A stretch of DNA of 64,000 nt from Gaiellaceae bacterium (GTDB taxonomy: Bacteria > Actinomycetota > Thermoleophilia > Gaiellales > Gaiellaceae), in contig BPGK01000001.1 in assembly GCA_026002995.1 (NCBI GenBank), positions 744,001 through 808,000 of the forward strand, given 5' to 3'. The notes under the pieces were generated by a model that made no database searches, was not told where the DNA came from, and was given only the letters and a program-made list of their open reading frames with translations. The position numbers and the translations under genes are program-made. Positions within the stretch are counted from its first letter, which is position 1, and every line of letters starts with the position of its first letter. Positions 1 through 64,000 of the stretch are shown piece after piece.

Positions 1-2
1 CG

Positions 3-1415
3 ACGATCGTGTGGGCGAACCTGATCGGGATCGTGCTCGCCGCCCTCGCGCTCGGGTACTGGCTCGGGGGGAGGGTTGCCGACCGCCGTCCTCGCCCCGC
101 GCTCCTCGGCGCCATCGTCCTCGCGGCCGCGGTCTGCGTCGCGGCCATCCCCTTCCTCGCCAAGCCGTTCCTCGACGTCACCGTCGAGGGGCTCGACGAA
201 GCGTCGGTCGGCGCGATCGTGGGCAGCTTCCTCGCCGTGCTCCTCCTCTGCGCGCCGCCGGTCGTGCTGCTCGGGATGGTCTCACCGTTTGCCATTCGGC
301 TCGCCGTCGTCGACCTCGACACCGCCGGAGCGGTGGCCGGGAAGTTGTACGCGCTCTCGACGGGGGGATCCCTCGTCGGCGTCTTCCTCCCCGCCTTGGT
401 CCTCATCCCTGCGATCGGGACGCAGCGGACGTTCGTCGTCGTCGCCGTCGTGCTGGCCGCCTCGGCGTGCTTCCTGCTCGGGCCGCGGTTCCTCGTCGCG
501 GCGGGTGGCATCGCCGCGCTCCTCGCGATTCCACCCGGCGCCGTGAAGGCGGAGGCGGGCCTCCTCCACGAGGAGAACTCCTTCTACCAGTACATCCAGG
601 TCGTCGAGCAGCCGGACGGACGGCGGCTGCTGCGGCTCAACGAGGGCGTCGCGGTGCACTCGGTCTGGCGCGAGGACGCGGTGCTCACGGGCGGGATCTG
701 GGACGCGTTCCTGGCCCTGCCGCCGCTCCTCGACCGGCCGGTCGAGCGGATCGCCATCCTCGGGAACGCGGGCGGGACGACGGCCCGCGCCCTCGGGCGC
801 TACTACCCCGAGGCGGTGATCGACGGCGTCGAGATCGACGCCGCGGTCAGCCGTGTGGGGCGGCAGTACTTCGGGATGGGGGACAATCCGCGCCTGCGCG
901 TGCACGACGTCGACGCGCGGCCGTTCCTGCGCGCCACGGACGAGACGTACGACCTCGTCGTCGTCGACGCGTACCACCAGCCCTACGTCCCCTTCTACCT
1001 CGCGACCCGCGAGTTCTTCGCCCTCGTCCGCGAGCACCTGCGTCCGGGCGGGCTTGTCGCCCTCAACGTCGCGGCGGTCCCGGACGACAAGCGGCTCGTC
1101 CGTGCCATCGCGACGACGCTCGCCGCCGAGCTGCCGCAGGTTCTCGAGTGGCCGGCTCTCCGCTTCAACACGGTCGTGCTCGGGCTGACGGAGCCGCTCT
1201 CGCGCCGAGAGCTCGTCGAGCGGCTCCGTGAGGGCCCGCAGGATCTCGCGCCGTTGCGCGAGCTCCTCGCCCGGGACGTCCGCCGGTTCGAGCCCTCGGG
1301 GCGACCCTGGACCGACGACCGCGCTCCCGTCGAGTGGGTGACGGACACGATGATCGTCTCGTACGCCGCGCAGGGCGGACGCCTCGACGAGGACTACCTG
1401 CCGACCCGGCCGTGA
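3..1415 (+). CDS. Spermidine synthase-like membrane-fused protein (5' partial)
   Basis: The reading frame is open to the window edge and already lies inside a transmembrane segment (WANLIGIVLAALALGYWLGG), so the true start is upstream. The first ~190 visible residues form several membrane segments. Residues ~245-350 carry a class I SAM-methyltransferase/spermidine-synthase fold, with a nucleotide-binding loop ILGNAGGTTAR, acidic VEID and VVVDAYHQPYVPFYLAT. Membrane-fused spermidine-synthase-like proteins are common in bacteria, but their substrate is usually unknown. I would not claim polyamine synthesis. The stop overlaps the next gene (GTGA), suggesting co-translation. Confidence 0.8.
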   Translation, partial: TIVWANLIGIVLAALALGYWLGGRVADRRPRPALLGAIVLAAAVCVAAIPFLAKPFLDVTVEGLDEASVGAIVGSFLAVLLLCAPPVVLLGMVSPFAIRLAVVDLDTAGAVAGKLYALSTGGSLVGVFLPALVLIPAIGTQRTFVVVAVVLAASACFLLGPRFLVAAGGIAALLAIPPGAVKAEAGLLHEENSFYQYIQVVEQPDGRRLLRLNEGVAVHSVWREDAVLTGGIWDAFLALPPLLDRPVERIAILGNAGGTTARALGRYYPEAVIDGVEIDAAVSRVGRQYFGMGDNPRLRVHDVDARPFLRATDETYDLVVVDAYHQPYVPFYLATREFFALVREHLRPGGLVALNVAAVPDDKRLVRAIATTLAAELPQVLEWPALRFNTVVLGLTEPLSRRELVERLREGPQDLAPLRELLARDVRRFEPSGRPWTDDRAPVEWVTDTMIVSYAAQGGRLDEDYLPTRP

Positions 1416-2200
1416 TCGACCTCACTCGACGTGGCGGGCGTCCTCTCCTCATCGGCCACCGCGGCGCGGCCGCGCTCGCCCCCGAGAACACGATCCGTGC
1501 CTTCCGAGCCGCCCGCGACGCGGGCGTGGACGCGATCGAGCTCGACCTCCTGCGCCTGGACGGGGGCGAGATCGTCGTCGCGCACTCCACGAGCCTCGCC
1601 GAGGTGAGTCATGGGCGCGCGCAGGGCTCGCTCCGCGGGAGGAGCCTCGGGGAGCTCCGCGAAGCGGCCCCGGAGCTCCCGACCTTGGAGGAGGCGCTCG
1701 ACTGGTTCTGCGACGAGGCCTCGGAGCTCGTCCTGCACGCGGACGTCAAGTCCGCGGACGCCGTCGTCGAGGTCGGCGCGGAACTCCTCCGCCGGGGGCT
1801 CGCGCGCCGGGCGTTCGTGACGTCGACTAGTCCCCTCCGGCTCCGGGCGCTGGCGCAGCGCGTGCCCGGCATTCGCGGCGCGCTCACCTTCCCGAGCTCG
1901 ATCCTCGGGGTGTCCGAGGACGGTCGCTTCGCCCCGGTTGCTCGCGCCGGTCTCGCCACCTTCCGCTCGTGCCTGCCGATCGCCGTTGGGTCGCTCCTGC
2001 GGATGTCCCGCACGACGGCGCTCTCGCTCCACCACTCGGTCGTCACGTCGCGCACGGTGAACGCCGCTCATCGCCGCGGGGCAGCCGTGATCGCCTGGAC
2101 GGTGGACGACCCTGGGGAGCTCCGTCGCGTCGACGCGGCCGGCGTGGACGCGGTGGTCACGAACGACCCCCGGATCGTCGCCTCTACACTTCGGACGTGA
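1412..2200 (+). CDS. Glycerophosphodiester phosphodiesterase family protein
   Basis: A 262-residue GDPD TIM barrel. The N-terminus LLIGHRGAAALAPENT holds the HRG and PEN catalytic signatures, followed by IELDLLRLDGG and the second catalytic His in VVAHS. The family hydrolyses glycerophosphodiesters to glycerol-3-phosphate and an alcohol. The ORF track starts at 1334, but that extension overlaps the previous gene by 80 nt. GTG at 1412 gives a 4-nt GTGA overlap and puts the HRG motif near residue 15, as is usual. No signal peptide is visible, so it is likely cytosolic. Confidence 0.88.
   Translation: MIDLTRRGGRPLLIGHRGAAALAPENTIRAFRAARDAGVDAIELDLLRLDGGEIVVAHSTSLAEVSHGRAQGSLRGRSLGELREAAPELPTLEEALDWFCDEASELVLHADVKSADAVVEVGAELLRRGLARRAFVTSTSPLRLRALAQRVPGIRGALTFPSSILGVSEDGRFAPVARAGLATFRSCLPIAVGSLLRMSRTTALSLHHSVVTSRTVNAAHRRGAAVIAWTVDDPGELRRVDAAGVDAVVTNDPRIVASTLRT
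2185..2190 (+). promoter_or_regulatory. Leaderless -10 hexamer TACACT for the L,D-transpeptidase gene
   Basis: TACACT ends 6 nt before the GTG at 2197, where a -10 box would place transcription initiation on the start codon. It lies inside the end of the GDPD gene, so the transpeptidase may have its own internal promoter. Confidence 0.45.
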
Positions 2201-3243
2201 GAGTCGTCCTGAGAACCGTCACCGCGGGGCTGCTCGCGAGCGTCGCGCTGCTCGGGTTCGCGGCCTCGTTCGCCCTCGTCTCGACCGCGGGCGCGGGCGA
2301 GCTGCAGACGGAGCCACCGCCGACGACCGAGCCACCGCCGACGACCGAGCCGCCCACCCCGTCGCCGAGGACGACGATCCCGCCGGGGGTCGCCGTCGCG
2401 GGTGTTCTCGTCGGGGGGATGCGGGCGGCCGAGGCGGCTGCAGTGGTGCGGAGCCGCTTCGACCGCCCGCTCGTGCTCGTCGCCGGTCCGCGTCGGAAGC
2501 TGTACGTCGCGCCCCGCGAGCTCGGTGCGAAGCCGAACGTCGCCAAGGCGATCAGGCGCGCGAAGTCCGCGCGCGACGGCGCCGCGATCCCACTCGACGT
2601 CGAGGTCGCCCGCGAGCGCGTCGCCTCGTTCGTCGCGAGGCTCGGCAGAGAGCTCGACCGCGCGCCGGTCGACGCCCGAGCACGTGTCCGTGGCGTCGAT
2701 CTCCAGGTCCTGCCCGGCAAGCCGGGTCGTCGGCTCCAACGGCTTGCCGCGATTCGCGCGATCCGGGTCGCTCTCGCGACCCATGCCCGCGCTCCGATCG
2801 CCCTCTCGTACACGCCGCTCGAGCCGCGTGTCGGCAAGGCGGAGGTCGGCACCGCGATCGTCATCCTCCGCGAGTCGAAGGTGCTCCGCTTCTACGCCCG
2901 GGGCAGGCTCGTGAGGACGTTCCGCGTGGCGACCGGGGCGTCCAGCTACCCGACGCCCCTTGGCGCGTTCGAGATCACCACCATGCAGCGCAACCCTTGG
3001 TGGTACCCGCCGCCCTCGCCGTGGGCGAGCGGGAAGACCGCAGTGCCGCCCGGCCCGGGCAACCCGCTCGGGACACGCTGGATGGGAATCTCGGCTCCCT
3101 ACGTCGGCATCCACGGGACGCCGGACGCGGCCTCAATCGGCTACTCGGCCTCGCACGGGTGCGTGCGCATGCGCATCCCCGAGGCGGAGTGGCTCTTCGA
3201 GCGCGTCCGCGTCGGCACCCCCGTCTTCATCGTCCGTCGCTGA
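2197..3243 (+). CDS. L,D-transpeptidase (YkuD domain) with PG-binding-like domain
   Basis: 348 residues. It has an N-terminal signal/anchor segment (residues ~5-30), a Thr/Pro linker with a duplicated PPPTTE unit, a middle region resembling the PG_binding_4 domain that precedes YkuD domains, and a C-terminal YkuD catalytic domain. Catalytic residues are visible as HGTPDAASIGYSASHGCVRM, the canonical HXnSHGC(V)R signature with nucleophilic Cys. The enzyme makes 3-3 peptidoglycan cross-links outside the membrane. GTG 2197 overlaps the GDPD stop (GTGA); the longer 1969 ORF start is a shadow of GDPD. Confidence 0.92.
   Translation: MRVVLRTVTAGLLASVALLGFAASFALVSTAGAGELQTEPPPTTEPPPTTEPPTPSPRTTIPPGVAVAGVLVGGMRAAEAAAVVRSRFDRPLVLVAGPRRKLYVAPRELGAKPNVAKAIRRAKSARDGAAIPLDVEVARERVASFVARLGRELDRAPVDARARVRGVDLQVLPGKPGRRLQRLAAIRAIRVALATHARAPIALSYTPLEPRVGKAEVGTAIVILRESKVLRFYARGRLVRTFRVATGASSYPTPLGAFEITTMQRNPWWYPPPSPWASGKTAVPPGPGNPLGTRWMGISAPYVGIHGTPDAASIGYSASHGCVRMRIPEAEWLFERVRVGTPVFIVRR
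2311..2346 (+). repeat. Two perfect 18-bp tandem repeats encoding EPPPTT
   Basis: GAGCCACCGCCGACGACC occurs twice head to tail, followed by a partial third unit. It encodes the Pro/Thr-rich wall-spanning linker of the L,D-transpeptidase, and its copy number is likely variable between strains. Confidence 0.85.
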
Positions 3244-3244
3244 C

Positions 3245-3805
3245 ATGGCGCGCCGGGCGAAGCTCGCCGGCCAGGGGGTCGCGATCGGCCTCGTCGTCCT
3301 CCTCTTCGCGCTCCTGGCCTGGTCGCTCGCCTCCAGCGAGGGCGGCGACCTCGCCTCGGCTGCCGCGCGAGGTGATCGCCCCCAGGCTCCGGACTTCACG
3401 CTCGAGCGGCTGGACGCAGACGGGGAGCTCACCCTGTCGTCGCTCCGTGGCAAGGCGGTCGTGCTCAACGTCTGGGCGTCCTGGTGCATCCCCTGCAAGG
3501 AGGAGGCGCCGTACCTCGAACGGCTCTGGCGCGAGAACCGCGGCCGCGGCGTCGTCGTCGTGGGGCTCGACGCCAAAGACTTCCGCAAAGACGCGCTCGC
3601 GTTCGCGGAGCGCTTCGATCTCACGTTCCCGCTCGTCTACGACGGGCCCGGCGAGACACTCGCTCGCTTCGGCGTCACCGGGTTCCCAGAGACGTTCGTG
3701 CTCGATCGGGACGGCCGCGTCGTCGACGTCCTCGTGGGCGCGGTCAACGCCGACGCGGATCGAGCTCGCCTCGAGCGGGCGGTCGAGAGGGCGCTCGCGT
3801 CGTGA
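3245..3805 (+). CDS. TlpA/ResA/CcmG-type membrane-anchored thiol-disulfide reductase
   Basis: 186 residues with one N-terminal membrane anchor (residues ~10-30) and an extracytoplasmic thioredoxin fold. The active site is WASWCIPCKEE (CxxC), and FGVTGFPETFVLD contains the cis-Pro loop. It precedes ccmH-like and ccdA-like genes, so reduction of apocytochrome c haem-binding cysteines is the likely role. ATG 3245 was chosen because upstream in-frame sequence is the transpeptidase gene. The final codon overlaps the next start (GTGA). Confidence 0.88.
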   Translation: MARRAKLAGQGVAIGLVVLLFALLAWSLASSEGGDLASAAARGDRPQAPDFTLERLDADGELTLSSLRGKAVVLNVWASWCIPCKEEAPYLERLWRENRGRGVVVVGLDAKDFRKDALAFAERFDLTFPLVYDGPGETLARFGVTGFPETFVLDRDGRVVDVLVGAVNADADRARLERAVERALAS

Positions 3806-4242
3806 AGGCGCTCCTGCTCGCGGCGATCGTCGCTCTCGCGCTCGCGACGGCTGCTGCCGCCGGCCCCCCGAACGCGGCGGACCTCGAGGCGGAGCTCGTC
3901 TGCCCGGTGTGCGAGACGACGCTCGACCAGTCGAACGCGCCGATCGCCGAGCGGATGAAGGCCTACATCCGGGAGCGCATCGCTGCCGGCGACTCCGAGG
4001 ATGAGATCAAGGACGCGCTCGTCGCCGAGTTCGGGCCGGGCGTTCTCGCGACTCCGCCGAAGGGCGGGTTCGGGCTCCTCGCCTGGCTCCTGCCCCTCGT
4101 GATCCTCGCCGGCGGTCTCGTCGCGGTGACCCTCCTCGCCCGCTCGTGGGCGCGCGGCAGGGCGTCTGCGAGGCCGGCTCGCCCGCTCGAGCCGGAGCTC
4201 GAGCGCCGCGTCGACGAGGCGCTCGCCCGCTTCGACGGCTGA
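3802..4242 (+). CDS. CcmH/CycL-like cytochrome c maturation protein
   Basis: 146 residues: signal peptide (residues 1-20), LVCPVCETT with the CxxC typical of the CcmH N-terminal three-helix domain, then a membrane segment (~95-117) and a short cytoplasmic tail. In system I, CcmH keeps apocytochrome thiols reduced for haem ligation. Its position between a CcmG-like oxidoreductase and CcdA supports that role. No CcmF or CcsB is in the window, so the haem lyase must be elsewhere. GTG 3802 overlaps the upstream stop. Confidence 0.85.
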   Translation: MKALLLAAIVALALATAAAAGPPNAADLEAELVCPVCETTLDQSNAPIAERMKAYIRERIAAGDSEDEIKDALVAEFGPGVLATPPKGGFGLLAWLLPLVILAGGLVAVTLLARSWARGRASARPARPLEPELERRVDEALARFDG

Positions 4243-4243
4243 C

Positions 4244-4966
4244 GTGAGCACGACTGCGATCCCGGTCGCGTTCTTCGCGGGCCTCGTCTCGTTCCTCGCC
4301 CCGTGTGTCCTCCCGCTCGTCCCGGCTTACCTCTCGACGGTCTCGGCAGTCGAGGCGGACAAGCTCGGTCAGCCGGGGACGACCCGGAAGGTCGTCGTCT
4401 CGAGCCTCCCCTTCGTCGCCGGCTTCACGGTTGTGTTCGTCGCGCTCGGCGTCGGCGCTGCGCTCGTCGGTGGGCGCCTCGTCTCGGATCAGTTCCTGCT
4501 CGAGCGGATCGCCGGGCTCGTGCTCGTCGTCCTCGGGCTCGCGCTCATGGGCCTCCTCCCCTGGCCGGAGCGGCTGCTCGGCGTCGGCCTGCTCGAGGGG
4601 GCTCGGGGAAGCGGGTCGCGCGTGCTGCTCGGAGGCGCGTTCGCAGTCTGCGCAGCCCCGTGCATCGGCCCGGTGCTGGCGAGCATCCTCGTGCTCGCCG
4701 GAGCGCGGGGGACGGCGGCCGAGGGGGCGGTGCTGCTCGCGGCCTACTCGCTCGGCCTCGCGGTGCCGTTCGTGCTCGCTGGGGCGCTCTTCACGCGCTC
4801 GATGAGCGCGTTCAGGCGGGTGCGAGACCACTACCGGGCGATCCAGGTCGCCGGCGGCGCGCTCATGCTCGGTCTCGGTCTCGCGCTCTTCTTCGGGCGC
4901 TTCTACGTCCTGCGCATCTACGTCAACCGCCTGCTGGAGCTGCTCGGCCTCGAGCCCGCGTTCTAG
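4244..4966 (+). CDS. ccdA: Cytochrome c biogenesis protein CcdA/DsbD membrane domain
   Basis: 240 residues and six predicted membrane segments. Two conserved Cys-Pro regions are visible, FLAPCVLPLVPAYLS near the N-terminus and VCAAPCIGPVLAS near residue 145; these form the transmembrane redox pair of CcdA. The protein carries electrons from cytoplasmic thioredoxin to extracytoplasmic CcmG/CcmH-like partners, encoded immediately upstream. The GTG start lies 1 nt after the preceding stop. Confidence 0.92.
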   Translation: MSTTAIPVAFFAGLVSFLAPCVLPLVPAYLSTVSAVEADKLGQPGTTRKVVVSSLPFVAGFTVVFVALGVGAALVGGRLVSDQFLLERIAGLVLVVLGLALMGLLPWPERLLGVGLLEGARGSGSRVLLGGAFAVCAAPCIGPVLASILVLAGARGTAAEGAVLLAAYSLGLAVPFVLAGALFTRSMSAFRRVRDHYRAIQVAGGALMLGLGLALFFGRFYVLRIYVNRLLELLGLEPAF

Positions 4967-5034
4967 GACGTGGAGCCGAAGAGAGGGATCGTGGGTCGCG
5001 ACGGCCGAGCCGGTCGACGAGGTCGCCGCCGCGC

Positions 5035-5109
5035 GGGGGTCAGGTCTTCCTCGTTCCACCCGCACGGCTCGCGGCTGAGACTTCGCGGAACGAGGAAGAC
5101 CTGACCCCC
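5035..5109. repeat. REPIN/MITE-like element: perfect 23-bp inverted repeat, 29-bp loop
   Basis: The left arm (5035-5057, containing GGGGTCAGGTCTTCC) and right arm (5087-5109) are exact reverse complements. The element sits between the convergent ccdA and DUF309 genes. GGGGTCAG(G/A)-type palindromic termini recall REP sequences mobilised by RAYT transposases, but no transposase is in the window. It could also act as a bidirectional terminator. Confidence 0.7.
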
Positions 5110-5152
5110 CTCGCCCCACACGCCCTCAGACCATGACCGGGGCCGGTGACCG

Positions 5153-5488
5153 TCACTCGGCTCGGCGGATCGAGACGCGCGCGAGCGCGTGGACACCCCG
5201 CGCTACCGCCTCCTGGGCGGCGCCGACCTGAGCGAGCAGGTCGTCGACGTCGACCCCGCGATACGACGGCCGGTACGGCGCGAGCCGCCGAGCCGCCTTC
5301 TCGAGCTGACGCTCGCACCCCGTTCGATTGCCGCGGGAGGCGTGGTACCAGGCGACGGCGACGTGGACGAGGCCCTGGAGGAAGTCGCGCTCCTCGGCCG
5401 CCGCCGCGCGCCAGGCGTCCTCGAGCTCCTCGTGCGCCTCGAAGAACGCCCCCTCGCCGATGAGCTCGAGGCCTCGCTCCAATCCCAC
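5153..5488 (-). CDS. DUF309 domain protein
   Basis: 111 residues, all helical. They match the DUF309 pattern [34 protein letters not shown] and a C-terminal LDxLxA-like helix. The function of the family is unknown. It is monocistronic and divergent from the 5544 gene. GTG at 5488 has a CATACT hexamer ending 7 nt upstream, which fits a leaderless transcript. Confidence 0.82.
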
Positions 5489-5531
5489 GCTCCGGAGTAT
5501 GCGAGCGCGCGCCGCTCGCCGGAGCGGGTGC

Positions 5532-5537
5532 TACTGT
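5532..5537 (+). promoter_or_regulatory. Leaderless -10 hexamer TACTGT
   Basis: TACTGT ends 6 nt before GTG 5544, and no Shine-Dalgarno is visible between. Confidence 0.4.
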
Positions 5538-5543
5538 CGCGGC

Positions 5544-5870
5544 GTGGCGACGATCCTGCTCGTTGGGGTCGATCTCTTCTTCCGAGGAAAGCTCGAGGGC
5601 CTGCTGCCCGAGCACCGCCTCGTCACCGCCGACACCGTCTCCGAGCCCGAGCTCGTGATCGCCGACATCACGAGGATCGAGCCCGAGGAGGTTGTCGAGG
5701 AGTGGCCCCACATCCCGATCCTCGGCTACACGAACCACACCGACCGGGCAGGTCTCCAGCGCGCACACTCCGCGGGCTTCGACCGGGTGATCGTGAAGTC
5801 CGCCCTCGTCGAGCGGGCCGCCGAGGTGGTCGCGGAGCTGACGGGCGGGGGCGCGACCGATACCCCGTAG
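5544..5870 (+). CDS. Small receiver-like/Rossmannoid protein, function unknown
   Basis: 108 residues with alternating beta strands and helices: [40 protein letters not shown]. The layout resembles a CheY-like receiver, with Asp in VIADI near the phospho-acceptor position and Lys in VIVKS near the conserved Lys, but the N-terminal acidic pair is missing. It is followed by ferredoxin in the same direction. GTG 5544 was chosen because the upstream in-frame sequence is antisense to DUF309. A stand-alone degenerate receiver is the best reading; I do not recognise a named family. Confidence 0.6.
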
Positions 5871-5889
5871 GCGACGCCGAGCGTCTGGC

Positions 5890-5895
5890 TAGACT
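5890..5895 (+). promoter_or_regulatory. Leaderless -10 hexamer TAGACT for ferredoxin
   Basis: TAGACT ends 7 nt before GTG 5903. The same hexamer and spacing occur before glcD. Confidence 0.5.
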
Positions 5896-5902
5896 CGCGC
5901 CC

Positions 5903-6205
5903 GTGACGTACATCATCGCCGAGCCCTGTATCGACATCAAAGATCGCTCCTGCGTCGACGTCTGCCCGGTCGACTGCATCCACGAGTACGAGCGGATGCT
6001 CGTCATCGATCCCGAGGAGTGCATCGACTGCGGCGCCTGCGAGCCAGAGTGCCCGGTGGAGGCGATCTTCCCCGAGGACGCGCTCCCGGACAAGTGGAAC
6101 GCCTTCGTCGAGATCAACTACGCCTTCCCGGATGCGGAGCGGATCAACGCGCTCGTCGACGCCTACGCCACCGAGCACGACGTGCAGAACGTCCTCCCCG
6201 AGTAG
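5903..6205 (+). CDS. fdxA: 7Fe ferredoxin (3Fe-4S/4Fe-4S), FdxA type
   Basis: 100 residues. The N-terminal cluster site has the spaced pattern [18 protein letters not shown] of seven-iron ferredoxins, and [16 protein letters not shown] binds the 4Fe-4S cluster. The C-terminal ~40 residues ([15 protein letters not shown] onward) are the usual FdxA extension. It is a soluble low-potential electron carrier. GTG 5903 was chosen over the much longer ORF, whose upstream part is a shadow. Confidence 0.93.
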
Positions 6206-6220
6206 CGGCGAGGCGCCGTC

Positions 6221-6418
6221 TCAGACGGGGAGGAGGTACGCGCACGGACGCGGGTCGTCCGGGAGCGGGGAGGGCGCGACCTTCGTCACGACGAACCGCC
6301 GCTCGCCCTCTTCGAGCTCGGAGCCAGGCGCGGGCGGATCGCCCGGCCGCTCCTGCAGCGTGTAGCCGACGGGCGACCAGAGGAACACGAGGTGGCCGGC
6401 TCTGCCGTCCCCGTTCAT
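6221..6418 (-). CDS. Conserved small hypothetical protein
   Basis: 65 residues. It begins MNGDGRAGHLVFLWSPVGY and ends with APSPLPDDPRPCAYLLPV, a compact beta-rich protein with a single Cys. The start ATG at 6418 sits 9 nt after the histidine kinase stop on the same strand, so it is probably the last gene of that operon. I have an impression of similar short proteins in actinobacteria but cannot name a family or function. Confidence 0.6.
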   Translation of the reverse strand: MNGDGRAGHLVFLWSPVGYTLQERPGDPPAPGSELEEGERRFVVTKVAPSPLPDDPRPCAYLLPV

Positions 6419-6427
6419 GGGACGATC

Positions 6428-7078
6428 CTAGCGCTGCGCAGCCGAAGGCGGCAGCTCGATGCGGATCGTCGAGCCGCGCGGATACCGCACCTCCGAGCTG
6501 AAGCGCGCGTTCAGGCTCGCGGCCCGCTCGGCGAGCCCCTCGAGCACCGCGCTCCTGCGCTCCGGCGGCCCGTCGTCGGAGACGACGAGCACCGCTCCGC
6601 CCCCGCGAGTCGGTTCGAGCGAGACCTCGATCCGCGTCGGCGCTCCGCGTCGCACCGCCTGGTCGATGGCCTCGCGCACGATCTGGTAGAGCGCGACCTG
6701 CGCGTGCTCGCCGAGCGCGCTCGCGTGCTCCACGTCGAGGTCGATCTCGAGGCCGTGCCGCGTGGCCGTTCTCCGAGCGAGCGCGCGCACGGTCGCCGCG
6801 AAGCCGACCTCGCGCAGCGTGCGCGGCTCGAGGTCGTCGCAGAGCGCGCGCAGGTCGCGCGTGGCGGCGCGAGCGAGCTCGAGCGCGCGCTCGAGCGTCT
6901 CCTCGGCGCGCGCCGGCTCGTGCGCGCGCAGGGCGCCGAGCCCTGCGTCGAGCATCTGCGCGAGCGCGGCGAGCTGCTGAATCGGGCCGTCGTGGAGGAG
7001 CTCGCCCAGGCGACGGCGCTCCTCCTGCTCGGCGAAGATCCGCTCGGCGAGGAGGGCCCGCTCGGCCTCGTCGCTCAA
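6428..7078 (-). CDS. NarL-type sensor histidine kinase with degenerate ATP-binding domain
   Basis: 216 residues with no sensor or membrane segment. The HisKA_3 dimerisation helix carries an intact phospho-acceptor, EERRRLGELLHDGPIQQL. The catalytic domain is unusual. The N box reads EAIDQAVRRG where this class normally has EAxxNxxxH, so the Mg-binding Asn is Gln. The G1 box reads DDGPPERR, without the GxG. It may be a weak kinase, a phosphatase or an adaptor. TTG start at 7078 overlaps the response regulator stop (TTGA), so the pair is co-translated. Confidence 0.8.
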   Translation of the reverse strand: MSDEAERALLAERIFAEQEERRRLGELLHDGPIQQLAALAQMLDAGLGALRAHEPARAEETLERALELARAATRDLRALCDDLEPRTLREVGFAATVRALARRTATRHGLEIDLDVEHASALGEHAQVALYQIVREAIDQAVRRGAPTRIEVSLEPTRGGGAVLVVSDDGPPERRSAVLEGLAERAASLNARFSSEVRYPRGSTIRIELPPSAAQR

Positions 7079-7698
7079 TCGATCATCGCCTCGCGCAGCG
7101 CGATGGCGACCGCCTGCGTCCGCGTGTCCGCCTCGAGCTTGGCGAGGATGTGCCGCACGTGGCTCTTCACCGTCTCCTGACTGATGAAGAGCTTCTCCGC
7201 CACGTCGGCGTTCGACATGCCGTCGGCGAGGAGCTGGAGGATCTCGCGCTCGCGCGGGGTCAGGATCTCCGCCTGCTGGCGGCCGGCGACGAACTCGGCC
7301 ATGAGCCCGGGGTCGACGTACGTCTCGCCGGCCGCGACCTTCTCGATGGCGCGGACGAGCATCTCGTGCGGCGCCTCCTTGAGGATGTAGCCGCGTGCGC
7401 CCGACTCGAGCCCCCGCTGGAGGAGAGACCGCTCGCCATAGGCCGTGAAGATGAGAACGGCGGTCTCCGGCACCTTCTCGAGCACGAGCTCAGTCGCCTC
7501 GAGGCCGTCCATGTCCGGCATCCGGAGGTCCATGATCACGACGTCGGGGCGGCGTCGCTCGGTCATCGCGACGGCCGTCGCGCCGTCGGCGGCCTCCCCG
7601 ACGACCCGGATGCGCGGTGAGCGGGAGAGGGCGATGCGCAGGCCCTCGCGGACGACCTCGTGGTCGTCCGCGATGAGGCACGTGATCTCGTCGGTCAC
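7075..7698 (-). CDS. LuxR/NarL-family response regulator
   Basis: 207 residues: receiver domain (~1-120) with acidic pair IADDHE, phospho-acceptor Asp in VVIMDLRMPDMDG, Thr/Ser switch TAYGE and Lys in ILKEA. The LuxR HTH (~143-205) has LTPREREILQLLADGMSN and TVKSHVRHIL. It is partner to the kinase immediately downstream. GTG 7698 was chosen over the ORF extension, which overlaps the divergent MBL gene and adds nothing before the receiver. Confidence 0.9.
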   Translation of the reverse strand: MTDEITCLIADDHEVVREGLRIALSRSPRIRVVGEAADGATAVAMTERRRPDVVIMDLRMPDMDGLEATELVLEKVPETAVLIFTAYGERSLLQRGLESGARGYILKEAPHEMLVRAIEKVAAGETYVDPGLMAEFVAGRQQAEILTPREREILQLLADGMSNADVAEKLFISQETVKSHVRHILAKLEADTRTQAVAIALREAMID

Positions 7699-7704
7699 AG
7701 GACG

Positions 7705-7710
7705 ATGATA
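7705..7710 (-). promoter_or_regulatory. Leaderless -10 hexamer TATCAT for the two-component operon
   Basis: On the minus strand TATCAT ends 6 nt before GTG 7698. Confidence 0.45.
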
Positions 7711-7747
7711 CGAGTCCCGTCGGCAGGCTCCTGCCCGCGCGTCAGCG

Positions 7748-7753
7748 TAGAGT
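7748..7753 (+). promoter_or_regulatory. Leaderless -10 hexamer TAGAGT
   Basis: TAGAGT ends 8 nt before GTG 7762. Together with the divergent TATCAT it makes a compact bidirectional promoter. Confidence 0.4.
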
Positions 7754-7761
7754 CCGCTGGA

Positions 7762-8697
7762 GTGGCCGAGCTTCCCCACGGTATCCGCCGGGTGACGCTC
7801 TCCTTGCCGACCCGGCCAGGGCACGTCCACGCGTACCTCCTCCCCGGAGAGGATGGCTGGATCGTCGTCGACACGGGCGTTGGGCTCCCGGACGCGAAGG
7901 AGACCTGGGCGGCGGAGCTCGAGCAGGCCGGGGGCTCGGTCGCCGCCGTGTTCGTGACCCACTTCCATCCCGACCACGTCGGCGCTGCCGCGGATCTCCA
8001 CGAGCTCACGGGCGCTCCCGTGTACCAGGGTGTCCTCGACTACGCGCAGTGCGAGCTCGTCTGGGGGAACCCGTTGTGGTCGGAGCGGCTCCTCGAGTGG
8101 TTCCAGCTCCACGGCGCGCCGCCCGAGGTCACCGGCGAGCTCGTGGGGCAGAGCGCGGTCTACCGCCCGTTCATCCGCTACCAGCGCGACCCGTTGCTCC
8201 TGACGGCGGGCGAGCGGCTCGACGGCTGGGAGCTGATCGCCGCGCCCGGTCACGCCGACGGACAGCTCTGCCTACTCAAGGACGGCGTGCTCATCGCCGC
8301 GGACCACCTGCTCGGCCGAATCACGCCGACTGTCGGCCTCTGGCCCGCGAGCAGGCCCGATCCGCTCGCCGACTACCTCCAGGCGCTCGAGCGCACGATC
8401 GAGCTCGCTCCGCGGCTCGCGCTCCCCGGGCACGGCGACCCGATCGAGGAGCCGGTCGCCCGGGCGCGTGAGCTCCAGGAGCACCACCGGCTCCGGCTCG
8501 AGGAGGCCGCGGCTGCGCTCGACACGACGCCGAAGACCGCCTACGAGCTCTCGTTCGCGCTCTTCGGCGCGGAGCTCAACCCCGCCGGGCGCCGCTTCGC
8601 CATCGCCGAGACGCTCTCGCATCTGGAGCGACTCGTCCACGAAGGCGCCGCTCGGCGGCACGAGGCCAGCGGGGTGGTCGCCTATACTGCCGCCTGA
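7762..8697 (+). CDS. MBL-fold metallo-hydrolase
   Basis: 311 residues. The metallo-beta-lactamase signature THFHPDHVG supplies metal ligands, with later ligands in APGHADG, ADHLLG and PGHGDPI. A C-terminal helical domain (~235-305) resembles the LACTB2/MBL-associated winged helix, with ELSFALFGAELNPAGRRFAIAET. Substrate class cannot be fixed; thioesterase or hydrolase roles are typical. GTG 7762 places the beta-lactamase fold at the N-terminus and fits the leaderless hexamer. Confidence 0.88.
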   Translation: MAELPHGIRRVTLSLPTRPGHVHAYLLPGEDGWIVVDTGVGLPDAKETWAAELEQAGGSVAAVFVTHFHPDHVGAAADLHELTGAPVYQGVLDYAQCELVWGNPLWSERLLEWFQLHGAPPEVTGELVGQSAVYRPFIRYQRDPLLLTAGERLDGWELIAAPGHADGQLCLLKDGVLIAADHLLGRITPTVGLWPASRPDPLADYLQALERTIELAPRLALPGHGDPIEEPVARARELQEHHRLRLEEAAAALDTTPKTAYELSFALFGAELNPAGRRFAIAETLSHLERLVHEGAARRHEASGVVAYTAA

Positions 8698-8731
8698 TCA
8701 ACGTGGGCGACGAACTCCCGCCGAGTACCAG

Positions 8732-8750
8732 CGCCCCGTGCGACGGGGCG
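8732..8750. terminator. GC-rich hairpin after MBL gene
   Basis: CGCCCCGT and ACGGGGCG form a perfect 8-bp stem with a GCG loop, 34 nt after the MBL stop. There is no T-run, so termination is plausible but unproven. Confidence 0.45.
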
Positions 8751-8797
8751 GATCCTCCTCGCACGAGCCGCTCTGACCGAGCGGTCGCTGTCGTGGA

Positions 8798-10096
8798 ATG
8801 AGCGACAGCGTGCGCATCCTCGTGGTCGCCGCGCTCGTGCTCGGGAATGCCGTCTTCGTGGCCGCGGAGTACGCGCTCGTCACCGCCCGCCGGACGCGGC
8901 TGGAGGAGCGGGCGCGGTCGGGGGGTCGCGGCGCCGCGACTGCGGTGCGGCTTCTCGACGAGCCTGTGCGCTTCATCTCGACCGTGCAGGTCGGTATCAC
9001 CGTCTGCGGGATCCTGATCGGCGCGATCGGCGAGCCGCTCGTCCGCGGGTGGGTGGCGCCGCCGCTCTCCACGGCGATCGCCTTCGTGCTGGCGTTCACG
9101 CTCCTGACGTACGTGACCGTCGTCCTCGGCGAGCTCGTCCCGAAGGCGGTCGCCCTCCAGCGCTCCGAGGCGCTCGCGGTCGCGCTCGCGGCGCCCCTCG
9201 ACTGGCTCGCGCGCATCGCGTATCCGCTCGTCTGGCTCCTCCAGGTCTCCGCGAACGCGGTGCTGAAGGCGCTTCGGGTGCGTCCGGCCCCGGCCGGGAT
9301 GATCCCGTTCACGCGCGAGGACATCCGGCAGAGCGTCGCTGCGGCCGAGGACGTCGGCGAGTTCCAGGAGGCGGAGGAGGAGATGCTCTACAAGGTCTTC
9401 GACTTCGCCTCGAAGGAGGTCGCCGACGTCATGGTGCCCCGACCCGAGGTCGTCGCGATCTCGGTCGACCTGCCTCCCGAGGACGCGCTCAAGGCGGTCG
9501 TCGACTCGCCGTACACGCGGTATCCGCTGTACCGGGGCTCCCTGGACGAGATCGTCGGCATCCTCCACGTGCGCGACCTCTTCGCCGCGATGCACGACCT
9601 CGGGATCGCGTCGGTCCGGCTCGAGTCCATCGCCCGGCCCGCCTTCGTCGTGCCCGAGACGAAGGATCTCGCCGCGCTCCTCGCCGACTTCCGGCGCGAG
9701 AAGCAGCACATGGCGATCGTCGTCGACGAGTACGGGGCGATGGAGGGGATCGCCACGCTCGAGGACCTGCTCGAGGAGATCGTCGGGGAGATCGAGGACG
9801 AGTTCGACCTCCCGGACACCTCGGTCGAGCGGGTCGACGAGCGGCGGATCCGTATCGACGGGACGTTCTCGATCGACGACTTCAACGAGGAGTTCGGGAC
9901 GAGCCTCGAGCAGGAGGACTTCCACACGATGGCGGGGCTCGTGTTCGGACACCTCGGCCGAGCCCCCGAGGTCGGCGACGTGGCGACGATCGACGGCCTC
10001 GTGCTCACGGTGCTCGAGGTCGAGGGCTCGCGGATCTTGAAGATCGAGGTCGAGTTCCGCGAGCCCGAGAACGTGAACGAGCCGGAAGCCGCCTAG
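8798..10096 (+). CDS. CNNM/HlyC/CorC-family membrane protein with CBS pair
   Basis: 432 residues. The N-terminal CNNM domain has ~4 membrane segments (residues 5-150) including GNAVFVAAEYALVTARRTRL. Two CBS domains follow, centred near ADVMVPRPEVVAI and GAMEGIATLEDLLEEIVGEI, then a CorC_HlyC domain (~345-425). The family is linked to Mg/Co efflux or membrane ion homeostasis; the hemolysin name is historical. ATG 8798 starts just before the first membrane helix. The next gene begins 7 nt after its stop. Confidence 0.92.
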   Translation: MSDSVRILVVAALVLGNAVFVAAEYALVTARRTRLEERARSGGRGAATAVRLLDEPVRFISTVQVGITVCGILIGAIGEPLVRGWVAPPLSTAIAFVLAFTLLTYVTVVLGELVPKAVALQRSEALAVALAAPLDWLARIAYPLVWLLQVSANAVLKALRVRPAPAGMIPFTREDIRQSVAAAEDVGEFQEAEEEMLYKVFDFASKEVADVMVPRPEVVAISVDLPPEDALKAVVDSPYTRYPLYRGSLDEIVGILHVRDLFAAMHDLGIASVRLESIARPAFVVPETKDLAALLADFRREKQHMAIVVDEYGAMEGIATLEDLLEEIVGEIEDEFDLPDTSVERVDERRIRIDGTFSIDDFNEEFGTSLEQEDFHTMAGLVFGHLGRAPEVGDVATIDGLVLTVLEVEGSRILKIEVEFREPENVNEPEAA

Positions 10097-10102
10097 CCAC
10101 GA

Positions 10103-11335
10103 GTGCGCCGTAGGGGCGACTCTCCGTTCCGGCACCGCGACTTCGCCCTCTTCTGGGTCGCGCTGCTCGTCCAGGGCTTCGCGCTCACGATGGCCACCGT
10201 CGCGATCGGCTGGCAGGTCTACTCCGTCCGCGAGAACCCACTCGACCTGGGCCTCGTCGGTCTCGCCGAGTTCGTCCCTCTCCTGCTCCTCGCCCTGCCG
10301 GCCGGTCAGCTCGCCGATCGCCTCCCGCGGCGCCGGATCGTCCTCGCGATGTTCCTCCTCGACATCGGCGTGCTCGCAGCGCTCCTCGGGATCACCGCCC
10401 AGGGCGCGACGCGCGTGTGGCCCTTCTTCGCACTCGCCTTCGTCACCGGGATCGGGAGCGCGCTGGGCGCTCCTGCGGGGCGCGCGCTCACGCCGTCGCT
10501 CGTCCCGCAGGAGATCCTCGTCAGCGCCCTCGCGCAGCGCTCGATCGCCTTCCAGCTCTCGGCGGTAGTCGGACCGGCGGTCGGCGGCGTCCTCTTCGCA
10601 GTCCGGCCGGAGCTCGTGTACGGCGTCGGGATCGCGCTCTCGCTCGTCGCGCTCGGCTGCGTGCTCGCCATGCGCAGTGGGAGGACGCCCGCGAGCGACG
10701 GCGCTCTCGGCATGGACGACGTCCTGGCCGGAGTTCGGCTCATCCGGCGGACGCGGATCCTCCTGGGGGCGATCTCGCTCGATCTCTTCGCCGTCCTCCT
10801 CGGCGGCGCCGTTGCGCTGCTCCCCGTCTTCGCCAAGGACATCCTGGAGGTCGGCCCAACCGGCCTCGGGCTCTTGCGCACCGCGCCCGCCGTGGGTGCG
10901 TTCGCCGCTGCGCTCCTCATCGCCCGCTTCCCGATCCGGCGGCACGCGGGGCCAAAGCTCTACCTCGTGGTCGCGGCGTTCGGCGCGTGCATGGTCGTGT
11001 TCGGCCTCTCGCGCGAGCTGTGGCTCTCGCTCGCCGCCCTCGCGCTCGCCGGCGCGTTCGACATGGTGAGCGTCGTCCTGCGCTCGACGATCCTCCCGCT
11101 CGTGACGCCCGATGCCCTGCGCGGCCGGGTGACGGCGGTCGAGATGGTGTTCATCAGCGCCTCGAACGAGCTTGGCGCCTTCGAGTCGGGCGTCGCCGCC
11201 GCGCTGCTCGGAGCGGTGCCGGCGGTCGTTCTCGGCGGCGTCGCGACCATCGCGATCGCTGGGATCTGGTGGAAACTCTTCCCGGCGCTCGCGAAGGTCG
11301 ATCGCCTGGACGAGCTGCGCCCAGTCCCGATCTGA
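10103..11335 (+). CDS. MFS transporter, EntS-like exporter
   Basis: 410 residues with ~12 membrane segments. The N-terminus FRHRDFALFWVALLVQGF and the loop LADRLPRRRIVLAM (motif A of MFS) match the EntS/enterobactin-exporter branch (MFS_3). The substrate is unknown and no siderophore gene is nearby. GTG 10103 leaves a 6-nt gap from the CNNM gene, so the two are probably co-transcribed. Confidence 0.9.
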   Translation: MRRRGDSPFRHRDFALFWVALLVQGFALTMATVAIGWQVYSVRENPLDLGLVGLAEFVPLLLLALPAGQLADRLPRRRIVLAMFLLDIGVLAALLGITAQGATRVWPFFALAFVTGIGSALGAPAGRALTPSLVPQEILVSALAQRSIAFQLSAVVGPAVGGVLFAVRPELVYGVGIALSLVALGCVLAMRSGRTPASDGALGMDDVLAGVRLIRRTRILLGAISLDLFAVLLGGAVALLPVFAKDILEVGPTGLGLLRTAPAVGAFAAALLIARFPIRRHAGPKLYLVVAAFGACMVVFGLSRELWLSLAALALAGAFDMVSVVLRSTILPLVTPDALRGRVTAVEMVFISASNELGAFESGVAAALLGAVPAVVLGGVATIAIAGIWWKLFPALAKVDRLDELRPVPI

Positions 11336-11338
11336 CCG

Positions 11339-13042
11339 TCAGGCCACGCAGGCCGCCGGGAGCTCGAACCAGCGCAGGTGCTCGAAGTCCGGGCCGAGCT
11401 CCGGGGCCCCGTCGTCCTGCGGGAGCTCCCCGGCGGCGGCGAGGATCGCCCGCGCCTCGGCGAGGTGGTCCTCGAGCGCGGACTCCGGAGCGCGATCGTG
11501 CGGCAGCTCCGGGATGCGGAGGCTCCCGGTTGCCGCGTCGTACGAGAGGTCGGTCAGCCGCAGGGGCGGCTCGACCGGGCCGTCGCGGTGCCGCCAGAGG
11601 CCGCTCACCGGGTCGAAGCGGTAGAGCGGCAGCAGCTTCCAGCCCTCGCTCGCGACGATGTCGACGGTCTCGACGATGTACTCGAACACCGCCTCCGAGA
11701 TGAAGTAGTTGAAGGAGACGCGCGTCCAGCCCGGCTTGATCCCCTCGCAGCCGCGCGCGATCTCGCGCTCGAACTCGTGCGAGCGCTCGAGGTCGATCCC
11801 GAGCAGGCGGTGCCCGTACGGCCCGGCGCAGGAGCAGCCGCCCCGGGCCTGGATTCCGAAGAGGTCGTTCAAGAGCGCGACGACGAAGTTGTGGTGGAGA
11901 TATCGCCCGCCGGGACGGCGCACGACGAACGAGACGATGGGGAGACGCTCGGCTTCGAGGTTCCCGAGGAGCTCGAGGCTCGGGTTGCGCGACCACCGCT
12001 CGACCGCGCGCTGCCAGAAGTCCTCCTCGTGCGCGCGGATCGTGTCGACGCCGACGGCCTGCTTGAGCTGGAACACGAGGCCGGCCCGAATCGACTCGAC
12101 GATGGCCGGCGTGCCTCCTTCCTCCCGGTGCTCGGGATCGTCGAGGTAGCGATGCTCGGTCGGGTTCACGTACCTGACCGTGCCGCCGCCGACGACGTCC
12201 GGGACGCGGTTCGTCAGGAGAGCCCGCCGGACGACGAGCACTCCGGGAGTGCCCGGCCCGCCGACGAGCTTGTGGGGGCTGAGGACGATCGCGTCTTTGT
12301 ACGCGAGCGGGTGACGCGAGCAGCGCGGGGACATCTCGATCTCGACGTACGGGGCTGCGGCGGCGAAGTCCCAGAACGAGAGCGCGCCGTGACGGTGGAG
12401 GAGGTCGGCGATGGCGCACGTGTTCGAGAGGATCCCGGTCACGTTCGAGGCGGCGGAGAAGGAGCCGATCTTGAGCGGCCGCGTCGCATGGCGCAGGAGC
12501 TCCTCCTCGAGCATCGTGAGGTCGATGTGGCCGTCGGCGTCTTCTCGAATCTCGATCACGTCAGCGATCGACTCGCGCCAGGGCAGCTCGTTCGAGTGGT
12601 GCTCGAAGGGGCCGACGAAGACCACCGGCCGCTCCTCCTGCGGGATCGAGGCGGTGAGGCCGTAGCGATCCTCGAGCGCAGAGGGGATGCGGATTCCGAG
12701 GATGCCGATGAGCTTGTCCACCGCTCCGGTCGAGCCCGAGCCGCAGAAGATGACGCACGTCTCCTCGTCGCCGCCAACGGCCTCATGGATGATGCGCCGC
12801 GCGTCCTCCCGCAGCTGCGTCGTCTGGAGGCCCGTGCCCGACGACTCCGTGTGCGTGTTCGCGTAGCGGGGCAGCACCTCGTTGCGGATGACGTCCTCGA
12901 TGAACGCGAGGGAGCGGCCGCTCGCCGTGTAGTCGGCGTACGTCACGCGCCGCGGGCCGAACGGCCCGAGCATCACCTGGTCGTCGCCGATCACGGCCTC
13001 GCGGATGCGGCGGAGGAGCGGCGTCTCGACGGGTCGCGTCAC
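11339..13042 (-). CDS. Class V aminotransferase-fold PLP enzyme (cysteine desulfurase/selenocysteine lyase-like)
   Basis: 567 residues, longer than the ~400 usual for the fold because of a C-terminal extension. The PLP lysine is in SPHKLVGGPG. The Cys-containing loop RGGCSCAGPYGHRLLGI is where desulfurases keep their nucleophile. HTESSGTGLQTTQLRED near the N-terminus is typical of this branch. The reaction is likely on a sulfur- or amino-containing small molecule, not named here. GTG 13042 follows glcF by 29 nt and the ORF extension beyond is antisense/out-of-frame glcF. Confidence 0.8.
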   Translation of the reverse strand: MTRPVETPLLRRIREAVIGDDQVMLGPFGPRRVTYADYTASGRSLAFIEDVIRNEVLPRYANTHTESSGTGLQTTQLREDARRIIHEAVGGDEETCVIFCGSGSTGAVDKLIGILGIRIPSALEDRYGLTASIPQEERPVVFVGPFEHHSNELPWRESIADVIEIREDADGHIDLTMLEEELLRHATRPLKIGSFSAASNVTGILSNTCAIADLLHRHGALSFWDFAAAAPYVEIEMSPRCSRHPLAYKDAIVLSPHKLVGGPGTPGVLVVRRALLTNRVPDVVGGGTVRYVNPTEHRYLDDPEHREEGGTPAIVESIRAGLVFQLKQAVGVDTIRAHEEDFWQRAVERWSRNPSLELLGNLEAERLPIVSFVVRRPGGRYLHHNFVVALLNDLFGIQARGGCSCAGPYGHRLLGIDLERSHEFEREIARGCEGIKPGWTRVSFNYFISEAVFEYIVETVDIVASEGWKLLPLYRFDPVSGLWRHRDGPVEPPLRLTDLSYDAATGSLRIPELPHDRAPESALEDHLAEARAILAAAGELPQDDGAPELGPDFEHLRWFELPAACVA

Positions 13043-13071
13043 CGGGCTGAGGGTAACGTCGGTCGCGGCCC

Positions 13072-14286
13072 TCAGCGTCGAGCGGACACGCGGAGCGCGG
13101 CGGCCTCGGTGCCCCTGATCGAGGCGTCGAGGAGCTCGATCGGGTGGAGCGCCGGCAGCGGCCGTCCCGCGCGGCGCAGCGCGTTCGAGACCTGCACGAG
13201 GCAACCGGGGTTCGCGCTCGCGTAGATCTGCGCACCGGTGGCCAGGACGTTCGCTGCTTTGCGATCGCCGAGCTTGCGGGCGGCGTCGGCCTGGACGACG
13301 TTGTAGATCCCGGCCGAGCCGCAGCAGAGGTCCTGCTCCGCCGGCTCGACGAGCTCGAGCTCGGGGATGCGTGCGAGGGCGGGCGCTATGGAGAGGGGGA
13401 GGCGCTGCGCGTGGCGGAGGTGACACGGGTCCTGGAGCGCGACCTTCAGCGGAAGCGGATGTCGCGGCGCGCGCGGGGGCGTCTCGGCGAGCAGCTCGCC
13501 GACGTCGCGAATCTTCGCGGCAAAGGTGGCCGCCCGCTCGTCGCCAAGGAGCCAGCCGAGCTCCTTGAGATGGGAGCCGCAGCCCGACGAGTTGACCACG
13601 ACGAGGTCGAGGCCGTCGAAGGCGTCGAGTAGCCGACGGGCGAAGGCCTTCCCCTCCTCGAGCCGCCCCGCGTGCACGGAGAGCGCGCCACAGCAGCCCT
13701 GCGGTGGCGCGTGCACCTCGAGCCCGTCCGCCGCGAGAACGCGCGCCGTCGAGGCGTTCACGTCGCCGAAGACCGCGCTCTGGACGCAGCCGGTGAGGAG
13801 GCCCACGCGCGCGACCGGCTCGCCGTTCGCGGGCGTGAGGGCGGGGATCGTCTCGGCGCGTCGCCAGCGCGGCGCAGCCCGCGCCGGCGCGCCCAGCCGT
13901 CCGGGCAGCGCGCGACCGAGCGGCGCGAGCCGGAGCGCTACGCCCAGCCGCCGCGGATAGGGGAGCACCCGGAAGAGGAGCTCCCGGACGAGGCGCTCGC
14001 GAAGCGGCCGCTCGACCTCGTCCTCGACGGCCGCCCGCGTCGCCTCGATGAGGCGGTCGTAGCGGACGCCCGACGGGCACGACGAGAGGCACGCCATGCA
14101 CCCGAGGCAGCGGTCGAAGTGGGTCGCGACGGTCGCGGTGAGCGAGATCGCGCCGTCGAGCAGCCCGTCCATGAGGTGGATGCGCCCGCGCGGGGAGTCC
14201 ATCTCCTCCCGCCAGAGGACGTACGTCGGGCACGTGGGCAGGCAGAACCCGCAGTGGACGCAGTCGGAGACGACCTCGCGGATCAC
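13072..14286 (-). CDS. glcF: Glycolate oxidase-type iron-sulfur subunit
   Basis: 404 residues. Two 4Fe-4S motifs lie in the first 90 residues (CVHCGFCLPTCPTY and CLGCMACLSSCPSG). Two CCG domains follow with GCCGALSVHAG and LCCGSAGIYNVVQ. It passes electrons from the flavin subunits to the membrane quinone or another acceptor. GTG 14286 overlaps the glcE stop (GTGA). The third gene of glcD-glcE-glcF. Confidence 0.92.
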   Translation of the reverse strand: MIREVVSDCVHCGFCLPTCPTYVLWREEMDSPRGRIHLMDGLLDGAISLTATVATHFDRCLGCMACLSSCPSGVRYDRLIEATRAAVEDEVERPLRERLVRELLFRVLPYPRRLGVALRLAPLGRALPGRLGAPARAAPRWRRAETIPALTPANGEPVARVGLLTGCVQSAVFGDVNASTARVLAADGLEVHAPPQGCCGALSVHAGRLEEGKAFARRLLDAFDGLDLVVVNSSGCGSHLKELGWLLGDERAATFAAKIRDVGELLAETPPRAPRHPLPLKVALQDPCHLRHAQRLPLSIAPALARIPELELVEPAEQDLCCGSAGIYNVVQADAARKLGDRKAANVLATGAQIYASANPGCLVQVSNALRRAGRPLPALHPIELLDASIRGTEAAALRVSARR

Positions 14287-15182
14287 GTGAGCACGCCCCG
14301 CGGGTCGAAGGCGGCGCGCAGCCGCTCGTGCAAGCGGCGGAGCGCCTCGGGCGGCTCCGGCCGTTCGCCGGGCCCAGGCGTGTAGGCGACACCCGCCGCC
14401 GGCCGCACGACCGCCTGCTCCAGGCGCTCGAGGACGGCGCGCAGCTCGCCCGGCGGAAAGAGGACGCTGCCCCGCGCCTCGCCTTGGCGGCGACGCGACT
14501 CCTCCCACACCTCCAGGCCCGCCTCCTCGCCCCCGACGAGGGCGCGGGCCCGGGCTAGCTGGCTCTCGACCGCGCGCGGCGAGCCCTCGAAGAGGAGCGC
14601 GACCCGGCCGGGGTGGAGGACGTCGAGCGCGCTCGGAGCGAGTTGCGAGCGCAGGAGAGCGCCGACGGCGCCGGCGACGTCGCCGGGCTCGGCGACGAGC
14701 GTGCGAGCTGCCTTCGGGAGTGGGTGCAAGCGGAAGCTCGCGCGGGCGATGAACGCGAGCCGGCCCCGCGAGCCGCAGACGAGCCGGGCGAGGTCGTAGC
14801 CGGCGACGTTCTTCACGACCTTGCCGCCCGCGCTTGCGATCGTCCCGTCGGCGAGCACGAGCGTCACGCCGAGGACGAGGTCGCGCGGCGCGCCGAAGCG
14901 GTGGCGCAGCGGGCCTGACAGGTTCTCTGCGAGGAGCGCGCCGATCGTCGGATCGTCGGGAGGGTCGAGCGAGAGCCGCTGGCCGTGGCGTGCGAGCGCG
15001 GACTGGAGCGCCGAGAGGCGGAGCCCGGCCTCGACGGTGCACGTGAGGTCGCCCGCCTCGTGCTCGAGGATGCGGCTCAGAGCCTCCGTCGTCACGTCCT
15101 CCCCGATGCGGACGCGTCGCCCCTCGGCGTGGGCGGCGGCGAAGAAGGCGGCGGCCTCGGCGAGGCTAGAGACGCTCGGCAA
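14283..15182 (-). CDS. glcE: Glycolate oxidase FAD-binding subunit GlcE
   Basis: 299 residues, somewhat shorter than typical GlcE (~350). The PCMH-type FAD domain shows DDPTIGALLAENLSGPLRHRFG and GGKVVKNVAGYDLARL, hallmark GlcE motifs. It pairs with GlcD in oxidising glycolate or a related 2-hydroxyacid. TTG at 15182 is the best start and overlaps glcD by 17 nt. The longer ORF start at 15683 is inside glcD in another frame. Confidence 0.9.
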   Translation of the reverse strand: MPSVSSLAEAAAFFAAAHAEGRRVRIGEDVTTEALSRILEHEAGDLTCTVEAGLRLSALQSALARHGQRLSLDPPDDPTIGALLAENLSGPLRHRFGAPRDLVLGVTLVLADGTIASAGGKVVKNVAGYDLARLVCGSRGRLAFIARASFRLHPLPKAARTLVAEPGDVAGAVGALLRSQLAPSALDVLHPGRVALLFEGSPRAVESQLARARALVGGEEAGLEVWEESRRRQGEARGSVLFPPGELRAVLERLEQAVVRPAAGVAYTPGPGERPEPPEALRRLHERLRAAFDPRGVLT

Positions 15183-16620
15183 GGCCGATCCTCTCGAGCG
15201 CGTGTGGTCGGTAGGGGCCCGGCGCCTCGCCGCAGAGCCGCGGCGTCGGCAGGACCTTGCCCGGGTTGCAGAGGCCGTCGGGGTCGAAGGCGCGCCGCAG
15301 GCGCTCGAAGACGGCGAGGTCGCGCTCCGAGAACATTCCGGGCATCGCACAGGCCTTGTCCATGCCGACGCCGTGCTCCCCGGTGAGGGAGCCGCCGGCG
15401 TCGAGGCAGGCGGCGAGGATCGCCTCCGCCAGCTTCCGCGCCCGCTCCGTCTCTCCCGCCTCGGGGTCGTAGAGGACGAGCGGGTGGAGGTTCCCGTCGC
15501 CCGCGTGGAAGACGTTCCCGACACGGAGCCCGTGCGCATCCGAGAGCTCCTCGATCCGGCGCAGCACCTCCGGGAGCTTCGTCCGGGGCACGACGCCGTC
15601 CTGGACGTAGTACGCGCGCGCGACGCGTCCCATCGCTGCGAACGCCGACTTGCGTCCCTTCCAGAGGAGCGCGCGAGCGCCATCGTCGGTCGCGGCGCGC
15701 AGCTCGAAGGCCCCGCACGCCCGGCAGATGCGCTCGACCTCGGCCGCGTCCTCCTCCACCTGCTCGGCGACGCCGTCGAGCTCGACGAGGAGCGCGGCCC
15801 CCGCTCCAGCCGGATACCCCGGCGAGACGGCGAGCTCGGCGGCTTCGATCGTCAACCGATCCATCATCTCGATCGCGGACGGGAGGATGCCCGCGGCGAC
15901 GATCTCGGAGACGGCGGCGCCGGCGGCGTCCGTCGTCTCGAAGCCGGCGAGCAACGTGCGCACCGACTCGGGGATCCGCACGATGCGGAGCGTGATGCGG
16001 GTGACGATGCCGAGCGTCCCCTCGGAACCGACGACGACCCCGAGGAGGTCGGGCCCGTCGGAGTCGAGCGCCTTCCCGCCGAGCTCGACCACGTCCCCGT
16101 CCGGGAGGACGAGGGTCAGCCCGGTGACGTGGTGGACGGTGAACCCCCGCCCGAGGCAGTGCGCTCCGCCCGAGTTCTCGGCGACGTTGCCGCCGATCGT
16201 GCACACCTGCTGGCTCGAGGGGTCGGGGGCGTAGAAGAACCCCTCCGCCTCGACGGCCCGCGTGACGTCGAGGTTCGCGACGCCGGGCTCGACGACGACC
16301 CGCTGGCTCGCGAGATCGACCTCGAGGATCCGATCCATACGCGAGAGCGCGACGACGACGCCGCCCGCCATCGGCGTCGCCCCACCCGAGAGCCCCGTTC
16401 CCGCGCCGCGGGCGACGAACGGCACGCGCTCCCGCCGGCACGCGCGGACGACCGCCTGCACCTCCTCGGTCGAGCCCGGAAGGACGACGAGCTCCGGGAC
16501 AGCGCGGTGTCCCGTCAGCCCGTCACACTCGTACACCCGCAGCCGTTCCGGCTCGGTGACGACGTGCTCGGGCCCGACCGCGGAGCGGAGCGCGGAGACG
16601 AGCGTGCGGGAGAGAGGCAC
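15166..16620 (-). CDS. glcD: Glycolate/D-lactate-type oxidase FAD subunit GlcD
   Basis: 484 residues. FAD-binding PCMH domain with RGAGTGLSGGATP and GGNVAENSGGAHCLG, and a C-terminal FAD-linked oxidase domain with GNVFHAGDGNLHP and GEHGVGMDK, the GlcD/VAO-family active-site signatures. With GlcE and GlcF it forms the three-subunit glycolate dehydrogenase producing glyoxylate. D-lactate or 2-hydroxyglutarate remain possible. GTG 16620 has TAGACT 7 nt upstream. Confidence 0.93.
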   Translation of the reverse strand: MPLSRTLVSALRSAVGPEHVVTEPERLRVYECDGLTGHRAVPELVVLPGSTEEVQAVVRACRRERVPFVARGAGTGLSGGATPMAGGVVVALSRMDRILEVDLASQRVVVEPGVANLDVTRAVEAEGFFYAPDPSSQQVCTIGGNVAENSGGAHCLGRGFTVHHVTGLTLVLPDGDVVELGGKALDSDGPDLLGVVVGSEGTLGIVTRITLRIVRIPESVRTLLAGFETTDAAGAAVSEIVAAGILPSAIEMMDRLTIEAAELAVSPGYPAGAGAALLVELDGVAEQVEEDAAEVERICRACGAFELRAATDDGARALLWKGRKSAFAAMGRVARAYYVQDGVVPRTKLPEVLRRIEELSDAHGLRVGNVFHAGDGNLHPLVLYDPEAGETERARKLAEAILAACLDAGGSLTGEHGVGMDKACAMPGMFSERDLAVFERLRRAFDPDGLCNPGKVLPTPRLCGEAPGPYRPHALERIGLAERL

Positions 16621-16627
16621 GGAGGCG

Positions 16628-16633
16628 AGTCTA
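16628..16633 (-). promoter_or_regulatory. Leaderless -10 hexamer TAGACT for glcDEF
   Basis: On the minus strand TAGACT ends 7 nt before GTG 16620, identical in sequence and spacing to the ferredoxin promoter. Confidence 0.5.
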
Positions 16634-16722
16634 GGCTGGACCTGCGCCGTGTGGTGACAGACGCGCGTCGCCGCGCGTGGGTTCGCGGGACGGTTCCCGC
16701 ACCGGCGCTCGTGCCGCCGAGA

Positions 16723-16728
16723 TAGGCT
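16723..16728 (+). promoter_or_regulatory. Leaderless -10 hexamer TAGGCT for the FAH-family gene
   Basis: TAGGCT ends 7 nt before GTG 16736. A small hairpin GCGGGA-CGGT-TCCCGC lies ~20 nt upstream of it. Confidence 0.5.
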
Positions 16729-16735
16729 GCCGCAC

Positions 16736-17383
16736 GTGCTGCCGATCGAGCGTCCGGGGAAGATCGTCTGCGTCGGTCTCAACTACCGCGACCACGCAGA
16801 GGAGCAGGGCGTCGAGCTCCCCGCCGAGCCGCTCCTCTTCGCGAAGTGGCCGAACACGCTCATCGGCCCGGGTGAGCCGATCGTCATCCCGTCCGTCGTG
16901 ACGAAGCCCGACTACGAAGCCGAGCTCGGTGTCGTCATCGGCGCACGGATCAAGGGCGTCTCCCGCGAGAACGCGCTCGAGGCGGTGCGCGGGTACGTGT
17001 GCGCGAACGACGTGAGCGCCCGTGACCTCCAGTTCGCGGACGGGCAGTGGACGCGCGGCAAGTCGGTAGACACGTTCTGCCCCGTCGGGCCGCTCGTTCC
17101 CGCGTCCGAGATCCCCGATCCGCACGCGCTTCGCATCCGCGCGATCGTGAACGGCGAGGTGCTCCAGGACTCGACGACCGCGAACCTCATCTTCGGGATC
17201 GACGAGGTCATCGCCCACATCACGAAGACGACGACGCTCGAGCCGGGCGATCTCATCCTCACGGGCACCCCGGCAGGCGTGGGCGTCTTCCGCGACCCGC
17301 AGCGCCTGCTGCGCCCGGGGGACGAGGTCACGATCGAGATCGAGGGTCTCGGCGAGCTGACGAATCCGGTCGTCGCGGGCTGA
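16736..17383 (+). CDS. Fumarylacetoacetate hydrolase-fold protein (FAHD1-like)
   Basis: 215 residues, the short single-domain FAH form. KIVCVGLNYRDHAEE is the conserved entry strand and DYEAELGVVIG holds metal ligands (Glu/Glu/Asp set). NDVSARDLQ and LTGTPAGVGVF complete the active site. Short FAH proteins include acylpyruvases/oxaloacetate decarboxylases and C-C hydrolases of catabolism. The specific substrate is open. Its last 56 nt overlap the end of livF on the other strand. Confidence 0.88.
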   Translation: MLPIERPGKIVCVGLNYRDHAEEQGVELPAEPLLFAKWPNTLIGPGEPIVIPSVVTKPDYEAELGVVIGARIKGVSRENALEAVRGYVCANDVSARDLQFADGQWTRGKSVDTFCPVGPLVPASEIPDPHALRIRAIVNGEVLQDSTTANLIFGIDEVIAHITKTTTLEPGDLILTGTPAGVGVFRDPQRLLRPGDEVTIEIEGLGELTNPVVAG

Positions 17384-18107
17384 GATCCGCTGCCAGCCCG
17401 CCCAGGTAGAGCTGGACGACGCGCGGGTCGCGTAACAGCTCCCCACCCGGGCCCTCGTGTGCCGTCCGACCCATGTCGAGCACGTAGCCGCGGGAGGAGA
17501 GGGCGAGCGCGCGCCGGGCGTTCTGTTCGACCATCACGATCCCGATCCCGCGCTCGCGGATCTGCTCGAGCTCGGCGAAGACCATCTCCGCCGCCTTCGG
17601 AGAGAGGCCGGCTGACGGCTCGTCGAGCAAGAGGACCGTGGGTTGGGCGACGAGCGCGCGGGCGAGCGCAACGATCTTCCGCTGTCCTCCCGAGAGCGTC
17701 CCTGCCCGCTGCCGCCCGCGCTCGCGGAGGAACGGAAACTGCGCGAAGACGGAGGCGACCGCCTTCCTGCGAGCGCTGCGCGGGAGCGCCTGCGCCCCGA
17801 CATGGACGTTCTCCGCCACAGTGAGCGACGGGAAGACGTTCTCGAGCTGGGGGACGAAGCCGAGGCCGCGTTGCGCTAGCCGATCCGGGGGAAGACCGGT
17901 CACGTCCGTGCCGTGAAACACGACCCTGCCGCGGATCGGACGGACGAGACCCGAGATCGCCTTCAGGAGGGTGGACTTCCCGGCCCCGTTGGGACCGATG
18001 ACGGCGACGATCTCGCCGGGACGTGCCTCCAACGAGACCCCGCGCAGGACGAGAGCCCCGTCGTAGCCGGCATGGAGGTCGCTGACGAGGAGGGCGTCTT
18101 CGCTCAC
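17328..18107 (-). CDS. livF: ABC transporter ATP-binding protein LivF-type
   Basis: 259 residues. Walker A GPNGAGKSTLLKAI, signature LSGGQRK, Walker B VLLLDEPSAGLSP and switch His replaced in context by VEQNARRAL, which is typical of LivF. It energises import of branched-chain or related amino acids/amides. The last gene of the livHMGF operon; GTG 18107 overlaps livG (GTGA). The C-terminal ~20 residues run into the convergent FAH gene. Confidence 0.92.
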   Translation of the reverse strand: MSEDALLVSDLHAGYDGALVLRGVSLEARPGEIVAVIGPNGAGKSTLLKAISGLVRPIRGRVVFHGTDVTGLPPDRLAQRGLGFVPQLENVFPSLTVAENVHVGAQALPRSARRKAVASVFAQFPFLRERGRQRAGTLSGGQRKIVALARALVAQPTVLLLDEPSAGLSPKAAEMVFAELEQIRERGIGIVMVEQNARRALALSSRGYVLDMGRTAHEGPGGELLRDPRVVQLYLGGLAADLSPRRPDSSARRDPRSRS

Positions 18108-18871
18108 ACGTCCGTCCCCAAGTAGGCATCGATCACCCGCTCGTCTCGCCGCACCTCCTCGGGCGTGCCCTCCGTGAGCACACGTCCCTCGGCCATGACG
18201 AACACGTGATCGCTCGCCCGCATGACGAACGCGAGGTCGTGCTCGATAACGAGGAAGGTGATTCCCCGGGTCGCCCGCAGGTCGAGAACGTGCGCGAGCA
18301 GCTCCTCCCGCAGCGCTGGGTTTACGCCCGCCATCGGCTCATCGAGAAGAATCAAGCGGGGTGACGCGATCAGGATGCGGGCGAGGTCGAGGAGCTTCCG
18401 CTGCCCTCCCGAGAGCGTCCCTGCGAGCGCGTCAGCGTAGTCCTCGAGGCGAACGAGACGAAGCAGTCTGAACGCCTCTTCGGTCACCTGCGCCTCGCGG
18501 CGGCGCACGGCCCCTCGCCGCGCGATCAGGTTCCGCAGGCACTCGCCCGGGTGACTCGGAGCGGCGAGGCGGACGTTGTCCAGCACGGTCAAGCGCGTAA
18601 GCGCTCTCGCCGTCTGAAACGTGCGGGCGAGGCCGGCGTGCACGATCGCGTGTGGTGGCAGGCGCTCTATGCGTCGTCCGGCGAGTGCGATCTGCCCCCG
18701 ATCTGGGCGCAGGAATCCAGAGATGCAGTTGAAGAGGGTCGACTTGCCCGCTCCGTTCGGTCCGATCAGCGCGGTGATCGATCCCTCCTCCACGGAGAGC
18801 GAGGCGTCGTCGACGGCACGCACGCCGCCGAACGCCTTGCTCACCCCGCTTACCTCGAGCAGCGCACTCAC
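18104..18871 (-). CDS. livG: ABC transporter ATP-binding protein LivG-type
   Basis: 255 residues. Walker A GPNGAGKSTLFNCI, ARTFQ loop (GLARTFQTARALTRLTVLDNV), signature LSGGQRK, Walker B LILLDEPMAGVNP and switch VIEHDLAFVM. These are the LivG hallmarks. GTG 18871 overlaps the livM stop (GTGA); the longer ORF start is livM sequence in another frame. Confidence 0.92.
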   Translation of the reverse strand: MSALLEVSGVSKAFGGVRAVDDASLSVEEGSITALIGPNGAGKSTLFNCISGFLRPDRGQIALAGRRIERLPPHAIVHAGLARTFQTARALTRLTVLDNVRLAAPSHPGECLRNLIARRGAVRRREAQVTEEAFRLLRLVRLEDYADALAGTLSGGQRKLLDLARILIASPRLILLDEPMAGVNPALREELLAHVLDLRATRGITFLVIEHDLAFVMRASDHVFVMAEGRVLTEGTPEEVRRDERVIDAYLGTDV

Positions 18872-19833
18872 TCGAGCACCATCTCCTGTCGTCGGCCGAG
18901 CAGACCCTGCGGACGAACGAGCACGAGCCCGATGATGAGGAGCCCGATCACGAGGAGCCGGACGTACGCCCGGTCGGCGGAGTCGAGGTAGGAGAAAGGT
19001 GGGAAGTCGAAGAAGCGGGTGGCAGCGAAGAGGAACCCGAAGAGCAGGGCGCCCACGGGTACCGCCCACATCCGCCCGACCCCGCCGAGGATGAGGATCA
19101 TCCACCCGAAGAACGTGATCAGTGGCTGGAAGTCATCGGGGGAGAAGAAGCTGAACTGCCAGGCGTAGAAGAGACCGGCGAGGCCGGCGAGCGCGGCTCC
19201 GAGCACGAGCGCCTGCAGGCGGTAGCGAAAGACCGGCTTGCCAAGAGAGGAGACGGCATCCTCGTCCTCGCGGATGCCGCGCAGCACGCGACCCCAGGGG
19301 GTGCGAGCGAGCCGGCCGGCAAGCCAGGTGAGCAGGAGTGCGACGCTCCAGACGACGAGCAGCATCACGACGTCCTTGCTCCGGATGCCCAGTTGTTCTC
19401 CGAGCCACCCCTGGAACCGCTCCCACTGGCTGTTGTACTGGGCCGCCACTCCCTCCCCGCGGAGGTTGATCGTCCCCTGCGAGCCACCCGTCAGCCCGTC
19501 CTCGTTGGTCGCCACCCAGCGGACGATCTCGCTGAAGGCGATGGTCACGATCGCGAAGTAGTCTCCGCGCAGGCGGAGCGCGGGCAGCCCCACGAGCAGG
19601 CCGGCGAGCGCCGCGGCGGCGACCCCGAGCGGGGCGGCGAGCCACATGCTCCACCCCTGCTTGACGACGAGGATGGCCATCGTGTAGGCGCCGACCGCCA
19701 TGAACGCCACCTGGCCGAAGTTGAGGAGCCCGGCAAGCCCGAACTGGATCTGTAGGCCGAGCGTGAACAGCGTGTAGATGCCGGCCATCACGCCCACGAA
19801 CGCCCAGAACTCGCCGCTCGAGAGGACGGTCAT
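18868..19833 (-). CDS. livM: Branched-chain-type ABC transporter permease LivM
   Basis: 321 residues with ~9 membrane helices. FGLAGLLNFGQVAFMAVGAYT is the conserved LivM helix pair, and GIREDEDAVSSLG is the EAA-like cytoplasmic loop. The ATG at 19833 overlaps the livH stop (ATGA), so livH-livM-livG-livF are translationally linked. Confidence 0.93.
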   Translation of the reverse strand: MTVLSSGEFWAFVGVMAGIYTLFTLGLQIQFGLAGLLNFGQVAFMAVGAYTMAILVVKQGWSMWLAAPLGVAAAALAGLLVGLPALRLRGDYFAIVTIAFSEIVRWVATNEDGLTGGSQGTINLRGEGVAAQYNSQWERFQGWLGEQLGIRSKDVVMLLVVWSVALLLTWLAGRLARTPWGRVLRGIREDEDAVSSLGKPVFRYRLQALVLGAALAGLAGLFYAWQFSFFSPDDFQPLITFFGWMILILGGVGRMWAVPVGALLFGFLFAATRFFDFPPFSYLDSADRAYVRLLVIGLLIIGLVLVRPQGLLGRRQEMVLE

Positions 19834-20714
19834 ACGATCCTCGCCCGGCCGAAGAGCCCCTGTGGGCGTACGAGGAGCGCGACGATGAGAACCCCAAACG
19901 CGACCACCGGCTTGTACGCGGGCTCTACCCCCCCGGCGAGCCCCTCCCAGGTGGAGAGCTCGGTGGCGACGCCGAGCGCCAGTCCGCCCGCCAGGGCACC
20001 GTATGCGCTGCCGATTCCTCCGAGCACGACGGCGGCGAAAACGGGAAGGAGGAGCTGGAAGCCGAAGTTCGGGTCGAAGCTCCCCTGCACCAGGGCGGCC
20101 AGCGTGCCGGCGAGCCCGGCGGTGAGGCCGGCGAGCACCCAGGTGAGGAGGATGACGCGGTTGACGTCGATCCCAGAAAGCTGCGCGAGCGCCTGGTCGT
20201 CCGCCATCGCGCGCATGACGCGGCCGGTCGTGCTGCGTGCAAGAAAGAGGGCGATCGCGACGATAGCGGCACTGGCGACGAGGATGGTCGCCACCTGGGC
20301 GAGCGACAGGCGCACGTCGCCGATGACGTACACCTTGAACGGGTCGACGTCGTAGGCGCGGGGCTGCGGCCCCCAGAGGAGGAGGATCATCTGTCGCAGG
20401 ACGAGCGCGACGCCGATCGATGCGAGGAAGAGACTCATGAACCCCGCCCGTCGCAGCCGCAGCGGGCGCCAGAGCGCCAGGTCGGAGACGAGGGCGAGGG
20501 CAGCGGTCGCTGCCATGCCTGCAGGGAGGGAGAGGACCATCGGCAAGCCGAAGGTCACATTTGCCAGGTAGGAGACGAAAGCGCCGAACGCCATCAAGTC
20601 CCCGTGGGCGAAGTTGACGAGTCGGAGGAGCCCGTACAGGAGCGACACGCCGATCGCTGCGATCGCATACACGGAGCCGGTGACGAATCCGTTCGCGAGG
20701 AGTTGCCAGAACAC
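19830..20714 (-). CDS. livH: Branched-chain-type ABC transporter permease LivH
   Basis: 294 residues with ~8 membrane helices. GSVYAIAAIGVSLLYGLLRLVNFAHGDLM is the LivH N-terminal signature (quoted in parts: LVNFAHGDL), and MADDQALAQLSGID is the ATPase-coupling loop. GTG 20714 begins 1 nt after the FAD oxidoreductase stop, placing the transporter downstream of that enzyme in the same operon. Confidence 0.93.
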   Translation of the reverse strand: MFWQLLANGFVTGSVYAIAAIGVSLLYGLLRLVNFAHGDLMAFGAFVSYLANVTFGLPMVLSLPAGMAATAALALVSDLALWRPLRLRRAGFMSLFLASIGVALVLRQMILLLWGPQPRAYDVDPFKVYVIGDVRLSLAQVATILVASAAIVAIALFLARSTTGRVMRAMADDQALAQLSGIDVNRVILLTWVLAGLTAGLAGTLAALVQGSFDPNFGFQLLLPVFAAVVLGGIGSAYGALAGGLALGVATELSTWEGLAGGVEPAYKPVVAFGVLIVALLVRPQGLFGRARIV

Positions 20715-20715
20715 C

Positions 20716-21846
20716 TCAGATCACCTGCGGCTCCGGGAGGAGCCTCCCTTCTGAGAAACGGAGCGGGTCGAGAACCTCGAGCAGCGGATCGCGCTTACCC
20801 ACGACAGCGTCTCCCACGAGGCGGGCGACGGCAGGGGCGATCATGAGTCCGTGGCCGCTGAAACCGGCGGCCACGTGCAGTCCCTCGTATTCAGGGAGCG
20901 GTCCGAGGATCGGTTGCCGGTCGGGGGTCACGTCGTAGGCGCCGGTTGCGACCGTGGTCAGATCGACGTACTCGAGGATGGGGAGGAGTTCCCGGATCAC
21001 AGCGCGGACGTGCTGCCGCCACCGCGGCGCCTCTCGCTGAGGGTCCCCGCTCGCGCCCAGGTAGCTCGTCAGCACGCGCCCGCTGTAAAGCTGCTTCGCC
21101 GCGAACTGCCGCTCCGCGGAGACGACGAGCGGCTCGAGTAGCCGTTCCCGGATTGGCTGGCTGAGGAAGAGGTGGCGCGGCTCGGGTTCGATCGGTAGCT
21201 CGATCCCGAGCGGGGCGACGAGGGCGCGGGTCTCCACTCCTGCTGCGAGAACGACCGCGGACGCCGACAGCCGGCCTGCACTCGTCTCGATATCCCACCC
21301 GGTGCGATTCGGGATTACCGCCTCGACAGTTGCGATGTGCACGTCGATGCCCCGCGCGAGCGCGGCAACTGCCGCCTGCGGCCGATCGAGGTAGCCGTCC
21401 TCTGCGCAGTAGGATGCGCCGGCCACCGTCTCCACGAGCAGACCGGGCACGAGCGCTGCCGCCTCCTCCGCGGAGAGGATGCGGGAGGGTATACCGGCGG
21501 CGTTCTGGACGCTGACGCTCGCGGTGAGACGCTGGAGCGCACGCTCGCTGTGAGCGAGGAAGACGTAGCCACAGGTGGAGAACGCGAACGCTCGGCTGTC
21601 GAGCTCCTCGCTCGCCGTCCGCCACCAGGCATGCGACTCGCGGGCGAGCGCACACGCGACCGGTGTGCCCCACTGTAGGCGAATCCCGCCCGGCTGGATG
21701 CCCGATTGGCCTTCCCCTACCCCCGCGCGATCGACGACGAGGGGGTGTAGCCCCCGATCGCGAAGAGCGCGCGCGACGGAGAGGCCGACGACACCGGCGC
21801 CGACGACGAGGACATCAGGAGTACGGCTCACCGCAGTACGGCTCAC
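20716..21846 (-). CDS. FAD-dependent oxidoreductase, DadA/sarcosine oxidase-like
   Basis: 376 residues. Rossmann FAD motif VLVVGAGVVGLSVARALRD at residues ~12-30, and C-terminal DAO signature GAYDVTPDRQPILGP with AAGFSGHGLMIAP. The fold oxidises D-amino acids or N-methyl amines/amino acids. Placed between a GntR regulator and a Liv transporter, it probably acts on the imported substrate. Two in-frame GTG starts (21846, 21831) come from a 15-bp tandem duplication. Confidence 0.88.
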   Translation of the reverse strand: MSRTAVSRTPDVLVVGAGVVGLSVARALRDRGLHPLVVDRAGVGEGQSGIQPGGIRLQWGTPVACALARESHAWWRTASEELDSRAFAFSTCGYVFLAHSERALQRLTASVSVQNAAGIPSRILSAEEAAALVPGLLVETVAGASYCAEDGYLDRPQAAVAALARGIDVHIATVEAVIPNRTGWDIETSAGRLSASAVVLAAGVETRALVAPLGIELPIEPEPRHLFLSQPIRERLLEPLVVSAERQFAAKQLYSGRVLTSYLGASGDPQREAPRWRQHVRAVIRELLPILEYVDLTTVATGAYDVTPDRQPILGPLPEYEGLHVAAGFSGHGLMIAPAVARLVGDAVVGKRDPLLEVLDPLRFSEGRLLPEPQVI

Positions 21847-21849
21847 CGC
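21820..21849 (-). repeat. 15-bp tandem duplication duplicating a start codon
   Basis: AGTACGGCTCACCGC occurs twice exactly. On the minus strand it yields GTG-AGC-CGT-ACT-GC twice, so residues SRTAVSRT are repeated and either GTG can start the protein. Confidence 0.9.
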
Positions 21850-21900
21850 GACGACTGCGTGCGCTGCTGCAGAGCGGCGCGAGGAAGCCGGGCTGGGTCG

Positions 21901-22722
21901 TCACGTGCGGGCACGGCTCCCCTCGTACGGGACTCTGAGCCGCAGGTGCTCGGCGGAGTGCGCGAGGTGTCGGGCCATTGCCTCCCGGGCCGCCGCCGCG
22001 TCGCGGCGGCGGACTGCGTCGATCACGGATCGGATGTCCCCGAGCGCTCGGCTCGGGGGGATGGACTCGCCGCTGCCGAACAGGTGGTGGAGGACGACGA
22101 TCATCGCGTCCTCGAGGCTGACGAGAAGCGGGTTGTCAGCGGCCTCCGCGAGCACGCGGTGGAACTCCAAGTCGAGCTCGAACGACGCCCGCGGATCCTG
22201 CGGGCCGATATCGGAGACAACTGCGGCGATCTCGCGATCCATCCGCTCCAGCCGCTCCAGTTGCTCCTCCGTGCGGCGGCGGGCCGCGGCGTCCGCGCTC
22301 AGGAGCTCGAGCTCGCGCCGCACCTCCAAGAACTGGGCGGGCGTCAGCGACTCGACGACGAGCGAGAGCGCGATCAGCTCGGTGAACGTGGGTGTGATGG
22401 TGTCTGGTGAGAGAGCGCCGACGCGGTAGCCACCACCCCGGCCGCGCCGAGCGACAACCGTGCCTGCAGAGGAGAGCTCTTGCAGTGCTGCGCGCACTGT
22501 GGGCCGGCTGACCCCGAAGAGCGCGGCGAGCTGCTCCTCCGAGGGAAGCCGGTCGCCCGGCTTCAGCGCCCCTTCCAGGATCTCGCGCTTGATAGCCGCC
22601 GCCACCTGGCGCGGGGCGGAGAGAATCGTGTAAGAGGGATGACTGTCGAAGAGCGCGGAGCGCACCGGCGCTTTCCGCCGCCGGCTGTCTTCGGGACGGA
22701 ATGCGCTGCCCCTGGTCGCCAT
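21901..22722 (-). CDS. GntR-family (FadR-type, FCD domain) transcriptional regulator
   Basis: 273 residues. The winged helix at ~38-105 has QVAAAIKREILEGALKPGDRLPSEEQLAALFGVSRPTVRAAL (read in segments). The FCD ligand domain (~115-255) has metal/ligand His positions in DLEFHRVL, VVLHHLF and MARHLAHSAEH. It likely controls the adjacent oxidase-Liv operon downstream and the divergent FAD enzyme. ATG 22722 has TAGTAT 7 nt upstream. Confidence 0.9.
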   Translation of the reverse strand: MATRGSAFRPEDSRRRKAPVRSALFDSHPSYTILSAPRQVAAAIKREILEGALKPGDRLPSEEQLAALFGVSRPTVRAALQELSSAGTVVARRGRGGGYRVGALSPDTITPTFTELIALSLVVESLTPAQFLEVRRELELLSADAAARRRTEEQLERLERMDREIAAVVSDIGPQDPRASFELDLEFHRVLAEAADNPLLVSLEDAMIVVLHHLFGSGESIPPSRALGDIRSVIDAVRRRDAAAAREAMARHLAHSAEHLRLRVPYEGSRART

Positions 22723-22729
22723 GGCTCCT

Positions 22730-22735
22730 ATACTA
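22730..22735 (-). promoter_or_regulatory. Leaderless -10 hexamer TAGTAT for the gntR operon
   Basis: On the minus strand TAGTAT ends 7 nt before ATG 22722. The flanking 22723-22792 is an AT-rich island unlike the surrounding DNA and probably holds the operator. Confidence 0.5.
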
Positions 22736-22779
22736 AAGCCTTACACAACAAATCTATTACCAATTCGTCGATCGCTTCG

Positions 22780-22785
22780 TATGCT
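22780..22785 (+). promoter_or_regulatory. Leaderless -10 hexamer TATGCT before a mini-ORF
   Basis: TATGCT ends exactly 7 nt before ATG 22793, which opens a 9-codon ORF coupled to the FAD oxidoreductase. Confidence 0.45.
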
Positions 22786-22792
22786 GCAGACC

Positions 22793-22822
22793 ATGAGCGG
22801 AACTCGGGCGAGCCTCCTGTGA
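22793..22822 (+). CDS. Upstream mini-ORF MSGTRASLL, coupled to FAD oxidoreductase
   Basis: Nine codons from ATG 22793. The TGA stop (22820-22822) overlaps the GTG start of the next gene (GTGA). The downstream GTG has no Shine-Dalgarno, while the mini-ORF has a well-spaced leaderless -10. Read together this suggests that ribosomes load at the mini-ORF and reinitiate. Whether the peptide itself matters cannot be judged. Confidence 0.4.
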   Translation: MSGTRASLL

Positions 22823-24123
22823 CACCCGACGTCGCGGTCGTCGGCGGTGGGCTGATCGGGCTCCTCACTGCTTGCGAGCTCGCCGAGCGGGGTGTCCGTG
22901 TCCTCGTGCTGGAGAAGGACGATGTCGGCTTCGAGCAGTCGGCTCGCTCGGTCGCGGCGGTGAACCTCCCAGGGGGTTCCTCCGCGGCCGGGCCCGACTC
23001 GATTCTTCGGATCTCGGCGGATGAGTGGGCGGGGTTCGAGGAGCGCTGGGGCTGCGGTATCGACCTGAACCAGGAGGGCTGGCACATTCTCGTCGCGGAC
23101 GAGGAGGACGAGCGCTGGCTGAAGATCGATCGCGCTCTCTGGGAGGAGACCGCCGGCTATCCGGACAGTGAGTTGCTGGACGCGCGCGCTGCGCGGGAGC
23201 GCTTCCCGCAGCTCGACGGCTCGTTCCGTGCGCTCGAGGTGCGCCACGGCGGCCACGTGGACGCCGTGCGCGTGATGCAGGGGCTGCGTGTCGCTGCCGA
23301 CCGCCTCGGCGTCGAGGTGCGGCGCGACACGCTCGTCACCGGATTCGAGCGTCACGGGGGCTTGGTGACGGCCGTCCGCGCCGGGGAGAGCTCGATCTCT
23401 TGCGGAGCGGTAGTCATTGCGGCGGGTGTCTGGTCGAGCCAGCTCTGCGACCTGCTCGACTTCCACATCCCCATGCAGCGCGTGCGCGCCCCCGCCGCGG
23501 AGACGGTGCCCCTCCCGCCTGGGGCGATCCCCGGGTTCCTACGCGGCTCCACCTTTGGAGCGCGCCAGAACCGAAACGGCACGGTGCGTGTCACGGGCGG
23601 CTATCGCTACTCGGCGATGCTGCACGACCTCAGCTTCCACGACCTCCGTGACCTGCGCGTGTGGGCACCCGCCCTGTGGAAGAACCGCAAGGACGTTTCC
23701 TTCCGCGTGGACACGGGGCTGCTCGCAGCGGAGCTCGCCTGCGGCTGGGCGCGCCTTCGCGGAGGTAACCATCGCGCGGTCGTGCCTCGCGACTACCACC
23801 CGTCGGCCCGTCCCAGAGACCGCCGCAAGCAACTGCAGGATCTCGCACGCTTCGTGCCTGTTCTCCGCGGCGCTCGGATCCTGCGTGCGTTCGCCGGTGT
23901 GATCGATTTGACCCCGGATCTCCTGCCAGTCATCGGTCGCATCCCCGGCGCGGAGAACGCATACGTCTCCTCCGGGTTCAGTGGGCACGGCTACATCTAC
24001 GGCCCAGGCGCCTGCCGCGCGCTCGCCGACCTGATCGTCGACGGGAACCCGCGTGCCGACCTGACCCCGTTTCGGCCGACCCGGCTCGAGGGCAAGCTGA
24101 GCATGCGGGAGCAGATCTTTTGA
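22819..24123 (+). CDS. FAD-dependent oxidoreductase (DAO/sarcosine oxidase-like)
   Basis: 434 residues. FAD motif VAVVGGGLIGLLTACELAERG at residues ~5-25 and the C-terminal DAO signature GVIDLTPDLLPVIGR with SSGFSGHGYIYGP. It is a paralogue-type partner of the oxidase on the other side of the gntR gene, but clearly divergent in sequence. GTG 22819 is the only reasonable start close to the Rossmann strand. The 22480 ORF start is antisense to gntR. Confidence 0.87.
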   Translation: MTPDVAVVGGGLIGLLTACELAERGVRVLVLEKDDVGFEQSARSVAAVNLPGGSSAAGPDSILRISADEWAGFEERWGCGIDLNQEGWHILVADEEDERWLKIDRALWEETAGYPDSELLDARAARERFPQLDGSFRALEVRHGGHVDAVRVMQGLRVAADRLGVEVRRDTLVTGFERHGGLVTAVRAGESSISCGAVVIAAGVWSSQLCDLLDFHIPMQRVRAPAAETVPLPPGAIPGFLRGSTFGARQNRNGTVRVTGGYRYSAMLHDLSFHDLRDLRVWAPALWKNRKDVSFRVDTGLLAAELACGWARLRGGNHRAVVPRDYHPSARPRDRRKQLQDLARFVPVLRGARILRAFAGVIDLTPDLLPVIGRIPGAENAYVSSGFSGHGYIYGPGACRALADLIVDGNPRADLTPFRPTRLEGKLSMREQIF

Positions 24124-24139
24124 GCGCAGGGGGCGGTTC

Positions 24140-24520
24140 GTGAGCGGCGTCGAGATGGTCTACCCGAGCGCGGAGAGCCGGCTGCGGGTCGTCTTCTTGG
24201 GCGCGATGACGAGCTCCTTCTACGAGGCAAGCGAGGAGGAGCGAAGGACACGAGTCCTCCCTCGCTTTGCGCAACTCATGGAGGAGTGGCGCGAGCTCGG
24301 GGCCCGGCTGCTCGCCACCGTCGACGATGACCTGCTGATGGTGGGGGAGCCGCACTCCACGGGGGTCACCTTCTACCTCGTCTTCGAGATCGACCGCTTC
24401 GAGGTGGCGATGGCGATGATCCAGCGCCTTCGCGAGCCGGTGGACGGTGTGCGCATGGATCGGTACGCGCGCTTCGAGGCGCGGGTGGGGCGGCCGTTCT
24501 TCCTGCTCGAAGGCGAGTAA
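24140..24520 (+). CDS. Small protein of unknown function in oxidase/Liv regulon
   Basis: 126 residues. Strands LRVVFLGAMTS, GARLLATVDDDLLMVG and VTFYLVFEID alternate with helices, a pattern compatible with a ferredoxin-like alpha/beta barrel (dimeric ABM/EthD/YCII type). No catalytic motif is recognisable. It starts at GTG 24140, 16 nt after the FAD enzyme, with GGGGGCGG upstream. A chaperone-like, isomerase or ligand-binding role in the same pathway is possible. Confidence 0.65.
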   Translation: MSGVEMVYPSAESRLRVVFLGAMTSSFYEASEEERRTRVLPRFAQLMEEWRELGARLLATVDDDLLMVGEPHSTGVTFYLVFEIDRFEVAMAMIQRLREPVDGVRMDRYARFEARVGRPFFLLEGE

Positions 24521-24567
24521 CCGGGACGAGCCAGGTGCTCGAGCGGGAAAGCGCCATTTTTCTGCGC

Positions 24568-24596
24568 TTGAAAAGATATGACCCATTAGTCAAGAT
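24568..24596 (+). promoter_or_regulatory. Sigma-A-like promoter for the binding-protein gene
   Basis: TTGAAA (24568-24573), a 17-nt spacer and CAAGAT (24591-24596). The spacer contains TGACCCATTAGTCA, an imperfect palindrome (TGAC/GTCA arms) that could be an operator for the nearby GntR regulator. Confidence 0.4.
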
Positions 24597-24611
24597 AGCG
24601 ACACTTCGATC

Positions 24612-24653
24612 ATGGTCGTGAACAGATCGCACATGCGGAAGGAGGCGAGATGA
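24612..24653 (+). CDS. Upstream mini-ORF MVVNRSHMRKEAR, coupled to binding-protein gene
   Basis: Thirteen codons from ATG 24612. Its TGA overlaps the ATG of the next gene (ATGA). GACACT ends 6 nt before its start, one base away from TACACT. The downstream gene also has its own AAGGAGG inside this mini-ORF, so coupling here may modulate rather than be essential. Confidence 0.3.
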   Translation: MVVNRSHMRKEAR

Positions 24654-25993
24654 CCGCTCAATCGGAAAGGACAGGATCGCCGCGGAGACGGAGGATCCAG
24701 GGGGTGCTCATGCTCGCATCTCTGGGCGCGCTGGCGGTCGCGGCGCTCCAGGGGGTGGGTGCGGCCGCATCTCGCTCGGCCGAGACGACCGCGGCCACCT
24801 CGGCGCGCACGTGCGCCTTCGAGCTGCGGGTTGGCACCGTGCTCCCGTTCACCGGTGACCTGTCCGCGTACGGCAGCAACTTCGACGTCGCGGTGAGGAA
24901 GGCGATCGAGCTGCAGAACGCGGCGCTCCGCAAGGCTGGGCTCACCAGGGCTTCGGTTCGGCTCGTCGGCTCGGAGGACGGTCAGACACAGGCCTCCGCA
25001 TCCGTCGAGGCGGCGACGAAGCTCGTGAAGGTGAACAAAGCGAACGTGATCATCGGCGAAATGGCGTCCTCGGCGACGATTCCGATGGCGCAATCGGTGA
25101 CGATCCCAAACAACGTCCTCCTCGTCTCGCCAACCTCGAGCGCTCCCCAGATCAGCACCTTGAAGGACAAGGGGCTCGTCTTTCGCGCCTACCCCTCGGA
25201 TGCGCTTCAGGGAAGGGTCCTGGCTCGGGCTGCGCTCTCGAAGTTCGGCCGGGGCGCCACCCTGAACGTGGGAGCCCGAAACGACGCATTCGGCACTGCG
25301 CTGCAGAAGCTCTTCGTTAGCGAGTGGAAGAGGCTGGGCGGCAAGGTCGGGACCGTGCTCTCCTGGAACCCCGACCAGGCAAACTTCGACAGCGACGCCG
25401 CAAGCCTCGTCTCCGGCGATCCGGCGGGGTGGGTGATCATCGACTTCCCGGACACATTCGAGAAGTTTGCGCCCTCGCTCGTGCGTAGCGGCAAGTGGCG
25501 TGCCGACCGGACGCTCACGATCGAGGCCCTCCGCAACGCGGAGACGCTCGACAAGATCGGTCAGCCGGTTGTCGGTCTGAGCGGCTCGGCGGGCAGCGCC
25601 GCCGGAGGACCCGCTGGCAAGGCCTTCTTCGCCTACTGGAAGCGGGCCGTGAAGGGCGCGAAACCGTGGACGGGGTTCGAGGGTACCGCGTTCGATGCGG
25701 CGATGACTCCCTTCCTCGCCGCAGTCCGGGCCTGTTCGGCGTCTCCGGGGGCGATGAAGCGTTACATGCGTCAGATCTCCGGACCGCCCGGGCTCAAGGT
25801 CACGTTCCGGAACCTGGCCGAGGGGGTGAAGGCCGCGGCCGCGGGCAAGGACATCGACTACGAGGGCGCCTTCAGCCCGGTCGACTTCGACAAGAACGGT
25901 GACATCGGGTCCGCGTTGTACGAGGTCTGGCGCTATAACGGCAACGGCAAGATCCAGACGCTGCGCACCTTCGTCTTCCGCGGCAGCTCGTGA
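24650..25993 (+). CDS. Liv-type ABC transporter substrate-binding protein
   Basis: 447 residues with an N-terminal export signal (RRRR followed by a hydrophobic run, residues ~13-42). The periplasmic-binding type I fold begins LRVGTVLPFTGDLSAYGSNF and has VIIGEMASSATIPMAQS, the classic LivJ/K ligand pocket region. It feeds livHMGF on the other strand. ATG 24650 follows a strong AAGGAGG. A Ser/Thr/Ala linker (AAASRSAETTAATS) follows the signal, where a lipid anchor Cys is absent. Confidence 0.92.
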   Translation: MTAQSERTGSPRRRRIQGVLMLASLGALAVAALQGVGAAASRSAETTAATSARTCAFELRVGTVLPFTGDLSAYGSNFDVAVRKAIELQNAALRKAGLTRASVRLVGSEDGQTQASASVEAATKLVKVNKANVIIGEMASSATIPMAQSVTIPNNVLLVSPTSSAPQISTLKDKGLVFRAYPSDALQGRVLARAALSKFGRGATLNVGARNDAFGTALQKLFVSEWKRLGGKVGTVLSWNPDQANFDSDAASLVSGDPAGWVIIDFPDTFEKFAPSLVRSGKWRADRTLTIEALRNAETLDKIGQPVVGLSGSAGSAAGGPAGKAFFAYWKRAVKGAKPWTGFEGTAFDAAMTPFLAAVRACSASPGAMKRYMRQISGPPGLKVTFRNLAEGVKAAAAGKDIDYEGAFSPVDFDKNGDIGSALYEVWRYNGNGKIQTLRTFVFRGSS

Positions 25994-26000
25994 CGCGCGC

Positions 26001-26037
26001 CGGGGGCTCGGGCGGCCTTGCGCCTCCCGAGCCCCCG
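26001..26037 (+). terminator. Strong GC hairpin after the binding-protein gene
   Basis: CGGGGGCTCGGG and CCCGAGCCCCCG form a perfect 12-bp stem with a 13-nt loop, 7 nt after the stop. No T-run follows. Confidence 0.65.
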
Positions 26038-26093
26038 CACCGCCTTCCCGCTGAGTCGGCACCTCTCGGTTGACTCCGGATAATCGAGCATCG

Positions 26094-26108
26094 ATGATCT
26101 TGGCCTGA
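26094..26108 (+). CDS. Upstream mini-ORF MILA, coupled by CTGA to gntR-type gene
   Basis: ATG-ATC-TTG-GCC-TGA. Its stop overlaps the probable CTG start of the regulator (CTGA). TAATCG ends 7 nt before the ATG, with the better GATAAT 2 nt further up. It would explain initiation at a CTG codon by stop-start coupling. Confidence 0.3.
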   Translation: MILA

Positions 26109-26776
26109 CCTCTTCTGCCGTCTCACGCACCGTCCTCCGCGAGCAGATCCGGGAGCTCCTGCTCGAGCGGATCCTCCGTGGAGAGCTCCAGCCAGGGGAC
26201 CGGCTCGTGGAGACGCGACTCGCCCGAGAGCTCGGCACGAGCCAGGCGCCCGTGCGAGAAGCCTTGCGCGACCTCCAGAACATGCGCCTCGTCGAGTCGG
26301 AGCCCTTCCGGGGCGCGCGCGTGCGCGGCGTGGACGACACGCAGCTCCTGGCCGTATTCCCGGTGCGCGCAGCGCTCGAGGAGCTCGCGGCGCGTGCAGC
26401 CGCGAAGCGTCCCGACCGGGATCTCGGCCCACTCGAGCGCGAGCTCGAGGGAATGCGGCGCGCCGCCGCCCGTCGCGACTGGCGCACGCAGGTCGCGCAC
26501 GATCTCGCCTTCCACCGCGCGACCGTCGAGCTGGCCGACAACGAGCCGCTGCTCCAGAGTTGGCTCTCGCTCCGACTCGAGGTCTCGACGGCGTTCGCGA
26601 CGTACTGGACGTACTGGGAGCAGGACGAGCTCGTCGCCTTCCACACGCCGATCTACGAGGCCATCGCCGCGGGTGACGTCGCGCGGGCCGGGGCGGAGGC
26701 GCGCAAGCACGTGCGGCGCACGGAGCGCGTCGTCCGGCGTCGCACGAAGGGACGCGAGCGAAAGGGGGCGCGCTGA
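26105..26776 (+). CDS. GntR-family regulator (FCD domain) with probable CTG start
   Basis: About 223 residues. The ORF track begins at GTG 26207, but that would cut the first helix of the winged-helix domain. Codons upstream read SRTVLREQIRELLLERILRG, clearly the conserved GntR N-terminus. No ATG, GTG or TTG occurs in frame between the stop at 26081 and 26207, so CTG 26105 (or ATC 26090) must start it. HTH LARELGTSQAPVREALRDL and FCD motif DLAFHRATVEL are intact. It overlaps the next gene by CTGA and probably regulates the following sugar genes. Confidence 0.75.
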   Translation: MTSSAVSRTVLREQIRELLLERILRGELQPGDRLVETRLARELGTSQAPVREALRDLQNMRLVESEPFRGARVRGVDDTQLLAVFPVRAALEELAARAAAKRPDRDLGPLERELEGMRRAAARRDWRTQVAHDLAFHRATVELADNEPLLQSWLSLRLEVSTAFATYWTYWEQDELVAFHTPIYEAIAAGDVARAGAEARKHVRRTERVVRRRTKGRERKGAR

Positions 26777-27912
26777 GTTCCGGGATCCGGGCGGGGGTTG
26801 TCGGCACCGGCTTCATCGCCGCGGTTCACGTCGACGCGCTCCGCCGCCTCGGGGTCGAGGTGGTCGGCGTCGTCGGCTCGTCGCCGGAGCGGGCGAGAGC
26901 GAAGGGGCTCGCGCCGGTCTACGACTCCTACGAGGCGCTCCTCGCCGACGAGCGTGTCGACGTCGTGCACGTGACCACGCCGAACTACCTCCACTACGCC
27001 CAGGTGCAGCAGGCGCTCGCGGCCGGCAAGCACGTCGTGTGCGAGAAGCCGCTCGCGACGAGCTCCGCCGAGTCGCTCGAGCTCGTGGAGCTCGCCGAGC
27101 GCTCGGGCCTCGTCCACTGCACGAACTTCCACAACCGCTTCTACCCGCTCGTGCAAGAGGTGCGGGAGCGGGTGCGTGCGGGCGAGGTCGGGGAGGTGTG
27201 GGCCGTGCATGGCGGCTACCTCCAGGACTGGCTCGCGCGGCCGAGTGACTGGAACTGGCGGCTCGAGGTCGAGAAGGCAGGTCCGCTCCGGGCAGTCGGG
27301 GACATCGGCTCGCACTGGCTCGACACGGCGCAGTTCGTCACCGGTCTGCGCGTGGTGGAGGTTCTCGCCGACCTGGCCACGATCCACCGGACGCGCGCCC
27401 GGCCGGCGGGCGAGGTCGAGACCTTCGCCGGCTCCACCGAGGCCGAGACCGAGGAGGTCGCGATCGAGACCGAAGACGTCGCGCACCTGCTCCTTCGCTT
27501 CGAGAATGGCGCGCGTGGCTCGCTCGTCGTCTCCCAGGTCGCGCTCGGTCGAAAGAACTCGCTGCGGATCGAGGTGGACGGCTCGGAGCAGTCGGTCGCC
27601 TGGGACTCGGAGCGCAACGAGGAGCTCTGGATCGGGCACCGGGACGAGCCGAACGAGCTCCTGCTTCGGAACGGAGCCCTCCTGCACCCCGCCGCGGCCG
27701 CTCGCTCTCGTCTGCCGGTCGCGCACGCCGAGGGGTTCGCAGACGCGTTCCGGGAGCTCTATCGGGCCGTCTATGCGGACGTCGCGAGGGGCGGCCCGAG
27801 CGCCGAGCCCGAGTACCCGACGTTCCGTGATGGCCACGCGGCAAACGTGATCGGAGACGCCGTCCTCCGATCGAGCCGCGAACGACGCTGGGTGGAGGTG
27901 CCTACGACATGA
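26773..27912 (+). CDS. Gfo/Idh/MocA-family oxidoreductase with probable CTG start
   Basis: About 379 residues. The track start (GTG 26860) removes the Rossmann fold, which lies just upstream: AGVVGTGFIAAVHVDALRRL. CTG 26773 overlaps the regulator stop (CTGA) and is preceded by AAAGGGGG. EKPLATSSAES is the conserved catalytic Lys region and GDIGSHWLDTAQFVTG holds the His. These NAD(P) enzymes oxidise sugars or inositols. With the next gene it suggests catabolism of a cyclitol or rare sugar. Confidence 0.83.
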   Translation: MSSGIRAGVVGTGFIAAVHVDALRRLGVEVVGVVGSSPERARAKGLAPVYDSYEALLADERVDVVHVTTPNYLHYAQVQQALAAGKHVVCEKPLATSSAESLELVELAERSGLVHCTNFHNRFYPLVQEVRERVRAGEVGEVWAVHGGYLQDWLARPSDWNWRLEVEKAGPLRAVGDIGSHWLDTAQFVTGLRVVEVLADLATIHRTRARPAGEVETFAGSTEAETEEVAIETEDVAHLLLRFENGARGSLVVSQVALGRKNSLRIEVDGSEQSVAWDSERNEELWIGHRDEPNELLLRNGALLHPAAAARSRLPVAHAEGFADAFRELYRAVYADVARGGPSAEPEYPTFRDGHAANVIGDAVLRSSRERRWVEVPTT

Positions 27913-28817
27913 AGCTCGGACTCTTGACCGCACCGTTCCCGCACCGCTCGCTCGCGCATGTCGCCGCCTGGGCGGCGAGCGAGGGCTTCGAGGCGCTCGA
28001 GGTCGCCTGCTGGCCCGCGTCGGGCGGCGAGCGCCGCCGCTACGCCGGCACGTCGCACATCGACGTGTCGAAGCTCGACGCCGACGCCGTGCGAGAGGTC
28101 CTCGAGCGGCACGGGCTCGAGATCTCGGCGCTCGCGTACTACCCGAACAACTTGCACCCCGACCCGGCGGAGCGCCGCGCCGCGAACACCCACCTGAAGA
28201 AGGTCATCGACGCGGCTTCCGCGCTCGGCGTGGGCGTCGTGGGGACGTTCGTCGGGCGTGACCAGACGAAGAACGTCCCCGACAACCTCCGCGAGTTCAA
28301 GAAGGTGTGGCCGCGGCTCGTCGCGTACGCGGAGGAGCGCGACGTGCGGATCGCGATCGAGAACTGCCCGATGATCTTCTCCTGGGACGAGTGGCCGGGT
28401 GGGACGAACCTCGCCTCGACGCCCGCGATCTGGGACGAGCTGTTCGCGATCGTGGACAGCCCGAGCTTCGGGCTCAATCTCGACCCGTCCCACCTCGTCT
28501 GGCTCATGATCGACGCCGAGCGCGTCGTCCGCGACTACGCCGCGAAGCTCTTCCACGTGCACGCGAAGGACCTCGAGATCGACCGCGAGGGGCTCTACCG
28601 GCACGGAACCGTGTCGCTCGGGATGGGGTGGCAGGTGCCGCGTCTGCCGGGGCTCGGCGAGGTGCGCTGGGACCGGTTCCTCGCGGCTCTCTACCGGGCC
28701 GGGTACGACTCCGTGATCTCGATCGAGCACGAGGACCGGTCCTTCGAGGGGACGGAGGAGCTCGTGCAGCGCGGGTTCCTCCTGGCGCGGGACACCCTCC
28801 GTCCGCTCATCCACTAG
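27909..28817 (+). CDS. Sugar phosphate isomerase/epimerase (AP endonuclease 2-like TIM barrel)
   Basis: 302 residues. The fold starts MKLGLLTAPFPHRSLAHVA; metal-site residues are visible in IAIENCPM (Glu), LNLDPSHLVW (Asp/His), FHVHAKDLEI (His) and ISIEHEDRS (Glu). The family isomerises keto-sugars or inosose. ATG 27909 overlaps the dehydrogenase stop (ATGA). Its last 11 nt overlap the convergent cyclase gene. Confidence 0.9.
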   Translation: MKLGLLTAPFPHRSLAHVAAWAASEGFEALEVACWPASGGERRRYAGTSHIDVSKLDADAVREVLERHGLEISALAYYPNNLHPDPAERRAANTHLKKVIDAASALGVGVVGTFVGRDQTKNVPDNLREFKKVWPRLVAYAEERDVRIAIENCPMIFSWDEWPGGTNLASTPAIWDELFAIVDSPSFGLNLDPSHLVWLMIDAERVVRDYAAKLFHVHAKDLEIDREGLYRHGTVSLGMGWQVPRLPGLGEVRWDRFLAALYRAGYDSVISIEHEDRSFEGTEELVQRGFLLARDTLRPLIH

Positions 28818-31800
28818 CGGGCACGAGCGCGAGGCCGATGGTCTCCGCCTCCGCGCGCGCACGAGGCTCGAGCACGCGAGCGCGCGCGAGATCATCCGCT
28901 CGTCCTCGGGAGCGGAGCATCTCCACCCACCACCAGCGCGCGCGAGCCGCCATCGCGCGCGCTCCTCGCGCCTCGCAGGCGGCAAGCGCGTCCTCGAAAT
29001 GGCGCTCCGCCTCGTCGAAGAGCCCCGCGGTCGCCGCCAGTCGCCCGAGGTACGCGTCGACCGGGCCCCAGCAGACGGCAGCACGGGCGACGACCGTCCA
29101 GCGGCCCGAGAACGGTCGCAGCAGGTCGTACGCCTGCGCCGCGGCCCGCGCGTCGCGGAGGATGCCGACGGCGATCGCGTACTCGGCCGCGCCGGCGTAG
29201 AAGTTCATGTCCCGCGGGATCTCGCCCAGCCCTCTCGGCCCGAGGTCGGCGAGCGCCCTGCGCGCCTCCTCCGCCTTACCGGTGACCGCGTGGTGCGCTG
29301 CGAGTCCGCAGCGGAACGCGGGGATGCCGCGCTCGATGCCGCGCTCGAGCATGGCGAGTGCCTGCTCGTGGTTTCGTCCCTGCTCGAGGTCTGCGACCCA
29401 CGACACGAGGCGGGCGTAGAGGGAGGCGTTCGCGTCGCCCGTCCTCGCTCCCGCCGCCTCCATCTCGGCGGCGAGCGCGCGGGCCTCGTCGAAGCGTCCT
29501 TCGACCTCGGCCAGCATCGCCTTCCAGGCGGGCACCCACCACGAGTGGGCGGGGATCGCGAGCGGCTCGGCGAGCCGCGCGTACGCCTCGATCTCCGTGC
29601 GCGCGGCGTCGAGCTCGCCGGCTTCCACGAGGTCGAGCACGAGCCACGTGCGCGCGAGCAGCGAGCGTTCGCGGTCGTCGGCCTCCTCCGCGAGTCGCAC
29701 GAGCTCGTGCGAGACCGCGAGGCGTTCGTCCAGCCGCTCGGGGCTCCACAGCGTCACGCGCCGGGCGTTCAGGGCGTCGACGAGCGCCTCGGGCTCGCTC
29801 GCCTCCCGCGCGAGTCGGACGGCCTCTGCGCCGAGCGCCTCGCGGCGCGACGGAGGGGGCGCGTAGTAGACCTCGATCGCGAGGCGTGAGAGCAGGCGGG
29901 CGCGGAGCGCGGGCTCGCTCTCGCCGAGCACCGCGAGCGCCTCTTCGAAGAGCGCGACGAGCTCCTCGTCCGGGTCGAACACGCTCACGCCGACTCCGCC
30001 GCGGGCGAGCGCCGCCCGAGCGAGCAAGGACGCGTCGCGCTCCTCGCGCGCGACGGCGAGCACGCGCTCGAGCCCCGCGTGCGCCTCGTCGACATCGCCC
30101 GCGCGAAGCTGCATCTCGGCGAGCGCGAGGCCGAGCTCCCCACGCTCGAGAGGGCTCTCGGAGAGCGCGAGCGCCCGTCGGTAGTGCTCCGCAGCCGCCT
30201 GGACGGCGTACACGGCTCGGGTGCGATCCCCGGCTTCGCGGAGCGCGCGCACCGCCTTCGCGGCGAGGTCTTCCGTGGCCGTTTTGGCCGCGCGTGCGTA
30301 CTCGAGCGCCTGCCCGTAGTGGTGTGCGAGCTGCTCCGCTCGACCTTCCGCTCGGTCGGCCGGCAGCGACTCCACCCACTCGGCGGCGAGTCGGTGCAGC
30401 TCCGCTCGACGAGCGCGCGGGATCTGCTCGTACGCGACGTCGCGCACGAGCGGATGCCGGAACCCACGCTCCGACTCGTCGTCGCTCTCGGAGCGCTCCG
30501 GCATGGAGATGAGCTCACGCCGGACGAGCACCGCGAGCCCCTCCTCGATCTGCTGCCGAGTCGCTCCGGAGACGTACGCGAGGGCGCTGGGTGAGAACTC
30601 CTGGCCGAGCACCGCAGCGTCCTGGAGGAGCTCCTTCTCCGGGCGGGCGAGCATGTCGAGACGGGCTGCGATGAGGCCCTGGAGGGACTCCGGGAGCGCG
30701 GGGCCCGAGTCGGAGTCGAGGCCCATACGCACGAGCTCCTCCGCGTACAAGGGGTTCCCCGCAGCGAGTCGCAGGAGCGTGTCTCGCCGCTCCGCCCCGA
30801 GCTCGACGTCGCCGGCGAGGCTCTGGACGAGCCTCATCGTGTCGTCCTCCGACAGCGGTGCCAGGGAGACGACGACCCTGCGCGGGCGCTCCTCCGCCCA
30901 CTGTGGCCGGCAATCGAGAAGCTCGGGACGCGCCGTCGCGAGGACGAGGAGGGGCAGCGCGTCGGCGTTCGCGACGAGGTCGTCGACGAAGGCCAGGACG
31001 GCGTCGTCGGCCCAGTGGAGGTCATCGAGCGCGAGGACGGTGGTACCCCGAGAGGCGACGAGTTCGAAGAAGCGCCGCCAGGCCACCTGCGTCTCCGCTC
31101 GGCCGTCGGCGCGCGACTCCGTCTCGCCGCCGAGCCCGAGGAGCGAACGGACGTGCCCCTCGAGCCAGCGAGCGTCACGCTCGTCGGCGAGCTCCGTGAT
31201 CGCGCTCGCGAGCTTCTCGCGTGCGACCTTCGCTGCATCGCTCTCCCGGATGCCGGCGTACGACGCGACGAGCTCGGCGAGGCTGCGAAAGGCTGCGCCC
31301 TCTCCGTACGGAGGAGTGCGGCCTTCGAGCCAGGTGACGGGAGCACTCTGCGCTCGCACGTGTCGCTCGAGCTCGCGCACGAGCCGCGTCTTGCCGATCC
31401 CGGGGACGCCGACCAGGGTTACGAGCGCCGGCTCCCGCTCGGAGTGCACGTGGCGAAGCGCGGTCAGGAGGCGCTCGAGCTCCTCCGTACGGCCCACGAG
31501 AGGCGCATCTGCGAGTGCCCGCTCTCCGACCGACCGCCGCGGGCGAAGCGGCGCCCACACGCGTACGGGCTCGCTCTTTCCCTTCGCGGAGATCGGCTCG
31601 CGCTCCTCGTACTCGAAGACCCGCGCCGTCGCGCGGTACGTGGGCTCGCCGACGAGGATGCCGTTCGTCGGCGCCGCCGACTGGATACGCGCCGCGGTGT
31701 TGACCGCGTCGCCCGCGACGATCCCCATCCCGGTCGTCGTCTGCTCCAGGGCGACGAGCGCGGGGCCCGTGTTGATGCCGAGACGCACGTCGATGTCGTC

Positions 31801-32097
31801 CTCCGCGAGTGCCCACTCGCGGATCGCGAGGGCTGCCCGCACCGCGCGCTCCGGGTCGTCCTCGTGTGCGACGGGAGCGCCGAAGACGCCGAGGACGGCG
31901 TCGCCGATGAACTTGTCGACGACTCCCCCATGAGCCTCGAGCGTCTCGCGAACGTGCTCGTAGTACCGCGTCAGGAGTGCTCGCACGTCCTCGGGGTCGA
32001 GCTCCTCGGAGCGCTCCGTGAAGCCGACGAGATCCGAGAAGAAGACCGTGATCACTCGGCGCTCCTCGCGCGCGGACCCCGTGTGCGCGCCGCTCAT
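28807..32097 (-). CDS. Class III adenylate/guanylate cyclase-AAA ATPase-TPR regulator
   Basis: 1096 residues. The cyclase domain (~10-175) has metal Asp in FFSDLVGFTERSEEL and GDAVLGVFGAP, substrate Lys in VDKFIGDA and transition-state NTAARIQ. It looks catalytically complete. An AAA/STAND ATPase follows with Walker A GVPGIGKTRLV and Walker B VLALDDLHWAD. The C-terminal ~550 residues are TPR-like Ala/Leu/Arg-rich repeats. ATG 32097 was chosen because the ORF extension to 32613 is antisense to the Fur gene. Such proteins couple a sensed signal to cyclic nucleotide synthesis. Confidence 0.9.
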   Translation of the reverse strand: MSGAHTGSAREERRVITVFFSDLVGFTERSEELDPEDVRALLTRYYEHVRETLEAHGGVVDKFIGDAVLGVFGAPVAHEDDPERAVRAALAIREWALAEDDIDVRLGINTGPALVALEQTTTGMGIVAGDAVNTAARIQSAAPTNGILVGEPTYRATARVFEYEEREPISAKGKSEPVRVWAPLRPRRSVGERALADAPLVGRTEELERLLTALRHVHSEREPALVTLVGVPGIGKTRLVRELERHVRAQSAPVTWLEGRTPPYGEGAAFRSLAELVASYAGIRESDAAKVAREKLASAITELADERDARWLEGHVRSLLGLGGETESRADGRAETQVAWRRFFELVASRGTTVLALDDLHWADDAVLAFVDDLVANADALPLLVLATARPELLDCRPQWAEERPRRVVVSLAPLSEDDTMRLVQSLAGDVELGAERRDTLLRLAAGNPLYAEELVRMGLDSDSGPALPESLQGLIAARLDMLARPEKELLQDAAVLGQEFSPSALAYVSGATRQQIEEGLAVLVRRELISMPERSESDDESERGFRHPLVRDVAYEQIPRARRAELHRLAAEWVESLPADRAEGRAEQLAHHYGQALEYARAAKTATEDLAAKAVRALREAGDRTRAVYAVQAAAEHYRRALALSESPLERGELGLALAEMQLRAGDVDEAHAGLERVLAVAREERDASLLARAALARGGVGVSVFDPDEELVALFEEALAVLGESEPALRARLLSRLAIEVYYAPPPSRREALGAEAVRLAREASEPEALVDALNARRVTLWSPERLDERLAVSHELVRLAEEADDRERSLLARTWLVLDLVEAGELDAARTEIEAYARLAEPLAIPAHSWWVPAWKAMLAEVEGRFDEARALAAEMEAAGARTGDANASLYARLVSWVADLEQGRNHEQALAMLERGIERGIPAFRCGLAAHHAVTGKAEEARRALADLGPRGLGEIPRDMNFYAGAAEYAIAVGILRDARAAAQAYDLLRPFSGRWTVVARAAVCWGPVDAYLGRLAATAGLFDEAERHFEDALAACEARGARAMAARARWWWVEMLRSRGRADDLARARVLEPRARAEAETIGLALVPASG

Positions 32098-32103
32098 GCG
32101 GCA

Positions 32104-32109
32104 AGCGTA
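32104..32109 (-). promoter_or_regulatory. Leaderless -10 hexamer TACGCT for the cyclase gene
   Basis: On the minus strand TACGCT ends 6 nt before ATG 32097. Confidence 0.35.
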
Positions 32110-32122
32110 TGAGATCGGCCGC

Positions 32123-32563
32123 TCAGGCCGAAGACGCGCACGCTGCGCACGCGCCGTGGAGGACGACGTCGTGGCGGTCGAGCTCGTAGCCGTGCGCGCT
32201 CGCGACACCCTCGAGGCGGCGCTCGAGGGCGGGGTCGTCGAACGTCTCGACCCGCCCGCAGGTGTCGCAGACGAGATGGTGGTGGTGCTCTCCGCCCGGG
32301 AGCGCCGGCTCGAACCGGGCGGCGCCGTCGCCGAGATCGATCCGGTGAACGAGCCCGGCCTCAGCGAGCTGCTCGAGCGCGCGGTAGACGCTCGCGATGC
32401 CGACCCGCTTCCCTTCTCCGCGGAGGGCGTCGAAGAGCTCCTGCGCCGAGAGGCAGCAGTCCTGCCGCGCAAGGCAGGCGATGACCTCGTCGCGGGCAGC
32501 GCCCCCGCGGGCGCCTCGGCGGCGCAGCTCCTCGCGAACGTGATGCGCCCATGCCTCGTGCAT
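32123..32563 (-). CDS. Fur-family metalloregulator, probably Zur
   Basis: 146 residues. Winged helix with LSAQELFDALRG and GIASVYRALEQLAEAGLVHRI. Metal sites: EHHHHLVCDTCGRVETF and a C-terminal CAAC pair forming the structural Cys4 zinc site. Divergence from znuABC across a 55-nt gap points to zinc control. Fur or Mur specificity is not excluded. ATG 32563 has TATCCT 8 nt upstream. Confidence 0.87.
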   Translation of the reverse strand: MHEAWAHHVREELRRRGARGGAARDEVIACLARQDCCLSAQELFDALRGEGKRVGIASVYRALEQLAEAGLVHRIDLGDGAARFEPALPGGEHHHHLVCDTCGRVETFDDPALERRLEGVASAHGYELDRHDVVLHGACAACASSA

Positions 32564-32618
32564 AGACCAAGAGGATAGTGGTTCTCACTCTCTTTCCGTG
32601 GTATGCTTCCCACTCGAT
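32564..32618. promoter_or_regulatory. Divergent fur/znuA control region
   Basis: Only 55 nt separate the two starts. The minus-strand TATCCT (32572-32577) serves the regulator, and TATGCT lies upstream of znuA. The repressor site probably overlaps both, within the AT-richer stretch GAGGATAGTGGTTCTCAC. I cannot match it exactly to a known Zur box. Confidence 0.4.
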
Positions 32619-33506
32619 ATGCGAAAGAGAATCGTTCCCATCTTTCTCGCCGCAGCCCTCGCGCTCCTCGCGAGTGCCTGCGGCGGCGGCGGCGAGTCGA
32701 GGTCGCAGACGCGGATCGTCGCCGCCTTCTATCCGCTCGCGTTCCTCGCGGAGCGGCTCGCGCCTACCGCCGAGGTGACGACGCTGACGCCGGCTGGCGC
32801 CGAGCCGCACGACCTGGAGCTGACCCCGCGCGAGGTCGCTGCGCTCGCCGACGCGGACCTCGTGCTCTATCTGGGCCAGGGTTTCCAGCCCGCGCTCGAG
32901 CGCGCGGTGCGCGGGAAGGCGAACGCGCTCGACCTCCTCGACGGCCTGGAGCTGATCGAGGGCTCCGAGGGCGACGGGAGTCACTCGGAGGGCGACGGCA
33001 GTCACGCGCTCGACCCCCACGTCTGGCTCGACCCTCTGCGCTTCGCCGCGATGGCCGAACGCGTCGCCGAGGCGCTCGGCGAGCCCGGGGCGGCCGACGG
33101 TCTCGTCGCGGACCTCCAGGAGCTCGACGAGGAGTTCCGCGATGGACTCGCCGACTGCGAGCGGGACGTCATCGTGACGAGCCACGCCGCGTTCGGCTAC
33201 CTCGCCGACGCATACGGGCTCCGCCAGCTCGCGCTGAGCGGGCTCTCCCCCGAGGCGGAGCCGTCGCCGCGCGCGCTCGAGGGGCTCGTTGCCGAGGTGC
33301 GCAGGTCGCAAGCGACGACCGTGTTCTTCGAGACGCTCGTCTCGCCAAAGGTGGCCGAGACGGTCGCGCGCGAAGCGGGGGTGCGGACCGCCGTCCTCAA
33401 TCCGCTCGAGGGCCTGACCGAGCAGGAGCTCGAGAACGGAGCAGACTACGTTTCCGTCATGCGCGAGAACCTCGCGGCCCTCCGGCAGGCCCTCGGGTGC
33501 GCGTAG
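32619..33506 (+). CDS. znuA: Zinc ABC transporter substrate-binding lipoprotein ZnuA
   Basis: 295 residues. Lipoprotein signal ending LLASACGGGG (lipobox Cys ~21). Metal ligands fit the ZnuA/TroA family: EPHDLELTP (His), DPHVWLDPLR (His), SHAAFGYLADAYGL (His) and a C-terminal acidic ligand. Between strands is a short His/Asp loop made of two 7-residue repeats (EGDGSH), the usual zinc-capturing loop in miniature. ATG 32619 was preferred to GTG 32598 because it opens directly on the signal peptide. Confidence 0.9.
   Translation: MRKRIVPIFLAAALALLASACGGGGESRSQTRIVAAFYPLAFLAERLAPTAEVTTLTPAGAEPHDLELTPREVAALADADLVLYLGQGFQPALERAVRGKANALDLLDGLELIEGSEGDGSHSEGDGSHALDPHVWLDPLRFAAMAERVAEALGEPGAADGLVADLQELDEEFRDGLADCERDVIVTSHAAFGYLADAYGLRQLALSGLSPEAEPSPRALEGLVAEVRRSQATTVFFETLVSPKVAETVAREAGVRTAVLNPLEGLTEQELENGADYVSVMRENLAALRQALGCA
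32967..33008 (+). repeat. Two 21-bp tandem repeats encoding EGDGSHS/A in the ZnuA metal loop
   Basis: The units GAGGGCGACGGGAGTCACTCG and GAGGGCGACGGCAGTCACGCG (abridged here to their shared core GAGGGCGACGG) differ at two positions. Each adds one His and two Asp/Glu to the loop. Confidence 0.85.
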
Positions 33507-34222
33507 CTCCGGTCGTCGAGCTCCGCTCCGTCTCCTTCGCCTACCCGCGCGGCGGCGACGTCCTCCGCGATGTCGACCTCGTCGTCCTTCCCGGCGAGTT
33601 CGTCGCCATCGCCGGCCCGAACGGGGGTGGCAAGACGACGCTCGTGCGGATCGTCCTCGGCCTACTCGCTCCGACGTCGGGCTCTGCATGGCTCTTCGGC
33701 GAGCCGGCTGCGTCGGTCTCGCAGAGGCGACGGCTCGGGTACCTGCCGCAGCGCGCGCAGCTCCGGGTGGAGGCGCCGGTCACCGTGCGCGAGGTGGTCG
33801 CGGCCGGGAGGCTCCCGGCGACGAGGCTCCTCGGGCGCCTGCGTCCGGAGGATCGTGCGAAGATCGACGAGGCGATCGAGCGCGTCGGCCTGGCGGAGCA
33901 GGCCGACGCCGAGCTCCGTCGGCTCTCCGGCGGGCAGCAGCAGCGCGCGCTCATCGCGAAGGCGCTCGCCGGCGAGCCGTCTCTCCTCGCGCTCGACGAG
34001 CCGACGACGGGCGTGGACGTCGAGTCGCAGGAGGCGCTCGCCGAGCTTCTCGCGCACCTGAACGAGGAGCTCGGCGTCACGATCCTCTACGTGTCGCACG
34101 AGTTCGGCGCCGTCGAGCGACACGTAGAGCGGATCGTGCTCGTGCGCGGCGGCATCGTCTTCGACGGCCCGCCCGGCGAGCTGCCGGGCGTGTGGCACGA
34201 CCCGTCGCACACCCATGTTTGA
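33497..34222 (+). CDS. znuC: Zinc ABC transporter ATP-binding protein ZnuC
   Basis: 241 residues. Walker A GPNGGGKTTLVRI, signature RLSGGQQQRALIAKAL, Walker B LLALDEPTTGVD and switch His in YVSHEFGAV. GTG 33497 overlaps the znuA end by 10 nt; the longer ORF upstream is znuA in another frame. It ends overlapping znuB by 8 nt. Confidence 0.92.
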   Translation: MRVAPVVELRSVSFAYPRGGDVLRDVDLVVLPGEFVAIAGPNGGGKTTLVRIVLGLLAPTSGSAWLFGEPAASVSQRRRLGYLPQRAQLRVEAPVTVREVVAAGRLPATRLLGRLRPEDRAKIDEAIERVGLAEQADAELRRLSGGQQQRALIAKALAGEPSLLALDEPTTGVDVESQEALAELLAHLNEELGVTILYVSHEFGAVERHVERIVLVRGGIVFDGPPGELPGVWHDPSHTHV

Positions 34223-35015
34223 GCTCGAGTTCATGCGACTCGCGTTCGTCGCCGGCGCGGTCGTCGGCGTGCTGGCGCCCGCGGTCGGCTTCTTCCTCGT
34301 CCAGCGCCAGCTGAGTCTCGTCGGGGACGGGATCGGCCACGTCGCCTTCGCGGGTGTCGCGCTCGGGATCCTCCTCGACGTCTCGCCGGTGCTCACGGCG
34401 CTCGCCGCCGCCGCGGTCGGAGGAGTCGCGATCGAGTGGCTGCGCTCCCGTCGGGCCACTGCCGGCGACCAGGCGCTCGCGCTCGTCTTCTATACGGGAA
34501 TCGCCGCGGGTGTCGTGTTCGTCGCGCTCGCGGGGTCGCTCGACGTCGGGCTCTTCCAGTACCTCTTCGGCTCTATCCTCACCGTCACGCGCGCGGACGT
34601 CGCGCTCGTCGTCTCGCTCGGCGTCGTGGGCCTCGCGGTCGTCGCGCTCCTCTACCGGGCGCTCTGCGCGGTCACCATCGACGAGGAGGGCGCGCGCGTC
34701 TCGGGGATCCCCGTCGCAGCCCTGAACGTCACGCTCGTCGTCCTGACTGCGCTCACGGTCGCGCTCGCGATGCGCATCGTCGGGATCCTCTTGATCGCGG
34801 CCCTCATGGTGCTACCTGTCACCGCGGCAGCGCGCGTCGCTTGGAGCCTCGCGTCCGCGCTCGGCCTCTCGATCGGCGTCGGACTCGGGTCGGTCGTCGC
34901 CGGGCTGACCGCGGCGTACTACCTCGACCTGCCACCGGGTGGGACGATCGTGCTCGTGGCCGCCGCCTGCGTGCTCGTCACGGCCGCCGTCGGCGGCCTA
35001 CGAGCCGCCGCCTGA
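34215..35015 (+). CDS. znuB: Zinc ABC transporter permease ZnuB
   Basis: 266 residues and ~8 membrane helices of the ABC-3 permease family. The conserved QRQLSLVGDGIGHVAFAGVALG marks the N-terminal helices, and FYTGIAAGVV and LLIAALMVLPVTAA the later ones. It completes znuABC. The 3' end overlaps the convergent epimerase gene by 18 nt. Confidence 0.92.
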   Translation: MFELEFMRLAFVAGAVVGVLAPAVGFFLVQRQLSLVGDGIGHVAFAGVALGILLDVSPVLTALAAAAVGGVAIEWLRSRRATAGDQALALVFYTGIAAGVVFVALAGSLDVGLFQYLFGSILTVTRADVALVVSLGVVGLAVVALLYRALCAVTIDEEGARVSGIPVAALNVTLVVLTALTVALAMRIVGILLIAALMVLPVTAAARVAWSLASALGLSIGVGLGSVVAGLTAAYYLDLPPGGTIVLVAAACVLVTAAVGGLRAAA

Positions 35016-35963
35016 GTCGAGCGCCGCTCGGCGGAAGTGCTCGACCGTCGCTCTCACGCCCTCCGCGAGCGGGGTGTGGGGGAGCGGGCCGACGAGTCTC
35101 TCGAGCAGCTTCGCCTCGAGCTCGTCGGGAAACGGGAGCTGCCCGTCCTGGAACGTCACCCGGCCGGCGACCTCGGGGGCGGCGGCCTCGATCGCGGCGA
35201 CGACCTCGGCCATCGTCGCCCGCTCGCCGGGGTAGTTCGCGACCCAGGCGCCCTCCGTCGCCGCGCGGGCGGCGAGCGCGAGCGCGCGCCCGACGTCCGG
35301 GGCGTAGTCGTACTGCGCCCGACCGCCGTAGGCGATCTCGTACCCCTCGCCGCGCGCGGCCGCCTCCATCGCGAGCGACGGCCCCGAGGTCAAGCCCTGG
35401 TCGCGACCGGGCCCGTACACGACGTACGGGCGGATGCCGATGGAGGGGACGTCGAAGTCGTGCCAGTAGATCCGCGCCGTGCCCTCGTTCGCGAGCTTGT
35501 AGACCCCGTACAGCGTGGAGGGAGCGGTACCGCCGGACTCGGGAGCGGGTGAGCGGTCGGCGGCGTTGTAGACGGCGGCCGAGCTCGTGTAGGCGAGCCC
35601 CGGAATCCGACCGAGGCGCTCGCGCACGGCCTCGAAGACGACGACGGTGCCGGACACGTTGACGAGCGCACCGCGCACCGGGTCGGCGCGACAGAACGGG
35701 ACCTGGAGCGCCGCGAGGTGCACGACGCGGGTGATCGCGTGCTCGTCGAGCGCCCGTCCGAGCTGGGCGCCGTCGGTGACGTCTCCGCGGACGAGCGTGA
35801 CCCGTCGCCGCTCGGCGTCGTCGAGGACGAGTCGCAGGCGCGCGTCGTCGCCGCCGAGGTCGTAGCCGACGGGCTCCTCGCCGAGGTCGATGAGCGCCTT
35901 CAGCGTCCATACGCCGAGGCAGCCGAGGGCTCCGGTGACGAGCGTACGCTCCCGCTCAGGCAC
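34998..35963 (-). CDS. NAD-dependent epimerase/dehydratase (extended SDR)
   Basis: 321 residues. NAD motif TLVTGALGCLGVWTLKAL, catalytic YGVYK (YxxxK) and Ser/Thr in YTSSAAVYN. It is the last gene of the SDR-AraD1-ALDH operon. Uronate dehydrogenases and aldose epimerases share this fold, so oxidation or epimerisation of the operon's sugar is likely. It overlaps the ALDH gene by 8 nt and could be the entry enzyme. Confidence 0.87.
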   Translation of the reverse strand: MPERERTLVTGALGCLGVWTLKALIDLGEEPVGYDLGGDDARLRLVLDDAERRRVTLVRGDVTDGAQLGRALDEHAITRVVHLAALQVPFCRADPVRGALVNVSGTVVVFEAVRERLGRIPGLAYTSSAAVYNAADRSPAPESGGTAPSTLYGVYKLANEGTARIYWHDFDVPSIGIRPYVVYGPGRDQGLTSGPSLAMEAAARGEGYEIAYGGRAQYDYAPDVGRALALAARAATEGAWVANYPGERATMAEVVAAIEAAAPEVAGRVTFQDGQLPFPDELEAKLLERLVGPLPHTPLAEGVRATVEHFRRAALDSGGGS

Positions 35964-37419
35964 GCGGCGCGTCCTGGTAGACGGTGACGACGTCCGTGTA
36001 GAACTCGATCGCCGCCCGGCCCTGCTCGTGCGGCCCCCAGCCCGAGCCCTTGATGCCGCCGAAGGGGACGTGCACGTCCGCGCCGGCGGTCTGCGAATTC
36101 ACGTGGATGATCCCGGCGCCGACCGCATCCGCGAAGCGCTGGGCCTCGCCGAGGTCGCGTGTGAAGATCGACGCCGAGAGCCCGTAGCGGACGGCGTTCG
36201 CCCGCTCGACCGCCTCGTCGAGGGTCGAGAAGCGGTAGAGGGAGGTGACCGGGCCGAAGACCTCCTCGCAGGAGAGCTCGGCGTCGTCGGCGAGGCCCTC
36301 GAACACCGTGGGCGCGATGAGGTAGGCCTCGGCGTGGGCGCGCTCGCCGCCGGCGAGCACCCTGCCGCCCTCACCGCGGGCGCGCTCGATGGCGCCGAGG
36401 ATCTCCTCGAGCGCGCTCTCGGTCACCACCGGGCCGACCTCTGTCTCCGGGTCGGCCGGATCGCCGACCTTGCCGGCCTCGATCCGCGCGAGGAAGCGCG
36501 CTCGGAAGTCGTCGTAGACGGCGTCCTGCACGAAGATGCGGCGCGTCGCGGTGCACTTCTGACCCGCCGACCAGAACGCACCCGCGTAGGCCGCCTCGAC
36601 GGCGCGGTCGAGCTCGGCGGCTGCGGTGACGACGAGCGGGTTGTGGCCGCCGAGCTCGAGCTGGACGCGGCAGTCGCGCTCGGTCGCCTGCGCGCGCACG
36701 CTGCGACCGACGGCGACGGAGCCGGTGAACGAGAGGGCCCGCACGGCGCTGTTCGCGACGATCTCGGCTCCGGCGGTCGAGCCGGCGCCGGTCAGCACGT
36801 TGAGGACGCCCGCGGGCAGACCGGCCTCTGCGAAGCAGCCCGCGACGTGCAGCCCGGTGCGGGGCGCCTCGTACCCGAGCTTGAGTACGACCGTGTTGCC
36901 GTAGATCAAGGCCGGCGCGAGCTTCCAGACCGGGATCGCGATCGGGAAGTTCCAGGGCGTGATGAGGCCGACGACCCCGAGCGGCCGCCGCATGGTGTAG
37001 AGCCGCTGGTCGGGGACGGAGGGCTCGTAGAGCTCGCCGATCGGCCGCCACGCCTCGCCGGCGGAGTAGCGGAGAATCGCCGCGGCACGGAGCGTCTCCA
37101 GCCGCGCCTCGCGCAGCGGCTTGCCCATCTCGGCCGTCATGTCCTGCGCGATCCGCTCGGCGCGCGCCTCGATCGCGTCCGCGGCCCGGTGGAAGAAGGC
37201 GCCCCGGTGGGCGGCCGGGAGCGCAGACCAGGCGGGGAAGGCCTCCCGAGCCGCGGCGATCGCGGCGCGGGCATCCTCGGCGCTCGAGGCCTGGTAGACG
37301 CCGGTGACCTCGGAGGGACGCCAGGGATTGCGCTTCTCGTACGTCTCGCCGCTAGAGGACTCGATCCACTCGCCGCCGATGTAGTTCAGGCCGGCGCGTG
37401 TCGTGACGGTCTCGGTCAT
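35956..37419 (-). CDS. Aldehyde dehydrogenase, 2-oxoglutarate-semialdehyde dehydrogenase-like
   Basis: 487 residues. Complete ALDH: GLITPWNFPIAIPVWK (cofactor), ELGGHNPLVV (general base Glu) and GQKCTATRRI (nucleophile Cys). In an operon with an AraD1-like dehydratase, the expected substrate is 2-oxoglutarate semialdehyde from pentose or uronate breakdown, giving 2-oxoglutarate. Succinate-semialdehyde or lactaldehyde are alternatives. ATG 37419 overlaps the AraD1 stop (ATGA); the ORF extension is out-of-frame upstream gene. Confidence 0.9.
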   Translation of the reverse strand: MTETVTTRAGLNYIGGEWIESSSGETYEKRNPWRPSEVTGVYQASSAEDARAAIAAAREAFPAWSALPAAHRGAFFHRAADAIEARAERIAQDMTAEMGKPLREARLETLRAAAILRYSAGEAWRPIGELYEPSVPDQRLYTMRRPLGVVGLITPWNFPIAIPVWKLAPALIYGNTVVLKLGYEAPRTGLHVAGCFAEAGLPAGVLNVLTGAGSTAGAEIVANSAVRALSFTGSVAVGRSVRAQATERDCRVQLELGGHNPLVVTAAAELDRAVEAAYAGAFWSAGQKCTATRRIFVQDAVYDDFRARFLARIEAGKVGDPADPETEVGPVVTESALEEILGAIERARGEGGRVLAGGERAHAEAYLIAPTVFEGLADDAELSCEEVFGPVTSLYRFSTLDEAVERANAVRYGLSASIFTRDLGEAQRFADAVGAGIIHVNSQTAGADVHVPFGGIKGSGWGPHEQGRAAIEFYTDVVTVYQDAPRA

Positions 37420-38306
37420 CGCGTGCCGCTCCTTTCGATCAGCTCCGCCGCGCGCACGACCGGGTTGACGAGGGTGCCGATCTCCGGCACCTCGATCTCG
37501 ACGGTGTGGCCGGGGAGGAGAGTGAAGTCGTCGGGTGGAACGAGGCCGGTACCCGTGAGGAGGACGCTGCCCGCCGGGACGGGGTTGTCCAGCAGGAGCC
37601 AACGGACGAGCTCGTCGTAGGAGCGCCGCATGCGGGCGGTCGAGGTCTCGTCCTCGAACACGACGCCGCCGCGGTCGTCGAGCACGCGCATCCGGATCCG
37701 GAGCGGCGCGTTCGGGCTCTCGGGGACGTAGACGGCCGGACCGATGGCGCACGCGCCCGCGTACACCTTCGCCTGCGGGAGGTAGAGCGGGTTTGCGCCC
37801 TCGATGTCGCGCGAGGAGACGTCGTTGCCGATCGTGAGCCCGAGGATGGCGCCGCGCTCGCCGAGCACGAGCCCGATCTCCGGCTCGGGAACGCTCCACG
37901 TCGCGTCGTCGCGGATCCCGATCGGCTCGCCGGGGCCGACCGTTCGCCGGCAGGCCGCGTCCTTGAGGAAGAGCTCGGGGCGCGCCGCCTCGTAGACGAG
38001 CGTGTACACGTCCTGCGCGGCGCTTTCCTCCACCCGTGCGTCGCGCGAGCGCTCGTACGTCACGCCCGCGCACCACACCTCCGGCGGGTCGAGCGGGCGG
38101 AGCAGCGCGAGCCCGTCGTCGAGCTCCCGCAGCCCGGCGTCCGCGCCGACTGCCGCCTTCGCCGCTCGCGCGCCTCCCGTGAGGACGTCGAGGACGTCTG
38201 TCTCCTGGAGCTCCTCGAAGTGCAGGCGCTCGGGGTTCGAGCGCTCCGGCAGCTCCGCCGCGACCCGGATCTCGCCGCGCGCCGTGCGGTACCGGATCAG
38301 GCGCAC
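37416..38306 (-). CDS. FAH-fold sugar-acid dehydratase/hydrolase, AraD1-like
   Basis: 296 residues. VWCAGVTYERSRDARVEES, DVYTLVYEAARPELFLKDA and EPEIGLVLGERG match the AraD1/2-keto-3-deoxy-sugar-acid branch of the FAH superfamily (L-2-keto-3-deoxyarabonate dehydratase and relatives). TGTGLVPPDDFTL closes the active site. The likely role is to convert a 2-keto-3-deoxy sugar acid in a non-phosphorylative pathway. GTG 38306 overlaps the SDR stop by one nt (TAGTG). Confidence 0.8.
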   Translation of the reverse strand: MRLIRYRTARGEIRVAAELPERSNPERLHFEELQETDVLDVLTGGARAAKAAVGADAGLRELDDGLALLRPLDPPEVWCAGVTYERSRDARVEESAAQDVYTLVYEAARPELFLKDAACRRTVGPGEPIGIRDDATWSVPEPEIGLVLGERGAILGLTIGNDVSSRDIEGANPLYLPQAKVYAGACAIGPAVYVPESPNAPLRIRMRVLDDRGGVVFEDETSTARMRRSYDELVRWLLLDNPVPAGSVLLTGTGLVPPDDFTLLPGHTVEIEVPEIGTLVNPVVRAAELIERSGTR

Positions 38307-39031
38307 TAGTACACGGCCCTCCCGCCTGAGATGTCGTACGTCGCCCCGGTGGAGAACGAGCACTCCTCGCTCGCGAGCCAGCAGACGAGCGCCGCCACCT
38401 CCTCGGGCGTGCCCATGCGCCCCATCGGGATGCGCTCGACCATGTACTCGATGTGCTCCTGCGAGAGCCCGTCGAGGATCGGCGTCGCGATGACCGCCGG
38501 CGCGATGCAGTTGACCAGCACGCCCGTGCGGGCGACGTCCTTGCCGATCGCCTTCGTGAGAGCGATGACGGCAGCCTTCGCCGCGGAGTAGGCGGCGGCC
38601 ATCGGGTTGCCCTCTTTCCCCGCGATCGAGGCGACGTTCACGATGCGACCGTAGCCGCGCTCGACCATCCCCGGGAGCACGGCTCGGTTGCAGAAGAAGA
38701 CGCCATCTGCGTTGACGGCGAGCACGCGCCTCCACTCCTCGTCGGTCACCTCGACCGTCCGCAGCGAGGCGCCGGGGATGCCGGCCGAGCAGACGAGCAC
38801 GTCGAGCGGCCCGAGCTCGCGCTCCGCTCGGGCCACGGCAGCGTTCACGTCGGCGGACGAGGAGACGTCTCCGGCGATCGCGAGCGATCCCTCGGGACCG
38901 CCCGGGTGGAGATCGAGGGTCGCGACGCGCGCGCCTTCCGCGAGCAGCCGACTCGCGACCGCTGCGCCGATGCCGCTGCCTCCGCCCGTGACGAGCGCAA
39001 CCCGACCAGAGAATCGATAATCGTTTGCCAT
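38306..39031 (-). CDS. SDR-family oxidoreductase (probable sugar 1-dehydrogenase)
   Basis: 241 residues. TGGGSGIG cofactor loop, catalytic Ser in NVASIAG and YSAAK (YxxxK). SDRs in this position usually oxidise an aldose to a lactone or a sugar acid to a keto acid. First gene of the four-gene operon. Its start is 30 nt from the divergent diol dehydratase operon, suggesting a shared control region. Confidence 0.88.
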   Translation of the reverse strand: MANDYRFSGRVALVTGGGSGIGAAVASRLLAEGARVATLDLHPGGPEGSLAIAGDVSSSADVNAAVARAERELGPLDVLVCSAGIPGASLRTVEVTDEEWRRVLAVNADGVFFCNRAVLPGMVERGYGRIVNVASIAGKEGNPMAAAYSAAKAAVIALTKAIGKDVARTGVLVNCIAPAVIATPILDGLSQEHIEYMVERIPMGRMGTPEEVAALVCWLASEECSFSTGATYDISGGRAVY

Positions 39032-39047
39032 CTGCTACCGGAACCCT

Positions 39048-39053
39048 AAAGTC
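39048..39053 (+). promoter_or_regulatory. Leaderless -10 hexamer TAAAGT for the diol dehydratase operon
   Basis: TAAAGT ends 8 nt before ATG 39062. No cobalamin riboswitch could fit in the 30-nt divergent gap. Confidence 0.45.
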
Positions 39054-39061
39054 TGAGCGCC

Positions 39062-39475
39062 ATGTCGTTCGACCCGAACCGCGACTACCCGCTCGGGGCG
39101 CAGCGTCCCGAGCTCGTGACGACCCCGTCGGGTGTGCCGCTCTCCGAGCTTACGCTAGCCGCCGCGCGGGAGGGGCGCATCGACGGCGCGGAGATGCGCG
39201 CCACGCCACGCACGCTGCGCCTCCAGGCGGAGGTCGCGCGCGCCGCCGGCCGACCGCAGCTCGCGGAGAACCTCGAGCGCGCGGCCGAGCTCGCCTCGGT
39301 CCCGGACGACCTGCTGCTCGAGGTGTACACAGCGCTTCGTCCCGGCCGAGCGACCGTGGTCGAGCTCGAGCGCTGGGCGACGCGGCTCGAGGAGCTCGGG
39401 GCGACGGCGACCGCGGCCTTCGTCCGCGAGGCGGCCGCGGCGTACGAGGAACGAGGGCTCGTCCGTGCGCAGTAA
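39062..39475 (+). CDS. pduE: B12-dependent diol/glycerol dehydratase small subunit (PduE/DhaB3-like)
   Basis: 137 residues. It follows the small-subunit family closely: DYPLG at the N-terminus, MRATPRTLRLQAEVARAAGR, NLERAAELASVPDD, EVYTALRPGRAT and FVREAAAAYEERGLV. The subunit caps the alpha subunit and helps bind adenosylcobalamin. It precedes the catalytic gene here, whereas enteric operons order large-medium-small. The stop lies 11 nt inside the next gene. Confidence 0.93.
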   Translation: MSFDPNRDYPLGAQRPELVTTPSGVPLSELTLAAAREGRIDGAEMRATPRTLRLQAEVARAAGRPQLAENLERAAELASVPDDLLLEVYTALRPGRATVVELERWATRLEELGATATAAFVREAAAAYEERGLVRAQ

Positions 39476-41705
39476 GCGCTTTGCGGCGCGCGCTCGGCGC
39501 GAGCTCGCACTCGAGCCGCTCGTGTCTCCGCTTCCCGAGCTCGGGCTCGTGGCCGCGAACGGGCCGAACGACCCCGAGCCGGAGCTCGCGCTCGACGGCG
39601 AGCGTGTCGTCCGCATGGATGGACGCGACGCCGAGGAGTTCGACGTGATCGACCGCTTCGTCGTCGCGCACGGCCTCGATCTCGGGATCGCCGAGGAGGC
39701 GATGGCGCTCGAGGACGTCGAGATCGCCCGACGGCTCGTCGACATCGACGTCCCACGCGCGGAGCTCGTACGGCTCTCCCGCGGGCTCACGCCGGCGAAG
39801 CTCGCGCGCGTCGTGGGGCTGCTCGAGCCCGTCGAGCTCATGCTCGCTCTCGCGAAGCTCCGCGCCCGGCGCGCACCGGCGAACCAGGCGCACGTGACGA
39901 ATCTCGCAGAGAGCCCGGCGCTGCTCGCCGCCGACGCCGCAGAGGCAGCGCGGCGGGGCTTCGCGGAGATGGAGACGACGGTCGGCGTCGCGCGCTACGC
40001 GCCGCTGAACGCCCTCGCGCTGCTCATCGGCTCGCAGGCCGGACGACCCGGCGTCATGACGCAGTGCGCCGTCGAGGAGAAGCGCAACCTCGAGCTCGCG
40101 ATTCGCGGCCTCGTCACGTACGCCGAGACCCTCTCGGTGTACGGGACCGAGCCGGTGTTCGTGGACGGCGACGACACGCCCTGGTCGAAGGCCTTCCTCG
40201 GGGCCGCCTACGCCTCGCGCGGGGTGAAGGTGCGGTTCACGTCCGGCACGGGCTCGGAGGCGCTCATGGGGCACGCGCAGGGGTACTCGATGCTCTACCT
40301 CGAGGCCCGCTGCCTCGCCGTCGTGCGGGCGGCGGGGTCGCAGGGGGTGCAGAACGGCTCGATCTCCGTCGTCGCTCTCGTCCTCTCGCTGCCCGGCGGG
40401 GTGCGCGCGATTCTGGGCGAGAACGTCCTCGCAGCCTGGCTCGACCTCGAGGTTGCATCGGGGAACGACGCCATCGCGTCGCACTCGGAGATCCGCAAGA
40501 CGGCGAAGTTGATGGGCCAGTTCCTGCCCGGCACCGACTTCGTGACGTCGGGCTACTCGGTCATGCCGCGCCGCGACAACACGTTCGGCGGAGGGAACTA
40601 CGACGCCGACGACCTCGACGAGTGGCTGACGATCCAGCGCGACTGGCAGGTAGATGCGGGGATCGAGCCGGTCGCCGAGGACGAGATCCTGCGCGTGCGC
40701 GAGCGCGCCGCGAGAGCTGCGCAGGCCGTCTTCGCCGAGCTCGGGCTCCCGCCGATCAGCGACGAGGAGGTCGCGGCGGCGACGACGGGCTACGACTCGA
40801 ACGACATGCCGCCCCGCGATCGAGCAGCCGACGTCGAGGCCGCGGACGAGCTCCTCGCGCGTGGCGTGAGCGGGCTCGACGTCGCCCTGGCGCTCGACCG
40901 CCGCGGCTTCGCCGATGTCGCTGCCGCGGTGCTCGGCATGCAGCGTCAACGGGTCGCGGCGGACTACTTGCAGACCGCCGCCGTCATCGACGAGCACGGG
41001 CTCGTACGCTCTGCCGTCAACGATCCGAACGACTACGCCGGCCCCGGCACCGGCTATCGGCTCGATGGAGCGCGCTGGGAGCTCCTGCAGTCGCTGCCGC
41101 AGGTCGTCGCGCCGGACGCTCTGGTCGACGAGGAGGATGCGGCCGAGCCCCTCGTGCGCGAGCGGGGCGAGGCGGGGGTGGGAGACGATCCGTCGGAGGT
41201 GGTGGTCGCGGTCGGCCCCGCCTTCGGGAAGACGCTTCGCCGCACGATCGCCGGCCTCGACCACGGGGAGGTGCTGCACGCTGTCTGCGAGGGCATCCGG
41301 GAGGGAGGCGCGGTACCGCGGCTCGTGCGGATCCGCAGGGTCGCGGACGTCGCGTTCATCGGCCACGACGGAGCGCGCCTCTCCGGCTCGGGCGTCGCCG
41401 TCGGCGTGCAGTCGAAGGGGACCGCGGTCATCCACCGCGCCGACCTCGAGCCGCTCGACAACCTCGAGCTCTTCGGGATGGCGCCGCTCTACACGCTCGA
41501 GTCGTACCGCGCGATGGGACGCAACGCGGCGGGCTATGCGCTCGGCCGCCGGGTCGGACCCGTGCCCACCGAGCTCGATAACTTCGCGCGGGCGAAGCTC
41601 ATCGTCCGCACGACGCTCCTCCACGCGCGCGAGACGAAGGCGGTCGTCGCCGAGGCACCGCCCGTCGAGCTCGAGCTGCCGGCGAGCGTGGCGTCCGCGC
41701 AGTGA
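39465..41705 (+). CDS. B12-dependent diol/glycerol dehydratase, fused large (PduC) and medium (PduD) subunits
   Basis: 746 residues. Residues ~1-545 are the large subunit: NQAHVTN (substrate/K-site His), TTVGVARYAPLNALALL, GTEPVFVDGDDTPWSKAFL, RFTSGTGSEALMG and NDPNDYAGPGTGYR. Residues ~565-735 are the medium subunit: VVVAVGPAFGKTLRRTIAG, GSGVAVGVQSKGTAVIHR and LFGMAPLYTLESYRAMG. In enteric bacteria these are separate chains. The enzyme converts a 1,2-diol or glycerol to an aldehyde by a radical mechanism. GTG 39465 overlaps the small subunit. No reactivase follows. Confidence 0.93.
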   Translation: MRSKRFAARARRELALEPLVSPLPELGLVAANGPNDPEPELALDGERVVRMDGRDAEEFDVIDRFVVAHGLDLGIAEEAMALEDVEIARRLVDIDVPRAELVRLSRGLTPAKLARVVGLLEPVELMLALAKLRARRAPANQAHVTNLAESPALLAADAAEAARRGFAEMETTVGVARYAPLNALALLIGSQAGRPGVMTQCAVEEKRNLELAIRGLVTYAETLSVYGTEPVFVDGDDTPWSKAFLGAAYASRGVKVRFTSGTGSEALMGHAQGYSMLYLEARCLAVVRAAGSQGVQNGSISVVALVLSLPGGVRAILGENVLAAWLDLEVASGNDAIASHSEIRKTAKLMGQFLPGTDFVTSGYSVMPRRDNTFGGGNYDADDLDEWLTIQRDWQVDAGIEPVAEDEILRVRERAARAAQAVFAELGLPPISDEEVAAATTGYDSNDMPPRDRAADVEAADELLARGVSGLDVALALDRRGFADVAAAVLGMQRQRVAADYLQTAAVIDEHGLVRSAVNDPNDYAGPGTGYRLDGARWELLQSLPQVVAPDALVDEEDAAEPLVRERGEAGVGDDPSEVVVAVGPAFGKTLRRTIAGLDHGEVLHAVCEGIREGGAVPRLVRIRRVADVAFIGHDGARLSGSGVAVGVQSKGTAVIHRADLEPLDNLELFGMAPLYTLESYRAMGRNAAGYALGRRVGPVPTELDNFARAKLIVRTTLLHARETKAVVAEAPPVELELPASVASAQ

Positions 41706-41797
41706 GGGCCCGAGCGTCCGTGTCCGTCGCGAACCTTGCCGAGTGCTCGTCACCTGTCGTGCGGCTGCCCGCTCCGTTCGTGCTGCAATAGGAGGCG

Positions 41798-42103
41798 ATG
41801 CGGATCGAGCTCCTCTACTGGGAGGGTTGTCCTTCGTACCCGGAGGCGAAGGAGTTGCTCGAGGAGGTGCTGCGCGAGCGGGGGATCGAGGCGCCGATCG
41901 AGATGCGCGAGGTGCGCACGCAGGAGGAGGCGGTCGCGCTCCGCTTCCCCGGGTCGCCGACGATCCGCATCGACGGACGCGACGTCGATCCGATCGGGGC
42001 TGAGTCGACGCCGGCGCTCACGTGCCGGATCTACCGGTCTTCCGACGGCCGCGTCTCGCCCATTCCCACCCGAACGCAACTCGAGGAGGCACTTGCAAGA
42101 TGA
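41798..42103 (+). CDS. Thioredoxin-fold small protein (DF family (seleno)protein-like)
   Basis: 101 residues. LLYWEGCPSYPEAKELL supplies a redox-type Cys after the first strand, and FPGSPTIRIDGRDVDP is the cis-Pro region. A second Cys occurs in LTCRIYR. The pattern fits a group of small thioredoxin-like proteins often seen near metal or redox genes. Here it is Cys, not Sec. ATG follows AGGAGG. Overlaps the next gene by ATGA. Confidence 0.75.
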   Translation: MRIELLYWEGCPSYPEAKELLEEVLRERGIEAPIEMREVRTQEEAVALRFPGSPTIRIDGRDVDPIGAESTPALTCRIYRSSDGRVSPIPTRTQLEEALAR

Positions 42104-42627
42104 GCGTGATCGAGAGGACGGCGCCCGTGTTCGACCTCCCCGGGGTCGACGGTCGGAACCACACCCTGGAGGAGTACGCGGACGCGCCGGTGCTCGTTCT
42201 CATCCAGTCGTGCAACCACTGCCCGTACGTCCTCGCGTGGGAGGACCGCATCAACGACCTCGCTCGCGAGTACGCCGAGCGGGGCGTGAAGTTCGTCGCG
42301 ATCAACTCGAACGACGCCGAGGCCTACCCGCAGGACTCCTTCGAGGCCATGGTCGACCACGCGCGCGAGGCGGGCTACGTCTTCGACTACCTGTACGACG
42401 AAAGCCAGGAGGTGGCGCGGGCGCTCGGCTCGGAGCGGACGCCCGAGTGCTTCGTCTACGACGCCGACCGCCGGCTCGTCTACCACGGGGCGGTGGACGA
42501 CAACCGCGACGAGCGCGAGGTCACACGGCACTACCTGCGCGACGCGATCGAGGCCGCGCTCGCCGGCGAGGCGCCGCCTGTCGCGGAGACACCGCCCGTC
42601 GGGTGCTCGGTGAAGTACCGCAGCTGA
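42100..42627 (+). CDS. Thioredoxin/AhpC-TSA-family redoxin
   Basis: 175 residues. Peroxiredoxin/redoxin fold with VLIQSCNHCPYVLAWED (CxxC) in place of the usual peroxidatic motif, and RTPECFVYD as the cis-Pro segment with an extra Cys. The family is widespread and poorly characterised, probably thiol-disulfide exchange. It is co-translated with the 41798 gene. The ORF extension upstream is that gene. Confidence 0.87.
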   Translation: MSVIERTAPVFDLPGVDGRNHTLEEYADAPVLVLIQSCNHCPYVLAWEDRINDLAREYAERGVKFVAINSNDAEAYPQDSFEAMVDHAREAGYVFDYLYDESQEVARALGSERTPECFVYDADRRLVYHGAVDDNRDEREVTRHYLRDAIEAALAGEAPPVAETPPVGCSVKYRS

Positions 42628-42648
42628 GCGAAGCGTCGTAGGCTGTGG

Positions 42649-42683
42649 AGCCGTCGGCCCCGCTGCGGCGGGGCCGAACGGCT
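42649..42683. terminator. Bidirectional terminator-like hairpin
   Basis: A 15-bp stem (AGCCGTCGGCCCCGC against GCGGGGCCGA-ACGGCT, one bulged A) with TGCG loop, between convergent genes. It touches the stop of the 4-OT gene. No T-run on either strand. Confidence 0.65.
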
Positions 42684-42864
42684 ACTCGCTCGGCTTTCCG
42701 GCCTTGCCCCAGTGGCTCGGCTGGATGCCGTGGACGATCACCTGGATGTGCTCGACGGCTGCTCCGCTCGACTCGTGCAGAGCCCGGGTGAGCGCCTCGA
42801 TCATTCTCGGCACGGACTCCTCGGTGACCCGCCGGTCGAAGAGCTTGACCTCGATCAGCGGCAT
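42682..42864 (-). CDS. 4-oxalocrotonate tautomerase-family protein
   Basis: 60 residues starting MPLIEVKLF, so Pro-1 is exposed after Met removal. Arg at the position of 4-OT Arg-11 is kept (RR). The second 4-OT Arg (Arg-39) appears to be Gln in HIQVIVHG, and the C-terminal HFGIGG segment reads HWGKAG. It is likely a tautomerase or promiscuous dehalogenase-type enzyme. ATG is preceded by AAAGGAGG. Paired with the next gene. Confidence 0.88.
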   Translation of the reverse strand: MPLIEVKLFDRRVTEESVPRMIEALTRALHESSGAAVEHIQVIVHGIQPSHWGKAGKPSE

Positions 42865-42893
42865 CGCGCCTCCTTTCGTCGTTGCGCGCGATC

Positions 42894-43109
42894 CTACGCC
42901 GAGGGGCCGGGCGGCATCTGCTCGACCGGCCAGGGCTTGCCGCCGAGACCCCAGTTGCGCGGGTCGTGGCCCTCCACGATGACCCAGGTGTGCTCTCTGA
43001 GCCCCGGGTGCGTCACCTCGCAGAGCGCGTCGGTGAGCTTCTCGATGAGCGCGGCGCTCGTCTCCTCCGACAGGCGGTAGTCGAAGAGCTCGACTCTGAT
43101 GAGCGGCAT
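42894..43109 (-). CDS. 4-oxalocrotonate tautomerase-family protein, second copy
   Basis: 71 residues starting MPLIRVELFDYRL, with Pro-1 and the Arg-11 equivalent. The Arg-39 position appears to be Trp (HTWVIVEG), and the C-terminus is extended (WPVEQMPPGPSA). It lies 29 nt upstream of its 60-residue relative on the same strand with GAGGAGG before ATG 43109. The two could form a hetero-oligomer. The longer ORF to 43907 is a shadow. Confidence 0.85.
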   Translation of the reverse strand: MPLIRVELFDYRLSEETSAALIEKLTDALCEVTHPGLREHTWVIVEGHDPRNWGLGGKPWPVEQMPPGPSA

Positions 43110-43143
43110 CGTGCCTCCTCTCGCATCGGGTTCTCGGCGAGGG

Positions 43144-43149
43144 TACGGT
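43144..43149 (+). promoter_or_regulatory. Leaderless -10 hexamer TACGGT
   Basis: TACGGT ends 8 nt before ATG 43158. Confidence 0.4.
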
Positions 43150-43157
43150 AGGGCGGG

Positions 43158-43604
43158 ATGAGGATCCAGCACGTCGGGCTCGTCGTCTCCGACCTCGAGC
43201 GCTCGCGGCGCTTCTACGCCGGCGCGCTCGGGCTCGAGGAGGTGCCGCGGCCTGCGAACTTCGCCTTCGACGGCGCGTGGTTTCGCTTCGGCGGCACCGA
43301 GCTGCACCTGCTCGCCGAGGAGCACACGACGGGCGGTGCCGGCCAGAGGGCGGGTATGGGCGCTGCGAAGGGGATGACGCACCACCTCGCCTTCGAGGTC
43401 GACGACCTCGCCGCGGCGCTCGCTCGGCTCGCGGAGCACGGGGTCGAGCTCGCAGGCGGCCCGATGCCGCGCGGCGACGGCTACACGCAGGCGTTCTTCC
43501 TCGACCCGGACGGCTACGTCCTCGAGCTCTTCGAGCACACGGGCGAGGACCAGGCGGACGCGCCGGAACGCACTCCGGTCGCCGCCTGGCGAGAGGACGA
43601 GTAG
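43158..43604 (+). CDS. VOC-family (glyoxalase/dioxygenase fold) protein
   Basis: 148 residues with two beta-alpha-beta-beta-beta modules: MRIQHVGLVVSDLERSRRFY, GTELHLLAEEH, MTHHLAFEVDDLAAAL and FFLDPDGYVLELFEHTG. Metal ligands His-5, Glu/His in ELHLL, His in THHLAF and Glu in VLELFE are in place. Substrate is unknown; lactoylglutathione-lyase or epimerase activity is possible. Confidence 0.88.
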   Translation: MRIQHVGLVVSDLERSRRFYAGALGLEEVPRPANFAFDGAWFRFGGTELHLLAEEHTTGGAGQRAGMGAAKGMTHHLAFEVDDLAAALARLAEHGVELAGGPMPRGDGYTQAFFLDPDGYVLELFEHTGEDQADAPERTPVAAWREDE

Positions 43605-43657
43605 TCGTCGTCCGGGCGTGCGTCGCTGTCCGTGGCGGGCGTGTGCGCTGCGCGTGC

Positions 43658-43663
43658 TAGGGT
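43658..43663 (+). promoter_or_regulatory. -10 hexamer TAGGGT giving a ~100-nt helicase leader
   Basis: TAGGGT is the nearest good hexamer upstream of the helicase and would start transcription near 43670, leaving a long 5' UTR in a genome where most leaders are absent. Confidence 0.35.
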
Positions 43664-43706
43664 GCGGAGCACGGACGGCGCCCGTCGTCCCGTGAGGTTT
43701 GACTTC

Positions 43707-43770
43707 TTCGGTTCCTCCAGCGGGTCGAGGCAGGCGGATCTCGACCGTTCGAACCGAGGAGTGAACCGAG
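43707..43770 (+). promoter_or_regulatory. Predicted SD-sequestering leader switch upstream of DEAD-box helicase
   Basis: CGGTTCCTCC (43709-43718) can pair with GGAG-U-GAACCG (43758-43768), a 10-bp helix with one bulged U that covers the Shine-Dalgarno GAGGAG and ends 2 nt from AUG 43771. The same CGGTTC can instead pair with an upstream copy of GAACCG (43751-43756), leaving GGAG free. An inner hairpin GGTCGAG/CTCGACC (43723-43729, 43740-43746) fits in the loop of either form. Confidence 0.5.
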
Positions 43771-44961
43771 ATGCAGCAGTCTTTCTCCGAGCTCGGCGTA
43801 TCCGCGCGCATCGTGAGCGCGCTCGCCGCGCACGACATCCATCGTCCCTTCCCGATCCAGGCCAGCGTCCTGCCCGAGGCTCTCGCTGGGCGCGACGTCC
43901 TGGCCAAGGCGCCGACCGGCTCCGGTAAGACGCTCGCGTTCGCGATCCCGCTCGTCGAGCGAATCGACGCCGGCGGGGAGAGGCCGAGCGCGCTCGTGCT
44001 CGTGCCGACGCGAGAGCTTGCGTCGCAGGTCGCCGATGAGATCGTCGCGGTCGCGCCAAGCGGCGTTCGCGTGTCGACCGTCTACGGGGGAGTCGCCCTC
44101 GGCCCGCAGGCGACGCGCGCACGCGCGGCCGACGTCCTCGTCGCCACGCCGGGACGGCTCAACGACCTCCTCGAGCGCGAGGCCGTCTCGCTCGACGCCG
44201 TTCGCGTCCTCGTGCTCGACGAGGCCGACCGGATGCTCGACCTGGGCTTCAAGCCCCAGGTCGACCGGATCGTGCGCCGTGTCCCGCGCGCCCGTCAGAC
44301 GATGCTCTTCTCCGCGACGCTCGACGCGCGGGTGCGCGAGCTCGCACGCGCGTACACGATCGACCCGCTCCGCTTCGACGTCGAGCCCGCGTCCGGCCTG
44401 GAGGGGGCTCGGGTCGAGCACCGCTTCGTCGAGGTGCGGCCGGACACGAAGGTCGAGACGCTCGTCGGGATGCTCGGGGCAGACGGCCAGCGAACGCTCG
44501 TCTTCGTCCGCACGAAGCGTGGCGCCGACCGTCTCGTCCGCAGGCTCGCTCAGCACGGGGTTCGGGCCGTCGTCATGCACGGCGACCTGAGCCAGGCGCA
44601 GCGGGAGCGTGCCCTCGGACGGTTCGAGTCCGGGCAGGCGTCCACGCTCGTCGCCACGGACGTCGCCGCACGGGGGATCGACCTCGCCGATGTCACCCAC
44701 GTCGTGAACTACGACCCGCCGGAGGAGCACGCCGGGTACGTACACCGGGTCGGGCGCACGGGGCGCGCGGGCCGCGGCGGTGTCGGCGTGACGCTCGTCC
44801 TCCCGGAGCAGCGCGAGAGCGTGAGCCGGGTCGCAAGGCTCGCGGGCCAGGCGGAGGAGTTCACGAAGACAGGCCTCGAGCTCGCGCCGCCGAGGCTCGT
44901 GTACTCGTCGCGGCGCGGGCGCTCGAAGTGGGGGGCGCCCCGCCCGGCCCGCAAGATCTGA
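43771..44961 (+). CDS. DEAD-box ATP-dependent RNA helicase
   Basis: 396 residues. Q motif FPIQASVLP, motif I APTGSGKT, Ia PTRELA, Ib TPGRL, II VLDEADRML, III SATL, IV VFVRTKRGAD, V ATDVAARGID, VI HRVGRTGRAG. All are intact. The C-terminal tail is short and basic (SRRGRSKWGAPRPARK). Such helicases unwind RNA in ribosome assembly and cold adaptation and are often autoregulated. The structured leader fits that theme. Confidence 0.95.
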   Translation: MQQSFSELGVSARIVSALAAHDIHRPFPIQASVLPEALAGRDVLAKAPTGSGKTLAFAIPLVERIDAGGERPSALVLVPTRELASQVADEIVAVAPSGVRVSTVYGGVALGPQATRARAADVLVATPGRLNDLLEREAVSLDAVRVLVLDEADRMLDLGFKPQVDRIVRRVPRARQTMLFSATLDARVRELARAYTIDPLRFDVEPASGLEGARVEHRFVEVRPDTKVETLVGMLGADGQRTLVFVRTKRGADRLVRRLAQHGVRAVVMHGDLSQAQRERALGRFESGQASTLVATDVAARGIDLADVTHVVNYDPPEEHAGYVHRVGRTGRAGRGGVGVTLVLPEQRESVSRVARLAGQAEEFTKTGLELAPPRLVYSSRRGRSKWGAPRPARKI

Positions 44962-44965
44962 GGCG

Positions 44966-45466
44966 TCAGGCGGATACGGCGAGCTGCTCGTCGATCCAGG
45001 CGCTCGCCTCCTCGGGATCGACACCGCGCACGACGGAGATCTCGCCGGCGAGCAGATCCCGGGCCTTGACGAGGAGCGCTCGCTCGCTCGCGGAGAGCTT
45101 GGAGGCGCCGGTCGCGGCTGCGGTGCGCTCGCGCCACGTCCCATCGCGGACGAGCTCGGCGAGCTCGAGCGGATCGCCTCGGCGGAGCTTCTCCTGCGCG
45201 TCCTTGAGGCGCTTCGCCCAGACGTCGTCGCTCGTGTCTCCGGGAGCGCGCAGCGTCTTCTGCACGCGCTCGAGCCCGGCCTTGCTCACGAGGGGGCGCA
45301 CCTGCGCTCGCGCGAGCTCGACGGGGAGCGTCACCGAGAGGCCGTTCGCGAGCTCGAGCACGACGACCTCCTGCTCGCGGTCGAGGACGACCCGCTGCTC
45401 TCGGGCGACGACGCGGCCGACTCCGTGTGGGGGGTACGCGATGACGTCCCCGACTTTCAGCTCCAT
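44966..45466 (-). CDS. carD: CarD-family transcriptional regulator
   Basis: 166 residues. N-terminal Tudor-like RNA polymerase-interacting domain: MELKVGDVIAYPPHGVGRVV. C-terminal helical DNA-binding domain has Trp in DDVWAKRLKDAQEKL and ERALLVKARDLLAGEI. CarD stabilises the RNA polymerase open complex, notably at rRNA promoters. It is essential in mycobacteria. TAGGCT lies 6 nt upstream of ATG 45466. It ends 4 nt from the convergent helicase. Confidence 0.93.
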   Translation of the reverse strand: MELKVGDVIAYPPHGVGRVVAREQRVVLDREQEVVVLELANGLSVTLPVELARAQVRPLVSKAGLERVQKTLRAPGDTSDDVWAKRLKDAQEKLRRGDPLELAELVRDGTWRERTAAATGASKLSASERALLVKARDLLAGEISVVRGVDPEEASAWIDEQLAVSA

Positions 45467-45472
45467 GACGCC

Positions 45473-45478
45473 AGCCTA
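45473..45478 (-). promoter_or_regulatory. Leaderless -10 hexamer TAGGCT for carD
   Basis: On the minus strand TAGGCT ends 6 nt before ATG 45466. Confidence 0.5.
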
Positions 45479-45496
45479 ACGCCGGGGCGGTGGAGC

Positions 45497-45886
45497 TCAG
45501 CGCTCGACGTGGAGCCTGTCGCCCTGCTCGCCGAGGACGAGGTCGCGCTCCGGGTCCGGGATGTGGTCACGTGGGACCGGCGCCATGGCCTCGACGAACG
45601 TGACGCCCTCCTCCGAGACGAGCTCGTGCTCGACGCCACGATTGACGACGACGACGTCGCCCGGGCCGAGCGCTCGCGTCTCGTCTCCGACCGTCATCGT
45701 CAGCGACCCCGCGATGATCCACATCGCCTGCTCGGACTCCGGGTGGGCGTGGCGGGCGACGACCGTTCCCGGCGCGTAGGTGACATGGCCGAGGAAGACC
45801 TGCTCGCCGGCGATGGCGCGGAGCCCCACGCCCGGGAAGAGGGCGTGGGGCTCGACGCCGTTCCAGGTGCGGAAGGGGGTCGTCAT
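45497..45886 (-). CDS. Cupin-domain protein
   Basis: 129 residues. Single cupin: HVTYAPGTVVARHAHPESEQ (motif 1 with HxH and Glu) and VVVVNRGVEHELVSEEG (motif 2 His). Metal site is intact. It follows the molybdenum hydroxylase operon by 46 nt on the same strand and may act on its product, or act as a small sensor. ATG 45886 avoids overlapping the preceding gene's ending region. Confidence 0.85.
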   Translation of the reverse strand: MTTPFRTWNGVEPHALFPGVGLRAIAGEQVFLGHVTYAPGTVVARHAHPESEQAMWIIAGSLTMTVGDETRALGPGDVVVVNRGVEHELVSEEGVTFVEAMAPVPRDHIPDPERDLVLGEQGDRLHVER

Positions 45887-45932
45887 CTGCGAAGCGGGTG
45901 ACGACCCCCTGCGGTGAGGGGCACGTGCGGGA

Positions 45933-47042
45933 TCACGCGGGCACCTCGAACCGGATGCCACCACTCGAGACGGTGTTGACCGAGAGCTCCTCGTCGAACA
46001 CCACCTTCTTCCCTTCGCGGCGCGGCTCGTGCTTCCCGGCGGCCTTCTCCTCGAGGGCTCTCAGCACGCGCTCGGGCGTGATCGGCAGCTCGGTGATCCA
46101 CACGCCGATCGCGTCGTACACGGCGGCGGCGATGGCCGGCGGCTGGGGGTTGTTCGCCATCTCGCCGATCCCCTTCGCGCCGTACGGCCCGTCTTGGGAG
46201 GGGTTCTCGATGAGGATCGTGTCGATCTGCGGCATCTCCTCCATCCCCGGCGCGAGGTACGAGCCGAAAGCGCCGCCGCGGTGCTCCACCGAGGGGTAGT
46301 ACGGGTAGCAGTTCTCGAGCACGCCGAGCCCGAGCCCCATCATCGCTCCGCCCTCGATCTGGCCCTCGACCTGCGTCGGGTTGATCGCCCGACCGACGTC
46401 GTAGCACTGCTGGAGGCGCAGGACGCGCACCTCTCCGGTCTCGTCGTCGACCTCGACCTCGGCGGCGCAGGCCGCGTACGAGATCGCGGAGTGGGGCGGG
46501 GAGTCCACCCTGCCCGTCTCCGGGTCGACGATCGCCGCGTACGGCTTGAGCTGGGCGCCGGTGCCCGTGATGAGCTCGCCGTGCCCCCACGTCGCCGCCG
46601 CGGCCACGTCCGAGATGGACATCCTCGTCTGCGGGGCGCCCTTCGCGACCACCTCGCCGTCGATGATCTCGAGGTCGGCCGGGTCGATCTCGAGCTCCTT
46701 GCCGGCGATCTCGAGGATCTTCGCCTTGACCTGGAGCGCTGCCTTCTCGGCCGCCTTGCCGGCGACGAAGGTCGCGCGCGAGGCGAAGGTGCCCGTGCAG
46801 ACGGGCGAGGAGTCGGTGTTCGAGTTGTCGTACGTGATCCAGTCGTAGGGCACGCCGATGGTCTCGGCGACGATCTGCGCCTGGATCGTCTTCGAGCCGT
46901 TCCCGATGTCCGCGGTGCCCGCGAAGACGTCGATCCGGCCGTCCGGCTTGACCTTGATCCAGCACTGCGACGGGTCGCCGTTCTGGTTCATCCCCGTCGG
47001 GTACTCGATCGCCGCGATGCCCTTCCCTCTGTGCTTGGCCAT
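45933..47042 (-). CDS. Molybdenum hydroxylase, C-terminal half of Mo-binding subunit (NdhM-like)
   Basis: 369 residues. It equals the second molybdopterin-binding domain of xanthine dehydrogenase-family large subunits: GTADIGNGSKTIQAQIVAE, CYDVGRAINPTQVEGQIEGG and the catalytic Glu in GPYGAKGIGEMANNP. In most enzymes this domain is fused to the N-terminal half. Here ATG 47042 shares one base with the stop of the N-terminal half (TGATG). The same split and gene order occur in nicotinate dehydrogenase NdhFSLM of Eubacterium barkeri. Confidence 0.85.
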   Translation of the reverse strand: MAKHRGKGIAAIEYPTGMNQNGDPSQCWIKVKPDGRIDVFAGTADIGNGSKTIQAQIVAETIGVPYDWITYDNSNTDSSPVCTGTFASRATFVAGKAAEKAALQVKAKILEIAGKELEIDPADLEIIDGEVVAKGAPQTRMSISDVAAAATWGHGELITGTGAQLKPYAAIVDPETGRVDSPPHSAISYAACAAEVEVDDETGEVRVLRLQQCYDVGRAINPTQVEGQIEGGAMMGLGLGVLENCYPYYPSVEHRGGAFGSYLAPGMEEMPQIDTILIENPSQDGPYGAKGIGEMANNPQPPAIAAAVYDAIGVWITELPITPERVLRALEEKAAGKHEPRREGKKVVFDEELSVNTVSSGGIRFEVPA

Positions 47043-48412
47043 CAGTGCTCCTCCGGGTTGCCGAGCTGCGCGACGAGGTGCTCGGGGAGCCACTCGCCCG
47101 TGCGGGGCTCGTTCGTCATTGTGCGGAATTCGGCCGAGAGCTCGTGTCCGGTCGCCTCCGCGATCGCCTGGATCGTGGGCACGGTGGACGGGTCGGTATA
47201 GACGATCCCGTTCGGCGAGGTGTCGCCGATCCGGTTCGCGTTGCGGAGCCGGATCTCGTAGGGGTCGAGGTCGAGCACGTCTGCGATTCGGCTCATGTGC
47301 GTCTCCACCGCGAACGAGACCGACGTGACGCCGAATCCGCGCATGGCCGTCGTCGGCACGCGGTTCGTGAAGACGACGTAGCCGTCGAACTCGAGGTTCG
47401 GGATCGTGTACGCGCCGGTGTGGTGGAAGCTGTGCTTCGTCAGGCCGTACGGCGAGAAGCGCGCGTACGCGCCCGAGTCGTGGAGCGTCAGCATCTTCCT
47501 GCCGAGAATCCAGCCGTCCTTCGTGACCGCGTCCGCGATCTCCATGTGCCACGGCGCCCGAGTGGATGAGCAGAGGAACTCCTCCTCGCGCGTCCAGCGC
47601 CACTTCACCGGGCGCCCGGCCTTCATCGCGAGGAGCGAGGTCATCGTCTCCGTCGCCGTGTCCACCTTGCCGCCGAAGCCACCGCCGGTCGTGCCGCCGA
47701 CGATCTTCAGCTTGTTGAGCGGCACTTGCAGGTGCGCCGCCACGACCCCGAGCGAGAAGTAGAGCGCCTGTGTGCAGGAGTAGATCGTCAGGCGCCCGTT
47801 CGGCTCCGGGACGACGAGGCAGACCTGGGTCTCGAGGGGGGCGTGCTCGATCGCTGCCGGCCTGTAGACGCCTTGCACGATCACGTCCGCCTGCTCGAAC
47901 GCCTTGGCGACGTCGCCTTTGCGGATCTGGCGGCGATCCATGCCGCCCTCGAAGTGCGGGTACCAGTTCCCCCACTGGTGGATCTTCGGCGCTTCGGGGT
48001 CGAACGCCTGGCGGACGTCGAGCAGCGCCGGGCGCTCCTCGAACTCGATCTCGATTCGCTCGACTGCCTCGGCTGCGAGCTCCTCGCTCTCGGCCGCGAC
48101 GAGCGCGATCGGCTGGCCCTTGTACCGCACGTCGTCCTTCGCGAGCAGCGGCTCGTCGGCGGGGATGCCGAGGGCCGAGAGGTGCCCGTACTCGAGGAGC
48201 GGCACGTCCTCCCAGGTGATGACCGCGTGGACGCCGGGAAGCTCGGCCGCGGGGCGCGTGTCGAGCTTCGTGATCGCAGCGTGGTGGTGTGGGGAGCGGA
48301 GGGCCTTCGCCCACAGCATGCCGGGTACGCGGACGTCGTCCACGTAGGTCGTCCGACCCGTGACGTGCGCGACGCCGTCGTAGCGTGGGATCCGTGCGCC
48401 GACGACCTTCAT
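47042..48412 (-). CDS. Molybdenum hydroxylase, N-terminal half of Mo-binding subunit (NdhL-like)
   Basis: 456 residues. The Ald_Xan_dh_C a/b hammerhead begins MKVVGARIPRYDGVAHVTG, followed by the first Mo-binding domain with GGTTGGGFGGKVD (Q/G loop) and TTAMRGFGVTSVSFAVE. It stops cleanly at PEEH before the second Mo domain. Together with the NdhM-like subunit it makes one complete Mo active site. Substrate unknown: N-heterocycle, purine or aldehyde. ATG 48412 overlaps the FeS stop (ATGA). Confidence 0.88.
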   Translation of the reverse strand: MKVVGARIPRYDGVAHVTGRTTYVDDVRVPGMLWAKALRSPHHHAAITKLDTRPAAELPGVHAVITWEDVPLLEYGHLSALGIPADEPLLAKDDVRYKGQPIALVAAESEELAAEAVERIEIEFEERPALLDVRQAFDPEAPKIHQWGNWYPHFEGGMDRRQIRKGDVAKAFEQADVIVQGVYRPAAIEHAPLETQVCLVVPEPNGRLTIYSCTQALYFSLGVVAAHLQVPLNKLKIVGGTTGGGFGGKVDTATETMTSLLAMKAGRPVKWRWTREEEFLCSSTRAPWHMEIADAVTKDGWILGRKMLTLHDSGAYARFSPYGLTKHSFHHTGAYTIPNLEFDGYVVFTNRVPTTAMRGFGVTSVSFAVETHMSRIADVLDLDPYEIRLRNANRIGDTSPNGIVYTDPSTVPTIQAIAEATGHELSAEFRTMTNEPRTGEWLPEHLVAQLGNPEEH

Positions 48413-48924
48413 GTCGCACCTCCCGTCGTCACCGTCGTGTACTTGCCCACTGCCGTCTGCGTGAGGTCGAAGCTCTCGCCACGAGCCGCCGCCGCGACTG
48501 CGTCGACGATCTTCGCGTAGCCCGTGCACCGACACACGTGCCCGCCGAGCGCCTCCTGGATCGCCTCCGGGTCGTCCGTGCCGCCGCCGTCGAGGTAGGC
48601 CTGTGCGGCGAGCAGCATCCCCGAGGTGCAGAAGCCGCACTGCGCGGCGTAGTGGTGGACGAACGCTTGCTGGATCGGGGCGAGGCTCTCGGGCGTGCCG
48701 AGGCCCTCGACCGTCGTGATCTCGGCCCCGTCCGCGTACGCGACGGGCAGCAGGCACGAGCGCCGCGGCTCGCCGTCGACGAGCACGGTGCACGCGCCGC
48801 ATCCACCCTGGTGGCAGCCGGCCTTCGGGCCGGTGATCTCCAGCTCCTCGCGAAGGACGTCGAGCAGCGGCGTCAGGGGGCCCGACTCGATCGCGTGGGC
48901 GGTTCCGTTGACAACGATGTTCAT
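48409..48924 (-). CDS. Molybdenum hydroxylase [2Fe-2S] subunit (NdhS/CoxS-like)
   Basis: 171 residues. Plant-type cluster ligands GCHQGGCGACTVLVDG plus Cys in RRSCLLPVA, and the second cluster QCGFCTSGML with GHVCRCTGY. All eight Cys are present. It relays electrons from the Mo site to FAD. ATG 48924 overlaps the FAD-subunit stop (ATGA). Confidence 0.94.
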   Translation of the reverse strand: MNIVVNGTAHAIESGPLTPLLDVLREELEITGPKAGCHQGGCGACTVLVDGEPRRSCLLPVAYADGAEITTVEGLGTPESLAPIQQAFVHHYAAQCGFCTSGMLLAAQAYLDGGGTDDPEAIQEALGGHVCRCTGYAKIVDAVAAAARGESFDLTQTAVGKYTTVTTGGAT

Positions 48925-49730
48925 GCGACCCCCTCGAGCTCGGTGAGGACGGTTCGGACGAGGACCGGCAGCACCTTGCGCCGGTACCAGGCGGAGGCGA
49001 GCGCGTCGTCCTGCGGGTCGACGTCTTCGAGGGCGGCCCGACCGGCCGCCTCGGGGTCGTCTGCCGCAGCCTCCGCGGACGGGAGGCGGACGCCCCACCA
49101 CCCGACGCCGGTCGCGGCGAGCCGGATCGTCCCGTCGGCGCCGCGCGCTCCGGAGACCGCGAGCGCCGTGTAGTCGTGTGTGTGCGGCCGATCGAGAGCG
49201 GCGAACGCCCCGGCCGCCGGTGTCTGGAAGGAGATGGAGAGGGCGAGGCGGCTGCGCCGTCGCTCGAGGAAGCTCTCGAGCGGCTCCTCCTCGATCCCTC
49301 CCGCCCCTGCGGAGCGCACGGTTGCACCGACCGCGAGGAACGGGCCCTGGAGGTCGCCCCGCGGCGCCTCGTAGCCCTCACCCGCGCAGAGGTTGCCGCC
49401 GACCGTCGCGACTCCACGGATCTCGCGATCGCCGATGTTGGCTGCGCACGGGCCGATCGGCGCCGGCAGGTCGACGAGCGCGGCGAGCGGTGTCGCGGCG
49501 CCGATGGTGACGCGGCCACCCTCGTTTTCGATCCCGGAGAGCCCTGCGTCCTTGAGGAGCAGCGCCTTCGCGGGGCGCAGCCGTCGATAGGTCAGGTCGG
49601 GGACGACGATCGTCCCCCCGCCGACCACGAGCACGCCGTCGCCGTCGCCGAACGCCTCGACGGCCTCGGCCTCGGAGGTCGGGCGGAGCACCTCCGTCGC
49701 CGCGGTCCCAGCAAGACTCGCTGTAGCCAT
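48921..49730 (-). CDS. Molybdenum hydroxylase FAD subunit (NdhF/CoxM-like)
   Basis: 269 residues. PCMH FAD-binding fold: VLVVGGGTIVVPDL, then ATVGGNLCAGEGYEAPRGD for the pyrophosphate loop and a CO_deh_flav_C domain toward the C-terminus. VVGGGTIVVP is slightly atypical of the AGGT motif. First gene of the four-gene operon. ATG 49730 starts ~45 nt downstream of a palindrome-embedded -10. Confidence 0.9.
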   Translation of the reverse strand: MATASLAGTAATEVLRPTSEAEAVEAFGDGDGVLVVGGGTIVVPDLTYRRLRPAKALLLKDAGLSGIENEGGRVTIGAATPLAALVDLPAPIGPCAANIGDREIRGVATVGGNLCAGEGYEAPRGDLQGPFLAVGATVRSAGAGGIEEEPLESFLERRRSRLALSISFQTPAAGAFAALDRPHTHDYTALAVSGARGADGTIRLAATGVGWWGVRLPSAEAAADDPEAAGRAALEDVDPQDDALASAWYRRKVLPVLVRTVLTELEGVA

Positions 49731-49757
49731 AGCCCACCCTTCTTGGTCGGAGCTTCG

Positions 49758-49783
49758 GAACAGGTGCGAGTCTAAACCTGTTC
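49758..49783 (-). promoter_or_regulatory. Operator palindrome enclosing the -10 of the Mo-hydroxylase operon
   Basis: GAACAGGT (minus-strand GAACAGGT...ACCTGTTC) arms of 8 bp at 49758-49765 and 49776-49783 flank a 10-nt gap that contains TAGACT (49769-49774, minus strand). A dimeric repressor bound here would block the promoter directly. Confidence 0.55.
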
Positions 49784-49799
49784 GCGCTGCGCCGACAGA

Positions 49800-49816
49800 T
49801 GATCGATTCTCGATCA
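49800..49816. repeat. 7-3-7 palindrome at the end of the E1 alpha gene
   Basis: TGATCGA-TTC-TCGATCA. It overlaps the E1 alpha stop and could be a weak terminator or a second protein-binding site for the adjacent promoter. Confidence 0.45.
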
Positions 49817-50845
49817 CAGAGCACGGTCGGGTTTCTCGAGCGGAGCGGCCCAGACGCCGTCCTCGAGCTCGGCCGGATCGGGCGCCGGGGACGCCTCCGC
49901 CTCGAGCAGGCCCTGCTCGACCGTCGTCCGGACGCGCTCGCGGAGCGCGCCGAGCTCCTCCGAGCCCACCCCGTCGAGCCGGAGGCGTTCCTCGAGACGG
50001 GCGACCGGATCGCGATCGGCGTACGCGGCCCGGAGCTCGGCGGGCACGTAGCGGGCGTCGTCGTGCGCAGCGTGGCCGTGGATGCGCAGCGTAAGCGCCT
50101 CGACCGCTTGCGGACCGCCTCCCGACCGCGCGCGCTCGATCGCGGCGCGGCAGGCTGCGAAGGTCGCGAGCGCGTCGGTGCCGTCGACGCGCTCGGCCGG
50201 AATCGACCACCCGCCCGTGATGCGCTCGGCGAGGTTCGTGTTCACCATCTGGCGCGCTGCGGGCGTCGAGTACGAGTACCCGTTCGACTGCAGCACGAAG
50301 ACTGCGGGCACCTGCCACACGCCCGCGAGGTTGAGCCCCTCGTGCGTATCTCCCACGGAGAACGCGCCCTCGCCGAGGAAGGTCAGCGCGACACGCGGCT
50401 CGCCCCTGCGCTTGAAGGCGAGCGCAGCGCCGACGGTTACGGGCACGAGGTTGCCGAGCATCGAGACGAGCGGGAAGACGCCTCTTGCGGGAACGCCGAA
50501 GTGCATGTTCCCGTCGCGTCCCCGCGTCGGTCCGTCCGCGCGACCGAGGAAGTTCCGGAACGCCTCTTCCACCGTCACCCCCTTCGCGAAGTGGCAGGCG
50601 AGCTCGCGGTTCAGCGGGCAGACGACGTCGTCCGGGCCGAGCGCCAGGCCTGCTGCCGCAGCGACCGCTTCTTGCCCGCGGCCGGTGTACACGGAGCCGG
50701 CGATGCGTCCCTGGCGGTAGAGGGCGAGGACGCGATCCTCGAACTGGCGCTGCAGGAGCATCAATCGGAGGAGCTCGAGCCGCTGCTCGCGGGTCACGCC
50801 GAGGACGTCGGTGCAGGGCTCAGTAGGCAAGGGTGCAGGGCTCAG
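49814..50845 (-). CDS. 2-oxoacid dehydrogenase E1 component alpha subunit
   Basis: About 343 residues. QRQFEDRVLALYRQGRI, then the ThDP loop LGEGAFSVGDTHEGLN and QSNGYSYST. Phosphorylation-loop-like RIHGHAAHDDARYV follows. It oxidatively decarboxylates a 2-oxoacid with E1 beta. CTG 50845 gives a CTGA overlap with E1 beta; TTG 50830 is the alternative. The choice is complicated by a 22-bp tandem duplication at this junction. No E2 or E3 is in the window. Confidence 0.87.
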   Translation of the reverse strand: MSPAPLPTEPCTDVLGVTREQRLELLRLMLLQRQFEDRVLALYRQGRIAGSVYTGRGQEAVAAAAGLALGPDDVVCPLNRELACHFAKGVTVEEAFRNFLGRADGPTRGRDGNMHFGVPARGVFPLVSMLGNLVPVTVGAALAFKRRGEPRVALTFLGEGAFSVGDTHEGLNLAGVWQVPAVFVLQSNGYSYSTPAARQMVNTNLAERITGGWSIPAERVDGTDALATFAACRAAIERARSGGGPQAVEALTLRIHGHAAHDDARYVPAELRAAYADRDPVARLEERLRLDGVGSEELGALRERVRTTVEQGLLEAEASPAPDPAELEDGVWAAPLEKPDRAL

Positions 50846-50853
50846 TAGGCAAG
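50810..50853 (-). repeat. 22-bp tandem duplication spanning the E1 beta/alpha junction
   Basis: GGTGCAGGGCTCAGTAGGCA(AG) occurs twice exactly. The upstream copy (on the minus strand) carries E1 beta's last codons and stop; the downstream copy carries the TTG and first codons of E1 alpha. Confidence 0.93.
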
Positions 50854-51804
50854 GAGGCGCTCCAGCTCGGCCGCGGTCGACTCGACCGACGGCAGGTACG
50901 CGTCCTCGAGCTCGGGAGCGAAGGGGACGGGCGTGTCGGGCGGCGCGTGGAGTGCGGGAGGCGCGTCGAGCGACTCGAAGCCGAGGCGGGCCACGAGCGA
51001 GAGCACGAGCCCGGCCGCACCCGTCGAGCGAGCGGCCTCTTGGAGGACGAGGAGACGCGAGGTCTTGGTGAGCGAGCGGAGGATGGCCTCTGCGTCGAAG
51101 GGCCAGACGGTCCGCAGGTCGAGCACCTCGACGTCCGCGCCGAGGCGCTCGACCGCCTCCAGTGCCGTCCACACGCACGCGCCGTAGGCGACGACCGTCG
51201 CGTCGGCGCCCTCGCGGGCGAGCCTGGCCCGACCGAGCGGCGTGCGCAGGGAGGGAGGGGGCAAGGGCCCGCGGAGCCTTCGGTAGAGCGCCTTGTGCTC
51301 GAAGACGAGCACGGGATCGGGGTCGTCGATCGCCGAGCGCGTGAGCCCGTACGCGTCCTCGACGGTCGCCGGGCAGACGACCTTGAGCCCGGGCTGGCCG
51401 GCGAAGAGCCCCTCGGGTGAGGCGGCGTGGAAGGGCCCGCCGCGAACGCCACCGCCGGACGGCATGCGCACGACGAGCGGGAGCGGGAGGCCGCTCCGCC
51501 AGTGGGTCTTCGCCGCGACGGTGAGGAGCTGGTCGAGCGCGCACGTCGCGAAGTCGGCGAACTGGAGCTCGACAACCGGTCGTTCGCCCATCCACGCCGC
51601 GCCGACCGCGGCTCCGACGAACCCTTCCTCGGAGATCGGCGTGTCGAGGACGCGCTCTGGCCCGAACTCCTCGAGCAGGCCCTTCGTGGCCCCGAACGCT
51701 CCGCCGAAGACACCGATGTCCTCGCCGAGGAGGAAGACCCGTTCGTCCTCCCGCAACGCGTCTCGAAGGGCGGCCGTGACGGCCTCGAGGTACGTGATCT
51801 CCAC
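50842..51804 (-). CDS. 2-oxoacid dehydrogenase E1 component beta subunit
   Basis: 320 residues. EITYLEAVTAALRDALRED, FLLGEDIGVFGGAFGATKGL, DTPISEEGFVGAAVGAAWMG and ELQFADFATCALDQ are the standard E1 beta signatures. GTG 51804 puts the first strand at residue 2, as in relatives; ATG 51834 is an alternative adding 10 residues. The substrate could be branched-chain 2-oxoacids, pyruvate or acetoin. Confidence 0.9.
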   Translation of the reverse strand: MEITYLEAVTAALRDALREDERVFLLGEDIGVFGGAFGATKGLLEEFGPERVLDTPISEEGFVGAAVGAAWMGERPVVELQFADFATCALDQLLTVAAKTHWRSGLPLPLVVRMPSGGGVRGGPFHAASPEGLFAGQPGLKVVCPATVEDAYGLTRSAIDDPDPVLVFEHKALYRRLRGPLPPPSLRTPLGRARLAREGADATVVAYGACVWTALEAVERLGADVEVLDLRTVWPFDAEAILRSLTKTSRLLVLQEAARSTGAAGLVLSLVARLGFESLDAPPALHAPPDTPVPFAPELEDAYLPSVESTAAELERLLAY

Positions 51805-51843
51805 GGTCGCACGCAGCTTACGCCCGACGCGCATCGCCTCGAC

Positions 51844-51849
51844 TACCCT
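51844..51849 (+). promoter_or_regulatory. Leaderless -10 hexamer TACCCT for coxD-like gene
   Basis: TACCCT ends 6 nt before GTG 51856. Confidence 0.45.
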
Positions 51850-51855
51850 CCGAGG

Positions 51856-52734
51856 GTGGCGTTCCGGACGATCGACGATCTCGAAGCTGCGCTCCGCTCG
51901 GCCGACTACCTCCCGGACCGCGGGCTCGCAACCGCGCTCTTCCTCTCGCTTGCGCTCGAGAAGCCGGTCCTGCTCGAAGGCGAGGCGGGCGTGGGGAAGA
52001 CGGAGGCGGCGAAGGCCCTCGCGACAGCGCTCGACGCGCGTCTCATCAGGCTCCAGTGCTACGAAGGCCTCGACGTCTCGCACGCTGTCTACGAGTGGAA
52101 CTACCCCCGCCAGCTCCTCCACATCAGAGCCGCGCAGGAGGGGACGGTCTCGGAGGAGGAGCTCTTCGGATCGGAGTTCCTCATCCGCCGGCCGCTGCTC
52201 GAGGCCATCGACTCGGACGAGCAGGTGGTGCTCCTCATCGACGAGATCGATCGCGCCGACGAGGAGTTCGAGGCGTTCCTGCTCGAGGTGTTGTCGGACT
52301 TCCAGATCACGATCCCCGAGCTCGGGACGATCCGCGCTCGGCGTCGGCCGGCTGTCATCCTCACCTCGAACCGCACGCGCGAGCTCCACGATGCGCTCAA
52401 GCGCCGCGCGCTCTTCCACTGGATCGGCCACCCGTCCATCGAGCGCGAGATCGAGATCGTGAAGCTGCGCGTTCCCGGGATCCCCGAGCGGCTAGCGGCG
52501 GAGGCGGCTGCCTTCGTCCGCGGCTTGCGCGGGCTCGATCTCGCCAAGCCGCCGGGAGTCGCGGAGACGATCGACTGGGCGCAGGCGCTCGCGGCGCTCG
52601 GGCGCGAGGAGATCGACGCCGAGGTCGTCGAGCAGACCCTCGGCTCCGTGCTCAAGTACCGCGAGGACATCGAAGCGGTGCGCGACGAGACGCTCGTCGC
52701 CTTGATCGACGAGGCGCGCTCGGCGACCCGCTGA
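51856..52734 (+). CDS. MoxR-family AAA ATPase, CoxD-like
   Basis: 292 residues. Walker A LLEGEAGVGKTEAAKAL, YEGLDVSHAVYEWNYPRQLLHIR (CoxD-type insert, quoted in two parts: YEGLDVSHAVYEWN and RQLLHIR), Walker B LLIDEIDRAD, sensor 1 LTSNRTREL and the lid domain. CoxD is needed to mature the Mo-Cu active site of CO dehydrogenase. Here it likely serves the Mo hydroxylase 2 kb away. GTG 51856 lies just after the divergent E1 beta start. Confidence 0.88.
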   Translation: MAFRTIDDLEAALRSADYLPDRGLATALFLSLALEKPVLLEGEAGVGKTEAAKALATALDARLIRLQCYEGLDVSHAVYEWNYPRQLLHIRAAQEGTVSEEELFGSEFLIRRPLLEAIDSDEQVVLLIDEIDRADEEFEAFLLEVLSDFQITIPELGTIRARRRPAVILTSNRTRELHDALKRRALFHWIGHPSIEREIEIVKLRVPGIPERLAAEAAAFVRGLRGLDLAKPPGVAETIDWAQALAALGREEIDAEVVEQTLGSVLKYREDIEAVRDETLVALIDEARSATR

Positions 52735-52773
52735 CGGCGACGACGTCAAGAGAGTGCAACAACGTGTCCACTT

Positions 52774-52788
52774 CGGTGTCTGACACCG
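52774..52788. repeat. REP-like palindrome CGGTGTC-T-GACACCG
   Basis: A 7-bp inverted repeat around one base in the 78-nt gap between the CoxD- and CoxE-like genes. The surrounding text (GTGCAACAACGTGTCCACTT) is unlike the coding DNA around it. Confidence 0.55.
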
Positions 52789-52812
52789 TTCGTTAAGGAG
52801 CAGTCACGAGAG

Positions 52813-53946
52813 ATGTACGGCAGCGCGATCGTCCGGCACGTCGTCACCTTCGGGCGCGTGCTCCGCGAGGTCGGGATCGAGGTCGGGCCGGGGCGCGTCG
52901 TCGACGCCGTGCGTGGTCTCGGCGCCATCGACCTGACCCGACAGGAGGACGTCTACTTCACGCTCCGTCAGACCCTCGTCTCGCGCCACGACGAGCTCGA
53001 GCTCTTCGATCGCGCCTTCGTCGCCTGGTTCCTCCGCGGGCCGGTGGCGCCGCTCGTCCGCCAGAAGCACGAGCGCAAGCTCCAGGCGAAGATCGCGCGC
53101 GACACGCTCGAGTCGGGGCGCTCGGACGACGACACCGAGGTCGCGGGAGAGCCGATCGAGCTCGGCGCCTCGGCGCACGAGCTCGTGCGCGAGAAGGACT
53201 TCGCGGAGATGACGCCGGACGAGTTCGAGCGCGTCCGCCGGCTCATGCTCCTCCTCGCGAAGACACGTCCGCTACGTACGTCGCGCCGACGCGCGCCGGA
53301 TCCCCGTGGGGACGCTCTCGACCTGCGGCGGATGCTGCGGCGTTGCCTGCGGTCGGGGGGCGATCCCGTCGATCAGCCCTGGCGCTCGCGCAAGCTCGTG
53401 CCACGGAAGCTCGTCGTCCTCGCCGACGTGTCCGGCTCGATGGACGCCTACGCGCGTGCGCTCCTGCTCTTCCTGCACGCGCTCGTCGGCACGGGGCGCG
53501 GGGTCGAGGTGTTCGCTTTCGGGACGCGGCTGACGCGGTTGACGGGCGACCTCGCGACCCGCGACCCGGAGGCGGCGATCGCCCGCGCGACCGAGCAGGC
53601 CGTGGACTGGGGCTCGGGCACCCGCATCGGCGAGGCGCTCCGCGAGTTCAACGCGGTCTACGGCAGGCGCGCGCTCTCTCGCGGCGCCGTCGTTGTCGTC
53701 GTGTCCGACGGGTGGGAGCGAGACGACCCGGGCCTCGTCGCGAAGGAGATGGCGAAGCTCTCGCGCGCGGCCTACGCGGTCGTGTGGGTCAATCCGCTGA
53801 AGGGGAACCCGGAGTACCAGCCGCTCGCCGGCGGCATGCGCGCCGCGCTCCCCTTCGTCGATCGGTTCCTGCCCGGCCATAATCTCAGGAGTCTCGAGGA
53901 GCTGGCGGGCGTGCTCGCCGGCATCGAAAGGAGGCACGCAGCGTGA
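52813..53946 (+). CDS. VWA-domain protein, CoxE-like
   Basis: 377 residues. N-terminal helical region (VRHVVTFGRVLREVGIEVGPGRVVDA) and a C-terminal von Willebrand A domain with MIDAS DVSGSMDAYARA, Thr in SGTRIGEAL and Asp in VVSDGWERDD. CoxE partners with CoxD in Mo-hydroxylase metallocentre assembly. It overlaps the XdhC-like gene by 4 nt (GTGA). Confidence 0.88.
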   Translation: MYGSAIVRHVVTFGRVLREVGIEVGPGRVVDAVRGLGAIDLTRQEDVYFTLRQTLVSRHDELELFDRAFVAWFLRGPVAPLVRQKHERKLQAKIARDTLESGRSDDDTEVAGEPIELGASAHELVREKDFAEMTPDEFERVRRLMLLLAKTRPLRTSRRRAPDPRGDALDLRRMLRRCLRSGGDPVDQPWRSRKLVPRKLVVLADVSGSMDAYARALLLFLHALVGTGRGVEVFAFGTRLTRLTGDLATRDPEAAIARATEQAVDWGSGTRIGEALREFNAVYGRRALSRGAVVVVVSDGWERDDPGLVAKEMAKLSRAAYAVVWVNPLKGNPEYQPLAGGMRAALPFVDRFLPGHNLRSLEELAGVLAGIERRHAA

Positions 53947-54254
53947 AGGAGATCCTGCCCGAGATCGAGCGCTGGAAGGAGGAGGGAGAGCAGGTCGTCG
54001 TGGCCACGGTCGTTGCGACGCGGCGCTCCGCACCACGTCCGGTCGGCGCCAGCCTTGCGATCTCCGAGTCGGGGAAGATGTGCGGCTCGGTCTCGGGGGG
54101 CTGCGTCGAGAGCGACGTGTTCGAGCACGCCCAGGAGGTGCTCGCGACCGGTGAGCCGAAGCTCCTGACGTACGGCATCTCGGACGACGAGGCATGGTCC
54201 GTCGGGTTGCCCTGCGGCGGCGAGATCGACGTCTTCGTCGAGCGGGTCGAGTAG
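53943..54254 (+). CDS. XdhC/CoxI-family N-terminal domain protein
   Basis: 103 residues. It matches the XdhC_CoxI domain: VVVATVVATRRSAPRPVGASLAIS, then GSVSGGCVESDVFEHAQEVL and GLPCGGEIDVFVE. The conserved Cys residues in SGGCVE and LPCGGE are present. XdhC binds Mo cofactor and hands the sulfurated form to the enzyme. The Rossmann half is encoded by the next gene, so the usual single protein is split in two. Confidence 0.85.
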   Translation: MKEILPEIERWKEEGEQVVVATVVATRRSAPRPVGASLAISESGKMCGSVSGGCVESDVFEHAQEVLATGEPKLLTYGISDDEAWSVGLPCGGEIDVFVERVE

Positions 54255-54257
54255 CGC

Positions 54258-55010
54258 ATGGCCGGCCTCATCCATCGCCTCGCCGAGCTCCGCGCCTCGG
54301 AGGAGCGCGGCATTCTCTTCACCGCCGTCGAGGGCCCTGCCGTCGGCACGAAGGTGCTCGTGCTCGAGTCGGGCGAGCGCATCGGCGAGGGGCTCGACGA
54401 GGCCGTCGAGCGCTTCGACGAGCTCATCCGCCGGGCGCGGAACCGGCTGCTCGAGCTCTCGGACGGCTCGAAGGTCTTCGCCGAGTGGTACGGGCCGGCC
54501 CCGCGCCTCTTCGTGTACGGAGCCGTCGATACCGCCGAGGCGCTCTGCCGCGGCGCGAAGCTCCTCGGCTGGCGCACGATCGTCGCAGACGCACGCGCGA
54601 AGTTCGCGACCCCCGAGCGGATCCCGTCCGCCGACGAGCTCGTCGTCGAGTGGCCGCAGGAGGCGCTCGCACGCGTCGCTCCGGATCACCAGACCGCGAT
54701 CGTCGTCCTCACGCACGACGACAAGTTCGACGAGCCCGCGCTGATCGGCGCGCTCCAGACAGACGCGTTCTACATCGGCGCCCTCGGCTCGAGGCGCAAC
54801 CAGGAACGCCGCCGCGAGCGACTCCTCGAGGCGGGGGTGGACGAGGAGGCGCTCGAGCGGATCATGGGCCCGTGTGGCCTCGACATCGGCGCGGAGACGC
54901 AGGAGGAGACCGCGCTTTCGATCTTGGCCGAGATCGTCGCCGTCCGGGCGGGTCGCGAGGGCGGCTTCCTCAAGAACGCGAGACAGCGCATCCACGCCGA
55001 GGTCGAGTAG
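54258..55010 (+). CDS. XdhC/CoxI Rossmann-domain protein
   Basis: 250 residues. An N-terminal ~90-residue part resembles XdhC regulatory segments (ARNRLLELSDGSKVFAEWY). The XdhC_C Rossmann domain follows: LFVYGAVDTAEALCRGAKLLGW, IVVLTHDDKFDEPALIGALQ, FYIGALGSRRNQERRRERL and GPCGLDIGAETQEETALSILAEI. Gene spacing to the N-terminal domain is 3 nt. It acts in Mo-cofactor insertion or sulfuration. Confidence 0.87.
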   Translation: MAGLIHRLAELRASEERGILFTAVEGPAVGTKVLVLESGERIGEGLDEAVERFDELIRRARNRLLELSDGSKVFAEWYGPAPRLFVYGAVDTAEALCRGAKLLGWRTIVADARAKFATPERIPSADELVVEWPQEALARVAPDHQTAIVVLTHDDKFDEPALIGALQTDAFYIGALGSRRNQERRRERLLEAGVDEEALERIMGPCGLDIGAETQEETALSILAEIVAVRAGREGGFLKNARQRIHAEVE

Positions 55011-55012
55011 CC

Positions 55013-55789
55013 ATCCGCGTCGCCTGGCTTGCCGTCGCCCCGGTCAAGGGCCTCCGCCTCGTGTCGATCGAGTCCGCCGAGCTCGGACCGACCGGTATCC
55101 GAGGCGACCGCCGCTTCCTCCTCGTCGACGCGCACGGACATCTCGTCAACGCGAAGCGCGCCCCATCGCTCCTCTCGATAACGCCCGAGCGCGCCGACGA
55201 CCGCACGCTCCGCCTTCGCTTCCCCGACGGCTCGGTCGTGGAGGGGGAGGTCGAGCTCGGTGAGCGCGTCGCGACGACCCTGTACGGCGGCCCGGTTACC
55301 GGTCGCCTCGTTCTCGGCCCCTGGGGCGAGGCGCTCTCCGAGCACGCAGGACTCGAGCTTCGGCTCGTGCGGACGGGGCGCGAGGGCGACGGCTTCGACC
55401 GCGGCCCGCGAGCTGCGGTCTCGCTCCTCTCGACCGGCTCGCTCCGCGCGCTCGCCGCCGCGTCCGGATCCGAGGCGCCGATCGATGGGCGGCGCTTCCG
55501 GATGACGCTCGGCGTCGAGGCCGAGGCGGAGCACGTCGAGGACGAGTGGCTCGGGCGGCGACTTCGCGTCGGCGGCGCGGTCGTCGTCCCCCGCGACCGC
55601 GTCGGGCGCTGCGCGGTGACGACGCGCGATCCGGAGACCGGGGAGCGCGACCTCGACACGCTCGCCGCGATCGCTGCCTACCGCGGCGACGTCCCCTCCG
55701 CGGAAGCACTCCCGTTCGGCGTCTGGTGCGAGGTCGTCGAGCCGGGGCCGCTCGCCGTCGGCGATCCCGTCGAGGTGCACGAGAGGTAA
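55013..55789 (+). CDS. MOSC-domain protein with no canonical start codon
   Basis: About 258 residues. The MOSC N-terminal barrel starts VAWLAVAPVKGLRLVSI, next ELGPTGIRGDRRFLLVD, and the MOSC domain shows FDRGPRAAVSLLS and RFRMTLGVEAE. The C-terminus has RCAVTTRDPETGERD. MOSC proteins bind sulfur-carrying Mo cofactor. No ATG, GTG, TTG or CTG precedes the first strand in frame; ATC 55013 sits 10 nt after GAGG. GTG 55070 would delete the first strand. It may begin at ATC by reinitiation from the XdhC stop (TAG-CC-ATC). Confidence 0.78.
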   Translation: MRVAWLAVAPVKGLRLVSIESAELGPTGIRGDRRFLLVDAHGHLVNAKRAPSLLSITPERADDRTLRLRFPDGSVVEGEVELGERVATTLYGGPVTGRLVLGPWGEALSEHAGLELRLVRTGREGDGFDRGPRAAVSLLSTGSLRALAAASGSEAPIDGRRFRMTLGVEAEAEHVEDEWLGRRLRVGGAVVVPRDRVGRCAVTTRDPETGERDLDTLAAIAAYRGDVPSAEALPFGVWCEVVEPGPLAVGDPVEVHER

Positions 55790-55935
55790 CGGCGAGGCGG
55801 CGCGGCATCCCTCCCTTGCGCCTCGGCGCAGGACCTCCGGCGCCCGATCCTCGATCATCGATCGTTCGCGCCTCGAAGCGGTCGCCGGCGTATTAGAGTC
55901 GGGCCGGAATCTTCCCCGACCGAAAGGGGGCCGCT

Positions 55936-56874
55936 GTGACCAGCACCGACACGGGGCTCGGGATCGACGCCAAGTCCGACGCGATCTACGAGCTCGTCGA
56001 GGAAGGGTCGTCGGTCGAGCGTGTCGCGACCGGCTTCACCTTCACCGAGGGGCCGATCTGGCACCCGAAGGAGCACTACCTCCTCTTCAGCGACATGCCG
56101 GGCGACGTCCGTCGCAAGTTCACGCCGGACGGCACCGTGACCGAGGTCATGAGGCCGAGCTTCAAGTGCAACGGCATGACGTACGACGCCAATCTCGATC
56201 TCATCGTCTGCGAGCACGTGACGAGCGCGCTCTGGCGCGAGCGCGCCGACGGCTCGCGCGAGCTGCTCGCGTACCACTACGAGGGCGCGTACTTGAACAG
56301 CCCGAACGACGTCTGCGTCCACTCCTCGGGTGCGATCTACTTCTCCGATCCGTGGTACGGGCGCTTCCCCGGCTTCGGAATCGAGCGCGAGCGCGAGCTT
56401 GGCTGGCAGGGCGTCTTCCGCATCCCGCCGGGCGGGGGGCCGAACGATCTCGAGCTCATCGTCGCGAAGGACGAGTTCGACATGCCGAACGGCCTCTGCT
56501 TCTCGCCCGACGAGTCGCTCCTGTACATCAACGACACGCCGCGTGCGCACATCAAGGTCTGGGACTGCGACGCCGAGGGACGGATCTCGAACGGCCGCAT
56601 GTTCTTCGAGGGCGTCGGCACGGGCGTGATCGAGGAGGGCATCCCGGACGGGATGAAGTGCGACGAGCGAGGGAACATCTGGGTGACCGGGCCGGGCGGC
56701 ATCTGGGTGATCTCGCCCGAGGGCGAGCACCTCGGCACGATCCGTGTGCCCGAGAACACCGGGAACCTCACCTGGGGAGGCGAGGACTGGCACACGCTGT
56801 ACATCCCCGCCACGACCTCGCTCTACGCGATCAGGACGATCGTCGGCCCGCGCCGCGAGCCGTACATGGGCTAG
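55936..56874 (+). CDS. SMP-30/gluconolactonase/LRE-family protein
   Basis: 312 residues. Six-bladed propeller: FTFTEGPIWHPKEHYLLFSD (metal Glu), NSPNDVCVHSSGAIYFSD (Asn), LCFSPDESLLYINDTP (Asp/Asn) and GGIWVISPEGEHLGTI. Such enzymes hydrolyse sugar or other lactones. GTG 55936 follows AAAGGGGG. It starts a ten-gene cluster in one direction. Confidence 0.92.
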   Translation: MTSTDTGLGIDAKSDAIYELVEEGSSVERVATGFTFTEGPIWHPKEHYLLFSDMPGDVRRKFTPDGTVTEVMRPSFKCNGMTYDANLDLIVCEHVTSALWRERADGSRELLAYHYEGAYLNSPNDVCVHSSGAIYFSDPWYGRFPGFGIERERELGWQGVFRIPPGGGPNDLELIVAKDEFDMPNGLCFSPDESLLYINDTPRAHIKVWDCDAEGRISNGRMFFEGVGTGVIEEGIPDGMKCDERGNIWVTGPGGIWVISPEGEHLGTIRVPENTGNLTWGGEDWHTLYIPATTSLYAIRTIVGPRREPYMG

Positions 56875-56883
56875 GAGGAGGAG

Positions 56884-57519
56884 ATGAACGAAGAAGGCCT
56901 GCGCCTGGATCCCGATCGCTGCGTGCTGATCATCCAGGACCTGCAAAACGACGTGATCATGGACGGCGGCGCCTTCGCCGACTCCGGCTCGCCCGATCAC
57001 GCGCGCGAGCAGAACGTCGTCGAGAACGTGAAGGCGCTCGCGGAGACCTGCCGCTCGAAGGGCATCCCGGTGATCCACGTCCACTACATCGTCGAGCCGG
57101 GCGCCCCGGGGCTGAAGCTGAACGCGCCGCTCTTCCAGGGGGTGAAGGACGCGAACGCGCTCGTCCGCGGCACCTGGGGAGCGGCGCCGGTCGAGGGGCT
57201 CGAGCCGAAGGACGGCGACTTCGTCGTCGAGAAGATGCGGATGAGCGCGTGGCAGGGGACGAAGCTCGAGACCCTGCTCGCGGGCTTTGGTCGCGACACG
57301 ATCATCGTCACCGGCGCGTGGACGAACATGTCGATCGAGCACACGTCTCGCACGGGCGCGGACAAGGGCTTCTTCATGGTCGTGCCTGAGGACGGGTGCT
57401 CGACGATGAACGCGGACTGGCACAACGCGTCGATCAACTACGCGCTGCAGAATGTCGCCACCGTGACCACGTGTGCCGAGGTCACGGCGGCACTCGCCGG
57501 CGTCGGCGCCGGCGCGTGA
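56884..57519 (+). CDS. Isochorismatase-fold protein with Cys-to-Ser nucleophile change
   Basis: 211 residues. The cysteine-hydrolase fold is clear: CVLIIQDLQNDVI (catalytic Asp), FVVEKMRMSAW (Lys). The nucleophile position, normally Cys in a GxxTxxCVxxT motif, reads TGAWTNMSIEHTSR, with Ser. The family includes nicotinamidase, maleamate amidohydrolase and isochorismatase. With Ser it may be weakened, use a different mechanism (as PhzD does without Cys) or only bind. ATG follows GGAGGAG. Confidence 0.88.
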   Translation: MNEEGLRLDPDRCVLIIQDLQNDVIMDGGAFADSGSPDHAREQNVVENVKALAETCRSKGIPVIHVHYIVEPGAPGLKLNAPLFQGVKDANALVRGTWGAAPVEGLEPKDGDFVVEKMRMSAWQGTKLETLLAGFGRDTIIVTGAWTNMSIEHTSRTGADKGFFMVVPEDGCSTMNADWHNASINYALQNVATVTTCAEVTAALAGVGAGA

Positions 57520-57581
57520 GAGGAAGGTCCGGGGGTGCGCCGTCGTCTGCGGCCGGCGGCCATCCCGGGGCCGCTCCCGCC

Positions 57582-58679
57582 ATGACCTCGCGCGCCGCGA
57601 TCTTCTGGGGGCCGGGACGGCCGTTCACCGTCGAGGAGGTCGAGCTCCGCGAGCCGCGCATGGGCGAGGTCGTCGTGCGGATGGTCGCGGCCGGAATCTG
57701 CGGGACAGACCTGCACTCGGTTCGAGGTGAGTTCCGACGGCCGACGCCGATGGTGCTCGGCCATGAGGGGGCGGGCGTCGTCGAGTCGGTGGGCGACGGA
57801 GTCGAGCGCGTCGCGGTGGGCGACGAGGTGGTTCTCTCGTGGGCGCCCTCCTGCGGCGAGTGCTTCGACTGCCGTCGCGCTCGACCGGCCGCGTGCTCGC
57901 GGCTGCACGCGGCGATCGCCGCGGGGACGCTCGTGGACGGGACGACGGGGATTACGCTCCGCGGCGAGCTCGTGTACCGGGGAACGGCGACGGGCTGTCT
58001 CGCCGAACGGGTAGTCGTCTCCGAGCGGGTTGCGCTCCCGACGGGAGGCGCCATCCCGCTCGAGCAAGCCGCGCTCCTCGGCTGCGCAGCGCTCACCGGG
58101 GTCGGCGCGGTGCTCTTCGCCGCACGTGTCGAGGAGGGCGAGTCCGTGCTCGTCGTCGGCGCGGGCGCCGTCGGTCAGTTCGCGGTGCAGGGCGCGCGGA
58201 TCGCAGGGGCGGGGGAGATTGTCGCCGTCGATCCGGTCACCGCGCGGCGCGAGCAGTCGCTCGCGCTCGGCGCGACACACGCGTTCTCGCCTTCCGAGAT
58301 CGAGGCGGCGTTGCCGGAGATCCTCCCCGACGGAGCGGACGTCGGCTTCGACGCGGTCGGCGATCCGCGGACGACCGCTGTGACGCTCGAGCTGACGCGG
58401 CCCGGTGGGCGGGCGGTGCTCGTGGGGCTGCCAGCAGCCGGAGCGCGGCTCGACCTCGACCCCGCGCTGTTCGTCCGGCGCGAGAAGTGGCTCACCGGGA
58501 CGATGTACGGCTCCGAGGATCCCGCCGTCGCGCTGCCGATCCTGCTCGAGCACGTGCGGGCCGGCCGCCTCCTCCTCGAGCCGCTCCTCGGGCCGAGGTT
58601 CGCGCTCGAGGACGTGAACGAGGCGGTGGCAGCGAGTCTCGCCGGGTCGCCCGGTCGGGTATTGGTACGGCTCTCGTGA
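57582..58679 (+). CDS. Zinc-dependent alcohol dehydrogenase (MDR family)
   Basis: 365 residues. Catalytic zinc ligands ICGTDLH (Cys), LGHEGAGVVE (His/Glu) and structural zinc SCGECFDCRRARPAAC. Cofactor Rossmann VLVVGAGAVGQFAVQGARIAG. It oxidises an alcohol to an aldehyde in the pathway, whose product could pass to the ALDH 0.5 kb on. ATG 57582 was chosen because the upstream extension overlaps the preceding gene. Confidence 0.92.
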   Translation: MTSRAAIFWGPGRPFTVEEVELREPRMGEVVVRMVAAGICGTDLHSVRGEFRRPTPMVLGHEGAGVVESVGDGVERVAVGDEVVLSWAPSCGECFDCRRARPAACSRLHAAIAAGTLVDGTTGITLRGELVYRGTATGCLAERVVVSERVALPTGGAIPLEQAALLGCAALTGVGAVLFAARVEEGESVLVVGAGAVGQFAVQGARIAGAGEIVAVDPVTARREQSLALGATHAFSPSEIEAALPEILPDGADVGFDAVGDPRTTAVTLELTRPGGRAVLVGLPAAGARLDLDPALFVRREKWLTGTMYGSEDPAVALPILLEHVRAGRLLLEPLLGPRFALEDVNEAVAASLAGSPGRVLVRLS

Positions 58680-59053
58680 TCGAGCAGGTCGAACGGATGC
58701 GCGTGGCGTGGGTGGACACCGATGCAGGTGGGCGGATCCACTTCACGAACGCGTTCCGTTGGGCCGAGGTGGCCGAGACGAGCCTCATGCGTCGGCTCGG
58801 GATGCTCGAGCGCTGGGGCGACTACCCGCGTCGCCACGTCGAGGCCGAGTTCCACAAGGTGCTCCGCTTCGAGGACGAGTTCGACGTCCGCCTGCGCGTG
58901 GAGGCCGTCGGTAGGACGTCCATCACGTACGCCTGGACGCTCGAGCGGGACGGCGAGGTGTACGTGAGCGGCCGCCACACCGTGGTCTCCGTCGATCGCG
59001 AAGGGAGACCGGAGCCGCTCGCCGACGACGTGCGGGCTGCCCTCTCGGGCTGA
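58676..59053 (+). CDS. Acyl-CoA thioesterase, 4HBT hotdog family
   Basis: 125 residues. Hotdog fold: RVAWVDTDAGGRIHFTNAFRW contains the catalytic Asp of the 4HBT type and the following helix AEVAETSLMRRLG, then EAEFHKVLRFEDEFDVRLRV. It hydrolyses an acyl-CoA in the cluster's pathway. GTG 58676 overlaps the ADH stop (GTGA). Confidence 0.85.
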   Translation: MIEQVERMRVAWVDTDAGGRIHFTNAFRWAEVAETSLMRRLGMLERWGDYPRRHVEAEFHKVLRFEDEFDVRLRVEAVGRTSITYAWTLERDGEVYVSGRHTVVSVDREGRPEPLADDVRAALSG

Positions 59054-59139
59054 AGCGCCGTCCATCGGGGCGGACGGAGGCGACGCAGGCGCTCGAGCTC
59101 GCTGGTCACGCACGGGTCGGCCCGGCTCGGCCGCTCGAC

Positions 59140-59145
59140 TATCGT
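59140..59145 (+). promoter_or_regulatory. Leaderless -10 hexamer TATCGT
   Basis: TATCGT ends 7 nt before GTG 59153, dividing the cluster into two transcription units. Confidence 0.45.
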
Positions 59146-59152
59146 TCGCGCC

Positions 59153-60619
59153 GTGACCGCAGTCGAGGTTCCGCTGCTACGCCGCCAGGCATTCGTGGAC
59201 GGAGCGTGGGTCGACGCCGACTCGGGCGAGACCTTCCCCGTGACGAATCCGGCGACGGGGGAGGTGCTCGCCGAGGTTCCGCGCATGGGCGTCGCCGAGA
59301 CCCGGCGAGCGCTCGCCGCGGCCGAGCGTGCGCTGCCCGAGTGGAAGCACCGCACGGCGAAGGAGCGCGCGCGTGTGCTGCGTCACCTGGCGGATCTCAT
59401 GCTCTCTCACGAGGAGGAGCTCGCGCGGCTGATGGTGCTCGAGCAGGGCAAGCCGCTCGCGGAGGCGCGCGTCGAGGTCGCCTACGCAGCCTCCTTCTTC
59501 GAGTGGTTCGGAGAGGAGGCCAAGCGCGTCTACGGCGACACGATTCCGTCGCCGTGGCCAGACAAGCGGATCCTCGTGACGAAGGAGGCCGTGGGTGTCA
59601 CGGCTGGCATCACGCCCTGGAACTTCCCGGCGGCGATGCCGGCGCGCAAGGCCGCGCCGGCGCTCGCGGCGGGGTGCACGATGGTGCTAAAGCCGGCGGA
59701 GCAGACGCCGCTCTCGGCGCTCGCGATCGCAGCGCTCGCGGAGGAGGCAGGGGTGCCGCCCGGCGTGCTCTCGGTCGTGACCGGAGCCGCCGAGGATGCG
59801 CCGGCGATCGGGGGCGAGATGACCTCCAACCCCGCCGTTCGCAAGCTCGGCTTCACCGGCTCGACGCAGGTCGGGAAGCTCCTCGCCGCGCAGTGCGCGG
59901 CCGGGCTCAAGAGGATCTCGCTCGAGCTCGGGGGGAACGCGCCGTTCATCGTCTTCGACGACGCCGACCTCGAGGAAGCCGTCGCCGGAGCGCTGCTCTG
60001 CAAGTACCGGAACTCGGGCCAGACGTGCATCTCGGCCAACCGGCTGCTCGTCCAGGACGGGATCTTCGACGACTTCGTATCCGCGTTCACCGACGCGGTG
60101 CGCGCGCTGAAGGTGGCGGACGGCTTCACGGAGGGCGTGAACGTCGGCCCGCTCATCGACGAGCCCGCGCTCGAGAAGGTCGAGCGCCACGTCGTGGACG
60201 CGCTCGAGCGGGGCGGCGAGCTGCTCGTCGGCGGAGAGCGCATCGAGGGGCAGTTCTTCCAGCCGTCCGTCATCGTCGGCGTCACCGCCGATGCGGCGAT
60301 GAGCTGCGAGGAGACGTTCGGGCCGGTGGCGGGGATCGCGCGTTTTCGGACCGAGGAGGAGGCGGTGCGGATCGCCAACGAGACCCCGTATGGGCTCGCG
60401 GCCTACTTCTACGCCCGTGACCTCGGTCGCGTGACGCGGGTGGCGGAGGCGCTCGAGGTCGGGATCGTCGGCATCAACACGGGCCTCATCTCGACCGAGG
60501 TCGCGCCGTTCGGCGGGGTCAAGGAGTCGGGGATCGGCCGCGAGGGCTCCTCGTACGGCATCGACGAGTGGCTCGAGCTGAAGTACTGGGCGGTGGGCGG
60601 GATCGGAGCGCCGCTGTGA
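59153..60619 (+). CDS. NAD(P)-dependent aldehyde dehydrogenase, succinate-semialdehyde type
   Basis: 488 residues. Complete ALDH: GITPWNFPAAMPARKAAPAL, ELGGNAPFIVFDDADL (general base) and NSGQTCISANRLLVQD (nucleophile Cys). The N-terminal signature DGAWVDADSGETF and GVKESGIGREGS are typical of GabD-like enzymes. Substrate is a semialdehyde, identity unknown. GTGA overlap with the next gene. Confidence 0.92.
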   Translation: MTAVEVPLLRRQAFVDGAWVDADSGETFPVTNPATGEVLAEVPRMGVAETRRALAAAERALPEWKHRTAKERARVLRHLADLMLSHEEELARLMVLEQGKPLAEARVEVAYAASFFEWFGEEAKRVYGDTIPSPWPDKRILVTKEAVGVTAGITPWNFPAAMPARKAAPALAAGCTMVLKPAEQTPLSALAIAALAEEAGVPPGVLSVVTGAAEDAPAIGGEMTSNPAVRKLGFTGSTQVGKLLAAQCAAGLKRISLELGGNAPFIVFDDADLEEAVAGALLCKYRNSGQTCISANRLLVQDGIFDDFVSAFTDAVRALKVADGFTEGVNVGPLIDEPALEKVERHVVDALERGGELLVGGERIEGQFFQPSVIVGVTADAAMSCEETFGPVAGIARFRTEEEAVRIANETPYGLAAYFYARDLGRVTRVAEALEVGIVGINTGLISTEVAPFGGVKESGIGREGSSYGIDEWLELKYWAVGGIGAPL

Positions 60620-60930
60620 TCGTCGAGCTGCGCGACTACCACGTCACGACCGGCAAGCTCCCCGAGCTCGTGCGCCTGTACGAGACCGAGGGGAGCGCTA
60701 TCCAGCAGGAGTACCTCGGCACCTTCGTGGGCGCTTTCACGACGGACGTCGGCGAGCTCTCCACCTACACGCACATCTGGGCCTACGAGAGTCACGCCGA
60801 CCGGGAGGCGCGCCGCGCGCGGTTGCAGGCGGACGTACGCTGGCAGGCGTTCCTCGCGAAGATCCAGCCGCTTATCCACACGCAGCGCAACCGGATCATG
60901 ATCCCGACGTCCTTCTCCCCGCTCCGATGA
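60616..60930 (+). CDS. NIPSNAP-family protein
   Basis: 104 residues. IVELRDYHVTTGKLPELVRLYE, FTTDVGELSTYTHIWAY and a C-terminal LIHTQRNRIMIPTSFSPL match the NIPSNAP family (dimeric ferredoxin-like). Members occur in catabolic operons, but their role is unclear. GTG 60616 overlaps the ALDH stop. Confidence 0.87.
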   Translation: MIVELRDYHVTTGKLPELVRLYETEGSAIQQEYLGTFVGAFTTDVGELSTYTHIWAYESHADREARRARLQADVRWQAFLAKIQPLIHTQRNRIMIPTSFSPLR

Positions 60931-60969
60931 GCGCGTCCCGGTCAGCCTCGAGCTCGCTCAGGCGGCCTC

Positions 60970-61707
60970 ATGGTCGTGGAGCCTGAGATGGGAGCGCTCG
61001 ACGGGAAGGTCGCGATCGTGACCGGCGGCGCACAAGGCATCGGCGCCGCGATCGCCCGTGGCCTGGAGGCGGAAGGAGCGACCGTCGCCGTCGTCGACCT
61101 GAACCCGCCGGAGGGCGGCATCAGGGCCGACGTGGCCTCGGAGGCGGATGTCGCCCGGATGACCGAGGAGGTGCTCGCGCGTCACGGTCGCATCGACATC
61201 CTGATCAACAACGCGGGTCTCTACGCGTCGCTCGCGATGCGGCCGTTCACGGAGATCCCGCTCGAGGAGTGGAATCGGGTCATGGAGGTCAACGTCGCTT
61301 CCATGTTCCTCACCTGCCGGGCCGTCGTGCCGGTGATGCGCGAGCAGGGTGGGGGGAAGATCGTGAACATCTCCTCGGGGACTCCGTTCCGCGGCGTTCC
61401 CTTCCTCCTCCACTACGTGACGTCGAAGGGCGCCATCGTCGCGCTCACCCGCGCGCTGGCGAAGGAGCTCGGCAAGGACGGGATCCACGTGAACTGCGTC
61501 GCGCCCGGGTTCACGATGTCCGACGGGGTGAAGGCGCATCCCGAGGTGATCGAGAAGCTACGCGACGTGTCGATCGCCGCGCGCACGATCCAGCGCGACC
61601 AGGTGCCCGAGGACGTCGTCGGCGCGGTGGTCTTCCTCTGCACGCCCGCGGCGGACTTCATCACGGGCCAGACGATGGTGATCGACGGCGGCCAGTACTT
61701 CCATTGA
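60970..61707 (+). CDS. SDR-family oxidoreductase
   Basis: 245 residues. TGGAQGIGAAIARGL cofactor loop, NNAGLYAS, catalytic Ser in ISSGTP and YVTSK (YxxxK). C-terminal GQTMVIDGGQYFH. It reduces or oxidises a ring or side-chain hydroxyl. ATG 60970 or ATG 60988; the latter starts nearer the beta1 strand. Its TGA overlaps TTG of the cupin gene. Confidence 0.9.
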   Translation: MVVEPEMGALDGKVAIVTGGAQGIGAAIARGLEAEGATVAVVDLNPPEGGIRADVASEADVARMTEEVLARHGRIDILINNAGLYASLAMRPFTEIPLEEWNRVMEVNVASMFLTCRAVVPVMREQGGGKIVNISSGTPFRGVPFLLHYVTSKGAIVALTRALAKELGKDGIHVNCVAPGFTMSDGVKAHPEVIEKLRDVSIAARTIQRDQVPEDVVGAVVFLCTPAADFITGQTMVIDGGQYFH

Positions 61708-62276
61708 TCCTCGCGCTCTTCGAGCAGCCCGAGGGCGTGAGGACCCGCGGGGAGACCGGAGTCGTCTACGACATCGATGCGAACGCCGCGCGCTCGGGCG
61801 CCGCGCGGGTCGAGGGGCCCGCACTCCTCTTCGCCCTCGCGAGCGACCACGACGCGCTCGTGGCTCTGAGCCACGAAGTCTCGGGCGCCCCCGCGCTCGC
61901 CGTCGAGGTCATGCTCGATCCGAGCGTCGAGTGGCTCGTCCGCTGCGACCGCGTCGACTTCCCTCCCGGCGGCGTCGCCTACCGACACGTCCATCCCGGC
62001 CCCGGGATCCGACGGCTGCTCCACGGGGAGCTGACGATCGACCGCGGCGACGGGGCCCCGTGCACGTATCGAGCGGGCAAGGCCTGGTTCGAGGGCGCCG
62101 ACGACCCGGTGCTCGCGACCGCCTCGCCGACGGAGGAGACAGCGTTCGTTCGCGTCCTCCTCCTCCCCGCGGCGTGGGCCGGACGGCGCACGATCCGCTA
62201 CGTCGAGCCGGGGGACGAGGAGCGCCCGAAGCTCCAGCGTGCGACGATCCTCCTCGAGGAGCCTCTGCCACGATGA
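61704..62276 (+). CDS. Cupin-fold protein with TTG start
   Basis: 190 residues. The N-terminal half is not typical. The cupin core is residues ~75-130: RVDFPPGGVAYRHVHPGPGIRRLL and GKAWFEGADDPVLA, with His ligands in HVHPG. It could be a dioxygenase-like or isomerase enzyme of the cluster. TTG 61704 gives a TTGA overlap; upstream in-frame sequence is the SDR gene. Confidence 0.75.
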   Translation: MILALFEQPEGVRTRGETGVVYDIDANAARSGAARVEGPALLFALASDHDALVALSHEVSGAPALAVEVMLDPSVEWLVRCDRVDFPPGGVAYRHVHPGPGIRRLLHGELTIDRGDGAPCTYRAGKAWFEGADDPVLATASPTEETAFVRVLLLPAAWAGRRTIRYVEPGDEERPKLQRATILLEEPLPR

Positions 62277-63922
62277 GGCGAACGGGCGGTCGTATCCTCG
62301 TCGACCAGCTCGAGCTGAACGGCGCCGACCTCGCGTTCTGCCTCCCGGGCGAGAGCTTCCTGCCGGTGCTCGACGCGCTCCACGACTCCCCGATCCGGCT
62401 CGTCTCGTGTCGCCACGAGCAGGGAGCCGCGAACGCCGCCGAGGCGTACGGCAAGCTCACCGGGCGACCGGGAATCTGCATCGTGACGCGCGGGCCCGGT
62501 GCGACACAGGCCGCGGTCGGCGTCCACACGGCGCGCCAGGACTCGACGCCGATGCTCCTGCTCGTGGGCCAGGTCCCTCGGGGATTCCGAGGTCGCGAGG
62601 CGTGGCAGGAGCTCGACTACGCCGAGAGCTTCCGCGGGATCGCGAAGGCCGCCTGGGAGATCGACGCGGTGGAGCGGATCCCCGAGCACGTCGCGCGGGC
62701 GTACTCGCTCGCGCTCTCGGGGCGTCCGGGCCCGGTGGTGCTCGCGTTGCCGGAAGACGTGCTCGCCGAGGAGGCGGAGGTCGCCGACGGCGCCCCCGTC
62801 GAGGTCGAGCACGCCGCTCCACGGCCCGAGGACCTCGCGCGGCTGGCCGAGCTGCTCGCGCGGGCAGAGCGCCCGCTCGTCGTCGTCGGCGAGGGCGGGT
62901 GGACCGCCCGGACCGGCCAAGACATCCTCGCCTTCTGCGAGACGAGCGAGCTTCCGATCGCCTGCTCCTTTCGCTGCCAGGACTTCGTCGACAACCGCTC
63001 GCCGTCGTACGTCGGCGTCCTCGGTGTGGCGATGGACGACGCGCTCGCGGCAAGGCTCCGCGACGCGGACCTCGTGCTCGCAGTCGGCGGCCGGCTCGGC
63101 GAGGTGCCGACACGCCGGTACACGTTGCTCGAGCCGCCACGGCCGCGCCAGACGCTCGTCCACGTCCACCCTGATCCCAGCGAGATCGGGCGTGTGTACG
63201 AGCCGGAGCTCGGGATCGTCTCCTCGCTCGAGGCGTTCGCGCGCGAGCTCGTGGAGATGGGCGTGACGGCTCCGCGCTGGCGCGCGTGGACGCGCGCGGC
63301 CCGCGCCGACTACGAAGCGAACCTGCGCCACGAGCCGATGGAAGGCCCGGTCGACCTCGGGGAGATCATGGCCTTCCTGCGAGGGCGGCTACCTCCGGAC
63401 GCGATCCAGACCTGCGGGGCCGGCAACTTCACCGTGTGGGCGCACCGGTTCGCCGAGTTCACGCAGTTCGGCACGCAGGCGTGCCCACGCTCGGGCTCGA
63501 TGGGCTACGGCCTCGCGGCCGCGATCGCAGCGAAGCTCGTACACCCCGACCGGATCGCCCTCTGCTTCACGGGCGACGGCGACTTCGTCATGAGCTCCCC
63601 CGAGCTTGCGACTGCGATCCAGTACGAGCTCCCGATCGTCGTTCTCCTCGTGAACAACGGGATGTACGCGACGGTACGGATGCACCAAGAGCGCGCGTAC
63701 CCGGGCCGCGTGATCGGCACCGACCTCCGCAACCCCGACTTCCCCGCTCTCGCGCGCGCGTACGGCGCCTTCGGCGAGCGGGTGGAGCGCACCGATCAGT
63801 TCGAGGCCGCGTTCGAGCGCGCGCTCGCCTCGGGGAGGCCCGCGGTGCTCGAGCTGCCGGTCGACCCCGAGCGGATCAGCCCGCGGGTGCGGCTCAGCGA
63901 GCTGCGAGCGAGGGCGTCGTGA
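62273..63922 (+). CDS. Thiamine-diphosphate enzyme, acetolactate synthase/benzoylformate decarboxylase superfamily
   Basis: 549 residues. Three domains of the POX/ALS family. Catalytic Glu is in VSCRHEQGAANAAEAYG, central FAD/DHS-like domain ~185-320, and the ThDP site is TGDGDFVMSSPELATA with VLLVNNGMYATVR. It would ligate or decarboxylate a 2-oxoacid. No regulatory subunit is nearby, which argues against true acetolactate synthase. ATG 62273 overlaps the cupin stop (ATGA). Confidence 0.88.
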   Translation: MRRTGGRILVDQLELNGADLAFCLPGESFLPVLDALHDSPIRLVSCRHEQGAANAAEAYGKLTGRPGICIVTRGPGATQAAVGVHTARQDSTPMLLLVGQVPRGFRGREAWQELDYAESFRGIAKAAWEIDAVERIPEHVARAYSLALSGRPGPVVLALPEDVLAEEAEVADGAPVEVEHAAPRPEDLARLAELLARAERPLVVVGEGGWTARTGQDILAFCETSELPIACSFRCQDFVDNRSPSYVGVLGVAMDDALAARLRDADLVLAVGGRLGEVPTRRYTLLEPPRPRQTLVHVHPDPSEIGRVYEPELGIVSSLEAFARELVEMGVTAPRWRAWTRAARADYEANLRHEPMEGPVDLGEIMAFLRGRLPPDAIQTCGAGNFTVWAHRFAEFTQFGTQACPRSGSMGYGLAAAIAAKLVHPDRIALCFTGDGDFVMSSPELATAIQYELPIVVLLVNNGMYATVRMHQERAYPGRVIGTDLRNPDFPALARAYGAFGERVERTDQFEAAFERALASGRPAVLELPVDPERISPRVRLSELRARAS

Positions 63923-64000
63923 GGCAGGAGATTCGCGTGGAGGGGCTCGCGGAGCCGATCTCGCACTTCACGGACGCCGTCCGCGCCGGCGACCTCCTCT
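63919..64000 (+). CDS. RidA/YjgF-family protein (3' partial)
   Basis: 27 codons before the window ends: VRQEIRVEGLAEPISHFTDA, followed by VRAGDLL. This is the standard RidA N-terminus. In catabolic clusters RidA relatives deaminate enamines, for example 2-aminomuconate. GTG 63919 overlaps the ThDP-enzyme stop (GTGA). Confidence 0.8.
   Translation, partial: MRQEIRVEGLAEPISHFTDAVRAGDLL

Follow-up and report, generated by a model that had tools for sequence, protein, structure and literature searches.

A conserved leader RNA preceding DEAD-box helicase genes in Gaiellaceae and more distant Actinobacteriota, with a proposed role in translational feedback

The DEAD-box RNA helicase gene found in the window (the whole stretch of 64,000 nucleotides analyzed here, part of a genome of 2.62 Mb in a single contig) is preceded by a leader that is, on comparative evidence, a widespread RNA absent from Rfam and tied to DEAD-box helicase genes. 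Four helices of this leader, P1, P2, P3 and P4, are supported by comparison of the sequences of relatives; P4 covers the Shine-Dalgarno sequence (SD) of the helicase gene and P2 is a conserved alternative pairing. We propose, giving this reading an even chance, that the leader (about 100 nt) is a conserved cis-acting RNA setting helicase translation, in which refolding from P2 to P4 would bring about negative feedback and induction in the cold. Beyond a few model species, little is understood of how bacteria tune their capacity to unwind RNA. A leader with defined helices and clear mutants that accompanies the helicase gene across distant Actinobacteriota would open helicase autoregulation to direct testing, as well as adding an RNA family to the catalogue. 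The features of the locus are the following:

43655-43663, + strand: extended -10 element TGCTAGGGT (family consensus TGCTACnnT), from conservation in 74 relatives
43670-43694, + strand: P1, hairpin at the predicted RNA 5' end (CACGGACGGC gccc GUCGUCCCGUG), from covariation (family and class) and strand swap (z -9.7)
43694-43699, + strand: P2 5' strand GAGGUU, from permutation over 101 leaders (z 8.2 for all, 3.3-5.3 de-replicated)
43709-43718, + strand: P4 anti-Shine-Dalgarno strand CGGUUCCUCC, from sequence, strand swap and covariation
43723-43729, + strand: P3 5' arm GGUCGAG, from strand swap and covariation
43737-43742, + strand: P2 3' strand GAUCUC, whose CUC also closes P3, from loop U invariance, permutation and the class alignment
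43740-43746, + strand: P3 3' arm CUCGACC, from strand swap and covariation
43751-43756, + strand: upstream GAACCG copy, the competing strand of an earlier note on this DNA, seen in no other genome that was read
43758-43768, + strand: P4 3' strand, consisting of the Shine-Dalgarno GGAG (43758-43761) and GAACCG (43763-43768), from sequence, strand swap and covariation
43771-44961, + strand: DEAD-box RNA helicase, 396 aa (Pfam DEAD 3.2e-48, Helicase_C 8.1e-31)

The helicase encoded at 43771-44961 is CshA-like, yet falls under the curated NCBIfam cut-off. It is the only strong DEAD-box helicase match of its genome, the runner-up reaching E 1.4e-10 at 30% identity. The leader sits in the 166 bases that separate the helicase from a VOC/glyoxalase gene (43158-43604), and the covariance model R1 gives this single place in the genome and no second leader. 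The gene at 44966-45466 (- strand), convergent with the helicase gene, codes for a CarD-like regulator of transcription with the domains CarD_TRCF_RID and CarD_C, and on the same strand as this regulator, at 42800-43110 of the window, lies a tandem pair of similar short reading frames that look tautomerase-family-like by eye. The letters of the extended -10 element are 95-100% conserved in 74 aligned promoters (TGCTA columns 97-100%, last T 98%), among which no conserved -35 was found. From the spacing to this element, the RNA is predicted to start near 43670. A transcription start downstream of 43709, which the earlier note had named as an outcome that would speak against a switch, is unlikely because of the conserved extended -10 at 43655-43663.

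The complementarity first noticed in this leader, between CGGTTCCTCC (43709-43718) and GGAG-T-GAACCG (43758-43768), is exact, P4 consisting in this genome of 6 + 4 bp with one bulged U, and the inner hairpin GGUCGAG:CUCGACC (43723-43729 with 43740-43746) is likewise present as described. Measured only against shuffled versions of itself, the region does not stand out (z -1.5, with 12 of 200 shuffles folding equally well), as expected from its high GC. In an alignment of 62 leaders, the structure made of P1, P3 and P4 pairs 92.9% of cells against 88.2% after shuffling. Doubly changed pairs (12 against 7.3), doubly changed cells (69 against 17.4) and the covariation score (0.172 against 0.095) are raised as well; these values were reached by 0 of 500 shuffles. 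Since the family alignment leans toward the structure, an alignment-free test was added, in which helix strands are exchanged between sequences and native partners are asked to pair better than swapped ones. The resulting z values within the family were -9.7 for P1, -9.2 for P3 and -4.0 for P4, none of them equalled in 5000 permutations; the portion of P4 outside the SD gave -4.5, and control strand pairs stayed within about +/-2. The effect persists after de-replication to 17 sequences, and P4 behaves in the same manner outside the family (class relatives, z -5.2, 0/5000). Whole-pair replacements in P4 can also be seen by eye: CACUCCUU:AAGGAGUG in L033, CGACUCCU:AGGAGUCG in L015 and GUUCCUCCUGU:ACAGGAAGGAAC in L133. 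Because strand swapping between sequences weakens the pairing, the SD-covering helix is, as far as sequence comparison can tell, not a product of chance, and its recognition in the earlier note has proved sound in both family and class.

The same note had pointed out a direct repeat, GAACCGAG-GAGT-GAACCGAG across 43751-43770, that provides GAACCG at both 43751-43756 and 43763-43768, and had assigned to the first copy a competing helix leaving GGAG free. The repeat is indeed present, and none of the other genomes read has it. Two relatives of the same genus (L009 and L010; helicase identity 75% and 72%) and L011 (70%) do not have the upstream copy and keep the SD-proximal one with small changes; the loss of a copy in close relatives is thus the very finding that the note itself had set down as refuting its proposal. 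In addition, the minimum-energy fold of this genome does use the first copy, with GGAG paired to CUUC, so that both GAACCG registers are modelled to hide the SD. Opening GGAG while keeping the first-copy helix costs about 7 kcal/mol (7.4) at 37°C (-45.5 vs -52.9), and the fold with the noted second-copy helix is 2.8 kcal/mol worse than the best fold at this temperature. The idea of a bistable leader controlling the SD therefore holds in part: alternative folds and a helix over the SD are supported, on a wider scale than the note had claimed, and the specific competitor was the wrong one.

In P2, the bases that immediately follow P1 pair with the 3' side of the P3 loop and with the CUC closing P3. 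As both P2 and full P3 need this CUC, the two are mutually exclusive in the family. In the family core alignment the P2 columns show hardly any variation and no covariation. The U immediately preceding CUC is the same in 62/62 leaders, although formation of P3 leaves it in the loop, and the base next to it is a purine in 58/62, most other loop positions carrying about 0.1-0.5 bit. P2 pairing at positions 4-9 stands at 4.38 and falls to 3.69 when the 3' strands are permuted among 101 family and class leaders (z 8.2); after de-replication z is 5.3 with 39 representatives and 3.3 with 18 (7/10000). The swap test for P2 is weaker in family sequences alone (core representatives, z -2.2 to -2.9). 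When RNAalifold is given the class alignment without prior structure, it returns P1 and P2; this alignment scores 0.366 against 0.211 (0/500 on the main scores) and contains a change from GAGGU:AUCUC to GAGGC:GCCUC. The class relatives were mostly found with R1, a model without P2, and the remainder by protein search. The relatives from elsewhere in the phylum were found with a second model, R2, which contains P2, and the presence of P2 in them is therefore not independent evidence. An extension of P2 past its core (P2xa:P2xb) was weak (swap z -1.2 to -1.7) and was rejected.

Fold modelling indicates how the two pairings might follow each other. When leaders are truncated directly behind the 3' strand of P2, this helix has a probability above 0.5 in 79 of 80, partly by construction because the 3' arm of P3 is missing there; in full leaders P3 has a mean probability of 0.86 and the SD is hidden (<0.1 accessible) in 69/80. 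Mean SD accessibility is 0.49 with P2 held (open) against 0.07 in the closed fold, which is better by about 7 kcal/mol. The class set hides the SD less fully, with a mean accessibility of 0.14 and 10 of 21 leaders below 0.1. Between the two forms stands a barrier of about 17 kcal/mol at 37°C, rising to 23-24 at 10°C; these are direct-path values from models that score no pseudoknots. These calculations suggest an early-forming, more open fold that would need help to close. In the nascent RNA, P2 would form first, holding the anti-SD strand off the SD; once the SD has emerged, the leader would refold across the high barrier to the closed form with P3 and P4. Helicase activity or warmth would hasten this step; with little helicase, or at low temperature, the open form would persist and more helicase would be made. 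A DEAD-box helicase being a natural helper for closing, negative feedback with cold induction is proposed, and suggests that the cell meters the helicase through the shape of its own mRNA. Cold-shock-protein genes beside the helicase in some relatives, and the precedents of the cspA mRNA and of CrhR (see below), speak for this proposal. Which fold is open and which closed, what triggers the change and in which direction the feedback runs are what we infer, the links to temperature and to the helicase being indirect.

The helicase is present in 84 of 101 relatives by protein search, that of Solirubrobacter taibaiensis (L038), one of the named relatives that point to the class, showing 54% identity to the window's. 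The upstream regions in the family follow one order: the -10 TGCTACnnT, P1, GAGAU, a pyrimidine-rich strand with GUUCCUCCUU, P3 (UUCGAG..CUCGAA), AAGGAGUCGAAC and the start codon. R1 matches 78/103 genomes of the family and 80/129 of the order, and the loci with readable downstream sequence precede the helicase, the exceptions being L194 and L197 (contig ends) and L198. The latter (G105:C154:3746-3888) is a truncated leader with P1 and the anti-SD strand, about 2.8 kb from an intact copy; the gene it precedes has no relation to the helicase, and the truncated leader looks like a relic of a duplication. An upstream open reading frame within the leader was considered and rejected, as the spacing between conserved elements differs by 1-2 nt from one relative to another and no frame is thereby preserved. 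We would also like to note a record titled as a Bifidobacterium breve MAG (L039), whose helicase shares 53% identity with the window's; the name is probably wrong because both its helicase and its leader are Solirubrobacter-like. Outside the family, R1 adds about 20 leaders from 399 class genomes searched, and the helicase lies directly downstream in 18 of 20 class stretches (L236 and L250 are without a helicase match in the stretch examined). These leaders have in common P1, GUGAGGUUC and P3 with the loop UCAGUCGAAUCU, and hide the SD with other letters, for example GUUGGCGCU:AGCACCAAC in L249. R2, built without family sequence, finds the window leader at E 2.3e-4, and its matches extend into genomes of other classes of the phylum; 15 of 18 R2 stretches contain the helicase, L261-L263 being without it, and the region directly preceding the match in L259 has no typical leader. 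A search with the 4227 models of Rfam 15 gave nothing above the gathering score in the window, sub-threshold searches with the leader of the window and those of five relatives brought up no credible match to the leader, and no leader of this kind was found described in the literature searched.

The partner of P2 lies within the P3 loop in the class relatives, as it does in one group of paralogues (L127, L196 and others), and P2 and P3 can therefore coexist there as an H-type pseudoknot. The strict exclusion of open and closed forms may thus be particular to this family, and P2 may in those leaders be part of a compact domain and not a rival fold. The paralogous group (L127, L196, L201-L206) is a second helicase paralogue in one genus with a shorter leader variant; the predicted full-length fold of L203, and partly that of L127, retains P2 and has a more open SD. 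A wider reading, which we put forward only tentatively, is that of an uncatalogued, phylum-wide leader class whose pseudoknot directly senses RNA-helicase activity: the helicase would remodel its own leader, so that the cell would gauge its unwinding capacity with an RNA. The conserved pseudoknot-like domain and the depth of its conservation could also fit a riboswitch-like sensor, in which a pseudoknotted P1-P2-P3 domain would bind a small molecule or protein and P4 would control translation. Such a sensor could draw on the H-type pseudoknot order of the P2 and P3 strands, the position of the anti-SD strand within the long first loop and the good conservation of the class loop motif UCAGUCGAAUCU; however, the loop sequence drifts within the family, and, with the exception of one relic and a few matches that are weak or cannot be read, the leader is found only before DEAD-box helicases and with no metabolic pathway, which makes this explanation unlikely.

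We judge it similarly improbable that cold alone, independently of the helicase, favors the P2 form. Such a thermosensor has a precedent in the cspA mRNA of Escherichia coli, which takes up different, mutually exclusive conformations at 37°C and at 10°C (PMC4166951), and would agree with the slower modelled refolding at 10°C and with the cold-shock genes near the helicase in relatives: a cold-shock-protein gene adjoins it in seven genomes of six genera (L118, L120, L130, L036, L164, L020 and L162), and the genome studied here has two cold-shock-protein genes in total. However, the modelled equilibrium favors the closed fold at 10 and 37°C alike, and temperature could therefore act only via the rate. 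The earlier note's suggestion of a temperature switch is unlikely in its simplest form, a leader that melts with heat, as the SD is paired in modelled folds throughout 5-75°C. Zipper RNA thermometers, in which a complementary upstream strand likewise covers the SD, were rejected as a description of the helicase leader for the same reason; moreover, most thermometers are not conserved in sequence and shape (PMC4166951), whereas the helicase leader is. It is very unlikely that the leader is a constitutive brake merely keeping helicase translation low, with P2 a folding intermediate without a control role: the closed fold does dominate in 69/80 leaders and the P2 columns of the family core are invariant and not covarying, but P2 pairing is kept across relatives despite changes on both sides, which a mere intermediate would not need.

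The proposed feedback resembles two known systems in different respects. The DEAD-box helicase CrhR of Synechocystis is autoregulated in a temperature-responsive manner, through a mechanism that its authors call an open question; in the passages of that report consulted no leader switch of such a kind is described, and the organism belongs to a different phylum (PMC3485376). The E. coli cspA thermosensor (RF01766) has two mutually exclusive folds deciding translation of a cold-response gene (PMC4166951), to which the two folds predicted for the helicase leader, differing in SD exposure, would correspond, but the cspA structure reaches into the coding region whereas the helicase leader is confined to about 100 nt. 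The RF01766 model gave no match in the window, and none in 43600-43800 up to E 10; its only match, of 30 bits (cut-off 78), falls on a cold-shock-protein gene beside the helicase of a relative.

Follow-up and report, generated by a model that had tools for sequence, protein, structure and literature searches.

A cysteine-less branch of the isochorismatase fold with a near-obligate SMP-30 partner in Mo-hydroxylase gene clusters

We describe a branch of the isochorismatase fold that lacks the catalytic Cys, has a near-obligate SMP-30 partner within a Mo-hydroxylase gene cluster, and may carry out Asp-Lys chemistry without a nucleophile, a reading of the sequence data in which we place roughly even confidence. 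The member from which the analysis departs is encoded at 56884..57519 (+ strand) of the window, by which we mean the whole stretch analysed, 64,000 nucleotides from a Gaiellaceae bacterium. Cys-less isochorismatase-fold proteins are already known in PhzD, EntB and YecD; the Ser/Ala branch paired or fused with SMP-30 appears to be new. A literature search, with most subscription journals outside its scope, found no description of such a branch or of its catabolic cluster, and nothing that combines isochorismatase and SMP-30.

Serine at the nucleophile position

The gene encodes a protein of 211 aa from an ATG start, and its ORF begins 9 bp past the end of the upstream SMP-30 gene (55936-56874). 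Membership in the Pfam family Isochorismatase is clear: residues 14–198 match PF00857 with E = 3.9e-45, at 154.5 bits against a cut-off of 27. The original prediction, that Ser stands in place of the catalytic Cys with Asp and Lys kept, was confirmed by alignment to solved relatives. Ser150 (codon TCG, 57331..57333, + strand), within the motif TGAWTNMSIEHTSR, aligns to the catalytic Cys position of 3kl2, YecD and RutB, with the RutB Cys-to-Ser mutant 8bll also in the alignment, and the catalytic Asp and Lys positions are held by Asp19 (GAC, 56938..56940, + strand) and Lys117 (AAG, 57232..57234, + strand). Instead of the Asp-Lys-Cys triad of the cysteine hydrolases, the window protein and every relative of more than 50% identity carry Asp-Lys-Ser. 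An AlphaFold2 model of the protein (pLDDT 87.8, pTM 0.88) found 3kl2 as its top Foldseek match (E ~1e-19, TM ~0.9), followed by BiuH, RutB and TrtA. Trp146 of the window protein is close to where the oxyanion hole is expected, which makes the pocket unlike that of relatives.

Absence of Cys across the clade

A pattern scan in which each species was represented by a single genome found 372 relatives, of which 80 were kept. One of its six probes, WTNMSIEH, contained the Ser and could have biased the search; profile searches of whole genomes were therefore added. These took in the relatives, 397 Actinomycetota, the classes to which a Hoeflea genome (385 genomes), the window (299) and an Acidimicrobiia genome (247) belong, and genomes grouped around two Ala members. 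The result was the same. Ser held the Cys position in 90 of 90 relatives above 50% identity and no orthologue had Cys; this is the fixation that the original prediction had proposed looking for, and the refuting condition that it named did not arise. Below 50% identity, 16 of 17 had Cys; the remaining one, at 47%, had Ser. When distinct proteins were instead sorted by score against the family profile, those above 180 bits comprised 119 with Asp-Lys-Ser, five with Asp-Lys-Ala and one with Asp-Arg-Ala; below 180 bits, 21 of 27 had Cys and the rest Val (3), Ala (2) or Gly (1).

The 119 distinct Ser-bearing relatives come from Thermoleophilia, Acidimicrobiia and Proteobacteria, and all 119 keep both Asp19 and Lys117. 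More of the ancestral site survives, with Gln21, Gly144, Thr154 and Arg156, like Asp19 and Lys117, at or near 100% conservation. There is no sign of a relocated Cys nucleophile, as none of the Cys columns is invariant across the 119 (C13 is present in 82 and C172 in 87). Pairwise dN/dS was ~0.06–0.23 for Ser members; two Ala pairs gave 0.08 and 0.36.

Taken by itself, loss of the nucleophile could mean that the gene is a lone, decayed copy of an ordinary cysteine amidase. This explanation, which we regard as exceedingly improbable, is refuted by the orthologues: Ser is fixed across phyla, Cys is missing from the whole clade, and the genes are under purifying selection. Pseudogene formation or sequence damage is likewise ruled out by dN/dS well below 1 and intact ORFs. 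Judged by these alignments, the Cys-less protein is a genuine branch of the fold and not a broken gene.

A maximum-likelihood tree of 84 rows placed 51 Ser rows and 6 Ala rows in one clade (57 rows, support 100/98) that contained zero Cys rows; its neighbour in the tree, joined at 94/77, carries Val or Ala instead. Ala is nested at least twice within the clade. The claim that the change to Ser was selected thus stands in part: fixation in orthologues and purifying selection bear it out, but Ser gives way to Ala in these lineages, so that on the aligned sequences the absence of Cys, rather than Ser strictly, is the conserved trait. The Ala members of the clade keep Asp19, Arg119 and Trp179 in 6 of 6 and Lys117 in 5 of 6. 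Two of them (L191 and L233) lie in the same gene cluster as the Ser members L199, L200 and L240, a cluster of CoxM, CoxS, split CoxL, SMP-30, isochorismatase, FAH and Liv transporter genes; the genome of L191 (G159) is a single contig with no second close match. Ala lineages are ~43–57% identical to the window protein, and their sequences could reflect a changed function.

Other departures from the triad were noted. A Sphingomonas plasmid relative (L113, ~38% identical), annotated 'cysteine hydrolase', reads Asp-Arg-Ala and has no SMP-30 within 16.6 kb. In two further isochorismatase-fold proteins (L123 and L172) no triad residue is left: His stands in for both Asp and Lys, and the Cys position holds Val or Ala. 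The L123 locus also has an SMP-30 gene.

The SMP-30 partner

Near-obligate pairing or fusion with a predicted SMP-30 lactonase is, from gene order and sequence, the main clue to the role of the branch, and one that the original prediction did not mention. The window partner (55936..56874, + strand) belongs to the SMP-30/gluconolactonase-like family by its PF08450 match (E 5e-49; best PDB matches 3e5z and 3dr2) and by its conserved metal-site residues. Its Glu38, Asn124, Asn185 and Asp238, which we take to be the expected metal and substrate site positions of SMP-30, are invariant in 12 aligned sequences. An SMP-30 gene was present in the loci of 117 of 119 Ser proteins versus 0 of 19 Cys proteins that had sufficient flanking sequence, counts that come from related loci and are not independent events; two Ser members had no SMP-30 in the flank examined.

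Among loci of at least 54% identity, SMP-30 lay directly upstream of the isochorismatase gene in 111 of 111, and in 69 of these the two formed one ORF, a set in which Bradyrhizobium is heavily represented and some loci are counted twice. The fused forms come from Proteobacteria and make up most of the relatives there, and Actinomycetota have two separate genes. The linker between the fused domains is variable and rich in Pro and Ala. A model of a fused protein (526 aa) reached a pLDDT of 71.2 overall, with a good propeller and a poor isochorismatase half, from a shallow alignment. One fused locus (L088), which looks like those of Bradyrhizobium, is in a record titled Frankia sp. RB7; either a wrong title or contamination of the assembly may explain this.

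The Mo-hydroxylase cluster

The catabolic cluster described in the original prediction proved real and conserved, as a Mo-hydroxylase neighbourhood. Large, medium and small subunits, together with CoxD/CoxE/XdhC-type accessories, place the enzyme in the xanthine oxidase/CODH family. On the - strand of the window lie the C-terminal half of the large subunit as a separate gene (45933..47042), its N-terminal half (47042..48412), a CoxS-like 2Fe-2S subunit (48409..48924) and a CoxM-like FAD subunit (48921..49730). On the + strand follow a CoxD-like MoxR AAA ATPase (51844..52734, start approximate), a CoxE-like VWA protein (52813..53946), an XdhC-like Mo-enzyme maturation protein (53943..55010) and a MOSC-type protein (55013..55789, start approximate, named from sequence reading and not a family search). 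Past the isochorismatase gene, also on the + strand, are a Zn-dependent alcohol dehydrogenase family member (57585..58679), an aldehyde dehydrogenase of the succinate-semialdehyde dehydrogenase subfamily (59153..60619, TIGR01780 above cut-off), a short-chain dehydrogenase (60970..61707) and a thiamine-diphosphate enzyme of acetolactate-synthase type (62273..63922, named from sequence reading), the last with orthologues near several relatives. No Rfam match was found in 44000-64000.

Two features of these genes were noted in passing. The large subunit is encoded by two overlapping genes (45933-48412), a split found also in Yoonia, Shinella, Hoeflea, Bradyrhizobium and Acidimicrobiia loci; nicotinate dehydrogenase has the same kind of split, and its large subunit (3hrd) is the best PDB match of an orthologue of the N-terminal half (locus L112). 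The XdhC-like gene is divided by an in-frame TAG into ORFs at 53943-54254 and 54258-55010 (103 and 250 aa), an arrangement with similar two-piece counterparts in two related loci, L189 and L190, whereas L041 has a single 355 aa ORF.

Where 5 kb of upstream sequence was available, 88 of 99 loci had Mo-hydroxylase or Cox accessory genes, a count that includes redundant loci (many Bradyrhizobium, some counted twice); the Gammaproteobacterial loci L198 and L076 have no Mo-hydroxylase nearby. An annotated Yoonia plasmid locus runs, in order, two SRPBCC, FAD subunit, split molybdopterin subunit, MoxR, VWA, amidohydrolase, AHL-lactonase family, isochorismatase fusion, SDR, FAH, SDR. Acidimicrobiia loci have a branched-chain-type ABC transporter in addition, and several loci have RidA genes. 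Just upstream of the Mo-hydroxylase genes, several Alphaproteobacteria encode a very long, repeat-rich flotillin-domain protein (in L112 at 2605-5994).

As possible sources of the substrate we weighed nicotinate, uracil, vitamin B6 and L-rhamnose/L-fucose-type routes, none of which fits all parts. The FAH neighbour scored 412 against a cut-off of 500 for 2,4-didehydro-3-deoxy-L-rhamnonate hydrolase; the cluster amidohydrolase is nearest to 4dlf, and the MBL protein to AHL lactonases and 4-pyridoxolactonase.

Proposed mechanism and alternatives

From this setting we infer a catalytic function at all, and with it an acid/base mechanism, the order of steps and a substrate class. The isochorismatase domain would catalyse the step next to the lactonase with no covalent cysteine intermediate. 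The Asp19-Lys117 pair would act as general acid/base, as in PhzD and EntB on vinyl ethers, and Ser150 would fill the old nucleophile pocket, orienting substrate or water. The gene context suggests that a lactone intermediate is made downstream of the Mo-hydroxylase, and the substrate would be of the class of Mo-hydroxylase products opened as a lactone. Some points weigh against this reading: the pocket differs near Trp146, the Ala lineages may have taken on another function, and the strict fixation of Ser outside them suggests that the hydroxyl does something. A reaction other than amide hydrolysis, as in the original prediction, is favoured because engineered Cys-to-Ser mutants of BiuH and TrtA fail to hydrolyse their amides (PMC5806882, PMC7948467). 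More tentatively, and somewhat short of an even chance, the SMP-30 and isochorismatase pair may be a bifunctional enzyme of an undescribed Mo-hydroxylase catabolic route common to Actinomycetota and Proteobacteria, in which the nucleophile-free isochorismatase domain catalyses a reaction new to the fold.

In the main rival explanation the isochorismatase fold has no catalytic part and serves the SMP-30 lactonase for binding, oligomerisation or regulation. Such a role would account for many of the same features: the nucleophile is lost, Ser and Ala interchange, and the near-obligate or fused SMP-30 keeps its expected metal-site residues invariant. Yet conservation of Asp19, Gln21, Lys117, Gly144, Thr154 and Arg156 exceeds the needs of a scaffold, and two Ser members have no SMP-30 in the flank examined; we consider the explanation unlikely, though a serious one. 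We think it still less probable that Ser150 is itself a nucleophile, with a working Asp-Lys-Ser triad directed at a more reactive substrate, whether ester, lactone or activated amide. The invariant Asp and Lys beside Ser (119 of 119) would suit such a triad, as would retention of Ser across two codon families (117 TCN and 2 AGC codons in the 119 members) and a partner that is a predicted lactonase. There are precedents too: HqiA is an isochorismatase-fold AHL lactonase, though with Cys (PMC5430456), in another family of Cys hydrolases a Ser-dependent member has been reported (PMC13400389), and BiuH C169S formed a tetrahedral adduct on Ser (PMC7948467). Against this, Ala replaces Ser in nested lineages, and two Ala members share the gene cluster of Ser members, which implies that the Ser150 hydroxyl is probably not an obligatory nucleophile. 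Taken with the inactivity of the BiuH and TrtA Ser mutants as amidases and with EntB and YecD, natural Asp-Lys-Gly members (PMC12553813), these Ala members make a Ser nucleophile unlikely. We therefore favour two readings, acid/base chemistry by Asp and Lys or a partner role without catalysis.

Most proteins of the fold are annotated 'cysteine hydrolase', a label borne by many of the search matches, including one with Ala at the site. An entire branch can be mislabelled in this way, as the coherent, lactonase-fused Cys-less clade that spans phyla shows. The branch offers a test case for chemistry, or a partner role, that evolved after loss of the nucleophile.

Comparison with known systems

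By both sequence (E 2e-30) and fold (TM ~0.9) the best PDB match of the window protein is 3kl2, a putative isochorismatase of Streptomyces avermitilis, which differs in having Cys at the site and is ~33% identical. The cysteine amidohydrolases BiuH, TrtA and RutB share the fold and the active-site Asp, Lys, Gln, Gly and Thr landmarks, but have Cys where the window protein has Ser, a different neighbourhood and ~25% identity by structure alignment. The window protein falls well below the NCBIfam equivalog cut-offs for RutB (71.1 of 378 bits), BiuH (56.8 of 370 bits) and YecD (PRK11440, 82.3 of 195 bits).

The isochorismatases PhzD, EntB and VibB resemble the window protein in keeping Asp and Lys without Cys (EntB, PMC12553813; Lys and Asp roles, PMC12210187); the window protein has Asp19 and Lys117, and its branch no invariant Cys. 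The PhzD precedent cited in the original prediction holds, and EntB and YecD share it. In the PhzD/EntB/VibB group, nonetheless, the Cys position is occupied by Gly instead of Ser or Ala and identity is only ~20%, with the structures 2fq1 (E 3e-8) and 1nf9 (E 8e-4) matching far more weakly than 3kl2; no siderophore or phenazine genes were seen near the window isochorismatase gene. E. coli YecD, the second best PDB match by sequence, is likewise a natural Cys-less Asp-Lys member, with Gly at the site; its G145C mutant gains amide hydrolysis (PMC12553813). As for the partner, it shares PF08450 with the known SMP-30/gluconolactonase family, from which the Proteobacterial form is set apart by its fusion to an isochorismatase fold.
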